Part shown: in pieces, positions 1 to 64,000 of the stretch | Layout: each line of letters starts with the position of its first letter | Position numbering within the stretch: position 1 is the stretch's first letter | Source: Amphiura filiformis | Lineage: Eukaryota; Echinodermata; Ophiuroidea; Amphilepidida; Amphiuridae | Direction of reading: 5' to 3' | Assembly (NCBI RefSeq): GCF_039555335.1 | Contig: NC_092641.1 | Coordinates: 36,604,548-36,668,547, forward strand | DNA: 64,000 bases | Position numbers and translations under genes: made by a program | The notes under the pieces: generated by a model | Databases searched by the model: none | What the model was told of the DNA's origin: nothing | What the model saw: only the letters and a program-made list of their open reading frames with translations

Positions 1-211
1 CTCTATCTTGAAGATGGTTTAGCACATTTAAGAATTGGTGATTATATTGGAGAATCATTTCACGAAATTGAGCTGACTGGAAAGCCAAAGCTTAAAACGG
101 CTTTGTCTCAATCAAATAGAATATGGCTGCGGTTGATCTTGGAAAAATATATAACTCAACATATTGTAGATTTTGTTTTACAAGTTGACACTTTCTCTGG
201 AGGTGTCGAAG
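1..211 (+). CDS. Exon: C-terminal part of a CUB-like extracellular domain
   Basis: Read in frame 1 from the first base, the exon gives 70 residues and ends in phase 1 at a GTAAGA donor (212). The pattern LRIGDYIGESFHEIELTG, then a Ser-Gln-Ser-Asn turn, a hydrophobic IWLRLIL strand and a closing DFVLQVDTFSGG strand, is the CUB C-terminal half (G-x-G loop, SNxLxLxF-like strand, GFxxxY-like last strand). The exon start lies left of the window. The phase-1 end matches the phase-1 LDLa exons that follow, which supports one gene. It is called by eye; a divergent beta-sandwich of another kind is possible. Confidence 0.6.
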
Positions 212-3200
212 GTAAGAACAAAATATTTCTCTTTGGCTTTGCTCCGATGCTGGACAGTTTGCATACACTCCACACAAAATGGATCGTTACACTGGAAAAA
301 GTCACCGTGATTTGAAAACCCAACGAGTTTTGAGCAAACTAATAAATTCGCTTAATATAGCATTTCATACTGTGCAATATGGACTTCAATTGTTGCTCTG
401 CTAGTTTTTGAACAAGCATTTCAATTATTGTTTAAGGTCGGATTTTAGAAGTTGCAGAAGTCCCTATACAAATGATTCTGCATTACATCAAACACTAAAA
501 TGTTCTTAAAACGCTTATTCAAAAGGTTTTAATGACATTAAATATCGGGTTATAATAATAAAGATCATGAATACGTTTTTAAAACGTTAATGTAAAATAT
601 TTTGGGCAAACATTTGTGCAAGATAAAAATTCTCTTAGAATGTTTTGCATCACGTTTTCAAAAAATGTTTTATGAATGTTACTAAAACGTTTTTATACTT
701 CTGTCCCACTTCTGTCAAACGTTGTGTGCTTGCTGACTTACTGGATGAGTATCCAATGTTGTACATGCTTTATTGTGCGCGCCATTTTCATTCAGATTTA
801 AAGGGCATATCTATTGCAAAAACAAAGTTGACGCTCGTTGCAATTTTTTTTATTCGTATTTCTTCTGAAAAAAAAAGACAATTGTGTTGGTAAGATGCTG
901 CCTCGTACGGTCCTTCCCCCGTTCGAAGCGAAATTGATTTCAAATGCAGGAGACTGGTGACGTCACAGTAAATGAAGAGCCATGTTACATACACATGGGC
1001 CCTCGATATATGCTCTTTTGAAATTCAATCATGTGTATAATGCGCGACCTTATACCAAGAGAATTCGGGAAGGTTCAACAAAAGGCCATTGGAATTATTT
1101 ATTTTCATAAGAAATACAATATGGAATAATGGATATACATCACGCCCAAATTCCTAAACTCGCACGTAAACATTGGTCTAAATATTTTTAGTCCAAATAT
1201 TTCTCATCAACTTGATATACATATGACTTGTAATATCACAATGTACTTATAATTATATAATAAAGCAGCGGCCTGATTTTATCCATATGTGTAAAACCAT
1301 TAAATTTGTAATACTTGATTCAGAGTTTTTTTCTGATAACAAAAACAGTATACGTTCTGTGCATTGAGAGTATTGACAGTCCATTCTCTCAAAGCTTGCA
1401 CACTTCATTTCTTGACATCACAGTTTTTCTCACCGCTTACAGTTGGTTTTAGCGGAATATCAATTTTAAACATTTTCATTGTCATCATAATATTAGCTTG
1501 CCAATGATATCATGTTGTCCGAGCAATATAAACTGGCCTCAAAAAGAAACTTTTCAAAAGTTCATATCTTACCCTGTCCATAAAAATGAACAAAAATTTC
1601 ACACAGGATTACTTCGATCTCCCATCAGTGGTACACTTGCAGGATCATGACCAATCCAAATTTAGCAATCCAAATTTCTGCTCATTTTAATGCTTACTTT
1701 AAGCCATCCATGGTTTGTTTCTCAAAATGAAAATTAATTTGGTTTGGTGTGATGCGCCCGTATGCTAAGTAAAGATTTGTTCGAAGTCTACCATGTTATG
1801 ATACTGATAATAACAATAGAGGCCTTGCATGTGACGTATCATCCCGTAAATATGGCGGACTACTCAAATGCATTCAACAAAAGCATGATTGCAACCTACC
1901 GTGACAGTTCGTCTCACACACATAACCCTGCACTACGATCAAATAGGTTGATGACAACATTTGATTGAATGGACTGCACTCATAACTCCGGTGAAGGACG
2001 CCGGCTCAAATCCTTTGTTTGGAGCCAATCGATAATTTCATGCAGGGCCTCTATAAAAAACTTTTTAGACTGCAACAAGTCTTTTCTAAAACATTGTATC
2101 TATTTGGATAATGATTTGGAAATTCAAAATCATATTTGCCACACAAAGTGAATTTTCTTTGAAGTTTTAAAAAAGTGGATATAATTATATCCAGAATACA
2201 CTGTTTAATATAGTTTGCTGAAGAAAGATATTTCCCACCTCTTAAGGCATATCGTGTGGGTCTATATTACAGCTTGGACAGAATTTCCGTTTTGATTTCA
2301 CATTTTTCACTTGCGACTGCGAAAATGTTCAACCAGTTCTTCATTTCTAATAATTATAACCAGCAGAAAGAATCGATACTTCTATTGTGGCTTGCAAAAT
2401 CACCCTTCTATGGGAACATTCGCGAGTTGAAAAAAATGGCAGTCGGAACTGAAAAATGGTGCAATCAAAATCGAAATTCTGACAAAACTATGACATAGCT
2501 TTATATGATGTGCTTTAGAAAGTTGGGAAATATCTTTCGTTAGCGAATTATGTTACTTTGAATAGCAAAAACGTTGACCTCAAAAAAAAGCTCGCGGGGC
2601 AATTTGAAGCGTGTGAAAATCGAAAATCTTACTCTAGAAGCCTAAATTTCACACCTAAGTTTAACATCAGGGTTTGAAAAAAATAAACAGTACCAATCAT
2701 TATAGTTTTCTTCTGACATTTACTGAAAAAATGAAACTTAGTTATTGCTTTTCATTTGGCCGGGAAAATTAATTTTACATTAAAAAGGTGTAACTCAAAA
2801 TTTAGCTTATTTCAACACCAAATTCAATCGTTTGTATTGCCTCATTAAATGAATGAGTGAGCCTTGTACAACAAAAGATATCGGTTGACCAACGTTCTGA
2901 GTGTCATTGCATTATTAAGAAACTGAACATCGATGATCGAAATATGCTGGCAAACGAAGTGTAACAAAAGGTGTGGTTATGTCCGCAGCTGGCCACCGAG
3001 AGATTGTTTTTGTTTGTAAAAAAATGGATGAAAAACGGTCTGTTTTAGATACCAAAGTATTTCTTGCTTTTTTTCTGTAGAAGCATGTTATGATTCCGAG
3101 TATCATTGCGGAGACGGATTTTGTATAAGCAAGGAGAATGAATGTGATGGATTTCATGACTGTCAAATTAACAATGAAGACGAAACGTTTTGTGGTATGG

Positions 3201-6200
3201 CAGAAATCGAAAATATTCACATGCACACCAACAGTCCTCCCAACTCGCGTGGACAGGCAAACGAGGACCTCATTCTGCATCTAACTTTATTCTATCTAAC
3301 CGAGGACAAAGATACATGTATCCAATTTTAATCTCGAAACTCGAAACACCGGGGGAGGGCACTCGCATATATTGGCACGCGTCATATACCTGTTTTTTCA
3401 GGTTTTTCAGAGCCCTTTTTCTGCAAATCTGCCACCCGATGACCCCTTTTTCATCAGCATATCCTACAATGACCGTCTTTTTTTAGAAATGTGTTCAATT
3501 TAAGCTCCAATATGTTATATTTACATGTTTCATGATCATTTCTTAGTTCAACAAGAAATTCCCCCCTCCCCCGGTTGCTGACTTTCTGTCTGATTTCCGC
3601 CTGATATTGTGTCAAATATCGTATAATCGTCTGCGTTCGTGATCTGTGATCACAGCGTGTCTACTTTGTTTTTGTTTCTTCCATCCTGGTATAGCGTACG
3701 TTTTGTGTCCAGGGTACTATCTTTGTAAGCGCATCTCAGAATTCGATGATCTTATGTGTAAAACCATTAAATTTGTAATACTTGATTCAGAGTTTTTTTC
3801 TGATAACAAAAACAGTATACGTTCTGTGCATTGAGAGTATTGACAGTCCATTCTCTCAAAGCTTGCACACTTCATTTCTTGACATCACAGTTTTTCTCAC
3901 CGCTTACAGTTGGTTTTAGCGGAATATCAATTTTAAACATTTTCATTGTCATCATAATATTAGCTTGCCAATGATATCATGTTGTCCGAGCAATATAAAC
4001 TGGCCTCAAAAAGAAACTTTTCAAAAGTTCATATCTTACCCTGTCCATAAAAATGAACAAAAATTTCACACAGGATTACTTCAATACTCTACTCTAAACA
4101 CTGGTCAGTAACCAAACAGTTGTCCAACTGACACAACAGCAAAATGCACACCACATTCACAGCCCAATAATTAGATAGCTAAAAGTCGATCGATACATGT
4201 TAATATAAGCACAATTCAGATATACACCTTTTTGCTATGAAATTAATTTTCTCGGTCAAAATAATATAAAGCAATATTTTTTTCGTTCATAAATGTTAGT
4301 TAAAAAATCCTGGTGTTAAAATTAGACATGAAATAGTGTCTTTAAGGGTGATATTTTTGATTTTTATAGGCCTTAAGGGGGGACTACACCCCTGGCCAAT
4401 ATTGCGCCTATTTTTGCATTTTTCTCAAAAATTATAGCGCATAGGTGACAAGTAATATATGTATATTATAGGGGCAATGACTGCAACTACTGCACTGGAA
4501 AATTTTATTTCATCACAGACAGCAATTGTGCAGTTACAGTCAAAAATGAGGGAAAACCAATATTTGAAAAATAAATCAATAACTACTTGCCTTGAGTTGA
4601 TGAATTTTCTATGCAGTGGTTGTAGTCCTTATAATATACATATCTTACTTGTCACAATGCACTATAATTTTTAAGAAAAATGCAAAAATAGGCACACAAT
4701 TGGCCAGGGATGTAGTACCCCCTTAAGTTCGCCCGCGAGATTTTTTTCGGAATACATTTTTAGCGTTTCAAACTAATAACATAGTGTACTTTCATTTTGG
4801 AATAAATTAAGTCCGTTTTTTTAAAACTACGTACAAACTGACGTTTAATCATAGACCATTTGGTTTAATTGACTCGCACCATTACGTGTCGAGGTAAAGC
4901 CATGAAATTGTGCCTATTTAGAAGATTTAACTCATCATGCAGCTATAATGTACACTATCACTATACTTGTCCATGTTATCAAAGATATGGCTATATGCAG
5001 CTGTCAATTTTCTGAAGTTTCTCTGCTGAAAACTATAATTGGCATAAGGAATTAAGGACGCAGATCACCAAATCGGCTTGAAAATGATGCCAGTCTTTCT
5101 CTATTGATAATGCTGCTTAAAATCATAAAAAAATTCTCGATCTCCCATCAGTGGTACACTTGCAGGATCATGACCAATCCAAATTTAGCAATCCAAATTT
5201 CTGCTCATTTTAATGCTTACTTTAAGCCATCCATGGTTTGTTTCTCAAAATGAAAATTAATTTGGTTTGGTGTGATGCGCCCGTATGCTAAGTAAAGATT
5301 TGTTCGAAGTCTACCATGTTATGATACTGATAATAACAATAGAGGCCTTGCATGTGACGTATCATCCCGTAAATATGGCGGACTACTCAAATGCATTCAA
5401 CAAAAGCATGATTGCAACCTACCGTGACAGTTCGTCTCACACACATAACCCTGCACTACGATCAAATAGGTTGATGACAACATTTGATTGAATGGACTGC
5501 ACTCATAACTCCGGTGAAGGACGCCGGCTCAAATCCTTTGTTTGGAGCCAATCGATAATTTCATGCAGGGCCTCTATAAAAACTTTTTAGACTGCAACAA
5601 GTCTTTTCTAAAACATTGTATCTATTTGGATAATGATTTGGAAATTCAAAATCATATTTGCCACACAAAGTGAATTTTCTTTGAAGTTTTAAAAAAAAGT
5701 GGATATAATTATATCCAGAATACACTGTTTAATATAGTTTGCTGAAGAAAGATATTTCCCACCTCTTAAGGCATATCGTGTGGGTCTATATTACAGCTTG
5801 GACAGAATTTCCGTTTTGATTTCACATTTTTTCACTTGCGACTGCGAAAATGTTCAACCAGTTCTTCATTTCTAATAATTATAACCAGCAGAAAGAATCG
5901 ATACTTCTATTGTGGCTTGCAAAATCACCCTTCTATGGGAACATTAAAAAAAAAAAAAAAATGGCAGTCGGAACTGAAAAATGGTGCAATCAAAATCGAA
6001 ATTCTGACAAAACTATGACATAGCTTTATATGATGTGCTTTAGAAAGTTGGGAAATATCTTTCGTTAGCGAATTATGTTACTTTGAATAGCAAAAACGTT
6101 GACCTCAAAAAAGCTCGCGGGGCAATTTGAAGCGTGTGAAAATCGAAAATCTTACTCTAGAAGCCTAAATTTCACACCTAAGTTTAACATCAGGGTTTGA

Positions 6201-9200
6201 AAAAAATAAACAGTACCAATCATTATAGTTTTCTTCTGACATTTACTGAAAAAATGAAACTTAGTTATTGCTTTTCATTTGGCCGGGAAAATTAATTTTA
6301 CATTAAAAAGGTGTAACTCAAAATTTAGCTTATTTCAACACCAAATTCAATCGTTTGTATTGCCTCATTAAATGAATGAGTGAGCCTTGTACAACAAAAA
6401 AGATATCGGTTGACCAACGTTCTGAGTGTCATTGCATTATTAAGAAACTGAACATCGATGATCGAAATATGCTGGCAAACGAAGTGTAACAAAAGGTGTT
6501 GTTATGTCCGCCGCTGGCCACCGAGAGATTGTTTTGTTTGTAAAAAATGGATGAAAAACGGTCTGTTTTAGATACCAAAGTATTTCTTGCTTTTTTTCTG
6601 TAGAAGCATGTTATGATTCCGAGTATCATTGCGGAGACGGATTTTGTATAAGCAAGGAGAATGAATGTGATGGATTTCATGACTGTCAAATTAACAATGA
6701 AGACGAAACGTTTTGTGGTATGGCAGAAATCGAAAATATTCACATGCACACCAACAGTCCTCCCAACTCGCGTGGACAGGCAAACGAGGACCTCATTCTG
6801 CATCTAACTTTATTCTATCTAACCGAGGACAAAGATACATGTATCCAATTTTAATCTCGAAACTCGAAACACCGGGGGAGGGCACTCGCATATATTGGCA
6901 CGCGTCATATACCTGTTTTTTCAGGTTTTTCAGAGCCCTTTTTCTGCAAATCTGCCACCCGATGACCCCTTTTTCATCAGCATATCCTACAATGACCGTC
7001 TTTTTTTAGAAATGTGTTCAATTTAAGCTCCAATATGTTATATTTACATGTTTCATGATCATTTCTTAGTTCAACAAGAAATTCCCCCCTCCCCCGGTTG
7101 CTGACTTTCTGTCTGATTTCCGCCTGATATTGTGTCAAATATCGTATAATCGTTCTGCGTTCGTGATCTGTGATCACAGCGTGTCTACTTTGTTTTTGTT
7201 TCTTCCATCCTGGTATAGCGTACGTTTTGTGTCCAGGGTACTATCTTTGTAAGCGCATCTCAGAATTCGATGAGACAAGGTGCATTGTGAATGAATTCAT
7301 TTGTGATGGTATATCGAACTGTGTCTTGGGAGATGATGAAACATTTTGTGGTGAGTTGACTATGGGTGTAATAAAAGCCAGAGATAAAGATACTAATTCG
7401 CATCTTACGGTCCCGTCAATCAAACTCCACACGTTCCATTTTGGTTAGTGGTGCGTAAAAGGAAGGTTGCTTCATCTGGTGCCTTCATCGGAGAAAAGGA
7501 ATAACAGAAGATGGCTGACGATGTCGGTATGTAAAGCCTTAATGTACGATTTCCGTCAAATTTCAATTTTGTCACTCTTTTCCTTCAAAATGTTGAAATA
7601 ATATTAGTAATAACTGCCGGGATGATTGCTGTCCATTTTATGCTGAAATAACAATGTAAAGTGAATGAAACCCCAATGGTTATTTTGGCCATTTACCATG
7701 CAGTTCTATGGGAGGATATCAAGTCATAATTTTTTTTAAATTATGACTTTATGTCGAACTTTGCTCTGTTGACCTACAAAGAAAACAAATTTGACCGAGG
7801 CCATATAGGTGCAAGTTGGGACATGTGTAAACATTACAAATATGCCAAAAAAAATCATGTTTGGAAAAAAAAAACAATTTCGTATTATAAAATCGTACGT
7901 TATGGCTTTAACCAGGCAAAAAGATCAAGCAACTTTTTTACGCGATTGTTGCCATAGTGCCATCAAGCAAGCATTGTGGCGCGTAAAACCAGCCAATAGA
8001 GAGATTGCGATATTTACGTGAAACGTGATACGGGAACGTCAACCACATGCTACATTAGTCGAAAATCAGTTAGTATGCCCTCTAGAGGGTGAAATCTATT
8101 ATGAATTGGTCAATCATGGAATTACCTTAAGGCGGTTACTTTGCGGTTGGTAGCAAAAAATGACGTTCCAAAATGACAAAAAAAAGCATTACAAAATACA
8201 GAAAAATTTTATGTTTGTCATGTTATGAAGTATCCAAATAGAAAAAGTAAAATCCAACATGTAATAAACTCCATTTTGGGGGTTACAATTTGACCTAGTA
8301 TAGACAAGAAGAAGGTTAATAAATTTCGAATTTTTTCGACGCGAATCCGAACGGACAGATTGCCTATTCATTTGTGTGTGAGAATGCCGTCCAAAAATCA
8401 TGTTGCGAAAAGACATTTTAGTCAAGATCGTGTCGCATAATGTCATTTTTCCCCATTGCTATTTCGTTGCGTTAAACAGCTGTCAAAGTGTTTTGATATT
8501 CAGCAAACACTAAAATGATAATGCATGTGTTTTTAGTTTTAGTTAAAATATTTTGATAACATGTCAATGTCTGTTTATTATATAAATCATGAAAACTCTT
8601 TTTTTAAACGTGTTATTCTAAAAAAATATAATACCGCGATATTTTAAACCAGAATTCGAAATGCTATAGTAAAATATCATTTGGCAAACATTTTGTGTAC
8701 TTAAGTCTATTATGTTAAAATGTTTTACAGAAAGTTTTAAACAAAATGTTTCTTTTTACGTTATTAAAACCTTTTATACCCTTGACCCTCACATACCCTT
8801 TAACCCGACATTTAACGTTTTCTATAATATATTTGTGTTTGCTGGGTAGTAATCAAACTCGATGCACCCTAGGGGAATCAATGGGTGCTTCCTATTATCT
8901 TTAGATATACTAGTGCACCTGCAGCTGTAATGGCCTTGTAGCTATTAGGGCACCAGCTGCATGATAGAGATACTGCTTGACCCCTGGTGATCCTTTTTGA
9001 CTTTATGGCATGTTCCTGACATTAATTTTTTTTTTTACCATGTTAAATCCCAATTGGGCATACTCTAACATTTGACCCCATACGACCTTTGACCTCGAGT
9101 GACCTTGGTTTGATTTTGTTCATGCTCCCATGATATGGAGAATACTTTGAGCCAAATTGGGCGAACTTTGAAATTTTGACCCCAGATGACCTTTGACCTC

Positions 9201-12200
9201 GGATGACCTTGATGTAATTTTTTTCATGCTTCCCTCATATGATGGATTCCACCCACTAAGTTTGAGCCTGATAGGACAAAGTTTGAAATCCATGACCTTT
9301 GACCTTTGACCTCGGATGACCTTGATTTAATGTTTTTCATGCTCCCCTCATACGAAGGATTCCACCCACGAAGTTTGAGCCCGATCGAACAAAGTTTGAA
9401 ATTTGACCCCTCCGTAATGACCTTTGACCTCGGTCGACCTTGATTTTATTTCGTCCCTATATTCCCCTCGTATCAAGGATCCCACCCACCAAGTTTGGGC
9501 CCGATCGGACAAAGTTTGAAATTTTGACCTTTGACCTTGACCTCCGATGACCTTCAAAACTACCCGGTAAACAGCGCCCGCCCGGTACCCATATATGTCT
9601 GAAATATCGGAACCATGCGTCGAAGCGCGGCGAAATGCATAGCCGGACAGACACACAGACACACAGACACACAACGGCTATTATTTTAGTAGTATAGATT
9701 TGTCTCAGCATAGCGCTACCATGAGCTTATTGGGTAAGTCCATATGATATCAAGGAGGTCCCCCACCTGAACCCCTCAGATTTGCTTTATATTTTAGTCA
9801 TATGTTGTACCTGTAAAAATATTTAAAACCTGCAAATTTGAGGTCTGTAGCTCTTACGGATTTTCTGTGGCAGCCATTTAAAGTTGAAGTATGGGGTTCT
9901 AAATTTGGACTCAAAAGTTGCCCTTTAAATAAATGTCATCTTTGGGAGTCTGTGACTTCTTTACAAAATAAGAGAGAGGTCTGAAACCTTGTATACACAC
10001 TAACTGCATGCCCAATTTGTCAAAAAGTAAAAAAAAAAAAAATCTGTAATTGCACGTTGTGTCACGGGGTCATTAAATATGCAAGAAAAAATGTAATGTT
10101 TTGTAAACTGGCAAGTTTAGCCCCCCTAAATTCACATTTTTTGTCAGATTAATTATTTTTTGTTGTCACTGATGCTAAATATAGGATAAATACAATGCTT
10201 ATCCAAACAATTGAGGTCACAACTCATTTACATTTCGAACAGCGCCCTCACGAAGATGAAATTTATTGCAAATTCAACATTTTCAGGGGGTCCAAAGTCG
10301 ATGTGGTCCACCTTCAAAATTTATAAAACATTTTTTTATATGACTACTAGTCTTATATTACAACTTTGCAAAGTCTCAGTAATTGTCTAGGTTGACTTCA
10401 TATAAAACGACAAGCCCAAAGTTGACCATTTTCTTATGATTGCATGTACTGCAAAGGTGTCGAATTTGGAAGGCTTAAAGTCAAATTGGCCCCAATATTG
10501 AAAATAAAATGGAAATTAAAGTAAATAGGGCCAATAACTACGCATCTAGTCATTTATTTTCAATATTGTGGCCATTTTGACTTTTAAACCTTCCGAATTC
10601 GGCACATGTGAATTTAGGGGGGCTAAAACTTGCCAGTATACAAAACATTACCCCTAAATTCACATTTGTTGTCAGAATAATTGTTTTTTGTTGTCACTGA
10701 TGCGATATATAGGACAAATACAATGCATATCCAAGACATAGAGGTGACAATTTATTTACATTTCGAACAGCACCCTCGCAAAGATGAAATTTAAGTTGCA
10801 AATTCAACATTTTCAGGGGGCCCAAAGTCAATGTGGTCAACCTTCAAAATTCATAAAACATCACTTTTATATGACTACTAGTCTTAAAGTACAACTTTGC
10901 TATATCCCAGTAATTTTATAGGTTGACTTCATATAAAACGACAAGCCCAAAGTTGACCATTGTCTTATGATTGTATGTACTGCAAATGTGCCGAATTCGG
11001 AAGGTTTTAAAGTCAAAATGGCCACAATATTGAAAATAAATGACTAGATGCGTAGTTATTGGCCCTATTTACTTTAATTTCCATTTTATTTTCAATATTG
11101 GGGCCAATTTGACTTTAACCCTTCCAAATTCGGCACATTTGCAGTACATGCAATCATAAGAAAATGGTCAACTTTGGGCTTGTCGTTTTATATGAAGTCA
11201 ACCTAGACAATTACTGGGACTTTGCAAAGTTGTAATTTAAGACTAGTAGTCATATAAAAAAAATGTTTTATAAATTTTGAAGGTGGACCACATCGACTTT
11301 GGACCCCTGAAAATGTTGAATTTGCAATAAATTTCATCTTCGTGAGGGCGCTGTTCGAAATGTGAATGAGTTGTGACCTCAATTTTTTTGGATATGTATT
11401 GTATTTATCCTATATTTAGCATCAGTGACAACAAAAATAATTAATCTGACAAAAATGTGAATTTAGAGGGCTAAACTTGCCAGTTTACAAAACATTACAT
11501 TTTTTTTTCTTGCATATTTAATGACCCCGTGACACAACGCGCAATTACAGATTTTTTTTTTTTACTTTTTGACAAATTGGGCATGCAGTTAGTGTGTATA
11601 CAAGGTTTCAGACCTCTCTCTTATTTTGTAAAGAAGTCACAGACTCCCAAAGATGACATTTATTTAAAGGGCAACTTTTGAATCCAAATTTAGACCCCCA
11701 TACTCCAACTTTAAATGGCTGCCACAGAAAATCCGTAAGAGCTACAGACCTCAAATTTGCAGGTTTTTAATATTTTTACAGGTACAACATATGACTAAAA
11801 TATAAAGCAAATCTGAGGGGGTTAGGTGGGGGACCTCCTTGATATCATATGGACTTACCCTATTGCAATTGCGTTTATAATGTAGTCTCGGTTCAGACTG
11901 TATGCGGCTATCACGAACATGAACGTTAGGACCGACATAAACTGGCTGTGTAGGAGACTAGTTTGGATGTGAACGGCACTTAGTCTCCTCCGCAGCCAGT
12001 TTGGTTACGCTCCCTCCACACAAACAGTCTGCCAATTGCCACTAATAACGCCGTTTCTGATTAGCTACACGAAAGTAGCCGTAGAGCTGTACATACGGGA
12101 ACTTGATTGACCTCAGTCTAGCTGGTGAGATGGCGGGTCAAACTTGCTCATGAATAATAAAGTAGCCGTCTAGCCGATCGACCAATTGAAAGCTTTGTTT

Positions 12201-13225
12201 GACGTCAAGCTGGATGACGTCGGCAGAAAACCGTTAGCGAATCAAAAAGGACCAGTTCGTGATCATTGGCAGACTGTTTGTGTGGAGGGAGCGGAACCAA
12301 ACTGGCTGCTGTGGAGACTAAACGGCACTATGCCATTCTACCGCACAATGTCGTAATACGTCTTCCGTATGGCGTTTGCAGTGAACACCTCTTCGCAATC
12401 TCTTATCTTCGCGCTGACTTCAAATCAACACAAATAGCTGCAACTTTGACCGAAATTTGACGATTGGGTTATCAAAGTGCGCGTAAATAAGCCATCCTGG
12501 TTTCGATGTTAAAATATTGTGAAAGCAATTATTACTTCTGAAGCTATATGCGTATTTATAACAGCTGCATTACTTTTTATGCAGTCTCTATATCAATGCA
12601 CCTGCAGGTGTTTTATCACAATGCACCCACTTCGGTTTGTAAAAAAGAAAAGGGTGATTGTATTGTTGTTGTTGTTTTTACACAGATTCCAGACGCTGTC
12701 CTGAAAATTGTAATTGTGTACTTACAGATGGGAACCTTGCAACTTATTGCAATAAATCATGGAACTTGGAGACACTTGCAGACATAGCGAGGAAAACACA
12801 GACATTGTAGGCCTATGCTGATTGCTGATATTATTTATATTTGTGTGGGGGGTGTGGGTAAGGGGATATTACATTATGTCACGTGAGCAATTGGGACCCC
12901 ACAAGGACACTGGTGTAAGAAGGTGTGGTTGTGTGTATAAATTGACGGTTTCTCATTTTATTCCGGGGGCGTGCGCGAATGGGGAGGGGGCTCTCACATT
13001 GGTCAGTCGGGGATATTGAATATCAAATTGGTCAGTTGAGGAGAAACTCGGGGGAAATGATCGGTTGTGAAATTAGAAAATGGTCTATCGATTCGTTAAA
13101 GTCGGTAAAAAATCTTGAAAACTTCCTAATTGAGTCGTTTCAGGGGAATTTAAGCCTTAGTTAATTAATCTACAAAAAAATTCCAACTTAGTAAACCTAC
13201 AAAGTTGCCTTTGTTTACTCCTCAA

Positions 13226-13311
<86 letters not shown>

Positions 13312-16300
13312 TAGCGAATACGACAACTTAAAGAATTGAATGAAGGGTATCCTTCCACAATATAATTAGTAAATTGCCTATGTAGAATGATGAAAGTTTG
13401 CTTGTTTCCGTTAGAATTCTTTCTGGAGCTAAACAGGTTCGTTTACAAACCGGATGCTTCAAATCGTTTGCATTCCTTCATACAATGTAAGTCAAGTAAT
13501 TGTGTTCTTACCGTATGGCACAAAAATACTGCATTGCTTTGAAAGCTTTTACTTCGTTTTGGAATCTGATGCCGACTTATATTACGAACTTATTTGAGCA
13601 ACTATATATCGTACTCTAAGTTCATTTTGGTACTTTATGTAATTATGGATCCTGACTATACAGGGTGTATCAAAATTAAGTATACAGTTTGAAAAATGTC
13701 GCTAGATTAAAAAGTATGAGGTCTTTGGTCAAAATTCTCTAGCTGATAACTTAATCAACATCTTGTCCTCAAACAGCTGAAAAAATCACTGGCGTGTGAC
13801 CATTAATAAGGATTTGGTGGCTACTTTTGTGAGCCGAGTACAAAAAGCAGTTGCGCAAAGTCAATTGGGTTTAAATGCCCGGTGCTTGTTATTGTTATGC
13901 AGCCAAGAGAAACATACAGGTGTACGTACAGATCATTTGTCCTCATTGTTAGGGTTCCAATCCTGTGCATGTGTGAGTTACATAACACGTGACTTTTGAT
14001 AAATCTGGGCAACTATCTCCTTACATATGCTAGGTTTTACTTGACATTAAAATGGAAACTCCACAGTACATGCCAGAGCAAAGGGCCTTCCTTGTTGCAG
14101 TGTACCATTGCACCCAGAGTCCAGCAGAAGTGCTTCGGAGATTTCGTCAGCAGTACCCAAATACACGTCCCCCTTCACGTGGTGCTATTTACAAAAATGT
14201 TACGAAGTGGAATAACATCTGCAACCATTACCAGAATAACCCGTTTATGACTTGCGATTTCATCCCTATCAGACGATAAGGAGACATCAACTTCAGCAAG
14301 CAGATCACCAACTGTGTTCTGTCAGTGGCTTCTTGCCCGTCCCTTACGTTTCCTGGAAGATTTAATCATTGGCGATGAAGCAGAGTTTGCATTAAATGTT
14401 TTCACAAGTCCTCCTGCAGACCTTGATGAACTTCAGAGACGCACAATTGCACAAGTTGACATTCTCAGGCAGGACATTAGACGTTGTGTGAACGCCATGT
14501 TGAGAAGAGCCGAAATCTGCATACAGAAGAATTATGGGCATGTGGAGGACCAAGACTAAAACTGTCAATAATTGTAAACCGTAAAGAAAGTGGTCAGACT
14601 TTTTTGTGATTTGTATGTTGTTTTGATTTTAATTGCCTCCGCCCAACTGCTTTTTGTACTCGGTTCAAAAAAGTAGCCACCAAAAGGTACAAGTTACCCA
14701 GAATTCCTGTGTAGAACATGATCAAAAAAGGTCATCAAACTTTATACTGTAAATTTTGACATCTGTGATGTATGGTTTATGCGTTCTTGAATTATACAGT
14801 TTACAATTTGAGACCATTTTATCCAAACTGGTGTGGAGCCGAAAACTTGAAATTTATTCCATTCCACTTGGAGTAGCATTTTAAAGAAAGAATAGTTTGC
14901 CATATAATTATCATGTGGTTTGTGCCAAGGTTAACAGGAATTTTATGGGCTTTGACCTTTGTTATCCTGATACTTAGGGCTCTACGTCTTTGACTGAAAT
15001 AACTATATATGTCCAAAAGTATATATTATTGTTATTTCAGCGGCATGGTTTCATATAATAGAACCTACATTTTTACGAAGTCGAAAAAATATGTAACTCG
15101 TGTTTCTTTTAGTTCCATATGTTATTTATTGACAATATTTACATTCTTTGATAGGTCAATGAGCAAAAGTGGCATTCAACATATTCCTAAACATGCGTTT
15201 TACGGAGCGTTTAAATTACTAACACTGTAAGTATCACAAGTAGCGTTTATAATCGTCATCATGAAAATAATTCAGGAAATATAAAGTGGATGATTTATAT
15301 CATTTGATCGTGGTGAACAGCAAAATATTTGAAGCGGGAAAAGATACAGCCTGCTTAAAGCTTTGATGAAACATAACTACTATCATGCTAGATTATCGGT
15401 TGCTACCAAGGAATATTCGGCACTGGCTGACGCTCACGGTTGACAATGTACCTTTCATACGTCAACAGTATATTTTTTCATGTGAGCACCTGTACTGTCG
15501 TACGTCATTTTATGCGTCTTTATACATCTTTAGCCTGTTATGTTCATATTTAAGGTTACTTCGTTTGCTTTAGTCTCCATGGCAGCCAGTTTGGTCCGCT
15601 CCCTCCACACAAACAGTTTGCCAATGATAACGAACGAGTTCTTTTTGATTGGCTAGCACATTTCCCATGACGTCATCCAGCACGTGCTGCTCGTGTATCT
15701 GATTATTCAGCCAGGAGTTCAGCCCACTGGCAGTGGCGTACCGTGGCCGCCCCAACCCCAGGGAATTTTTTTCTCGGTCGTTTGAAAAAGTGAAGAGAAA
15801 AAATATAAATAAAAAAAAAAACACGGTTTCAGGCGCTAGCGCCCGAAAAGCAGCACATTTTGATGTAGAGTACCATTTTTTCAAAATATTTTATGCTTTA
15901 TCAAATTTTTCCGCCCTTTTTTATTTCCTAATTCTTTTTACCGCCCTTTCGTTTTTGCCGCCCCTTCTTCTTCCGCCGCCCCTTCATTTTGGCCGCCCCT
16001 TGCTTTTACCCCGGGGGCTGGCGCCCCCAAAGCCCCCCCCCACCAAAATACGCGCATGCACTGGCAATCAAGTTCCCGAAAATATCGCTTCTGATCAGGT
16101 TCTCATAGACTTTGCATTGTCGCCCTCTTAGATATTCAGAAACGGCGTACATACGTGGTCATTGGCAGAATGTTTGTGTGCAGGGAGCGTAATCAACAAA
16201 CTGGCTGCGGAGGAGACTACGTTTGCTTCGACAGCGATGTCTGACACAAACAAAACTTATTGGGCATCTAAAATGAATTACTTTCTAATTGATTTAAACA

Positions 16301-19300
16301 TGCGTCTCTTAAAATACCCGGAAGTGTGTGTGAAAATGCGCATGTTACACTTTGTTCCGAAAAGAATTATGTAAATTAATAATGCAAATGTATTATAGGA
16401 ACTGTATCTAATATGCAAAATTAATATGGTAAGAACAGACCGTCTATATTAATAAATATTAATGCAAAAATTAATATGAACAATGTAATTTTCCCCTTAT
16501 GATGATTTTAGGATGATTATTATAATTAGTTTCTCATTGGCTATAGTGATAAAAAAAAATCAAGATACTTTTAGTGATATTTTTGTGTTTTCTTTCTTTG
16601 TTTCAAGCGACTTATCTAATAACGAAATATCATTGTCGGAAGTCAACGTTTTTGAAGATATACCACGACTACTGGAACTGTAAGTAAATATATACTATGT
16701 AGTCGTAGATTACTTAAAGCAAACTTCTATTCAGCAAATCTCACTCCACATTGAGTTTTTGGTATCAAACAAGCCTGCTAATTCACTGCATTGTCAATAT
16801 AAATATTTTTGGGTTTTTCTTGTTTTGTTTTTTAATTTCATAGATGCGTTGTGAGTGTCATTGTATGGCGCCATCTTGTTTCACGAGTAGATTGTGCTGG
16901 TATTATCAAAGACAGAGATAAAAAGATTTTATCGCGTCTGACGTCATCTGTCAATCAAACTCGAGCACGGTTTCTTAACAAGTGTCGTGATGATGACTTC
17001 CTAAACGCGGATAAGGCGCCCGGTTATACCGCCGCGGCGGTATAACCGGGCGCCTTATTGTAAATTTTGCACCTTCAAACACACACACCATCTCAAAAGT
17101 TAGGTCTTTATAGTAGGAAACTTTCTTTCGCGAAGGCACCATGTCAACAATGCCTAGAAATGTTGCTTTTTGCCTTGTAAAAGTACGTAATTTTTCGCCA
17201 TTTACTGCTATTCCCTTTCTCCGATCGGCACCACATAAATCGGCCTTCCTTTTACGCGCTATTAACCAATCAAGGATCGTAATCGACAGTAATGTCAGAC
17301 GCGATAAAATCTTTTTATCTCTGTCTTTGATAATAGTTAAGTTTGGTCACCTTATCAAAGGTCAATTTAAGAAGGACGCCTGGCAGGACAAAACCAAGTT
17401 TTACACACTATCGAGTTTTACGCGCTGCCTATACAGTGTCACTTGGTGCAATTGTGCAAATTATTCATACTAGGCGGTTAGCCATATTTGGCGGTTATCG
17501 GTTGTCGCGATTACCTGGCTGATGGTGACTGTACTCACCAAGTTTCATGCTCATGCGGCAATTTTTACTAATTTGACCTCAGATGACCCCTGGTGACCCC
17601 GGATGACCACAAAACGACCTTCCAAAAATTTGGTTTTTAAATGTTGACTGTATCTACCAAATGTCATGCCCATACGACAGGTTCTGCTAATTTGACCTCA
17701 GAGGACCCCTGGTGATCTCGGATGACCCCTAAATCACCTTCCAAAAAGTGGCTCTAAATGTTGACCCACCCACCGCCCATATGACAGTTTCTAGTAATTT
17801 GACCTTGGTGACTCCGGATGACCCTAAAATGACCTTCCGCAAATTTGGTTCTAAATGTTGACTGTACCCACCAAGTTTCATGCCCATACGACAATTTTTG
17901 CTAATTTGACCTCAGATGACCCCTGGATGACCTTGGGTGACCTTGACCCACTAACCAATACAAACTTGTTCTGTCTGGGGTCACGATGCATCGACCCACC
18001 AAGTTTGAGGAACATGCGACCATTAGTCTCCGAGAAAAGAGGCAGGCAGACAGACACACTGGCAGATTCCGGTGAATTATATTAAAGATTCTGATCTATT
18101 TTACATGACAATTAATTTGAGACCAGTTTTGTTAAAATCGGAACATCTATCAGTTTTTGCGCCTGTATGCCCTAAAATTTCACCGTTTTGATATAACTTG
18201 AGATCGATCTAGGTCAAATGTAGGTCGATTTTCTAAATACGTAGGATTAGTAAAATATTTTGGTATTCTGAGCAATTTTGAAATTGGACCCCTGTGTGAC
18301 CTTTGATGGACCCGTTCCCACCCCACGGCCCATATCCATAATTCCACTGGCAAACTGGAAATTAACATTCCTACATATCATGACACTCCCCACATTTAGC
18401 AATGCATTTAATGACGAATTCTAGCTGAAATAGCAGTGGTATTATCTGTCCAATTAACTTAAGAGACCCAGTACAGTTTTTGTTACTTAATTGAAAAATT
18501 CTACACTTTCAAAGAAAGTCATGAAAGAAAAGTGCAAACATCAAAGCATTGAGGGAGAGTGTACATAAAATTTTATTGAAATTGACAGGTTTTCTCAACA
18601 TTTCAAAAATAATCTGGAAGAAGTTGGGTGCCATTATTTTGGAAGATCTAATTATACGGATTTGTAGGTATGGTGATTTTAAGCTATTTTAGATAAAGAT
18701 GGGATGAAGGCTGGCTTATAATAAATAAATAATATTCATCACCAAAAACATCTGTTAAATAATTCAGTTCATTCATAAGTACAGGCAGTGTATTGCCCTT
18801 TCATTTTCAGAGTTTTACCTCAGTTATTCCGGCTGTCCCTCAGCTAATATTCCAGTTAACTGCAAAATTTTTCAAAATTAAGTGTTTTGTTTTTTATTTC
18901 CTCTATTTAAAATATCGGCTTATCCTTTCCCCGAAAAAGTTTAATTCTCAATCAGCACTATTATAGACCCCCAAAATTGCATTTGAATCTTCTTCTATGG
19001 ATGACTGTGGCTTGACCCAATTCTATGAAAAAAATACAACTTGTACAATGTTGTATGCCATATGAATTTTCTGATGTTATTGGTATTTTGGGTTTTGTTT
19101 CTGTTTTGGATTTTGCCCCCCCAACTTACTTTTCCCCCATTCATGGCGCCGTCACTTAACGTAGTGTATATTAACAAACAAGTATTGCACAATTATCTTT
19201 GTCTTTGCTTTCTTTATGTGTTTAGATATTTATGGAACATATCGTCAGCGAGCATTTATGAAGGAACCTTTGCAAATCTGTCTTACCTGAACACTCTGTA

Positions 19301-21453
19301 AGAAAGCAAACATTATGTCGATAGGTGAAAAAAGAGGTTCTGTATGAATTATTCACATGGCAGAAGTCAAAATTGAATCTTATATTTTTTCCTCATGCAA
19401 GAATAACTAAACCAGAAATGTACACACAATATTTACCTGCAGAATCATATTCAAATCTTGTAAGGCTAAACCAACAACAAAAGGATATTAAGGACAATTT
19501 TCTGTTTAATTTTATATTAATAAGTTTTAAAATTCAAATATGATAATGGTTATATCGTGTCTTTCAGTGTAATAGGGCAAAATGGAAGCGATGAACCAGA
19601 AATACACAACGGCATTTTCAGCACACTACAGGATCTCAAAACTTTGTGAGTATTAACGCAAGCAACTGGAATCCTTGAAACGGGTGGCCACACTGCAAAA
19701 AATATTTTACTCAACATTGAGTAAAAAGGTAAAAAGATCACAACTCAACAAATGAGTAAAAAATTACGCAACATTGAGCTTAAAAAGGTCACAACTCAAC
19801 AAATGAGTAAAACATTAGTCAACATTGAGCTCATATTGATAAATATTACCCAACATTGAGGGTAATATCTATTAAAAATGAGCTAAATTTGAGCAATGTT
19901 TAACTCATTTTGTTGAGCTGTGACCTTTTTACTCAAGTTGAGTTCTAAGACTGCATTGGAATTTAATGTAATCAGAAAAAAATCGTCGGCAATTTGTGTT
20001 ACAACCTGGCAACAATTCAGAATTTTATCCCCATAGATCACCCTATAGCCTAAGTCCCTTGACCCCTCTCTCGTATAACATAATTTTTCATCAGGTTCGC
20101 CGTCGCAAACAATAAAGAAGACAAGCATACAAAGTGATCCCGCCGGAGAATCGAACCCAGGACCTCAGACTTTCAAAACCGGTGCCTTACCCACTCTGCT
20201 TGGCTCCGTTATTATTTGCGACGGCGAACCTGGTGAAAAATTATATTTATTGGTATCTGTAAAATAAATTGTGAAAGGCTGGCTCTCTACCCCAGCTACG
20301 CCACTGGGACTCAGCTGTAGAAAATTATAATTATAATATACAACATTACTAGACTCTTTTTGAACATTACAGATACGTCGCTGATCACAGACTGTGTTGT
20401 CATGTACCAAACTACACCACCTGCATTACCAACGAACAACAGCCATTACACTTTCTTTGTGGGAGTTTGATGCAAAACCAAATCCTCCGATCATTCATGT
20501 GGATTTTTTCCGTTTCTTCGATATTTGGGAATATATTAGTTTTGATGGTGCGACTGCGAGCTAAGACAGTAAATGATATCCAAAAAGTTTGTGTAGTTCT
20601 AATTGCAAACCTATCAGTTGCAGACCTGTTAATGGGAGTTTACATGCTGTTCATAATCGGTGCAGATCTATTTTATGCGGATGAATATTTCATGTATTCG
20701 GATTCATGGAGGGAAAGTAGTCTTTGTAAATTTGCAAATTTTCTTGTCGTTTTATCAAGCGAGACATCCTTGTGTATAATATTTATCATAACTGTTGATA
20801 GATTCCTATGCCTGGTATACCCATTCAATCCATCAAGACATTTCTCACGTACATCTGCTATGATTGTCATTTGTTTCGTTTGGTTTGTTACCGGTCTTTT
20901 GAGTCTGCTGACGTCTCTTTTTTCTGGTGACAAATATGATGTTTATATTCTCTCTGATGTTTGTATCGGGATACCACTTATAAGACGCATTGTAAGTTCC
21001 CAAGTCAGTGACAGTGAAATTCTAAATTCCATACAAGCTGAAGTGTTCACAACCGAAAAAGCGGCCGAGTTTAGCATTTTCTTTTTCCCGGTGGTGATAT
21101 TTCTTGGAGTTAATTTAGCATTAATAATTCTGACGATGATCTTGTACACGGTGACTTTTGTTGCTATTAAAAAAGCGAGGAAAGTTAACCCTTGTAATTC
21201 TATGAAAAAGAATATTTTGTTATCGATAAAGTTGTCAATTATTGTCGGTACCAATTGTCTTTGTTGGCTACCAATATTTGTTATGGGCGTATTGTCTCAA
21301 AGTGGAGTTATTACATTTCCAATCGAAATGTACCACTGGTCAGTGGTGTTTCTTTTGCCGATCAACGCCTCGATAAACCCGTATCTCTATACATTAATTG
21401 AAATAGCTGAAGGAGCTTATACACGGCACATAAAAAATATAAAAAATCTCTAA
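1..21453 (+). CDS. CUB-LDLa-LRR seven-helix receptor gene (relaxin-receptor/LGR type C-like), 5' incomplete
   Basis: Spliced gene; coding exons 1-211, 3081-3194, 6604-6717, 7219-7350, 12686-12806, 15155-15226, 16608-16679, 19226-19297, 19568-19645 and 20373-21453. All junctions are GT-AG with matching phases, and the sum is 2067 nt, open to the stop (688 residues). Domain order is CUB-like C-terminal half (about 1-70), three LDLa modules (about 71-190), cysteine LRR N-cap (about 190-230), four LRRs (to about 328), Cys-rich C-flank, then seven membrane helices. Family knowledge: LDLa plus LRR plus rhodopsin-like 7TM defines type C LGRs (RXFP1/2, snail GRL101), which are plasma-membrane hormone receptors coupled to G proteins. 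The ligand here is unknown. A CUB domain ahead of the LDLa modules is unusual. Further upstream exons lie outside the window; one or more LRR exons may have been missed in the large introns. Confidence 0.82.
486..736. mobile_element. Degenerate CAGCAAACAC-family element
   Basis: Starts AAACACTAAAATG and ends GTGTGCTTGCTG, with repeated AAAACGTTTT words inside. It resembles 8501-8844 and the sequence near 60745-60930. The rest of 212-1285 shows nothing further that I recognise. Confidence 0.4.
3081..3194 (+). CDS. LDLa module exon (first tandem copy)
   Basis: A 114-nt symmetrical phase 1-1 exon between a TTTCTGTAG acceptor and a G|GTATGG donor. It encodes one LDL-receptor class A repeat with six cysteines (CYDSEYHC, GFC, NEC, HDC, TFC) and the CDG..C....EDE..C calcium-cage region near its end. 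It is an exact-looking duplicate of 6604-6717. Because the exon is symmetrical, including both copies keeps the frame. In this family the LDLa module contributes to receptor activation. Confidence 0.8.
3711..3749 (+). pseudogene. Truncated copy of the second LDLa exon
   Basis: The acceptor and the first part of the exon at 7219-7350 (YVLCPGYYLCKRISEFD) are repeated here, then the sequence breaks at 3749 and runs into the start of the next tandem unit. The missing half holds the remaining cysteines and the donor. If it were spliced in, the frame would run into a stop at about 3830. A normal transcript should therefore skip it. Confidence 0.75.
4083..5136. other. Segment present only in the second duplication unit
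   Basis: About 1054 bp lies between the two parts shared with unit 1. Its borders share only a few bases (TTC/TC). There is no clear target duplication or terminal repeat around the whole segment, so loss from unit 1 fits better than insertion into unit 2. It contains the TTAA-flanked MITE at 4377-4722. Confidence 0.6.
4377..4722. mobile_element. Foldback MITE with TTAA flanks
   Basis: Inverted ends GGGGGGACTACACCCCTGGC and TGGCCAGGGATGTAGTACCC enclose further self-complementary sequence (an AAAAATAGGC-type core and poly-A/T). TTAA stands on both sides (4373-4376 and 4723-4726), the target used by piggyBac and Kolobok transposons. No coding capacity. Confidence 0.7.
6604..6717 (+). CDS. LDLa module exon (second tandem copy)
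   Basis: Same 114-nt phase 1-1 exon as 3081-3194, displaced by 3523 bp. Acceptor TTTCTGTAG, donor G|GTATGG. Six cysteines and the acidic calcium-binding end are kept. It splices in phase to the next LDLa exon at 7219. Confidence 0.85.
7219..7350 (+). CDS. LDLa module exon (intact)
   Basis: A 132-nt phase 1-1 exon after TGGTATAG and before G|GTGAGT. It encodes a complete LDLa repeat: CPGYYLC, RC, FICDG, SNC and GDDETFC give six cysteines with the D/E cluster expected for calcium binding. Positions 7219-7273 lie inside the tandem duplication; the rest is unique. Confidence 0.88.
8501..8844. mobile_element. CAGCAAACAC terminal-inverted-repeat element
   Basis: Begins CAGCAAACACTAAAATG and ends TTTGTGTTTGCTG, giving 10-bp inverted ends CAGCAAACAC/GTGTTTGCTG. 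The interior has AAAATGTTTT and AAAACCTTTT words. CAG...CTG ends suggest a hAT-like non-autonomous element. Copies at about 486 and 60745 show it is dispersed. Confidence 0.55.
9050..9690. repeat. Degenerate tandem repeat of a TTTGACCTCGGATGACCTTG unit
   Basis: A unit of roughly 105-120 bp recurs four to five times: TGACCTTTGACCTCGG..., CATGCTCCCCTCATA..., CCACCCACCAAGTTTGAGCC, GGACAAAGTTTGAAATTTTG. It ends in CAGACACACAGACACACAGA. A related but distinct array is at 17520-18065, also ending in a cagacaga run. It behaves like the variable part of an interspersed element. No coding meaning. Confidence 0.7.
9732..11860. mobile_element. 2.1-kb palindromic DNA element with TATT target duplication
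   Basis: The left end GGGTAAGTCCATATGATATC is matched in inverse at the right end (GATATCATATGGACTTACCC). TATT flanks both sides (9728-9731 and 11861-11864). The arms remain complementary for several hundred bases inwards. The inner region has a direct repeat of one arm segment (about 10118-10600 against 10640-11040) before the reverse copy. No protein-coding frame. It lies in the intron between the last LDLa exon and the LRR N-cap. Confidence 0.8.
11883..11960. mobile_element. Short remnant of the TAGTCTCC element family
   Basis: Starts TAGTCTC and ends ACTGGCTGTGTAGGAGACTA, the family's inverted ends, with only about 40 bp between. The flanks do not give a clean 9-bp duplication, so it is an old or rearranged copy. 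Confidence 0.45.
11981..12320. mobile_element. TAGTCTCC MITE, 9-bp target duplication AACGGCACT
   Basis: Inverted ends TAGTCTCCTCCGCAGCCAGT and CTGGCTGCTGTGGAGACTA, followed inside by TTTGGTTACGCTCCCTCCAC and its inverse. AACGGCACT flanks the element exactly on both sides (11972-11980 and 12321-12329). Nine-base duplications point to Mutator-like (MULE) or Merlin-like transposases. A second member is at 15571-16219. Confidence 0.88.
12686..12806 (+). CDS. LRR N-terminal cap exon
   Basis: A 121-nt exon after TTTTTACACAG, entering in phase 1 and leaving in phase 2. It reads SRRCPENCNCVLTDG, then NLATYCNKSWNLETL. The C-x3-C-x-C...C pattern is the classic LRRNT cap placed just before leucine-rich repeats. 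The phase change links the phase-1 LDLa exons to the phase-2 LRR exons, which is strong support for its place. The donor is GTAGGC, weaker than the others. Confidence 0.82.
13225..13308. repeat. (AAT)n microsatellite
   Basis: About 28 near-perfect AAT/TAA units. Apart from this tract, 12807-13659 shows nothing I recognise. Confidence 0.95.
13660..14765 (+). pseudogene. Internally deleted mariner/IS630-type transposon with DUF4817-like transposase remnants
   Basis: A 75-codon frame at 14052-14279 begins METPQYMPEQRAFLVAVYHC and continues SPAEVLRRFRQQYPNTRPPS, the N-terminal helix-turn-helix (DUF4817-like) of a widespread invertebrate transposase. A second frame at 14314-14559 has FCQWLLARPLRFLEDLIIGD (start of the DDE core), then jumps to a C-terminal SPPADLDELQRR...NAMLRRAEICIQ segment, so most of the catalytic core is deleted. 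Long subterminal inverted repeats flank it: 13816-13853 is matched in inverse by 14644-14681. Weaker terminal repeats lie near 13665 and 14760. It cannot encode an active enzyme. It sits in the intron before LRR exon 1. Confidence 0.8.
14766..15154. other. Intron remainder, nothing recognised
   Basis: AT-rich sequence between the transposase fossil and LRR exon 1. I see no exon with acceptor, donor and LRR pattern and no repeat. Confidence 0.5.
15155..15226 (+). CDS. LRR exon 1 (72 nt, phase 2-2)
   Basis: Acceptor TTTGATAG, donor GTAAGT. Encodes one 24-residue repeat: SGIQHIPKHAFYGAFKLLTL, matching xxIxxIPxxAFxxLxxLxxL. A 72-nt phase-2 exon per repeat is typical of LGR-family LRR regions. 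Confidence 0.85.
15571..16219. mobile_element. TAGTCTCC element, 9-bp target duplication CGTTTGCTT
   Basis: Ends TAGTCTCCATGGCAGCCAGT and AACTGGCTGCGGAGGAGACTA; CGTTTGCTT flanks both sides (15562-15570 and 16220-16228). Subterminal GCTCCCTCCACACAAACAG and its inverse match the copy at 11981-12320. The middle (about 15728-16060) is a GC- and C-rich stretch starting GTGGCGTACCGTGGCC, probably a secondary insertion. CACTGGCA occurs at both edges of that stretch. Confidence 0.88.
16608..16679 (+). CDS. LRR exon 2 (72 nt, phase 2-2)
   Basis: Acceptor TTTGTTTCAAG, donor GTAAGT. Reads DLSNNEISLSEVNVFEDIPR followed by LLEL, a standard LxxNxI leucine-rich repeat. Confidence 0.85.
16901..17335. mobile_element. 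Inverted-repeat element with central perfect palindrome
   Basis: Forty-two-base arms (16901-16942 and 17294-17335) are inverse copies containing GACAGAGATAAAAAGATTTT and ending CGCGTCTGAC. At the centre, 17011-17058 is a perfect 48-bp palindrome (ATAAGGCGCCCGGTTATACC, then GCCG|CGGC at the axis). It may be a foldback element nested in another. It lies 220 bp after LRR exon 2, just past an acceptor-like TTTCATAG at about 16844, so it could have disrupted an LRR exon. Confidence 0.7.
17520..18065. repeat. Degenerate tandem repeat of a CACCAAGTTTCATGCCCATA unit
   Basis: About four copies of a 110-120-bp unit containing CCACCAAGTTTCATGCCCAT, CTAATTTGACCTCAGATGAC, CCCTGGTGACC and GACCTTCC..AAATTTGG. 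It ends in GGCAGGCAGACAGACACACT. Related in style to 9050-9690. Confidence 0.7.
18090..19225. other. Intron between LRR exons 2 and 3, nothing recognised
   Basis: AT-rich. No LRR-type exon with matching phase and no clear transposon ends were seen. Confidence 0.45.
19226..19297 (+). CDS. LRR exon 3 (72 nt, phase 2-2)
   Basis: Acceptor TATGTGTTTAG, donor GTAAGA. Reads YLWNISSASIYEGTFANLSY then LNTL, with the xIYxGTFxNLxxLxxL end of a repeat. The 2.5-kb intron before it is filled with transposons and may hide a further LRR exon. Confidence 0.82.
19568..19645 (+). CDS. LRR exon 4 (78 nt, phase 2-2)
   Basis: Acceptor GTGTCTTTCAG, donor GTGAGT. A 26-residue repeat ending IHNGIFSTLQDLKTL; two residues longer than the others, as often seen for a last repeat. 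Confidence 0.78.
19690..19960. mobile_element. MITE-like element with CAACATTGAG repeats
   Basis: Begins CCACACTGCAAAAAATATTT and ends CTAAGACTGCATTGG. Inside, AAAAGGTCACAACTCAACAA and GTCAACATTGAGC alternate several times in direct and inverse order. Subterminal repeats with CACTGCA-type ends suggest a hAT-like non-autonomous element. It lies in the intron before the last receptor exon. Confidence 0.45.
20080..20246 (-). mobile_element. tRNA-like core held between inverted arms (SINE-related)
   Basis: On the minus strand 20208-20136 reads as a tRNA-like sequence: A-box-like GCAGAGTGGGTAAGGCACCG, anticodon-loop-like TTTTGAAAG (Ser-TGA style) and B-box GGGTTCGATTC. The acceptor ends do not pair, so it is not a working tRNA. 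Unusually, the core is bracketed by about 37-bp inverted arms containing CAGGTTCGCCGTCGCAAA (20080-20116 and 20209-20246). It is about 130 bp upstream of the 7TM exon. Confidence 0.6.
20373..21453 (+). CDS. Final exon: LRR C-flank and complete 7TM domain
   Basis: Acceptor TGAACATTACAG, phase 2 entry; stop TAA at 21451. It starts YVADHRLCCHVPNYTTC, a cysteine pair region like the hinge of type C LGRs, then seven hydrophobic helices. Rhodopsin-family marks: GNILVL in TM1, NLSVADLLMGVYM in TM2, the SLCK cysteine at the top of TM3, VDRFLCLVYPF (DRF in place of DRY) at its base, SDVCIG in the second outer loop, CWLPIF in TM6 and NASINPYLY in TM7. The LMGVYM and SSETS patterns resemble relaxin receptors. 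The whole 7TM domain is in one exon. The tail after TM7 is only about 17 residues with no clear palmitoylation cysteine, shorter than most relatives. No GT donor follows TM7, so this is the terminal exon. Confidence 0.92.
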
Positions 21454-21649
21454 AAAGGGAATGGGACGCCCAATGGGAGCTTTGATGTGATGGGCTGAAA
21501 TAACTTGAAGTAACTGTTTGGATAACATTTACTTCTATAAAACAATTGTAACATTAGCATAGTAAACAAAGAATGATTATGACATGCAAGGCATATATAT
21601 TGCAGTGGGAGAGGTGTAAAATGCTACTGCGGTGGATTGTTTTTAACGG

Positions 21650-21839
21650 AATAAAGCACAGGTTACCATTTTGGTTACTATTGTTAGGCAATCATGGTAT
21701 ATCATGTTGGGGGAGGAGGTTGTTGGATGTTGGGGGTGTAGCAGATTTATTCTATTTAGAGTATAGCTTTGCATATTTAATTCTTATGGAGTATTTATTT
21801 TTTATGAGTGACTGCATTGGTAAAGAAGACAAGAATAAA
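21650..21839 (+). terminator. Candidate poly(A) signals of the receptor gene
   Basis: AATAAA occurs at 21650-21655 and again at 21834-21839, 200 and 380 nt after the receptor stop. Either would give a short 3' UTR. The second is followed by a T/G-containing stretch. No direct evidence of cleavage is visible. Confidence 0.45.
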
Positions 21840-22141
21840 GAATCTGAATCCTTTGAATGAGGGAATTAAGTTACAACAACAACAATGGCATTTTGCGTGT
21901 TTCTAGCATGATAAAAGGCGTTCATTAATTTCGTATTTCAAGCGTAAATTCCTGCTGTATATAGAACTACCTTACTTGCATTCAGTGTATAATTAGCAAA
22001 CAGTAAAAATCACAGTCAATTGCGTTATTTATTCTAAGCACATACTTTTGAAACAAAACAAATGCAAAGTAAATCTATCAAAACCAAACATTGAAGCAAA
22101 ATGCAACAAGACAATATTGTGAGCTATTGTGGCCCCTCCAT

Positions 22142-23771
22142 CCCGGGGGGGGGGGGGCACTGGTCATTGACAAGGGGGTATCATGCGTGGCCAAAAAATC
22201 ACGTAAAGGGTCTTTTTTCACGATCAGGAACTGTACGTACGTATCGTGAATAGCTCTGCGTGAATAGGGTGTCAAAAACATGGAAATTAGAGAAAAAGGG
22301 TATCTTTTTCACAACAGATTTACGTATTTAGGGTCCGTCCAGACTCCAGTCCTTCATAAGTTTCATGTCCTTCATGTTTATCCCTAGACTTGACTGTGTA
22401 GTTCTCTGTTTAGTCTCTTCTTTACTCCATAAAGATTGCCGATTTCGCCCTGCTGGCCCTGTTAATATTTTTCCATTAACCCATTCAATGCTACACAACC
22501 CTACAACATTCAAAGGTGATGTACACATGCAGTACATGTACAATGTACATTGTACATGCACAGCACGTGTATACTCTGATTTTAAGAGTTTCAATTCTCC
22601 TTTATAAAGTCCAAAGTTTCTCATTTCATTTTAAAATATTTTTACTATTATATGAATTTTCTATCTTGTATTGTGGATAAAAATAAAGAGTTTCAAGCTA
22701 ATTTTCATGTTGTATACAATTATTTAACCACAAATATCTACGGAAGAGGATTGATTGACTTGACCTGTGACCTATTATCCACAAAATAAATAAAGAAAAA
22801 CATGCATGTTATTATCGTCAAAAGCATCAGATTTTTGTCAGAATTTTGTCACAATAATTGATCTTGATTTTATTTAAAAAACAAATTTTAAACTTTTGAA
22901 TAAATTGTGAAAACATCAAATGAATATTAAAAGGTAAGATGGATATGGTGCAGAATTAAAATACGTTTTTGGATTGGTATCAAATTCTGCAGTCATACAC
23001 GAATCCTGCATCTCAGTCGCTATTTATCGACTTATTTTCATCCTAATACTTTATTCAACTTATGAAATAATACCACTATTATTCATCCGATTCCTTCCAG
23101 AAGTAGGCCTTAATTGTTGTCATTTTAAGCTTTTAAAATAAATTATTAATATGCACTTTTCATCTTTTCGCAATAAGGCCTAGGACTAGGTCATAAAAAA
23201 AATCTGACCACTATATTATGATTTTTGTCTCACTTTGAAACATGATTTGAAGGTCTATAATAATATTTGGAGGATGGAGAATAAATTGTCGAAACTTTAA
23301 TAGATCCTACTACAAAAATGATACTATAGTAAAAACATTTCTCGACTTCTCTTTCTCTATTTTCTTTTCTTCATTGTTTTTTTTTCTTAGAGTTTTGTAA
23401 ATTTTCTTTTCATTTAATACCCTCTTAGGCTCTCTGATACTATAAATCAGCTTAAAATAATGTAACATTTATTTTGTAATTTTAAAATAGCCATATTCTG
23501 CCCTGGTAGCAGAGCCATTCTGAGTTACTATTAAAGAAATCAATGAAAATGGAGCTTCAAGTAGTATTACTTGCTTAGGGTGTCGAAAATATATGTTTTA
23601 CTTGCTAAGGGGTAAAAAACGCCATACTTGTTTAGGGTAGGATATTACACTTGTTATACTTATTTAGGGGTGTATTTTCAGTCGTTGCACATACTTGTTT
23701 AGGGTGCTTTTTGAAACTCCATGGCCACGCATGATACCCCCTTGTCAATGACCAGTGCCCCCCCCCCCGGG
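22142..23771. mobile_element. 1.6-kb inverted-repeat element with poly-G ends
   Basis: The left end is CCCGGGGG (long G run), then CACTGGTCATTGACAAGGGG and GTATCATGCGTGGCC. The right end is the inverse, ending in a C run and CCCGGG. Flanks CCCTCCAT (22134-22141) and CCCTCCAA (23772-23779) look like an 8-bp duplication with one change, as in hAT elements. Near the right end ACTTGTTTAGGGTG-like words repeat five times (23570-23712), typical of subterminal transposase-binding repeats. No coding frame was recognised inside. Confidence 0.75.
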
Positions 23772-23779
23772 CCCTCCAA

Positions 23780-24940
23780 GAAAACGAAAACTGATGAATA
23801 TTAACAAATCGGGCACACGTTTCCCATAAACTTTTAAGATAAAATCTTTGCACCTGTAGAAGGGTGTTAACCCGACACGTTACATACGTACAAGTATATG
23901 CACAGCGGCCATCATCCACATCGGCATCTAGGCTCGATAACATTACATTGCTACGCAGTCTCAGCTATATAATAATGCAGATGGGGATATACTCATTCAA
24001 ACATCACATCAGATGATATCAGAGTTCGGGTTAGGATCTCATAGTGCAGTTTTGTCCACGGCCATAAACCCGCTTAGTGAAGATTAAACCGAAATGTGCA
24101 GTACTAAACCATTATAGTAATCGATTGTCCAATGCACATTTCTTACCACGTGATAATATTAATCCAATGAGCGATCGAATTGTCCGCTACGGTCGACTAA
24201 TCCAATCGATAATGACGCTATTGACATGCACGGGCGGAGCTCCACTGACTGAGTTTTTGGGCTTTTTCACTGGTTTGCTATCATTTACTCATCAAGGCGT
24301 TCCACCGTTATTATAAGGACTATGCTAATAATTTAAAGATTGACATGTAGTAAATAAACCATACTTGATTGACAGAAAGTACTAAATTTGTACATATTAC
24401 GGTTTGGTGGTACCCCGCTTCCAAACGCGACCAAGTCAGGGCGGCCCGGTGAAGCAAAATGTGCATTGGATTAACACGGGAGTTTGGATAAGATGGTAGA
24501 TTTCCTTTCTCATACAAATGCATGCTCCCCCGTTATTAAAGCTTGTACCGGATTAAAAATTCAGATATTTTGAAAAGAATAATTGAAACATAGAGCAAGT
24601 ACTAAAATCAACGGGTCAATTACCTATGTGAGTGCCCCTGTGTTGTGTGCATACCCCGGGTGCATACGTGTAGTTAACAATAACTGCATGATGTATCTAA
24701 TTGATTTTTCAAAGTAAATTCTAATACCTATTACAAAACAACCAAAGAACCAGGGAAATTAATGATGAGCTGGAATAGACAATAATGCTTTGCGTCTTAA
24801 AGGTCGCTTGCATATTTGCCGTTTTGGAACCAATATTTAAAATGCGTCACATGTTTGATGCATTCAGCATACACTTGAAGTGTTGGATGTGAAGAAAATA
24901 AGTCAATACTCTGTCTTGTATGCACTAATCACGAGGCTGA
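23780..24940. other. Intergenic stretch, nothing recognised
   Basis: Mixed-composition sequence with short open frames but no domain, splice pattern or repeat that I can support. Confidence 0.4.
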
Positions 24941-24969
24941 GATCTTCTGGTGTTGGTGCTGTTCTTGTC

Positions 24970-25206
24970 AGCTGGGGGGCGCCAAATTGACCAATTCTAC
25001 ATCGATTCTGCGCCCCTCCAAGCAATAAAAGTAAAATTTTTCGCGCGCATTTTAGCACAAAATCAATCAAAAGAACATTTTAAGACCGATATTAGTTAGT
25101 GGTAGGCCTTATTTGTCTAAAATTTCGAGAATTTTTTCAAGAATTGGTGAGGGGGCGCCAATTTTGTTTCTTGCCCCGGGCGCTACCAACCCTAGTTACG
25201 CCACTG
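24970..25206. mobile_element. Fragment of an interspersed element ending TTACGCCACTG
   Basis: Contains GGGGGGCGCCAAATTGACC and, about 160 bp on, GGGGGCGCCAATTTTGTTTC in the same sense, then GCCCCGGGCGCTACCAACCC and the end TAGTTACGCCACTG. The TACGCCACTG end recurs near 20290 (CAGCTACGCCACTG) and is typical of hAT-like repeats. The left end is not defined. Confidence 0.35.
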
Positions 25207-25683
25207 AGTAATATAGACTTCGGTACATAAGCCACGGACTCAGTCCATCATTGTATCACCGCCATTCCAGAGTACTTCAGTTGTGATTGCACACTCACGG
25301 CCTTGGTGTTCTCCATTTGGCATATGGCCTTCAGTGTCTCTTCACGTGTTGGTGGATTTATTTGCACTACGTCCTGAGCAGCAGGTGGAGGTGGTTGCCC
25401 TTTGCTGTTGTTGAGCAGAGAGCTTAATCTCTTTTCTTCATCTTGACACTGTGGTTTGCTGTTTTTGCCTCAAATGTCATGGATATTTGTGGTAATATAG
25501 TCACCGATCAAGTCGGCCAGTCTTTGATCACCCATCTGCTTGTTTATCATTCAATACCGATTCATCTATTGTGTATGACTAACTCAGGCTAGTATTGCGA
25601 CTCCTCTATCTTTCTCTAGACTCATTCGACTTGAGAGCACAGATATCTTCTTTTAGCCTCATTCCTGTCTGTCTTTAGCTGCT

Positions 25684-26108
25684 TAGTATAAATAAATAAA
25701 TAATAAATTTCGGTGTTTTATATGGCGCCTTTTCCGGATCTTAGGGGGATCAAAGCGCTGTAATTTCGCTGCCATGGTGGATCATCACAATCAGATCGCA
25801 TCAACTAGACTGGTTGCAGCCGAACTTGGCGCAAACCTATCCGCACTTAGATTGTAACATCCACCAATTATCTATGCAGCTCCCCAAATTCCATTGGGTG
25901 AAGGAAGTTTTTGATAGCCAAACAACTATTAATCACCGATTTTTTTTAAACCAGGAGGAAACCAGAGATCCCGGAGAAAACCTGCGAGAGCGAGCATGGA
26001 ATCGGGATAAACCAAGTGCACATGAGTCCTTGGGCCGCGCCGGGGCTTGAACCCGGGACGTCAGTGGTGCAATGCGAGGGAATAACCGCTGCGCCAACTC
26101 GCCCTCCC
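25684..26108 (-). mobile_element. tRNA-derived SINE, minus strand
   Basis: The minus-strand 5' end (from 26106) reads GGGCGAGTTGGCGCAGCGGT with a pol III A box, and the B box GGGTTCAAGCC about 45 bases later, so it derives from a tRNA. A 340-bp body follows, with AACCAGGAGGAAACCAGAGA and GGAGAAAACCTGCGAGAGCG on the plus strand. The 3' end carries a (TTTA)n tail on the minus strand (25686-25708). Full length by eye. I cannot say from memory whether the body contains a conserved Deu or other core domain. Confidence 0.75.
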
Positions 26109-26961
26109 ATAGTATAGTTTGTCAGTCACGCAGCTCGGCAGGCGTGACATGATCTGCTTTTGTAAACTACAGTATACTTTCTCTGCTACTTCTCTGCCAC
26201 AGCTGCAGTGGCTATCCGAGTCTCAGAGGATCATCTACAAGGCGCTGCCTATAACACACAAGCTTTACATAATACAAATCTCCGCATCCTCGTGGTTATT
26301 TACAATTTCACCTTCATATTGTCATTTGACCTTGGAGGACCTCTGGTTGTTTCTCCCAATCAGAGCTATTTCATTAAATTTCATAAAATTATGTGTATAT
26401 GACCTCTGGGTGACCTTGAAACCCACTTGACCCTTCCCATAAGAAGTATTTTAAGTAATTTCAATTACTTCCAGGGGAAAACTAAATTGTTAGACTTGTA
26501 ACAATTCGACTCAAATGACTCGACTTGTTATTTTAGGACTCGGAATCGAGCTTTAGGACTTGAGTCTCAAATCACAAATGACACGGCTCGATTTGAGACT
26601 CCAATGACTCGTAACTCGACCACGTGACTGCTTTCCCCCACTTGTATAGATAGCTCTAGTTTAGATTAGGTGCATACATTATTTCCATTTCATTGTACTG
26701 ATATAGACATATAGGCCTATCCCCCGTAGTATCTTTGCATGTTATTGGGCTACCAACAGTACGGGGAAGGCACACTGGCACACATCGTCCACATACTGCT
26801 CTTGATTTACATGACTTAGCAGCACAGGACGTTGTGTCCCCTTTAACCCTGCCAAGTAAGTCTCCTCCATTCAGTTATGTCCGCTGCTTGTGACTCTGTT
26901 TCCTGTGGGGTCGTTTCCAGGTCCCTCTGAATTTGGTCCATCTATCTGATTAGTGAAAGAG

Positions 26962-27790
26962 CTAGTGGTCTTGGTGGAGAAGCCGATGTTGAGGCATCAT
27001 GAAGATATGCCCAACCCATTTTAAACGTCTCCTGCAAATAACATCATTGATGGAGCTGTGATGACTCTGTCTGATTTTGCAGATTTTGTCAAGGAGTGAG
27101 CATTGCCCTAAGGCATCGCATTTCAAAGACATCCAGTCTGTGGCGTAACGCCCAGGATTGTGACCCATAGATGGCAATAGGAAGAATCTCAATCTGGTGA
27201 TGTCCTGGTTAGACCAGGATGGTATTTTTCAATCTACCAAGCTGCCAACTTTGTGCGACGTTTAATATCCTCTTCTACTGCGGGCACATTACTTCCCAGA
27301 AAGCACTTGATTCAGCATGTTATCCCTAGCATCGTCAGACATGATCTTGTCGAGTTAATTTTCATTCCCCCAACTGCTGAATGCTTTTTCCTCTTAATAT
27401 CCTCTTCTACTGCGGGCACATTACTTCCCAGAAAGACAAACTTATTTACTTTGTCAATATTAAAGCACTTGATTCAGCATGATATCTCTATGATCATCAG
27501 ACATGATCTTGCATTTTGTCGAGTTAATTTTCATTCCCGCAGCTGATGCATGCTTTTTCCAATTCATTAGTGGAGATTTGCAGGTGCTCAAAATCCACAT
27601 CCATGAGTGTGTTCTACATAACGGATGTTGTTGATGCACATGTCACACCAGAGCCTAGATTTTGGATGCCCTTCTTGATGAACTCCAGATATGGAGAGAG
27701 AAGACAGCTCTGTCTCACACCAACTAAGACTTTTACCCAATCGGTGATCTTTCCATTTACCACTACTGAACAATTAGTTTGCTCGTAGTT
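26962..27790 (-). pseudogene. Non-LTR retrotransposon 3' fragment
   Basis: Minus-strand translations give pieces of the reverse transcriptase C-terminal region. One is a YLGS-type segment (NIDKVNKFVFLGSNVPAVEE) read from about 27470. A later piece is SINDVICRRRLKWVGHIFMM (26962-27192), the usual late RRLKWVGH motif. Frames are broken by stops and shifts. A segment of about 135 bp is tandemly duplicated (27262-27300 region against 27395-27433, both with TCTTCTACTGCGGGCACATT). A dead copy, of a different family from the one at 28286-30270. Confidence 0.7.
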
Positions 27791-27792
27791 CG

Positions 27793-28210
27793 GTGTTCGT
27801 ACTATTTAATGCTTGTTTCAGTCTTAATTAAAGCTTATTTCTTTCTTTTTTTAGACACTAAATTACATTCTGAAGTCATTTTTAGGTGTATCTTCAATAC
27901 GAAAGATCAACATAATTATTCAAATTATGGTTTTTTTTCTCCCAGCTACACACACTTTTTAAAGTGCATATCATTAGATTTGTAAAGTTTCCTTCGAGGA
28001 CTGTTAAATGTAAAAAATATCAATTTTTATTAATAAGCTATAAAATTTGTATTATAATATCAGAAGGACTTTGCTCGTATCAGAATGCAATTTGATGCCT
28101 GGTGGGCTCTCAAGTCCCACACAAATACTTTGCAAACATCGCTATCCGATCCCTTAACTTCGAAGGCCTCTGAAGGAATAAATTTAGCAAAACTTTTATC
28201 TAAGGGACTT
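27793..28210 (+). repeat. First copy of a 0.4-kb segment, frameshifted tail-like frame
   Basis: Matches 36793-37210 over its length, with small indels. It includes an ATAATATCAG acceptor-like site followed by a frame that in the other copy encodes a Ser-rich tail. Here one base is missing relative to that copy (TATCAGAAT against TATTCAGAAT), which breaks the frame. It may be a pseudo-exon or a copy of an unknown repeat. Confidence 0.5.
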
Positions 28211-28285
28211 ACCATTAGAATTCAAGGTGTTGGTTAGGAAGCTTCCCCCACTACATGAGCAAAAAAAAAACTTTTCCCACCAACA

Positions 28286-30270
28286 CTAAAATAATCTTCG
28301 CCTCCTTGACCTACGTTGACCTATGCCGTTCACTCCAACTGGGGGTTGAATGGTGGCATCCGCATCAGAATGTCTGACTCCCTGGATGAGATATTCAAAG
28401 GCCATCTTTGGAAGGCGTGAGGGAGGCATTCTCTGGACGTGGCCAAAATAATGCAGTCTCTTCCGGGTTATTCTGTCCAAGATGGAAAACTCAACACCCA
28501 GGGTTTTGCGGATGATGGTGTTTCGGATCCTGTCTCCCCGTGTTACTCCCATTATCTTTCTAAGGCACATCATCTCGAAAGTGAGCAGTCGATTCTCATC
28601 CTCTTTTTTCAATGTCCAGGTTTCTGCTCCGTATAACAATATTGACAACATAAGGACCTTGTATAGCTCAACCTTGGTGTTGGTTTGGATGTCCTTAGCA
28701 CTCCAGAAACTCTGTAGTCTCTGCACAGGTCCTAGGGCTTTGCCTATTCGAAGTTTAATATTTTCTGAGCAGGATCCTTTTTGGGTGATCTTTCCTCCCA
28801 GGTATGTAAACTCCTCCACCTGCAGAAGCTGGGTATTGTCAATTGTGATCTTCAGGTGGGTGTCCTCTTTGCATATGGCATGGACTTCTGTTTTAGCGAT
28901 ATATATTTTGAGTCCAAAAGCTGAGCTGCTTTGATGAATGAGGCTAACCAGTGTCGGGAGGTCTTCTTCATTGTTAGCAATTAGTGCAACTGTGCAATGT
29001 CGTCTGCAAATCGTAGGGTTGTTCACCACTTGTCCTTGGATGTTTACTCCTATGTTGGTATCGTGCAGGGCATACAACATAGTCATCTCCAGTAGGGTGT
29101 TGAGGTGAGATCACACATCCTTGGCGAACTCCAACCAAGGTTGTAAACCAGTCTGTTAGTTCCCCATTTACTCTGACAGTACTTTCAGATTTCTTATAGA
29201 GAGCTTTCAGGAGACAGGTGATTTTGTTTGGGAAACCAAAAAAGCCAAGTGCCTTCCAAAGTCCTTCCTGCCACACTGAGTCGAAGTCGTTGTAGCAACA
29301 GAAAAGGGCCTTCCTCATTTCAAGATGCTTCTCAACTATTTGCCTGAGGGTGAAGAGTTGGTCTATGGTTGAACGTCCTGGTCTAAATCCTGCTTGGGAC
29401 TCTGATAGAATTTCTTCAGTTCTTTTCATGATTCGGCGTTGTAGAATAAGTGTAATTACTTTGCATGCATGGCTAAGCAAGCTGATCCCTCGGTAGTTGC
29501 CGCAATCAAGCTTGTCTTTCTTCTTGTAAATTGGTGTGATGATATCCCTCCCCCAGTCATCGCGAAAATTTCGCTGTCCCATATTTTGGTGCATTGCATA
29601 TGTAGGATTTCAATCCCTGCGCTCCCTGCTGCTTTGAGTTCTTCAGCTGTGATGTTGTCATATCCCGGGGCTTTGCCATCTGACATCTTTTACACGGCAC
29701 TTTCAATTTCCTCTCGTAGGATGACTGGTTCTGTCTTGCAGCTAGGCATCTGGGGAACACTTTGCGTTAGCTCCTCATATGTTGGGTTCTTTTTGTTGTA
29801 CAGTTCTTGAAAGCTTTCTTTCCACTTATCCTTTACTTCTCTGATTCACTTTTGACTGTTTGCATTCTGATAGAGGCTTTTTGTTGTTGTAATTTTCGTG
29901 ATGGTTGAGTACACTTCTTTTGACTTTGCAGCCTGATGTGCATTGTCAACTATTTTGCACAGGTCTTTGAGCCACTGATCTTGGCATCACTTGACTTTCA
30001 CGACTTGTATCTACTTCTCTTGGTTGGGTCCTTTATTTTTTCTTGCTTTGTTCTACTTCGTTCATTTGCCAGTTGAATGACTTCCTCGCTAATCCATGGC
30101 TTTTCTTTGTGTCCTTTTTTGTAGCCAAGGACTTTCTTGGATGTTTCGTTGAATGCTGTCTTGATTCCTTCCCACATAGTTTCAGTATCTGTGTCTGGTT
30201 GCTCCAGCAGTGGGGCAAATCTACCCCCTATTTCAACCTCATAGTTTTTCCTGTGTTCCGCGCTTTTTAG
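28286..30270 (-). pseudogene. RTE-like non-LTR retrotransposon, degraded reverse transcriptase
   Basis: Reading right to left: a pre-RT region (KPWISEEVIQLANE, about 30060-30110), then MSDGKAPGYDNITAEELKAA (29686 downwards), IITPIYKKKDKLDCGNYRGI, SQAGFRPGRSTIDQLFTLRQ, a damaged catalytic-box region, the primer-grip-like TYLGGKITQKG, and the C-terminal ILLYGAETWTLKKEDENRLL, MCLRKIMGVTRGDRIRN and RLHYFGHVQRMP. These are standard LINE RT and post-RT motifs. Frameshifts and stops divide it into several frames, so it is inactive. The endonuclease part is missing. Confidence 0.85.
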
Positions 30271-30354
30271 CCTGAAGATATCATATTGTTTCGGGTAGTT
30301 TGGTTTCTTTTGCTATTTTCAAGCATCGAAAAAGCTTCATATTTATATGACAAC

Positions 30355-30506
30355 AATAATATTGGATGTATTTTTCGTGTGATACGGGAATATACCGCAC
30401 TCGCCATGAGAATACCGAACTCGTCCTACAGAATCAGACTCGCTTGGTATTTTCATGGCTCGTGTGGTATATTCTCGTATCATAGTCAATGCATCCAATA
30501 TTATAT
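30355..30506. mobile_element. Hairpin MITE
   Basis: Left AATAATATTGGATG and right CATCCAATATTATA are inverse, and complementarity continues inwards (GATACGGGAATATACCGCAC against GTGTGGTATATTCTCGTATC), leaving a short loop. About 150 bp, non-coding. Confidence 0.65.
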
Positions 30507-30916
30507 AATTAACTGTTATCGTAAAAGTCTTATATATCAAGAATGAAACAGTCAATTTTCAAAATGTCCAAATTGTATAAAAGCTGCCTTATTGTGCAAT
30601 TGCATAATTCAATCTTGTTTGGTTCATGAATTTCCGATAGTACGGTTCTTAGGGACACCCAGTACGGCACTACGAGGTTCAAAAATTTTACGTTTTGCGC
30701 TCTAGAAATTTCTGTTTATTATTATTATATTATTGATTTTGTGCGGAATGCTGTTTAGTAATCGAGTGTGTGGTATCATTTATACATGTGTGATTTGAAA
30801 GACAAAGCTGCAGTCCTTATTTGATCATAAATTTTAAGATCATCAAAATATCCATACATGTGATAAACGGTTAACTTTCAATCACTAAATAGATCCATCA
30901 GGTTTGTAGATATACA
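30507..30916. other. Intergenic stretch, nothing recognised
   Basis: AT-rich; no gene or repeat that I can support. Confidence 0.4.
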
Positions 30917-31349
30917 GTAAAATAATTTTCTTTTGCACAAAACCAAAATATTTTACATGATGCAGTCATGTCTACAGTAGAATTCAACTCGACCTTTGCA
31001 GGAGTTAAACCCCATTAAAAGCTATTAAACCAAGATAACACTCATTGAAAACAGCTCAACTGATTAAATCATATCTTCTCTGGTTAAATACACACAACAT
31101 ATGTTTCTGCATTACACGTACAGTGGAGCAATGAACTGGGATTATACTTTCAGTTGGGTGAACGATTATAAAGCGAGCGCTATAGAGAACAATTCTGTAT
31201 GGTCTTTGTTTACGAAATGAGACAATGCGTGCTTATTGTTAACCAGCGTTCTTGAAAATGAGAAACATGGTGGTTTGCAGACTTAACACGGTTTGGAAAT
31301 AATTTCTTCATATTTTTTGGTGTTTTCTGTCGTTTACATATCCTTCCTA

Positions 31350-31655
31350 AAACACCAAAGTACGCATATTTCCAAACATCTAAATTGGCTAAAAATTTAG
31401 GACATGTTACAAAACTATATTTTCTAGAATTTTAGAAGAGTACTTTTAATATTGGCCGGTTATTTTTCACACAGCGACGTTGACTAGGCAATGTACTATT
31501 ACCTATAACATTAACTAAAACATCAAAGTACGCATATTTCCAAACATCTAAATTAGCTAAAAATTTAGGACATGTTACAAAACTATATTTTCTAGAACTT
31601 TAGAAGAGTACTTTTAATATTGGCCGGTTATTTTTCACACAGCGACGTTAACTAG
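31350..31655. repeat. Two-copy tandem repeat of about 165 bp
   Basis: AAAGTACGCATATTTCCAAA, AAAAATTTAGGACATGTTAC and TTGGCCGGTTATTTTTCACA occur twice in the same order, about 165 bp apart, with few differences. The repeat lies in the segment that splits the left terminal repeat of the Penelope-like element. Confidence 0.8.
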
Positions 31656-31948
31656 GTATATCCCCATACTTTTAACGTAGGCTATTTGTAGAGGTCACGC
31701 GTCAATGGGAAAGAGCACTGTGTATTGTGTATAGGAAAACGGACAGTAACTGCAGTATGACTCACTTGACGGTTTCGCCTATCATGGTCGATAGGCATCC
31801 TCAGAATGATGTTGGATGATCCTTACTTCCGGTAGGACGTATCCCGACTGTAGAGGGTGTATTTACAGCCAGGAGAGGATCATACACGTGACTAAGAGCT
31901 AGCGTGCCGTAAGTTACCCAAAAATGAAGCTACTTTGCTTAGATCTGA

Positions 31949-34344
31949 AATGGCCGGGCCATGCGTAGTTCGAAACTCCCTAAATGTAATATCACCAGGG
32001 AGGAAAGACGTACTATCAATCAGTGATGTATCGTTCGAGTCCGGACTCGGACTCGAGTCCGGACTCGAGTCCAATTTTTGTGGGACTCGGACTTGGCTCG
32101 GACTCGGACACAAAAAGACTCGGCTCGGCTCGGACTCGGACACAAAAGGACTCGGACTCGAAGCCGAGTCCGGTCCGAGTCCAGTCAATTTATAAATCCT
32201 TGTAAAATGTGAAATGCTTATCTAAAATGTCAAAATAGATCTCAAATTTGTTGACTTTACTTATTTGGCCATTTTCCAAATTAATTGGGGCTGACATTTA
32301 GTAGTGATATAGTATTCAAGTTGTTTTTTATTTCAAAACATCAATTGGATCTGAAATTTGATCCAAAATTGGTCGACTTTTAATTAATTGTCAATTTTCC
32401 AAATAAGTAGAGCCTTTCATGCACATCCACACATCCCAGATTATCCATTAGCTTAATATAACTATTATCATTAATTATGTACATCAGGATAATTATATCC
32501 AAGATTTATTAATACTTTGCCTAGTATAAGTTCCTCTCAGTGTTTACAGGTGTGGTAAAAGAACTCTCTATTCATGTGGCTCAGACCATCTCAGACTGTA
32601 CATGTGCATGGTGGGAAGTGTTCACTGCTCACACCAGTCACATTATAGTTCTTCATGTGTGCACTTTATTAGGGTGGGGAATATTAAAATGATGAACAAA
32701 AGCTATGAACATGATAACTTGAAATTCACCTCAAAAGACAATTTCTTGAAATGTTTTTCCAGTTTGCTGCTTATTTTCTGTATCAGTCAGAGTGTGAACA
32801 TGGTGAATGCAACATGTAGTATTGTAATACATGTATGGCATAAAGTATGTACATCAGGCTGGAGGCTGTCACAATGTAAAGCTAATGTAGGTAACACTGT
32901 ATGTAGCATACACATTTTGTGTAGCCAGGGCCATATTTACCTTTATCATGGCCCTGGGCCAGGCTAAAATTTAGGGCACTTGCTATCTGGCTCAATGTGC
33001 TACTTCCCACCCATCCCCATCCCTTGTAACATAGATTTGCTTCGATTATGATAGGATTCACAGTGCAGTGGGATTCATGAGTGGGAAGTGAGAGTAGATC
33101 TACTCTGACTCTATACTTTCCTGCATGCATTTAGCCATGTACTGTATCATCGTCCGGGTCCCAGTCCATGAGTACGGGTACGGGTCCGAAGTCAAAATAA
33201 GGCATGAGTACGGGTACGGGTACGGAGCCATGGGTACGGGTACGGGTACGGAAATTGGGACTCGAGTACGGGTACAGGTACTACAAGTCTGCACTACTCA
33301 TTGCACATTGTTTTTCAATTTTGAAAAGATGTTTAGAATTAAAGAATTTCTGTTAGTATTATTATTATTATGATGATGATGACAACGATGATGATGATGA
33401 TGATAATGTCAATGATGACGATGTAATTCGAGCCGGACTTGAGTCCGGACTTGAGTCTTATTTTTGTTGGACTCGGACTTGGCTCGGACCCGGCACCCCC
33501 GGACTTGGACTCGAGTCCGGACTCGGACACTAAAAGGACTCGGACTTGGCTCGGACTCGGATACAAATGGACTCGGCTCGGCTCGGACTCGGACAAGCTG
33601 GACTCGGGTACAAGTCTGCTATCAATGAGCTCAAAAAAGATGAATCATTGCTTGTACTCCCTGCAGACAAAGGCAAAGCCACTGTTATTATGGAAGTGTC
33701 TGAATATGAGGACAAATTATCTGAGTTGTTGAATGATGAAAGAACCCATGAACAACTCCCTGCTGACCCTACTCAAAAGTACAAAAGAGAGCTAGTGGCT
33801 ACTTTGAGTAAGCTTAAGAAAGAGGAGAAAATTACAAGATCTCAGTATGATCTCCTCTATCCTACGGCTGAAAATATACCCCGAATTTATGGTATCCCCA
33901 AAATTCACAAGCCGGGTAACAAAGTTCGCCCGATAGTCGATTACACCGGCTCTATCGGTTACCAGACATCGCGTGCTTTAGCTGATATTTTGGCTCCCTT
34001 AGTAGGTGATACGGAGCACCATGTACACAATTCAAAACATTTAGCTGAAGATATGGTAGAAGTAATGATCGAGGAAGGGGAGATTTTCAACTCACACGAT
34101 GTTGTTTCGTTGTTCACGAACACTCCCATATAGACAAATCCCTTGAAGTCATCAAACCCGGCTAGAAAATGACACCACCTTGAAAGAAAGAACTCTACTC
34201 TCGGCTACAGATGTGATGATATTGCTTCGGTTTATCCTCACTACGTATTTTTTGTTCCGCGGGAAAATTTATAAACAGCGGTTCGGCGCTGCCATGGGCA
34301 GCCCGGGTTCCCCGGTGGTGGCTAATTTATATTTAGAGTTCTTA
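31949..34344 (+). pseudogene. Penelope-like reverse transcriptase, N-terminal and central part, interrupted
   Basis: 31949-32020 reads to NITREERRTIN, and after the hAT-like insertion 33627 onwards continues ELKKDESLLVLPADKGKATV with no frame change. Then come IYGIPKIHKPGNKVRPIVDY (the template-contact motif of Penelope RT) and NSHDVVSLFTNTPI (the first catalytic Asp region). A stop follows at 34131 and the frame shifts. GSPGSPVVANLYLEFL just before 34344 is the next RT motif, cut by the PIF/Harbinger-like insertion. Confidence 0.85.
32021..33618. mobile_element. hAT-like element nested in the Penelope element (8-bp duplication CTATCAAT)
   Basis: CTATCAAT flanks both sides (32013-32020 and 33619-33626). 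The ends CAGTGATGTATCG and, in inverse, CAGACTTGTACCCG are followed by dense GGACTCGG / GAGTCCGG repeats at both ends (32037-32190 and 33430-33610), probably subterminal transposase-binding repeats. A further block of GTACGGGTACGGG repeats (33145-33280) may be a second nested element. An (ATT)/(GATGAT) microsatellite is at 33355-33422. Ignoring the insertion joins two in-frame parts of the Penelope RT. Confidence 0.8.
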
Positions 34345-35318
34345 GGGACGCACCATTAGATACCAAGGGGGGGGGGCGGGTAGTTTTTTGAAAAAAAAAT
34401 TTTGTCGCACCATCTGAGCAACAAAAAAAAATTTGCTCCACCTCAGACTAAAAAAAAAATTTGCTCCACATTGGACCAGAAAAAAAAGATTTGATGTCAA
34501 GGGTGAAAAAAATTTGTCACAGTTAGTGAAGAAAAATTAACCTCATATAGCTTTTATATTGCAAAATTTTTCGCACTTCGCGCGAATTTGCTCCTTTTTT
34601 CACCAAGAATATTTATTTTAGCTCCGAACTGGTACGTATTTTGTGCGCATTTGATTGTGAAAAGTTATTAATATGTGAGCCGGATCTGTGAGTGAAAACA
34701 CTTGATTCGCTCTACTTCACAGATTTTCACCAAATTCCACCCCAATGTCAAAATTATTATAGAAATCTGTGCCTGCCGGGGCCACATGACTGATTGAGAG
34801 CATAGGCGTAGATCCCGGGGGGCCAATATTTGCTAGGGGTGGTCCATACAATCATCACCTATGTTGACGCATGTATGTGGGTTTCTGACAAAATTAATTT
34901 GAAAAACCCCAATTTTTGCGCGCTTCGCGCGCATTTATTGTACATTTATACCATATTTCACCAGTTTAGCTTCAATATGCCAAAATTTTTCGCGCCAAAA
35001 GACGTTCATTATACTTTAAGAAAGTTTTTACACATAAAAATATTGATGTTTTTTGTGGCACTCGAAATTTAGGTGCTACAAAACGTAAAATGATCAAAAT
35101 ATGGACAAAATTTGACAACTCGACAAACAAATTGTTGAAAATTATAGGACTTTACGATTGCAAAAAAAAAAAAATTTGTCTCTCCGAGGTGTTGAAAAAA
35201 AAAAAATTGCTTCATCCAGGGGCTAAAAAAAAAAATTTGCTTCACCGAGGTACTAAAAAAAAAAATTTGTCACGACCCCAACTACCCAGCCCCCCCTTGA
35301 TATCTAATGGTGCGTCCC
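34345..35318. mobile_element. PIF/Harbinger-like MITE nested in the Penelope element (TTA duplication)
   Basis: Inverted ends GGGACGCACCATTAGATA and TATCTAATGGTGCGTCCC with TTA on both sides (34342-34344 and 35319-35321). A 3-bp TWA duplication is the mark of PIF/Harbinger. Inside are several near-copies of GCTCCACC..AAAAAAAAATTT on both strands and a GCGCGCTTCGCGCGCATTT motif also seen near 61500. The host RT reads straight on across the site. Confidence 0.88.
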
Positions 35319-35321
35319 TTA

Positions 35322-36345
35322 GAACAGCATGCCTTAGCCACAGCTCCGCTAGATTGTAGACCTAGACTCTGGAAAAGATACGTCGACGACATTGGAAATT
35401 GTTAAGGAAGACCAGGTCGATAACCTTACCAGTCACCTAAACCAGAGCGATCCAACAGGTAGCATAAAATTCACGTATGAAAAAGAGCACGAGGGCACCA
35501 TTCCATTTTTGGACACTCTAATAGTAAAAAAAGCAGATGGCTCGGTCAAGCTGTTAGTCTATAGAAAGGTCACCCACACTGACCAATACCTAAATTTCGA
35601 CTCGCACCATATACCATCCCATACACCACAAACTAGGTGTAATTCGCACTCTGTTAGACAGAATGAACAGTGTTGTAACGGAAGACGAGGACAGAAAACA
35701 AGAAGAAGAGAAGATCAAGCAGGCGCTCGGGCGTTGTGGCTATCCTAATTGGTCCTTTAAGAAAGTGAAAGAAAAATGGTTAACAAACAGAGCAAGCCCA
35801 ACACCAAGAAAGATAGTAGCGATCGGACCAAGGGATTTGTCGTGATCCCGTACGTAGAGGGACTCGCAGACAAAGCCAATAGGATCTTCCGAAAACACGG
35901 AATTGCCACTGTTATGAAACCTAACACCACGCTCCGAAAAATGCTGGTTCATCCTAAAGACAAAATAGACCCACTTAGCACAACTGACTGCGTTAATAAA
36001 ATACCATGCGCAGATTGTAATCACTCGTCTAAGAGAACACCAGAAAGAGACAGACAGGGTGTCAAAAACCAAATCAAATTACACCCGGCAAACCCGAAAA
36101 CAATCAGCGAGTGAACAATCCAAGTCAGGCTAGTCAGCTATAACAGACCACGCAGTGCAACAAAATCATATCATCAATTGGGACAATGCCAAAATTCTGA
36201 GCAAGGAGTGTGATGCAAATGCCAGATATGTCAAAGAATCAATATGGATCAGGAGACGAGGACCCAATGTCATGAATAGAGACGAGGGGGCCCACTACCT
36301 TAGTCACGTGTATGATCCTCTCCTGGCTGTAAATACACCCTCTAC
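35322..36345 (+). pseudogene. Penelope-like RT C-terminal part and endonuclease region, degraded
   Basis: Directly after the MITE the RT continues EQHALATAPLDCRPRLWKRY then VDD, the catalytic YVDD box. A shift follows, then EIVKEDQVDNLTSHLNQSD, GTIPFLDTLIVKKADGS and, in another frame, the linker SFKKVKEKWLTNRA. FVVIPYVEGLADKANRIFRK and NKIPCADCNHS lead to where the GIY-YIG motif should be. Here the sequence jumps to REHQKE-like text in another frame, so the core GIY-YIG residues appear deleted. RYVKESIWIRRRGPNVMNRD (36220-36280) is the end of the endonuclease domain. Confidence 0.82.
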
Positions 36346-36647
36346 AGTCGGGATACGTCCTACCGGAAGTAAGGATCATCCATCATCATTCTGATGATGC
36401 CTATCGACCATGACAGGCGAAACCGTCAAGTGAGTAAAATATTTTGGTTTTGTGCAAAAGAAAATTATTTTACGGTTAACTTTCAAGCATACTGACCGAC
36501 CCTCGTATCATCAATGCTCGATTACTGTCAGCTGTGGGCTTGTAATCGGATACACTGCTTGCTTTGATATTTATCTATGTAATTGTTATGTTAATTCTGG
36601 CATTTGTCATTACATTTTGTATTCAGTTGTGAAATAAATGTTTCGTG

Positions 36648-36714
36648 AATTGAATTGAATTGAATTGAATTGAATTGAATTGAATTGAATTGAATTGAAT
36701 TGAAATTGAATTGA
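36648..36714. repeat. (AATTG)n microsatellite
   Basis: About thirteen GAATT/AATTG units, imperfect at the right end. Such pentamers often trail non-LTR elements, but no body is evident next to it. Confidence 0.9.
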
Positions 36715-36792
36715 ATTAATTGAATCAATTAACTATATAAATTATATAAGCTATAAATCTACCATGATACAACCCATATCGACAGCAACTGA

Positions 36793-37210
36793 CGGTGTTC
36801 GTAATACTAATGTTCGCCTCCGTCTTATTTCTTAAATTAAATCTTATCTCTTTTTTTGATACCAAATTGCATTCTGATGTCATTTTTAGATCCTTTGGGA
36901 ATTATCTTCAATACAAAATTTTCAAATGATGGTTGGCTTTTTCTCCCAGCTACATATACATATCATTAGATTTATAAAGTTTACTTCGAGGACTGTTAAA
37001 TGTTTAATAATTTTCAATTTTTAATAATAAGCCATAAAATTTGTATTATAATATCAGAAGGACATTCCTCGTATTCAGAATGCAATTTGGTGTCTGATGT
37101 GCTCTCGGGTCTCAACAAAAATTCTTTGCAAACGTCGCTATCCGATCCCTTAACTTCGAAGGCCTCTGAAGGAATAAACTTAGCAAACCTTCCATCTAAA
37201 ACGTCGTAAC
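36793..37210 (+). repeat. Second copy of the 0.4-kb segment with an open Ser-rich tail frame
   Basis: Same segment as 27793-28210. After an ATAATATCAG acceptor-like site (to about 37058) a frame runs GHSSYSECNLVSDVLSGLNK to ASEGINLANLPSKTS and stops at 37209. The Ser/Thr-rich, hydrophilic make-up resembles the cytoplasmic tail of a 7TM receptor, but I cannot link it to the receptor here, whose last exon has its own stop. It could be a terminal exon of an unseen gene or part of a repeat. Confidence 0.35.
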
Positions 37211-37979
37211 TAACATAAAAACTATTTATTTGAATCCGAAGAAAAATGCAATTTAATCAATAGCCGACTTCAATTTTGGCTGAATCTCTCAAAAGCACGA
37301 TTTTATTCCGAGGTTTTAATAATCGCCCCATTGGAAAAAAAAACCCGTAAAACACGTTTTCTTTGCTCGATTTGATGCCTTTTCGGCGTTATTTGAGATA
37401 TTTTATAAGCAGTCGACACTGAGTCGATTGCAAATCGATGAAAGTTTAACGTATGTTCCAATAACAGCGCCCTCAGTTTTCGACATGCTGCCCACTTTAA
37501 TTATAAAAATGCGACTTTTTTTGCCATTTTTTTAGGCATTATCTTTGTATAATTAGTTGCAAATGCACATTCTGTTTACACTCTCTCCTTCCTCATCCCC
37601 ACCCACCCCCATTTTTCAATGTTGGGAGACTGTGATGTAGATAATTATGATGACGATGTTGTCAAAATCAACTTTGCAATAGGAAAGCGGAAAGGATGTT
37701 GGCCAATTAATGCTTTCAAGTTGGTGTGGCAACATTTTTCGCCAGGATTGTGGCACCCATTATGTGCAACAGGCTTCAATCTGCAGCGGTTTGATACCCG
37801 GGACATCCTTATATTTTGGAATCTTTCCAATTATGACCACTTGCTCGATGCCTAGCTTACACTTTGGGCAAAAACTGAATCATGATGAAGCGCCGTAAAA
37901 AGCACCCGGGTTGAAGCCCCTGTTAGACTAATCCGCCACTTCTTCCGACGGACCTCAAAAGGAATAATGACGCTACCGC

Positions 37980-38830
37980 TTTAAAGCTAACTGGAAGGTT
38001 CAATGCTCCTCCCAGCGGCATTAACACCAGAGCTGTCGCCGACACACCAAAGGAAAAGGCTACTGGAATGTTTGGACAATACACCAGGATGGCAATCTTG
38101 AAATCCTACTAGCTCAAATGTAAAAGTTCAGATGGAAACCCACTGGACAGAATCTGGAGAGTTTATAAGAAGCTATAAAATTCTTAGTGCTTGGGTAATG
38201 TATCAGTACACCGACAATTAAGGAGTGGGGCTGATACTCAACAAAGTTGCCCAAGAGTGCACTCCTAGAATATAATCCCATGCCCCCCAAGAATGATTTC
38301 AGACGTGAATGACAGGAACAATCGCCATCATTCAAGCGTATACCCAAACACCACTGACAATGAGACTTGCGTAGATGAATTCTACGACCATCTACAAAGA
38401 AAAACCGACAAAACACCGAAAAAATGACATCTTAATTATCATGGGTGATCTAAATTCCAATGTTGGAAGTGATAACTCGGGATGGGAGACCATCATGGGA
38501 AAATACGGACTTGGAGAAAGCAATGACAGAGGTGAGCAATAGGCTCTACAATGTTTAAACAAAGCAAAGTCAAGAGACAATATGGACATAATATCATGAA
38601 AATCTCAAGACCACAAAACTCACAACAAAATTAATTACGTCAGGATTAACATCAAATGGAACAGATATTACCAGCTGTAGAAGTTATCCAAGTGCAGACG
38701 TTGGATCTGATCACCAAATGGTGTTGTCAGACTTGTGAGACATCAAACTAAAGTTCAAGTAAAAACCAAAATGCAACCCCAAACGATATGACATTTTCAA
38801 ACTCAAACATCCAGCCAAAGGAAAAGCTAC
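37980..38830 (+). pseudogene. RTE-like LINE endonuclease fragment
   Basis: Plus-strand pieces of an apurinic-type endonuclease. YWNVWTIHQDGNLEILLAQM is the start of the domain. ILIIMGDLNSNVGSDNSGWE gives the catalytic GDLN region. SADVGSDHQMVLSD gives the catalytic SDH. Stops and shifts break it into three frames. It could be the 5' half of the same class of LINE whose RT lies inverted at 28286-30270, but family identity is not shown. Confidence 0.75.
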
Positions 38831-38931
38831 GAGATTAGTCTCGGTCCCAGATGATTTGTGCTCCACTGTCACTAGACAAGCTGTCTCGCCGCAACCTCAT
38901 AGTACATCTTCTCTGATTGGCTGAACACCTA

Positions 38932-39366
38932 CCGTAAAATGGGGTAACTTCGGTCAGCGGGGTAACTTTGGTCGGTCAAATATATTTTTTTAAATGGTCA
39001 TATTTTCATACAGCAATATTGTTTTTAGTCATATTCGGTGTCAATTTGTTAAGAAATATATTTGGAAGAAATAATAGTCGCTCATGTCCAATTTCCTCGA
39101 AATTTTCCTTGATTAATTTTGCTTAGTCAAATGTTACAAAAAATAACAACATATACAGCGGTAATACAGGGTAACTTTGGTCAGGCTATTTTTAACCCCT
39201 AGGGCACCCTTACAAAATTATTTTAAAATCTTTTTCAACTTCAAGATGTAGTTAAGGGAACCCTATTGTCATAAAAAAAGATATAATTAGAAATAGAACT
39301 GATTTTGTTTGGAAGCAGTGGTTTAAAAACTCTGAGTGAAGTGCCCAAAGTTACCCCATTTTACGG
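38932..39366. mobile_element. Mariner-like MITE (TA duplication)
   Basis: Inverted ends CCGTAAAATGGGGTAACTT and AAGTTACCCCATTTTACGG with TA on both sides. GGGGTAACTTTGGTC recurs inside near the left end. 435 bp, non-coding. Confidence 0.82.
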
Positions 39367-40314
39367 TACCTCAGGCTCTCGTTAAAAACCGAGGTATAAA
39401 TTGGCTGTCAATTTCCGGGGGGGGGGAGCACTTCAACATGAAATGGATATAGGTGTAGGGCTGACACCTATATCATATCCAGTAATTTTAAAAATCCTAG
39501 TGGGCAAATATTACAGTACAGCTGCTTCTGTCAATAATAATATCGTTGCAACTTCCGCTAATGATTAAAATGTGATTAGCTGATTACACTATAGAGATCA
39601 TGAAAATGTCAAAAGTGACTAACTCAGGGGCGGACTGGGCTGGTACGCTTCTCGCCCAAAAATACAGCCAGCTCAAATAAAGCAGAGAAGATCTTCTCTG
39701 CATAGGCTAAAGTATACATAAAGTGTAAACCTAAGGGATGCAATGATGATGACTGAAAAAAAAAAAGAAAGAAACTTATGAAAGGTACCGTACCAACAAA
39801 GAAAGAAGCAAATGAAGGGAAAAGAAAAGAAATGCAAATTTATTTATAAATAGGAATAAATAAATAAATAGGGCCTAAATAAATCAAGTAAATCAAGCAA
39901 GTAAATAGTTTGAAGAGAAAGAAGCAAATAAACAAAGAAAGAAAGTCTCAGGTCAAGCCTTAGCTCAGGCCTGCCTTAGCTGAGCCGCGGATCTAGCGCC
40001 CTCATATTGTTGTACTTCAGATGCATCCATTTTACTACAAATTTAGGTCTAGTTCCTTCAAAAGAAAACACCAAATTTAGCCTAAATAATTACACAGTTT
40101 GTTACATTGCATTGCATCGATCTTTTAACACTTTTCTCGGCAATCAGCGCTGTGAGAATCAAGCTGTATTTGTATGGTATAGGTATTGGGTTTGTGCTAA
40201 ATTCATGCAAATTGCATTGTGTTTTCAATATGGTTGTTGAATTCGGCAGCTTTACCAAACTTTGAATGCACGGCGATTCGGGCACTGTACAGGTTAGTAT
40301 AGGAATTTATTATC
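39367..40314. other. Intergenic, purine-rich stretch
   Basis: 39740-39960 is rich in AAAGAAAGAAGCAAA and AATAAATAAATA words. Nothing else recognised. Confidence 0.45.
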
Positions 40315-41592
40315 AAAAGGGCATTTCGTGATCCACAGCATCATCCCCCACTTTTCTCAATAAAAGTTCAGCTTTTTAAATCACTGGAAACCTCTGGCTA
40401 CATAATGTAAACTTATGTCACAAATAGGTCACCCAAAACATGTTACTTGTTAGCCTTTTTAGCCCTAGAACTCTGGCCATAGTATCCGGCCGTTTTTAGT
40501 TTACTTCCACTAGGGCCAGAGGCACTTACATTGAAAAAATTGTTGGGAATTCTTGAACGATCCAGTACAAAAAATGAAATCATTTTAATGCTTGATCGAA
40601 CCAATACAAATGTGTGTCAGGTCACTAATTTACATGATAAAACCCACTTGAGAACACACAATCGCCGGTCATTTCTAAAGATGCATTTATACTTTAATCG
40701 CTTTTGCAGAAACCTGAATCGCACGCATGATCAGTGTACTAAATCGCCGTCATATTTGCCTGCTGAGCATGCGCATGATTCGCTGTTTTTCAAAAGCGAC
40801 ACGTAGGCTATTTTATTGACACCCTCTGTCGGTCAACGTTCTCTAAAATTGCACACATAACTTGTGTAGTTAGCGACAATGATTCAGTCTGATGATGAGT
40901 AACCCATGAGTATAAACACAGCTTTACACAATGACTAATTTACATAGGCACAAAAGACCGTGTTCATGTACCGTTACTCAGCCAAACATGGCAGAGTAGG
41001 TCCCGGATGACGGTACATGTTCCTATCTCCTCAACGTTATACCTTTCCAACAAGGAAAGAGATACGAAAGGCGAACGTCTAGCCTAGGTATGAGTACTAC
41101 AAGCAAGGAACTTATACGATGTCCTCATTCACAAACTGATACTATCTGTCCATCGTATAAGACTGTTACCGTACGGCAATGTGGTGAAGGAATATTACAC
41201 AGTCAAGAATAGGCTCCATCATTTTTTTATTATGACATATGATCCTCCCAGTCTCCCGAAACATCAAAAGCGTTGCACTTATACTTACTTAAAAGGGATT
41301 TCAGTAGATACATTGTATCCACGAAAAAAACTTATTTCCAAAATTTCAGTTGATTCCGATTTTGCGTTTGCGAGTTATGCATGATTATGTGTAATTATAC
41401 TGCTCCATAGACAATGTGTGTGCACCAGAACGAAATTCAAATTTGGCGATATTTTTGCTAAACGAATTAATCTGCAAGAAATATTTGGTACATAAGCATT
41501 ATGTAGCCAGAGGTATCCAATGGTGTAAAAATCTCAACTTTTTTTTGGAAAAGTGGGGGGATGAGGCTGTGGATCATGAAATGCCCCTTTAA
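40315..41592. mobile_element. 1.3-kb inverted-repeat element (AAAGGGCATTTCGTGATCC family)
   Basis: The left AAAGGGCATTTCGTGATCCA and the following CATCATCCCCCACTTTTC are matched in inverse at the right end (GGATGAGGCTGTGGATCATG, AAATGCCCCTTT). CTGGAAACCTCTGGCTACAT near the left pairs with ATGTAGCCAGAGGTATCCA near the right. The right-hand 300 bp also match 60385-60720. The middle contains a smaller inverted repeat (40455-40530). Confidence 0.65.
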
Positions 41593-42931
41593 GACTGTCC
41601 TTTTTCACATATGCAGACAAAAAAAGGGCCAACTTGCCTAGAAATGGTCAAATTTTGGCAAGAAATATCTCTATATAATCCTATGTAAGTCCCATGCATA
41701 TCACATCGTTAGCAGCGATTGAGGTTTTTTTTCTGAAGTTTGGTTGGTACCCACCCACGGCCCTGCAAGGTGCTAACACTTCAAAGTGTCCATAGTTCTG
41801 GTCGCTTGGGTTCAACTCCCCGCACATGCATGGAATCCTACGTAATACAATGTATGTATCATGTTCGCTTCCATCTAGCGATCAATAAGCTAAATAACAC
41901 ACGAGTAATCCAATTCAATGCACAAGCTCATACACATGGGATTCTTTGATGTCAGCTGCAAACAATAGAAACCTGGATCAATAATGAACGTTGGTCAAAA
42001 GTCGAGCTTACTGAAGTGAAAAAATGTGTACGGTACGTATGCAGAATCATATTGCCTTGAAAATCATAAAAAGCGATTGCTTGATGAACTCCAATGATTT
42101 TATTAGCGTTATTTATAAACCACATTTTAATATTTCAAAATGTTTTATATGCTATTTGACCCAGAAATGTATGAATTTGATGCGAAATCGTAATGAAAAA
42201 TAAAATTTTACTTGTCAGATTCAGAAAGAGAGAATCTCATTACACACATGAATTACATCACAATCCAAACAATAGATGGTCAAGTTCATGGAGAATGTTA
42301 CAAATTGTTGCATGTTTTGCTATTTCGTTTTTTTCTGCAGGGAATATGTTTTATCATTAAAATCGGATATATGGAAAACTATCAAAAATACGGCACAAAC
42401 GGACATCGCTATTAGTTTCGCTGAACACAGTCTTTTGTGGCTATTCTCTCGGTCGGGCCACGTCACATCCATTCATGCATTGGAGTGAAAACAACTTATC
42501 GCATATTTTTATTTGCAGAGAGTCGAACCTGGCACAATAGTGTGATAGCTTGTGATACACTCCAGAGTTCAGTGTATGCGAATGTTGTTTTCACTCCAGC
42601 GCTATTGTCAGCCGGTTCATGCCCGGATGTCCGACCAACAGAATTGAGTAAAGCTGTGTTTATAATACACATGGGCAGTTGTACTGTAGACTTAACTACT
42701 AATTTCGAACGTTTCAGGACTTTTTCGGCAAGGATGACAATTTTGACCTCCTCGACCTCGTCTGTTTACAAACAGAGAGGTAGACAAAAGACCGTTCCGC
42801 TTGTCCAAACACTCGAGTATCAGAAGCATGGTCCACAATAGCGTGATTCACGTAACATGAATAGGGATTAAAAAGCTGTCAAGTAGAGCTTCTTTTGTCC
42901 AATTTGCCATCAAGATTTCATATATGGAAAC
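41593..42931. other. Intergenic stretch with one hairpin
   Basis: 42479-42504 (GGAGTGAAAACAACTTATCG) and 42574-42600 (GTTGTTTTCACTCC) are inverse and would form a hairpin. A 134-codon open frame over 42437-42841 shows no domain and I do not call it a gene. Confidence 0.4.
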
Positions 42932-43398
42932 CAGGGTTCGTTTTTTGCCAGCAAAAACCTGTTTTTGCCGGTAAAGTGGCAAAAACCTGGCAAAAACTGT
43001 TTTTGCCAGTTTTTGCCTGGATTAACCGGCAAAAATGGCAAAAAATGGCAAAAACTCACATATAGTCACTCAAATATTTTAAGTGACACAGAAAGCTCAT
43101 AAACAGTAACACACAACTTTTAACGAATCATTCGACATATTTTTTGTCTCATTAAGTCCTTTTAATGATAAAGTTTTGAATGTGATACATGCCACATTTC
43201 GGTTAATTGCACTTGATATATTGCTTATAATTACAAAATCTGGCCTTGTTACACTCGGGAACTTATTTTTGTAACTTTGTGAAATAACTCACTTTTTTAG
43301 TTTTTGCCATTTTTGCCGGCAAAAACTTTTGCCAAGTGGTTAAAACCGCGGTTAAAACCGCGGTTTTTTCCACCTGCGGCAAAAACCTGCGAACCCTG
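42932..43398. mobile_element. hAT-like MITE built of GGCAAAAAC repeats
   Basis: Ends CAGGGTTCG and CGAACCCTG. Near both ends GGCAAAAACCTG-like words repeat many times in both directions. Flanks ATGGAAAC and ATAAAAAC may be a decayed 8-bp duplication. Confidence 0.72.
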
Positions 43399-43480
43399 AT
43401 AAAAACAGTTCAGACCCAGAACACGATCATGTCAGAAATTAATGTTTTGTTCTGGGACTGATTATTTGGACTTCAGTGTT

Positions 43481-43775
43481 AATTCGTTACGGCAGAGTGC
43501 TACACTATCGTAAGTGCAGTAGAATGTAATAGCTGCCTTTTGTAAAACACCTATTGTTTGCAGCACAATCCCCTCATCATGCTCATTGTAAAGTGTTGAT
43601 GTTCTGTTTTACTTGCCTGATGGCCACTAAGCTAACCCCAAGATATCACCTTACATGTAGTTGGGTGTTTTTCTAGTGTTATTGGTTAAAAATAAGTACA
43701 TTTATTGAAATGTTGCAAATGGCAGCTATAACATTCTATTGTACTTACGATAGTGTAGCACTCTGCCGACGAATT
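43481..43775. mobile_element. Inverted-repeat MITE
   Basis: About 60-bp arms: AATTCGTTACGGCAGAGTGC...TACACTATCGTAAGTGCAG at the left is matched by the inverse at 43713-43775 (GCACTCTGCCGACGAATT end). 295 bp, non-coding. Confidence 0.7.
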
Positions 43776-45285
43776 GTTTTCATTATAAATGTCGCAAAAT
43801 ATTATTATTTGACAATAAATACCAACCTGTTTGACCTCTCCATATATTCATACATTGCTCATATCACCTGTGTTTTCAATATCATATTTTGTGGTAAAAA
43901 TGATTTCAAATGTGTGATTTGCAGTCATTTTTGGAGCAACGATTTCTATATATGCTCACCAAACAGTGGGAAAGTGTGCAATCCAATTCCCATTCGAATG
44001 CATGGGAAACTGAAAGTGCATAACACAGGCCAGCCAACTCCCACGATAACATTAACCCATCACTGCAGTAGACCCAGGGGGGAGCGCATCAATGATCAAA
44101 TATTTTTGGTGGGTATGTTCCCCCGGAATTTTGAGGTGATGGGTCTTTGGGAGCTGAAGGCGTACCGGTAAAAGGGGGTCTAACCGTCTTTTGGACCTGC
44201 GAACCAGGCTGCGAACAAGTACAATGGGGACTTTTGGAGCTGCGTACAGTCAAAATCAAGGGTCTTTCTTGGCTTTTTGGTTGAAAATCGCCTGAAAAAA
44301 CAGGAATATGAGGAATGAGCAATTTTGGAGTCTTTTACAGCTGAAATTATCAAAATCAAGGGTCTTTCGGAGCTCTGTTTTGGTCAAATATACTGGGTCT
44401 TTCGTGCCCCCGCTCCCCCCTCCCCCTCCCCCCCACTCCCCACGAGTAGAACATCTCAGAGTTGTGCAGAATATAATTAGGACAGGTATGAAATGAAAGG
44501 TGAATTCAAATTTGCCATCAAACCACATCATTTTATATTAAATTAAAGCCCTTGAGTAAAGAAAGCCAAAACTGAAAACCGTTTTGTCATAGCACTTTCT
44601 GTAGCAAAGTTACATCTTGTCAAAGGTTGACTTTCATCAAAAATATTCAGCAAACTTTTAATGCATCAATTACAAAACAAAACAGCAAACTTGGGTCGAG
44701 TTTGGTGAAATTTATAATTTTTTCAAGTTATGACCAAAGATATCCATCCATGGGTAAAATTACTTCATTGATACCATGTACTTGGCACATATGGAATTTC
44801 AGTTTGGATATGTAAGGCCAAAAAAAAATTGTTTGCTTGTCACCGACAGACCCTAATGGAATATATGGAAAAAAAGGTGTTTTTTTGTTTTACTGTACAA
44901 GTGAATACCGACCGTAATTTTGGAGGGTTTTTTTTTTTCAACATTTTTGACATCCTGAAAAGTTTTTTTCACTGTTTCTACATACTTCTACAATGTAAAC
45001 TGTTTAAAAACATGAATGAATACAGTAGAGAAATATCTCAATTCACAACTATTTAAAGGCATACAGTCATGTTTTAGTTAGATGACCTTTAAATTTTTTT
45101 ATTTTTTTTAAATCTCGACCGACCGACCCACCCAATTCTGAAAAAGTTGTGGAGGACAAGCAAACTATCTTTTTTTTTGCCTAATGATGTATTCAGGCAT
45201 ATTACCATAATTTTCCGGTTTAAACCTGAATTCAGGTTTTTCCCAAATGTATGTACGGATGTACATGTTTGCTATTTAATTTCAG
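43776..45285. other. Upstream region of the zinc-finger gene
   Basis: Holds a C/G-run stretch around 44080-44450 (GGTCTTTCGGAGCTCTGTTT and similar GGGTCTTT words, probably a decayed repeat) and T-rich tracts (44925-45180). I cannot identify a promoter or 5' UTR exon. Confidence 0.4.
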
Positions 45286-45437
45286 GTATGAGTCAGGAAT
45301 CCTTCACATCAACCAAAGACTATGCAGGACCACATTTGACAATTGCAACTGCTACAACAACCAAATCGCACAAGCCCCATGGTAGTAAAGGAACAGTTAA
45401 CCAACCAATGGCTCTTCTAGACTTTGCTGTGTTACAG
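45286..45437 (+). CDS. Zinc-finger gene exon 1 (start codon at 45288)
   Basis: Acceptor TTTAATTTCAG, donor GTCAGT. 50 codons starting MSQESFTSTKDYAGPHL, Thr/Ser-rich and low in complexity. The upstream part of the transcript is not identified. Confidence 0.7.
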
Positions 45438-48400
45438 GTCAGTATACGTATGTGCTGAAGGAATAACTGCAAAACATTCTACAAGCATCGAAATAAGTCT
45501 TTGAACGCTTGCGTTTAATTACGGAAAACTCTCACCCCCTCACCCCTGTGCAATGATGAGAAATGCCAATGTCTTCAGCGGTTTACCAATGTGTTCCAAC
45601 ATTGATTGATGGGGAGAGGGGAAGGGTAAATCGTTGCTGTAGATGTCATGCTTCTATTGATGTATTGACACTTCCTGTCTATCATTTTGACATCCCTCCT
45701 CTTGACATTTTATGTCAATCACTTTGACATGTCCCATTGACAGTTCCCCCTAGTGTATATAAGGCGCATCATCATGTTTATTTAGTTGCTCTGATGAAGA
45801 TGGCACTCGCTAGAGTTCCGAAAGCTCAGCCCTCTCAAAAGGATTTCTCTAGGGAAAGATCAAATCTTACTCAGATGTCATGCTTGTTCTCATGCACAAT
45901 ATATGTCGTTTCTATGATCATATGAAATTCTGCACAGAATTTCGACAGAGTGTGCCAAGCATTCCAAGTACATTTTTCGAAGATAGTAGCTTCACATTAT
46001 AACCATAATCCAAACCTTAACATTTGGGACATCCTATTGCACAGAAGAGGAATTTTAGAGGATGTGGTGGACTGGTGGTGGAAGGGAGAACACATGGTAT
46101 TCACAAAAAAGTCTAAACACTATTAATTTTGAATTAGAAAATCTATTCAATTTTAATCTACAATCCTACAAATGCATCTATATATTTCATACATGTGTTA
46201 ATAATATCAGATATATTTTATATCTTTATTCAGGAGTTTTTTAAGCACTGTGAAGTTGGTGACGTTTGCGCAGAGGAAGAGGATGTGGTGGTAGAAGGGA
46301 GAACGCATTTCCATTGTCTGCTATGTCAAGCAATGGTTCGTTCTGTAAGTATGATCTGGGTACTTCGTCATGGTAACTTATGCCACTCCATGAGGTTTCA
46401 ATAACTCAATGAATGATACTGTGTGTGAAGATTGTAAGAAAAATAAGCTTGTTTTTTTCCAAGCCTCTTTTGTCCACATGCACAGCTATTCTATTATATG
46501 ACTTTAATGTTCATGGGACGTGATACATATGTGACCCGCTCTGACGAAACCTGCCATAAGTCGCACTCAGCCATTTCGAGATACAGCGAGTCAAAGTTGG
46601 GAAAGGGGTGAAAAACCTTGCAGATTTCGTTTTTCAGTTTTTATTATTTTTTGATTCCTTAATATGTTTACTTTAACCTACCATTGAAAACAAAATATTT
46701 TTTTACGTCTAAATCACCCAAATCTAGCATTTTCTGAGGCAAAACAAGTCCTTAACATGTCATTTTAAAACTTTAAAGCCATTTTCCTTGCATTTGCCTT
46801 TTCTGTATATGTTGCTCCCCCCCCCCCCCCTTCCCGTTGAAAGACCATAGAATGAGGACCACATGTCCCAGAAACATAATGTTGGTATCAAATGAAAGCT
46901 GAAGACCTATACTAAATGATGACATCAAAAACTCAATTTTCAAAATTAGTGGCTTATGTCTGGTTTTGTGGGAGCAGGTCACATATATATGGGAAAAAGT
47001 AATAGTTGTAAAACAAATTTTATTTTTATAATGTCAAAAGAATGCTAGATTAAAACAAAGAGGCAAAAAGTATGGACTCCATGCACCATGTTTGTGCATG
47101 GCATTATTTCATCATGTACCCAGTAAAGTTTGAACAGTCAAATGCTCCACTAATGAATTATACCAATAACCTGGGATCCCAGGGAGAACAGTGGCAGTAC
47201 ATTGATTGGTCACCCCACACAGTGTCATCGCCCCGATATCTCCATGGTAGAAATCGCCATGGTAGGTTGAATCCACAGCCACGAAAGGTCATTTTATTCC
47301 GACCTTATGAGACGCATATAATTAGCCAAGTGACCTGACTAAGGCTACTGACAATAGCCGGGGTAATTGATTTCTCGCTGTGTGAGTAAGCTTGTATACG
47401 ACATTGCGGTCAATGGTCATACTGCCTACGGAGTAGTGACTGCAGATTATAGCCTGCGCGCTGTAGTCCATACAGGACCAACGCAATATAAAATTAGCGA
47501 TTTTGGTCAGATTTTGAGTTCAAGACTCACGGCCGTTTCTCAAAGCGCAAACTAACAACTATCATATCTGTTCAACACATATTTTCAAGTGTATGAGACC
47601 AGATCTGGTTTCTTGAGACGAAATCATTTACGGGAGATATTCATCATTTTCTAACCCGGTATCCGAAGATTTTCGTCTGATATCAAAATCGTGCATAGCG
47701 ATTCACGTGTATCGATCCCGTGTATTCATTTTAGTGTCTCTGCTGCCTGGCTCTGCTGCACCAAATAATTATTAGCCAGGCGATGTCGGTGTGCCCCAGG
47801 TTAAATAAGAAATAAATAGATAAATACATTCATATATAAATAAATAATGCTCACAAAGTGCTATTTGTGCAAAATATTGCAACGCTCAAGCTTAAATATT
47901 CAAATTATTGGTTGATGTGGGGTTTGCAAGTAAAAGCAGGTAAATAATTTTGGTTTCCATTCACCGCAGCGTTATATGGTTTATGCGCACAGGGAAATTA
48001 TGAATCACCCCTCTCTGTGTATAATTTCTTGGGGAAAATGGAAATCTATGTTTTCTCTGACACAAGAACACATATATTGAATGTTTTTTAGTACAATGGT
48101 TAAATATTTTCATGGGGTGAAATATGGACTGCTCCATTCAACGAGGCTTTGTGGAACTGAATGGAACAGTCCATGTTTCACCAAATGAAAATATACTTTC
48201 CATTGAACAAATAAAAACTCATATATATTTAAATTCTTTTTCTTCTACTTAATTTTGATTACATTCTTTCAAGAATATCTAACTATATTTATTTTAGAAG
48301 CAACACCCACACCTATAATTGGCGAGTCAAGGTGTTCACTTTGCATGCTATACGCTCACATTTGTCTGTTTAAGTAAGTGTTTCCATGGTAGCTGCGCAT

Positions 48401-51400
48401 GAGTGCAATGGAAAATGGACTATTGCACTCGCATGGAGTGCAATAGCCTTTTCCAAAATATAGCAAAAATAATCAATAGTAATTGACCAATCAAATAACT
48501 GCATTAACTATGTTTGTTTTTTCTAGGCTTCCAAACTTCAAGATCATTGTATGCGTCATGCCAACACCAAAAACGTACCTCAAGAACATGAGATGTGCGT
48601 TAAGTATTTCACTAGTTTCATGCCAACATGCTCCCAGAATTGCCAACTGAGTCAGACTTCTACTAAACACAGGCATTGCAAGCTATGTGGAGGAGCACAT
48701 ACAGATCCTGTAAGTAGGTTTTCCATTATGTATGTTAAATCATCAGGGGACAGTTCAACATCACATAACTGCTAGCGCTAGTTGACACACACACATCGTT
48801 TAACTCCTGTCATACACATTGTAACAAAAATTAATATTGAAAAAAAAAAGATTTCCAAGTATTTGTGAGGAAAAGTTATTAGTTTGCAAGATAAAGGTAA
48901 AGTCATGCTGGTGCAATGTTCATGTGCTGAACAAAGTTCCCAACTCTTTTCATTGGTATTTGGGCCAGACTCCCCTGAATTAAACTTGTTGTGGGGTGTG
49001 CTACCCTTCCTGCATGACAAGTTTGTTTTACATTAAGAGCCTTGTCTGAGGCCACAACACACTAGTACATGTACCCCTGCTGTTCAAACCCTCAACCTAC
49101 TGATTATGAGTCTGAGCCTGTACCGTTAGTCCGTTGTTCAAAATAGGAACCTATTTCAAAATGATTATTATAACCAGCACTGCTGCATGTTCAAAGGGGC
49201 AGATGGGTAAGTTGGAAAAAAGCTGGGTGTGCGTAAGCCTTGACAGATAGACGTTCACGTCTGAACGTCCACCACAAATGGCATGTTATGTCGGCATTTT
49301 CACTTTTGAAGATATTGGACAGGCAAATTCTCCTCAAAATAAGCTTGACAATATTTATTACATGTCCCTCTTGCTTGTTTGCAAGGTAGTAAAAAATCAG
49401 TAAAAGAGTTAAGAAATCCTTTGTTTTCTATTGTTTTTGTAGAAATTTAATGGACCATAATTATTTCAAAACAAGCTCTGCTGACATTTCAGCCAGTTCG
49501 TGTGGGATGGTCACATATTACTTGGAAACTCTTTAAAACATCAAATTGAATGCTTACATGATTAATAACTTCAAGTTTGATTGTTTCCTCCTTTGTGTCA
49601 TATCAGGATAGCAGAGGTCTGGGTGTCCATGTAGAAAGCTGGCACACCAGACATTACACTGAAGTCAAGGAAATTGTTGATCTGGCAAGGAAACTCAAGA
49701 GTTACCTCTTACCTCAGGATGCACAGGTAATATTAGTTATTACGTGAAGCAGATGTATGGTACAAGAAATGTGTCAAGTCTTAAAATGAGTATAGTATGA
49801 CACTGAGCACATGATAATTTCCTTTACCATACCGACGCTCAACCTAATAACAAATTTATCATACCACTAAGTCATTCTAAATATTGAAATAATTGAGTTT
49901 TTAAGCATTCTAATTGTTTAAAAAAGGAAAAGTGCTTACAACGCGTATCTCGCCATATATGCGTATTGTGCCCTCCCCGGTTATAAAGCCACCCAGTTTT
50001 GGAGTGAAATTGCCCATCTGCATGTAGGGATGGGCTTATACCCGAGTGGTTATGGTAATAATAATATTGATGAGAAGAACTTAACACAACCAATGGTATA
50101 AATTGCATTGTGCATCTGTACTCTCCAAACAGCTAATGAACCTGAAGAACTAAACCAATGCCTTCATTTGTATTTCAAATTAGGGGACTGAAAGCCAGCA
50201 ACAGCAGCACCAAGATCAACAGCAGCAGCAACAACAGCAGCAGGTTGGTATGTCTGTCCAGCAAGAAGGTATGGGACCAGGTGGTGACACCTCAACTACT
50301 ATGGAACAGGCAGTATACACACAAGGTAACACCCTAGTATTGTAATATATGTCCGTCCATATCAAAACGATGCACTTGTCGGCTGCTACATGTGTCTCTT
50401 TTTACAAAATAGCTAGGAATAAATCTCAATTGGAGGTCATTTCAAATCATCTCTAAGTCACATGGTTTAGGAATACAGAGAACATTCCATAACCATGTGA
50501 CTTGGGATGATTTGAAGTGACCTCCACTTCAGATGAGTCTGGTATTTATTTCTAGCTATTATGTGAAATGAGACAACAAGTGCATCCTTTTGATATGGAT
50601 GGACACATTATGCACAATTTATTTTGTCATTCTTACGAGATTTTTACGAAATTTAGGCAAAATGCAAATTTTTTGAGGAAAAACATGTTTTTTGGCCCAT
50701 ATTCTTTCAGACCCCATAACTGAAAAAAACCGATTACTTAATAAGTAATAAAATCTAGATTATTTTATTATTATTATTTTGACCAACTTTGAGAAACTGA
50801 GAAAACTTTGAGAAAAATGCTGAATGTTGCCCAAAAAACTTAAAAATCCTAATTTTCGCCCAAATATATTTTTTAATATTCTAGGGGGATTTAACTAATA
50901 AGGATATAAATCACTATTACTGTAGTATGACTTATTTGCTTTTTGACTGTTTAATATTTACATAAAAAGAATAAAACACAAAGATAATTTTAATGTATGT
51001 TTTTTCTAAAAGTGGCACAAAATGGCCCGTATGCCCACTAGTGTCACTGCAAACATTGTGTCTTTTGCGAAAAATTGACAATGTCGGTACTTTAAACACA
51101 GTTGTGCATACAGAAAGTTTGTGGGTTTTCATACCTGCCCCATTTTGATGCCTCCCAAGAACGAAGCCCTTGGCATGTACCCCCTTGCCCCCAGCTACGC
51201 TTCTGATTATCATGACTCAAAGTTTAGACAGATTTTAATCAACCCGTACTTGTTTCAGTCTGTTCATCTGTCCAGGATAATATCACTTGTCTGCATGATC
51301 ACCAGTGCTACCCATTTTCCGTTCTCTTAGCAACTGCAAATGCTTATTAATTGAAGGAGAAAATGATTGTATTTTTCAAACAGTTGCGGTAGCTCATCTG

Positions 51401-54400
51401 TTGCAAGTACCAACATTACATATTTAATTATTCATTGATTCAGGTGTGATACCCCCTGGAAGTTGGCAAACCAGTACAACCCAGATGACAGATGGGACCC
51501 TAGCAACAGTTCATCAGTGGACAGGGTCAACTCCTCCAGTTTATCCTCCAAGTTGCACATTACAAAACATGGACCAAACACAAGCAGGAGGTGAAAGCTA
51601 TGTAATACAGGTATTGGTGCTGATGCATTCAGTTGATAGTGCTTTTTAAACATAGGGCTATTCCAGTTGAATTCCATACACCGGTTATGAGAGACAGGAC
51701 CTGAATTTCACTGGGAGTGTGAATTTCAAATGGGTTACCTGAATGGGTGCTCCTTTTGAAATCTACACTCCCTGTGTAGGAGATTAAGGTCATGTCTGCC
51801 ATAGGGGGTATATGGATTTCAACTGTAATAGCCCGTTATTTGAAACCTATTATAAAGGGACTTCCAGAAATCTGCCGAGAACCCCACAAATCTGCACAGT
51901 TGTCAAATGCCCAGGCATAGAGAATTAAGATTGTCTGGGTTGACAAGAAAACAAAGTTCATACTAAGCGTGTACGCAATGTAAGGAATGTGTATGCTTTA
52001 TTCTGTACCACGCTATGTCCGTGTGTGTTTATCGCGGAGCCACTAGCGTTCATAATGTTTGAGCTTGGCCAAGAATTACTAAATTTACCTGAACATGTAA
52101 AAAAAACACCCTGTTGATATGCCATTCTGTGGATATCTCAATATGAAGAGTTCAGATGCAAAAACCAATACATTCTTTTTCTTGATTTGAAATATGTGGC
52201 TGGACGCGGCGAATGAGCCGTAAACTCGGCAAACTTCATTTCGAGCTACAGGTGAAAATATATGCAAATCTCGTATTTTGGCGAAGTTGAGATTTTTGCA
52301 GATTTGAAATGTTTAAGCTTTCTTCTAAACACATACAAAGTTTTATTTTAAAGAAATAAGTGGAAATATGAAATAATCTACATTTTCTGAGGCCCATCTG
52401 ATGAATGGTCTTTATGCTTCCCTAACTTTGAACGCGTTTTCTCGGTTTCGCGTTTTGATTCATGACAACCTATAACAAGCCATAACTTCGCTTCTGATTG
52501 TCATATGAAGTTCATTGAGGTGTCATTTTAATTCCTGAAACATGAAGGGGGACTTTACGGCTTATTCGAGGTGTCCAGGCACATATAGTCATGTATATCT
52601 TGTCAAATGGGCTATTCCAGATGTATTCTGCACCCCCCCTATGGAAGACATTTAAAAAAAATACAATTCCAGCTGGAATTGAGATGTGTCTAGAATTCCA
52701 GCAGTCATTTTAACACAGATTCCGCTGGAGGGTATGGAAGACATTGAGATTAGGTGAAATTCCGGCTGCTAAAATTAACAAAAAAACAAGAGTGGGGATT
52801 GTGAAAGGCCATGAATGATGTGCCTATGGCGGCTGGAAAATGGTCAAAAATGCTCCAATTCCGGCAGGATCTTCACTTATGGTCGCCATCTCGATTAACC
52901 TATGAATGACATTTACAATTTACTTGAATTCTGGCTGAAAACTGAAAAAATGTTCTAATTCCAGCTGGAACCCTATGGAAGACATTTACATTTATTTGAA
53001 TTCGGCTGGCCATATTGCCACAATTAAGGCAGGGACTTCCATGGGGTTTTCCTGACATGTGAATTCCGGCTGTCAATTTAGCCCCGAATTCCGGAAGTGT
53101 CTTCCATAGGGGGGGTGCGGAAGACATCTGGAATAGCCCAATATAAAGAATATGATAAGAAAATATGTGCTTTTTTATCATAGTTTCAAAAATATACATG
53201 GTATTTTACAGTAGGGTGTCAATTAAAAGCAAGCATTATATGGTAGATGTTGGTGACATAACTCGATCAGTTTGAAAATGGCATTTATCATAAGCAAGCA
53301 TATGTGCACAAACCAATAGGGTGCAACTTTTGAATCGGTACCTTCTATCAGTTTTAGTTTTATAACTTTGTTTATATTTCTGCATCATTTGTCATCACTG
53401 ATATCTCAAATTAAAGACAACATCCATCCTTATGGTTACCTTGATTTTCTAAATGGACCCTCACTTTAGCTATAAAGTCATGAGTCATTAAATGCAACCT
53501 TATTCATTGAACTGACTGTAATAAATGATGTGATTTTTGCCCACAGGAACATCCAGTTGAACACACAGGTTCTGAGTTTGTGATCCAAGAAGCAGCAGCC
53601 CAATCAGGGGTAGATGAAGGCTATACCCTGCAGGTGCAAACCTCCTCATTAAATCCAAGTCAAGAAGCTGCTTCTATAATCCTCCAAATGATGGACAGAG
53701 TACAGATGCCTGCAACTGAACAAACAAACCAACAACAATCTCAAGAAATAATGGTGGTTCAAAACGAGTCAAGAAAACGGGGACATTCAGAGGACGATAC
53801 TAGCCAATCCAATAAGACATCTAAACAAGATGAAAGTACTTCATTAGATAGTGATACATTACCCCTAGTGTTCAAATCTAAACCACTACCAGGAACTGTG
53901 ATTGACCCAGTAGCAACTCCTCGTAAGATTTGTCATCAGTGTCTAGTGTGTGGATCAGGGAGTTACCTCAGATCAATACGTGTGTCAAGTGAAGGCAATA
54001 AGAGGAATATGAACAAAGCACAGACAGCAAGGCTCATGACATATTACAAACTTGCTGTGGATCCAACTACACCAGTAAGTACTTTAAATGCATTGGCAAG
54101 TAAGGGACACAAGTTGCACCTAATGTTAATGGTATTATCAGTACACCTGACATACTTTGGGGTGGTATTCCATTCAGCCTTTAGCGTCATGATATTGTCC
54201 CCTATTTCATTGAACAAGCTGGAGTAACAATTTTAACTTTTAGTGAACATAAATTCTTTTTAACTTCTGATTTGATGAAGAACTTCAGTGAAAGATTTTA
54301 TCATTTTACTTTGATAATCATATTGAAAAGTTGTTCTTCCTTGCTTTCCTGATTTCAGGAAATGTTAAAGAAAATTGACCAATTTCAGGAAATATTTCCA

Positions 54401-56281
54401 CTACTATTCATGTGCAAAAGAATTTAGGGAATAGTGCATTTTCAGGATTTCTCCATGTTTTCGGGAAATTTTGACAACACCAAGTGACATCTCTGCACAA
54501 TGTAATACAGATTTTTATGCAAGTGGTGATCAATGAGATTGCAGAATTCATATCAACTAAAGGCTAAGGATTGAAACTAAACTTGCCTTGACTGATAATT
54601 GAATACATTTCATACACTCTTTGATAGCGAGAACCAATCAGAGCAAGCGTTAGAAAAATGCGAAACATGCATTAATTGTGTATCTTGTGCACTCCGCGTA
54701 CTACGCGCAGTGTTTCATTCGCGTCGCGTAGGATTGATTCATTTGTTGGGCGGGTTGATGCATTTATATTTCTTTCTATTTGCGAACATATTTAGTGATA
54801 ATTCGTTATAAAAAAAGAAAAATCACACATTTTTTTTTTTTTTTTTTTATGAAATAGGTTAATAAACGCGTATTACTTGTTGCTCGAGGAATTAGACAAA
54901 GTAATGTACTTGCGCTGATGTTGATGCATCTAATGCAATCCCCCCCCCCCCTTCAGGGCTCGTGCATTAGACGCATCAACATCAACGCGCATGCATTAGT
55001 TTGTATAATTTCTCTCCCAACAAGATAATACTTGTTCATTAACCTATAAATATGCCACAACCCCATCACATGTTAGGGACTATGCCTTGCTCCTTGGTTC
55101 AATTCCTATCAAGTTAGTCCATCCACAAAGAAAGTTGGATAAGGCCAAAATAGATTAAAATGTGGTTTCTGGTAACAAGCTAAGAATGAAAATGGGAAAG
55201 AAACCGTTTCGGTTCATGAAAAGAATTTATAAAACCTTTTTTTTTTAAATTCTCCAATGAAATGAAACCAATTGCAAGTTGTATTTATTATGCACAACAT
55301 AGTCATATGTATCATTTCATTTCACTTTAGTTTAAAGGTTTTTACAGATTTGATTTTAAAATGGATATGAAATATATGTTAGTTTGGACAATTTCATGTT
55401 GGACGTTTGACAGGAACTATACCTGATTGTTTTCATGTGTTTATTTGTTACCATCATATCCAAATACGGAACTTGCATGTAAACAAAATATGAGTAAAAA
55501 TAAAAAAGTAACAAGGAATTTGATTATATTTGTCATATAAAATCAATACTCTTCACCCAACATTTCAAAGACAACTACTGTGTTTTGATGTAATGGGATT
55601 TTTTTTATGCATCACCAAAGGTATTATAGTTATGTATTCATTTATTTCCATAGCTATATATTTTTGTTTTTTAGCACTTTTAGTTCTTTTTTAAAAATAA
55701 ATATTATGATCTGGTTTTGTTTACAGGGCAAATTGATCTGCAAAAAAGACTTTGAAATCTGGCTGCAATATGACAAGAAACTCCAGCAGTTATTGCACGG
55801 AGGAGAAGAAGACAAACCGCAGAAAGATCTAGATGGAGTTTTGACCAAGACAAAATCCCCAGGGAGAAAACCGCTCAGTATCACCAAAAGTAACAAATCG
55901 GAACTGTCACCTACATCCCAAGCTAACGTAGGGCGTAAACCCAAGAAATCATCAACACAGATACGAGTGCCTCGCAGTCGACGATTACAAGAAAGGATGA
56001 ACAAGCCTGAAGTAGGTGCATCAGATGAGGAAAATGAAACTAACAAACAAAGATCACAAGATGATGATAATGAAATGAATGAAGACAGTGCAGAACAAGT
56101 GGTACTGGTATCAGTACCAGAGGAAGATGAGGAGGTGGAAGGAGAGGCACAATTTAAGATTATTGTTAGTAGTGTGATGTCGGACAGTAATGAAGAAGGT
56201 GATCAAGCTACACAGGTAGCTGTACAAGAAGAAGCAAATAGGCGTGCAAGAAGTGTGAGGATTGTAACAGCCAAGAGGTAA
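45288..56281 (+). CDS. Zinc-finger, Gln-rich nuclear-type protein (eight coding exons, 651 aa)
   Basis: Exons 45286-45437, 46234-46344, 48527-48709, 49607-49726, 50184-50325, 51444-51610, 53547-54074 and 55727-56281. All have GT-AG introns with matching phases, and the 1956-nt total is in frame. C78-x2-C81-x12-H94-x3-H98 is a C2H2 finger; C138-x2-C141-x14-H156-x4-H161 is a second, looser one. Both are split by introns. Residues 189-210 are Gln-rich. C420, C423, C426 and C472 sit in a compact domain. The C-terminal part has basic SPGRKPLS and VGRKPKKS motifs (AT-hook-like or nuclear signals) and a long acidic stretch. It probably acts in the nucleus as a DNA- or chromatin-binding factor; this is inference. 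I do not recognise an orthologue. The ATG is 2 nt after an acceptor AG, so a 5' UTR exon or earlier coding exons must lie upstream. Confidence 0.85.
45640..45850 (+). mobile_element. Solo terminal-repeat fragment, possibly of a Penelope-like element
   Basis: Contains TGTATATAAGGCGC (TATA-like) and then CTCTGATGAAGATGGCACTC, GCTA, GAGTTCCGAAAGC. A stem GGCACTC/GAGTTCC with a GCTA loop lies between CTGATGA and GAAA, as in the ends of Penelope-type terminal repeats. It sits in intron 1 of the zinc-finger gene. Boundaries are not defined. Confidence 0.4.
46234..46344 (+). CDS. Zinc-finger gene exon 2
   Basis: 37 codons, phase 0-0, acceptor TTTATTCAG, donor GTAAGT. EFFKHCEVGDVCAEEEDVVV precedes the finger's first cysteines in HFHCLLCQAMVRS. 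Confidence 0.85.
46530..46983. mobile_element. TA-flanked MITE in intron 2
   Basis: Ends TGTGACCCGCTCTGACGAAA and GGTTTTGTGGGAGCAGGTCACA are inverse. TA on both sides. GCCATAAGTC near the left pairs with GGCTTATGTC near the right. 454 bp, non-coding. Confidence 0.72.
46985..48526. other. Intron 2 remainder
   Basis: Contains a short self-complementary stretch near 48120-48180 (GGACTGCTCCATTCAACG against TGAATGGAACAGTCCATG) and another at 48410-48450 (TGGACTATTGCACTC against GAGTGCAATAG). No exon recognised. Confidence 0.4.
48527..48709 (+). CDS. Zinc-finger gene exon 3
   Basis: 61 codons, phase 0-0, acceptor TTTTTTCTAG, donor GTAAGT. ASKLQDHCMRH completes finger 1. The rest is Cys/His-rich, with RHCKLCGGAHTDP starting finger 2. 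Confidence 0.88.
49607..49726 (+). CDS. Zinc-finger gene exon 4
   Basis: 40 codons, phase 0-0, acceptor GTGTCATATCAG, donor GTAATA. DSRGLGVHVESWHTRHYTEV supplies the histidines of finger 2, followed by a helix-like KEIVDLARKLKSYLLPQ. Confidence 0.88.
50184..50325 (+). CDS. Zinc-finger gene exon 5 (poly-Gln)
   Basis: 47 codons plus one base, acceptor TTTCAAATTAG, donor GTAACA. A mixed CAG/CAA tract encodes a Gln-rich run broken by His and Asp, then GMSVQQEGMGPGGDTSTTME. Likely flexible; length may vary between alleles. Confidence 0.8.
50350..50607. mobile_element. Hairpin MITE in intron 5
   Basis: Almost complete inverted repeat: GTCCGTCCATATCAAAACGA and GATGCACTTGTCG at the left, TGCATCCTTTTGATATGGAT and GGACAC at the right. 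Inner halves AAATCTCAATTGGAGGTCAT and ATGACC-like inverse also pair, leaving a tiny loop near 50478. TA/TAT flanks. Confidence 0.75.
51444..51610 (+). CDS. Zinc-finger gene exon 6
   Basis: Phase 1 entry, phase 0 exit; acceptor TTGATTCAG, donor GTATTG. Reads VIPPGSWQTSTTQMTDG onward to GGESYVIQ; Pro/Ser/Thr/Gln-rich, activation-domain-like composition. Confidence 0.8.
51653..51835. mobile_element. GGGCTATTCCAGTTGAA-family MITE, copy 1
   Basis: Starts GGGCTATTCCAGTTGAATTC and ends GGATTTCAACTGTAATAGCCC. Inside, GTGTGAATTTCAAATGGG and CCTTTTGAAATCTACACTCC are inverse. Further copies lie at 57018-57187 and 57418-57543. Confidence 0.72.
52607..53142. mobile_element. Longer GGGCTATTCCAG element with AATTCCGGCTG repeats
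   Basis: Starts GGGCTATTCCAGATGTATTC and ends GGAAGACATCTGGAATAGCCC. CTATGGAAGACATTTA and AATTCCAGCTGGAA / AATTCCGGCTG words recur through it. Related by its ends to copy 1 but with a different interior. Confidence 0.7.
53547..54074 (+). CDS. Zinc-finger gene exon 7
   Basis: 176 codons, phase 0-0, acceptor TTTGCCCACAG, donor GTAAGT. Gln/Ser-rich first half, basic ESRKRGHSEDD, then PRKICHQCLVCGSGSYLR, the start of a Cys domain that continues to CKKDFEIWL in exon 8. The C-x2-C-x2-C...C layout recalls a ZAD-like or other zinc-binding module, but cysteines are too few for certainty. Confidence 0.88.
54880..55015. repeat. Inverted repeat in intron 7
   Basis: GCGCTGATGTTGATGCATCT and AGACGCATCAACATCAACGC face each other across a C run (54942-54953). 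GTAATGTAC.../CATTAG parts also pair weakly. Possibly a small MITE. Confidence 0.45.
55727..56281 (+). CDS. Zinc-finger gene exon 8 (C-terminal)
   Basis: 184 codons and TAA, acceptor TTTGTTTACAG. GKLICKKDFEIWLQYDKKLQ closes the Cys domain. Basic GRKP motifs, RVPRSRRLQERM and an acidic Asp/Glu run follow, then a basic end RRARSVRIVTAKR. A poly(A) signal AATAAA lies at 56617-56622. Confidence 0.88.
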   Translation, partial: GKLICKKDFEIWLQYDKKLQQLLHGGEEDKPQKDLDGVLTKTKSPGRKPLSITKSNKSELSPTSQANVGRKPKKSSTQIRVPRSRRLQERMNKPEVGASDEENETNKQRSQDDDNEMNEDSAEQVVLVSVPEEDEEVEGEAQFKIIVSSVMSDSNEEGDQATQVAVQEEANRRARSVRIVTAKR

Positions 56282-56365
56282 CATGGTTACCACAATACCA
56301 CAGCCTACAAAAATGTAGGTTCTCTATACACAAATCCAACTTGACACATTCCTACACCTCACTGG

Positions 56366-56554
56366 CAGCCATAGCTGGGGGCCTTCCATCCATTTTACGC
56401 GATACCAGTATCACAGGTGTGCAACGTTTACCGATCCCGTGATGCGGCGCAAGTGTTACGCCCTCTGATGCGCTCGCAATAGTGGGCGTCTTAAATCGCA
56501 ATCCAAACGAACTAAGCTAGTTTGACGCGGATAGCCCCCAGCTATGGCCGACTG
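56366..56554. mobile_element. MITE in the 3' flank of the zinc-finger gene
   Basis: Inverted ends CAGCCATAGCTGGGGGCC and GCCCCCAGCTATGGCCGACTG. CATTTTACGCGATACCAG and CGATCCCGTGATGCGGCGC inside. It lies between the stop and the first AATAAA, so it is probably carried in the 3' UTR. Confidence 0.6.
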
Positions 56555-57017
56555 ATCCTGACCATCACTTGGCTCGTTGGATTCGTCTATAGATCAGGGA
56601 AGATTTAGTTTTGTAAAATAAACAGTTATGATGTCAATACAGGTCAATTTGTTCAGAAACCCAGGCTTAGTGATTACTACCAAGTAAAAGATTAATATTT
56701 ATTTTTTATATCAGGCTTACAAGCAGGACAAACTTATCTACATATTGTATAGTTTCTGTGCAGTACACAGATCAAGATGTAATATTCAACAATATTGTAT
56801 TGATTATTTGATTGTCATCCGGGTATTCGCCAGCGAAGTGGTTACATAACTTCCTGGTAACTGGATTCCTTTTGGAATTGGTAATACTATGTCATAGACT
56901 TTGTGTTGTGATCATTTCGATCGTGATCCAGTTGACGTAGTGATAATCGGATTACGTGCAACACTTCGCTGGCGAATTGTAAGCATGGTGCCATGCTGCT
57001 TCAGCATTTTCATGCAT

Positions 57018-57187
57018 GGGCTAATCCAGTTAATTCCATACACTCCGTATGGAATACATGACCTTAATCTTCCACACAGGAAGTGTGAATTTCAAATGGC
57101 GTTTATACCTGATTGGTTGACTCCATTTTAAATTTACACCCCCTGTGTGGGAGATTATGGGGTAAATGGATTGTAACTGGAATAGAC
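57018..57187. mobile_element. GGGCTATTCCAGTTGAA-family MITE, copy 2
   Basis: Starts GGGCTAATCCAGTTAATTCC and ends GGATTGTAACTGGAATAGACC, with CCTTAATCTTCCACACAGGA and CCCCTGTGTGGGAGATTATG pairing inside. Confidence 0.7.
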
Positions 57188-57417
57188 CAACAAGACCACA
57201 TTTATTGACTGAAAAAGCAGGGAAATACACACTGCTTAGTTATAGTTGTATGTCATCAATGAAAGGGAATATTCTCTTGATAAGCTTTGGTTTAGCAAGT
57301 ATTTTGCCACAAACTCCATGTCATGACAGTGGCAAACTGAGCAAATGTCCAATTCAGGCAAATTAAAGTGGCAAAGCCAACTCCCTGACCCAGAATAAAT
57401 CTGCTGGAACAAAAATA

Positions 57418-57543
57418 AAGGGCTATGAATTTCAAATGGGGTTACCTGAATCAAGTGAATTGATGACTCTATTTGAAATCTACACCCCCTGTGTGGGAGA
57501 ATTTCTTCCATATGGGGTGTATGAATTTCAACTGGAATAGCCC
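57418..57543. mobile_element. GGGCTATTCCAGTTGAA-family MITE, copy 3 (short)
   Basis: The right end CTGTGTGGGAGAATTTCTTC...TTTCAACTGGAATAGCCC is intact. The left end GGGCTATGAATTTCAAATGG has lost the outer part of its arm. Confidence 0.65.
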
Positions 57544-58012
57544 AAAGCATGAGGTGTTATAATCCAATTGCTCTTTTTATGTTTATTGATCAATTCTTAC
57601 TGCAGTTGTGCAAAATATTTTGTTCAAAATTTATTTAAACTAATTTGTATCATACAAGTGTTTTATTATGTATATTTTCAATTGTATAATAAATACAATG
57701 TATATTAAAAAGTTGAACTTAAAAAAAGCATTGAAAATAGTTTAATTTGATATTCGTCAAAACATTAATGACCATTGTTTATTTGAAATACTACTACATT
57801 GTGGCAAGTTTAATGTGTTCTTTAAAGTTGTGTTGGAAAAACGGTCATCAGAATTTGTTGTAGGTACCCTCAATTACTCCGGAATCCAGATGAATTAGGA
57901 TTAAAAAAACATTTTCATAAAAAAGATGTCAAAATGCTCAGGAGGATGAACCACTTCAAATGAGACCTGTAGGTAAAAATGTTCACTATGTAACATAAAA
58001 GTACCCCAGTTT
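57544..58012. other. Intergenic stretch, nothing recognised
   Basis: AT-rich, with several AATAAA words (for example 57690-57695). No repeat or gene seen. Confidence 0.4.
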
Positions 58013-58029
58013 ATGACACAGGACCCTTT

Positions 58030-59455
58030 TTCTATCCATCTTCACAAAATACACCCAATCTATTTACCATTTACCACCCATCTTCACCAAATACACCCAA
58101 TCTATTTACCATTTCCCGCCCATCTTCACCATATACACCCAATCTATTTACCATTTACCACCCATCTTCACCAAATACACCCAATCTATTTACCATTTCC
58201 CGCCCATCTTCACGAAATACACCCAATCTATTTACCATTTACCACCCATATTCACCAAATACACCCAATCTATTTACCATTTACAACCCATCTTCACCAA
58301 ATACACCCAATCTATTTACCATTTACCACCCATATTCAACAAATACACCCAATCTATTTACCATTTCCCGCCCATCTTCACCAAATACACCCAATCTATT
58401 TACCATTTACCACCCATATTCAACAAATACACCCAATCTATTTCCCATTTACCACCCATCTTCACGAAATACACCCAATCTATTTACCATTTACCACCCA
58501 TATTCACCAAATACACCCAATCTATTTACCATTTACAACCCATCTTCACCAAATACACCCAATCTATTCACCTTACCATTTACCACCCATCTTCACCAAA
58601 TACACCCAATCTATTTACCATTTACCACCCATATTCACCAAATACACCCAATCTATTTACCATTTACCACCCATCTTCACGAAATACACCCAATCTATTT
58701 ACCATTTCCCGCCCATCTTCACCAAATACACCCAATCTATTTACCATTTCCCGCCCATCTTCACCAAATACACCCAATCTATTTACCATTTACCACCCAT
58801 CTTCACCAAATACACCCAATCTATTTACCATTTCCCGCCCATCTTCACCAAATACACCCAATCTATTTACCATTTACCACCCATATTCACCAAATACACC
58901 CAATCTATTTACCATTTACCACCCATCTTCACCAAATACACCCAATCTATTTACCATTTACCACCCATATTCACCAAATATCTTCACCCAACGAAATACA
59001 CCCAATCTATTTACCATTTCCCGCCCATCTTCACCAAATACACCCAATCTATTTACCATTTACCACCCATCTTCACCAAATACACCCAATCTATTTACCA
59101 TTTACCACCCATCTTCACCAAATACACCCAATCTATTTACCATTTCCCGCCCATCTTCACCAAATACACCCAATCTATTTACCACCCATATTCAACAAAT
59201 ACACCCAATCTATTTACCACCCATCTTCAACAAATACACCCAATCTATTTACCATTTACCACCCATATTCAACAAATACACCCAATCTATTTACCATTTC
59301 CCACCCATCTTCACCAAATACACCCAATCTATTTACCATTTACCACCCATATTCAACAAATACACCCAATCTATTTATCTTTTACCACCCATCTTCAACA
59401 AATACACCCAATCTATTTACCATTTCCCTCCCATCTCCACCAATACAATACAATA
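58030..59455. repeat. 42-bp minisatellite, about 34 copies
   Basis: The unit is CACCCAATCTATTTACCATT + TACCACCCATCTTCACCAAA + TA (42 bp). Variants alternate TACCACC/CCCGCCC and ATCTTC/ATATTC; a few units lack about 9 bp. The unit has no stop in at least two frames, so it gives a 500-codon open frame (HPIYLPFTTHLHQI repeats, later shifting to KYTQSIYHLPPIFT) with no other coding sign. I treat it as non-coding. Confidence 0.95.
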
Positions 59456-59800
59456 CAATACAAAGAGCATTTGCTCCATTTCCATAAGGCTCAGAGCGCT
59501 TATAAAATACCTTAATACTACCACTTAAAACTACATTTTGAAAGTGCATCGTAAAATACAAATTACAATACCAATAAGAACATGTTAAGGGAACAAATAA
59601 GTTTTAAGCACTTTTTTGAACATATTTGTAGATGAAGATTGTCTAGTACAGGTAGCTTATTCCACTCTTTTGATGCAAACACAGTGAAAGTTCTATCACC
59701 AGCTAAGACTCGTAGTCATGGGATAGTCAAGACGAAGATAATCATCGCAAGATCGGAGTTGTCTCTTTGGAACATACAATGATAAGCAATTTGACAAATA
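59447..59800 (-). mobile_element. Retroelement 3' end inserted in the minisatellite
   Basis: Non-satellite sequence of about 350 bp starting with (AATAC)n on the plus strand, which is a pentanucleotide tail if read on the minus strand, as for CR1/L2-like LINEs or SINEs that use their tails. The words AGCTTATTCCACTCTTTTGA and AAAGTTCTATCACCAGCTAA look like a conserved LINE 3' region. Family not identified. Confidence 0.5.
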
Positions 59801-59805
59801 TTTCC

Positions 59806-60150
59806 CACCCATCTCCACCAAATACACCCAATCTATTTCCCATTTACCACCCATATTCACAAAATACACCCCATCTATTTACCATTTCCCACCCATCTTC
59901 ACGAAACACACCCAATCTATTTACCATTTCTCGCCCATCTTCACCAAATACACCCAATCTATTTCCCATTTACCACCCATATTCACAAAATACACCCCAT
60001 CTATTTACCATTTCCCACCCATCTTCACGAAACACACCCAATCTATTTACCATTTCTCGCCCATCTTCAACAAATATACACCCAATTTATTCATCTTTTT
60101 CCATCCATCTTCACCAAATACATCCGATCTATATATTTACCATTTCCCAT
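59806..60150. repeat. 42-bp minisatellite, second block of about 8 copies
   Basis: Same unit as 58030-59455, with more ATTCACAAAATACACCCCAT and CACGAAACACACC variants. Two units form an 126-bp higher-order repeat (59815-59940 against 59941-60066). Confidence 0.92.
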
Positions 60151-60384
60151 AATTTATTAAATGCCCCGTTTCCTTAGCAGTAGCCGTACATGTACCAGGA
60201 TTTTTTTCGGCGGGGGTGGGTGGGCAAAGTTGTGGGAGTATGTATAACAAATGGGCGATTTTCGCCTAATATTTTTGAAAAAGCTGCCAGAACTGTTGGG
60301 TTAGGCTATTAATGTGTAAAATGCAAACGTTTTAAAAGCTTCTGCAAAACACTTGTAACATAGGCCTACTTGTTATTTAATTAA

Positions 60385-60720
60385 AGGCGTATTTCGTGAT
60401 CCTATCATCCTTTTTATGACATTTTCCAGTAGATATCCACGAAAAAAGCTTATTCCCGAAATTGCCGTTGATTCCGATTTTGTGTTTGCGAGTTTATGCA
60501 TGATTAGGTCTTTGTGTATTATTACTATTACACTGCTCCATTGGCCGCTGTTGTAATTTCGTTCTGGTTCATCAGAAGAAATTCAAATTTGACGATATTT
60601 TTGCTGAAATTAATCTCAGTGCAAGAAATATTTGGTACATAAACATTATGTAGCCACTAGCCGGAGGTTTCCAGTGGTATAAAAATCTCAACTTTTTTTT
60701 TTTGAGAACGGTGGGGGATC
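60385..60720. mobile_element. Fragment of the AAAGGGCATTTCGTGATCC family
   Basis: GTATTTCGTGATCCTATCAT, then GATATCCACGAAAAAAGCTT, GTTGATTCCGATTTTG, GAAATATTTGGTACATAA and CATTATGTAGCC match 41290-41545 in order. It ends at a T run near 60700. Confidence 0.65.
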
Positions 60721-60744
60721 ATCTGGATCACTTTTAAATCTTGA

Positions 60745-60930
60745 CAGAATATTTGTCTAAAAACGTCTGCAAAAAGATATTTTACAAAAATATTTTGCCA
60801 ATATTTTAAAAACGTTTCTTTAGTGTTTTTGATACAAAAAGTTTGCATGACCTTTATATAACTCGACATTTAAATGTTATCAAAACGTTTTTACCAAAAC
60901 AAAGATCATTCCTGTGTTTGCTGCGGCAAC
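60745..60930. mobile_element. CAGCAAACAC-family fragment
   Basis: AAAAACGTTTCTTTAGTG, ATCAAAACGTTTTTACC and the end CCTGTGTTTGCTG resemble 8501-8844. The left end is not clear. Confidence 0.4.
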
Positions 60931-61058
60931 GGGAAGCAACATGGCAACCAAGTTCAAGTCAAATTTACTGCAATTTCATGTTCGTAGACAAGATAGTAAA
61001 CTCTAAGCAGGTTTGTCATCAACCAATGTTTTGAATGGTATTATAACATAACACCCCA

Positions 61059-61138
61059 TGAGTAAACAATAATTGTCATCGCATCCTCGACGCCACCAAG
61101 AGTAAACAATAATTGTCATCGCATCCTCGACGCCACCA
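61059..61138. repeat. Two-copy 40-bp tandem repeat
   Basis: GAGTAAACAATAATTGTCAT followed by CGCATCCTCGACGCCACCAA occurs twice back to back. Confidence 0.92.
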
Positions 61139-61794
61139 AGCACAAATCGCCTACACGTATACGCCTTCCTTACTGCAGATCTCTTGCCAACTTCCGCATC
61201 GGAACCATACACTCTGTCCATATAAAAAGATACCGGGTTAGAAACGAGCATACGAAATATTCGACTAAATCAAGCAAAATAAAGTCAGTCGCAAAAAAAT
61301 ATGTTTTTCAGTTGCTTTTAACAATAAAAGTTTTCAGTCAACATGACTATCGCAGCTCGCAGCCCTATAGCTTTTCATGGTGTTGGGGAAATAAGATGTT
61401 TTTTAAAGTGCTACATACCTGCCACTGGATTTTACTCAGTCAGATAAGTGGTTTGAAACTTGCTTCTAAAGAAAGATAGACATTGGACAGTGGAATGTTT
61501 TTGCGTGTTTCGCGTGTATTTATTCCACTTTTGCACCATATTTCACCAATTTAGCTTCAATATACATGATGATATAGCAAATGTTTTGGGGCGCTTCACG
61601 CGCGTTTATACCATAAACTTATTACGTCGCCAAAAGGCGCTGGATTCACTATATTCAAAATAAATTTCTTCCAACTCTATCCCGCCCAAAAAAAAATTCT
61701 GATTTTCCTGCCAAAAAGTTTTTTCTCCCAGGGGTTTCTCTTTGGAACATACTATATCCGCGGTAGGTTTTTGGTATCAGCTCGGTCCAGAATG

Positions 61795-61800
61795 TATAAA
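61795..61800 (+). promoter_or_regulatory. TATA box candidate
   Basis: TATAAA in AATGTATAAAGCACC, about 110 nt before an ATG with a good donor downstream. The expected start site would be near 61825 (TTACACTGCACA). Confidence 0.4.
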
Positions 61801-61909
61801 GCACCAGGCTGAGGCTTACACTGCACAGCAGAAAACATGTTAGTGTGACCAAAGGCATACACACCGCAACATCAAGTACCTGACTGTCTTTCAGTTCAAA
61901 GCGATCATC

Positions 61910-61946
61910 ATGGGGAAATGTATGAGCAGATCTGATGATGTTGGTG
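61910..61946 (+). CDS. Candidate first coding exon of a third gene
   Basis: ATG in ATCATCATGGGG opens MGKCMSRSDDVG and ends in phase 1 at a GTACGT donor. M-G-x-C with a Ser at position 6 fits N-myristoylation plus palmitoylation, the usual N-terminus of membrane-attached signalling proteins. A TATA box lies 110 nt upstream. I could not find a convincing second exon in the remaining 2 kb, so the rest would lie to the right. It may be chance. Confidence 0.35.
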
Positions 61947-63418
61947 GTACGTAAAAAAGTTTTTTGTTGGATTTTGTTTTACGATAGTCTCTGCAAGTAC
62001 ATTTGTAATAGTTCTTTGGTTTTTACATACATTTTCAATGTGTCTTTTTCATGTGCTTTTTTAATATGTTATTTATCATGGTTTTTTTTAAAAATAAATA
62101 TGTACTTTTTAAGATCTACTTTGATGTATATATCCTTGTGTTTGCATTTGATGGTTTTCATTGCGCTTTGGCAGATAAGTGTTGTTTAATAGACTACCAT
62201 GAAGGGATCATGTAGCGCTGAACGGTTTTTTTTCCTTCTCTTTTTTCCCCTTTTTTGGGGGGGGGGGTTGTTTTTTGTTTGTTTTGTTTTTAATTTTGCT
62301 TAGCTTGATATTTTTTAACATTTTTTTTTCAACATAATCTTTTAGTCTTGTGTCACCATAAACGTCGAGTGTTTAGAAACATAACTGAGTTGATATGAGA
62401 GTAATAAAATAATTAGCCTACTTGGATCAAATGACGGTGTCACCGTGTCTTTCTCTTATATAGTGAACATCGTTGTTTTATTGGAAATCCTACTTTTTAG
62501 AAAGATTTAAAGTTTCAAAACATCTATTTTGGACAGACCGGAGAGTTCAATGCTGTATAAATAGTAAATGGATGTTATATCCTTGTATTACATTAAAGGT
62601 ATACTGGTATGATACAGATAATAATGGACATAACATCTCTTGTTGTAGGTCTTTCTTTTTCAAACTTGTTTTAACCATGTAAACTATTTTGCTGTATAGT
62701 TTAATTAGGCCTAATGTGCCTTCCATTTCGTCGGCACCCAAAATAGCATTTGAAATAGAATATATACAATAATAATTACCGGTACAACACGTAGGCCTAT
62801 AGTTAAACAGCGGGAATACTTACTCAGTGCTAAAACATGAAATGCATCGTTAACAATGGTTAATGGTTTAAAGGCGAGCTGTCGGAAAAGCTAGGCCTAT
62901 TTTTAACTAGCCCGAGGTACTCACACCTCCGTCACTACGATTATTTTTAACATTGAGGCGAGAAATAGCCTACTTAATGCTTTTAGAACGTACAATAAAA
63001 AATATACGCACGTGATACCAATAGCATAAGGGCCCGTCACATACTCGGAATATTCGGCGTACAATATGCGTTCAACAAGTTAATCAATCTACTTCAATTA
63101 ATTTTATCTTCTAACAAATGTGTGTTGACGGAAAGTTAATTATATGGGATGTCGAATGTTTGGTGGAAACACAAACATTCGTTAAAAGTTAAACATGGAG
63201 CGGGGTTTAGTCACGATAATAAAAAGGCCAATTTTTGCAATAAAACGTTTGGCTCAGGTTTTATGAAGCTTTTACACTGGCCAGCAATTCAATGGTCGCC
63301 GTTAATCATTAAAGTAAATTCACTAAGGAACAGAATTGTTGACTTGTTCTTAACCTTTCTATTTTCACATTTGACTTATCAAAACATTGAAATTGAATGC
63401 TGAATGAAAGGTGTAGCT
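61947..63418. other. Possible first intron of the third gene
   Basis: T-rich with G/C and T runs (62226-62290). No exon of matching phase with a recognisable domain. Confidence 0.35.
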
Positions 63419-63596
63419 ATAGGGTTTCAAATATAGATGTGTACATGCCCGGTGTACATGATGTAGGGTTTCAAATATAGATGTGTACATGCCCGGTGTA
63501 CATGATGTAGGGTTTCAAATATAGATGTGTACATGCCCGGTGTACATGATGTAGGGTTTCAAATATAGATGTGCACATGCCCGGTGTACATGATGT
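63419..63596. repeat. 44-bp tandem repeat, four copies
   Basis: GTAGGGTTTCAAATATAGAT + GTGTACATGCCCGGTGTACA + TGAT, nearly identical in all copies. GTGTACATGCCCGGTGTACA is almost self-complementary at its ends (TGTACA). Confidence 0.95.
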
Positions 63597-64000
63597 TAGT
63601 TCACAGACTGCACTATACTTTCAAGTTTGGTTTCATTTCAGTTAACATGGTTCAGAAATTTTATACAAAATTTAAATTTGATGGTTTTGGCAGTCATCTG
63701 ATTTTGTACATGTAGAGCTGTCTCACGAAGACCAACTGGTGGGAATCTAACACGGGACTTCAATTATGTGCATTTCTGTGTAAGTTTTGTGGTTCTCATG
63801 GAAAAGAGTGTGAGAATGATTTTCCGCGTTTTGACACCTAGCAGACTTTACAAGATCTGTTGTGCTGGCATAACTTCCAAACAAAGATGCACTAGAAGTA
63901 GGTGATTATTGATGGACAGCAAACAAGTTTTCTACAGAACACAAACTGAGCATTATGTATTTTCCTTGTGGTTTCATGCTGATTGATCAAGGCCAAGTTG

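Follow-up and report, generated by a model that had tools for sequence, protein, structure and literature searches.

The 64,000-nucleotide stretch of Amphiura filiformis DNA that was analysed (the window) contains, within a predicted hormone-receptor-like gene, two direct copies of a segment that includes one complete LDLa exon and ends in the middle of the next one. We consider it probable that this duplication is real, whether or not the receptor has gained anything by it, and we favour, with moderate confidence, the fuller reading in which a real and young duplication made by end joining has provided the receptor with one more LDLa module.

When the window was compared with itself by BLAST, positions 1286-1621 matched 3753-4089 at 99.4% identity and positions 1614-3749 matched 5137-7273 at 99.0% (E=0), and for matches of such length and identity chance is ruled out. 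A whole exon is thus present together with its flanking introns in two adjoining direct copies, i.e., as a tandem exon duplication (Table 1). The sequence-only reading had spoken of two near-identical units with outer ends at 1286 and 7273; the base-by-base comparison showed these ends to be exact and the units to be direct tandem copies, but the near-identity holds only if a 1056-bp block in unit B, which that reading did not contain, is set aside. No third near-identical copy of the duplicated region exists in the 64 kb, where its 24-mers occur at most twice, and no reverse-complement 24-mers of the region were found in the window. The LDLa exon that had been proposed to be placed twice is the same in both units, where it lies within an identical stretch of 612 bp, and it is symmetrical, as had also been proposed, being flanked by AG and GT; its score for Pfam PF00057 is 28.1 bits (cut-off 24.1). 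The half copy of the next LDLa exon, predicted to result from the position of the unit's right end inside that exon, is there as well and equals 7219-7273 base for base. The complete second LDLa exon stays below the cut-off for the same family and yet has six cysteines. The two different LDLa exons agree at 12 of 24 positions in their C-terminal halves, a likeness that is expected of LDLa modules and would agree with an earlier duplication of this kind.

Table 1. Features of the duplicated region and of the gene that contains it (window positions)
Feature	Positions	Strand	Details
Upstream exon, 5' part beyond the window	1..211	+	phase 1 at its 3' end; named CUB-like by eye
Tandem unit A	1286..3749	+	2464 bp; self-BLAST and base-by-base comparison
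LDLa exon, copy A	3081..3194	+	114 nt, phase 1-1; splice sites, phase, Pfam PF00057 (ORF and exon)
5' half of the next LDLa exon	3695..3749	+	55 of 132 nt; acceptor present, own donor absent
Filler TCT between units A and B	3750..3752	.	3 nt; outer breakpoints share no bases at the join
Tandem unit B	3753..7273	+	3521 bp including the 1056-bp extra block
Extra block, unit B only	4083..5138	.	1056 bp; edged by TC
MITE-like palindrome nested in the block	4372..4727	.	71-nt arms 90% complementary; TTAA at 4373 and 4723
LDLa exon, copy B	6604..6717	+	114 nt, AG/GT-flanked, phase 1-1; same sequence as copy A
Complete second LDLa exon	7219..7350	+	132 nt, phase 1-1; PF00057 21.4 bits, cut-off 24.1
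LRRNT-like exon (name by eye)	12686..12806	+	phase 1-2; reading of the sequence, splice sites
LRR exon	13415..13486	+	72 nt, phase 2-2; splice-guided, in LRR region scanned with Pfam
LRR exon	15155..15226	+	72 nt, phase 2-2; splice-guided, in LRR region scanned with Pfam
LRR exon	16608..16679	+	72 nt, phase 2-2; splice-guided, in LRR region scanned with Pfam
LRR exon	19226..19297	+	72 nt, phase 2-2; splice-guided, in LRR region scanned with Pfam
LRR exon	19568..19645	+	78 nt, phase 2-2; splice-guided, in LRR region scanned with Pfam
Hinge and seven-transmembrane (7TM) exon	20373..21453	+	7tm_1; best PDB match relaxin receptor 1

The gene that contains the duplication is, as predicted from its domains, a type C LRR GPCR of the relaxin-receptor/GRL101 group. 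The LDLa modules lie N-terminal of the LRRs, Pfam LRR_8 is found downstream of the LDLa exons (E 4.1e-14), and the 7TM exon matches 7tm_1 (E 2.9e-22); among the sequences in PDB, which comprises solved structures only, the best match of this exon is relaxin receptor 1 (E 2.8e-37, the next being 1.4e-17). In the gene model all the junctions used are AG/GT, the phases agree, and one frame without an internal stop runs through ten joined exons. The exon list is a lower bound, the 5' end of the gene being outside the window and further exons possibly having been missed. Four of the LRR exons were seen by reading the sequence and the fifth by a splice-guided search, in which five were taken among the 14 listed of 72 candidates; a regular expression and a position score both missed the LRR exons. 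A candidate at 17275-17340 outscored three of the five taken and yet has a poor donor, and was left out. The exon at the window's edge had no Pfam or PDB-sequence match at E up to 10, and a CUB domain there is unsupported by either collection, the name having been given by eye. In the model, an intron of the receptor gene contains a large inverted repeat (span 9732-11863) with arms at 9732-10610 and 10983-11860 that are 96.6% identical, and a palindrome, 10648-11474, lies inside it.

The left breakpoint of the duplication is intronic and the right one lies within the second LDLa exon. A filler at a junction whose ends share no bases is a common signature of end joining or template switching. 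Homology-driven unequal crossing over was rejected, since the join shows a 3-nt filler in place of shared bases; among the 80 longest self-comparison matches listed (E up to 1e-10) no repeat joins the two outer edges. We infer the following course of events, of which the junction's anatomy is seen directly and the pathway is deduced from it. A young local tandem duplication within the type C LRR GPCR gene would have joined head to tail a segment that begins in an intron and ends halfway through the second LDLa exon, and end joining would have left the three filler nucleotides at the junction. The 1056-bp block and the few bases by which the copies differ would have arisen later or as differences between the parental chromosomes. 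The mRNA would presumably pass from copy A to copy B and on to the second LDLa exon with the half exon skipped, and its product would be a receptor longer by one LDLa module (+38 aa).

Outside the block, only two isolated substitutions separate the units (at 2975 and 2987), which corresponds to a divergence of about 0.1% (95% interval 0.01-0.29%); the mismatch at 1616 marks the block's edge and is no separate substitution. Two isolated substitutions in about 2.46 kb fit the earlier description of the duplication as recent. The units also differ by eight small indels of 1-2 nt, every one of which changes the length of an A/T run (seven of the eight affect runs at least four bases long). On the assumption of one natural indel per four substitutions, the probability of at least eight indels among eleven events is only 2e-4, and we therefore read the small indels mostly as consensus error or run-length mutation. 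In addition, CGCGAGTTG at 2421-2429 in unit A is replaced in unit B (5946-5954) by nine A's, an exchange of equal length in which eight of the nine bases differ; natural mutation is a hard explanation for this stretch, which is possibly a consensus error. The restriction of the indels to A/T runs and the nine-A replacement point to consensus errors in one copy or both.

Such signs of uneven consensus quality also bear on a different explanation, for which the sequence-only reading had already allowed (an allelic copy left in by assembly). In it, the assembler or a gap closer placed two haplotypes, one carrying the 1056-bp block and one lacking it, in succession, so that each chromosome would have a single LDLa exon here. 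One structural difference and a few SNPs between the units are what may be found between alleles, and a block that is present only in B is also expected from a heterozygous structural variant. Alleles of marine animals often differ by 0.5% or more. If the locus is described by a single tree, the probability of three or fewer differences is 0.27 at 0.5% heterozygosity, 0.15 at 1%, and 0.08 at 2%; a low SNP count is therefore not so unlikely between alleles and is a weak argument for a real duplication. With free recombination at the locus, however, the probability of three or fewer SNPs falls to 0.002 at 0.5% and to 6e-8 at 1%. False exon gains are documented among the false duplications treated in PMC9516828, where Ko et al. 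(2022) give gaps between the copies as a primary mark of a false duplication, others being half depth, discordant linked reads, and single-copy k-mers. Here there is no gap between the copies, and the N count of the window is 0 in 64000 bases. Moreover, a break inside an exon together with a 3-nt filler is an established outcome of end joining. The lack of Ns, the filler junction, and the breakpoint inside an exon speak for a real duplication, and we regard a false one as unlikely, though deserving of serious attention.

With its palindrome left out, the block aligns in reverse complement to 2283-2920 over 683 columns at 55% identity with a score of 421 (the highest of 200 dinucleotide shuffles reached 229, and the forward orientation 134); BLAST of the block against the unit gave pieces of 73-75% over 60 and 79 bases and, with looser scoring, of 61% over about 265. 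To judge from these alignments, the block is for the most part an ancient inverted relative of intron sequence common to both units, with an element nested in it. The TTAA palindrome resembles piggyBac-type transposons of the short, non-autonomous sort. The edges of the block show only the two bases TC on each side and no terminal inverted repeats of at least 12 nt, and a classic transposon was rejected as the origin of the 1056-bp difference, the TTAA palindrome being a separate, nested feature. With strict gap costs, the inverted homology ends about 10 bases from the left edge of the block and 85-106 from the right one, and with looser gap costs the inverted alignment extends beyond the left edge, to 3766. 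In the flanks that the block's surroundings share between the units the inverted homology is not significant (13, 85, 111, and 149 of 200 shuffles reach the score), and the rightmost 85 bases of the block align no better than shuffles (106, 109, and 151 of 200 reach the score). The near-edge end of the homology under strict costs and flanks no better than shuffles lean towards an insertion into B; the unmatched 85 bases on the right, the alignment to 3766, and the lack of terminal repeats lean towards a deletion from A.

The consequences of a real duplication for the receptor depend on splicing. As the exon's phase 1-1 and identical splice sites have been kept, the mRNA most likely joins both copies of the LDLa exon, and the joined frame, counted from the window edge, is open for 712 codons with both copies and for 674 with one. 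The expectation that a module can be gained without a frameshift stands in so far as both copies join in frame; it further depends on the half exon being skipped or spliced benignly. We scored the GT sites from 3695 to 3850 with a generic donor matrix. All 15 sites near the half exon score 0.2 or less, the best being 3724 (0.2), while the nine donors of the gene that were scored range from -0.8 to 7.1, and two of these (-0.8 and 0.0) are below 3724. Because 13 of the 15 sites, 3724 among them, run into a stop if spliced to copy B, skipping of the half exon is most likely a requirement for a normal longer receptor. Skipping is what exon definition favours where the normal donor is missing, and use of the donor at 3724, with the resulting stop, is conceivable.

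The duplication could also be real and yet harmful or silent: either the half exon is used and works like a poison exon or decoy, or the extra copy is skipped, so that the longer receptor is not made. The half exon retains its acceptor and sits between two good copies, nearly all of its GT sites including the best-scoring one give a stop, and when it is read straight on a stop follows at 3834. On the other hand, an exon without its normal donor is poorly defined and tends, by the established rule of exon definition, to be skipped, and the two remaining GT sites, 3814 and 3820, leave the frame open, though they score only -4.6 and -10.3. We find this outcome quite improbable and return to the gain of an LDLa module (+38 aa), which we infer from the sequence, as the expected effect on the receptor.

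Several repeats and element fragments lie elsewhere in the window. A minisatellite with 42-bp units occupies 58036-59447 (33.4 copies) and 59800-60132 (7.9 copies), and since its unit length is divisible by three, all three forward frames are open for about 500 codons over its first array. Shorter tandem repeats are found at 63420-63596 (44 bp x 4.0 at 99%) and 31347-31656 (168 bp x 1.8 at 97%). A reverse transcriptase fragment lies on the reverse strand at 28974-29606 (RVT_1, E 2.9e-18). The open frames in 33534-36114 resemble pieces of a Penelope-like element; a Pfam search of 33534-34130 gave no match above the cut-off.

LDLa exons, LRRs, and a 7TM domain of the relaxin-receptor group liken the gene to the GRL101-like type C2 LGRs, a naming of types C1 and C2 that is also used in PMC11863921. 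Type C2 differs from type C1 (RXFP/LGR3, LGR4) in where its 7TM falls in a tree and in having many LDLa and about six LRRs. The LRRNT-like exon and at least five LRR exons found here (the exon count being a lower bound) would fit the six LRRs of Lymnaea GRL101, which has twelve LDLa (PMC8286064); the GRL101-like receptor of the crown-of-thorns starfish has six LDLa (PMC6267866), whereas the LDLa total of our gene is limited to the window, the 5' end lying beyond its edge. LDLa and LRR repeats are usually encoded one per exon (PMC8286064). The event is of an ordinary kind, as LDLa duplication is already known from starfish receptors of the same group: for the dilp7 receptors of Patiria and Acanthaster, orthologs of the LGR4 type, Veenstra (2021) describes a relatively recent LDLa duplication (PMC8286064), likewise a type C LRR GPCR gaining an LDLa repeat. 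In that account the starfish duplication is derived from similar amino-acid sequences, whereas in Amphiura one can see the breakpoints in the DNA itself, along with the half exon and the filler. A further and much larger parallel is the kringle IV type 2 repeat of human LPA, where a genomic segment several kb long within a coding gene is tandemly repeated and its copy number alters the isoform; it is highly polymorphic, with 1-40 units, compared with two units here (PMC6314250, PMC11462820).

It is a speculative idea, to which we give little probability, that a very young LDLa gain is segregating in this GRL101-like receptor, with the half exon as a splice decoy that tunes the amount of the longer form; if so, the birth of a module would be traceable in a living population. 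Exon counts of LDLa receptors that are taken from single assemblies need read support. If the duplication is real, it would provide a base-level worked example of an LDLa array taking on a module in a hormone-receptor-like GPCR, and it would show the debris that such a gain leaves behind, namely, half an exon with an intact acceptor.
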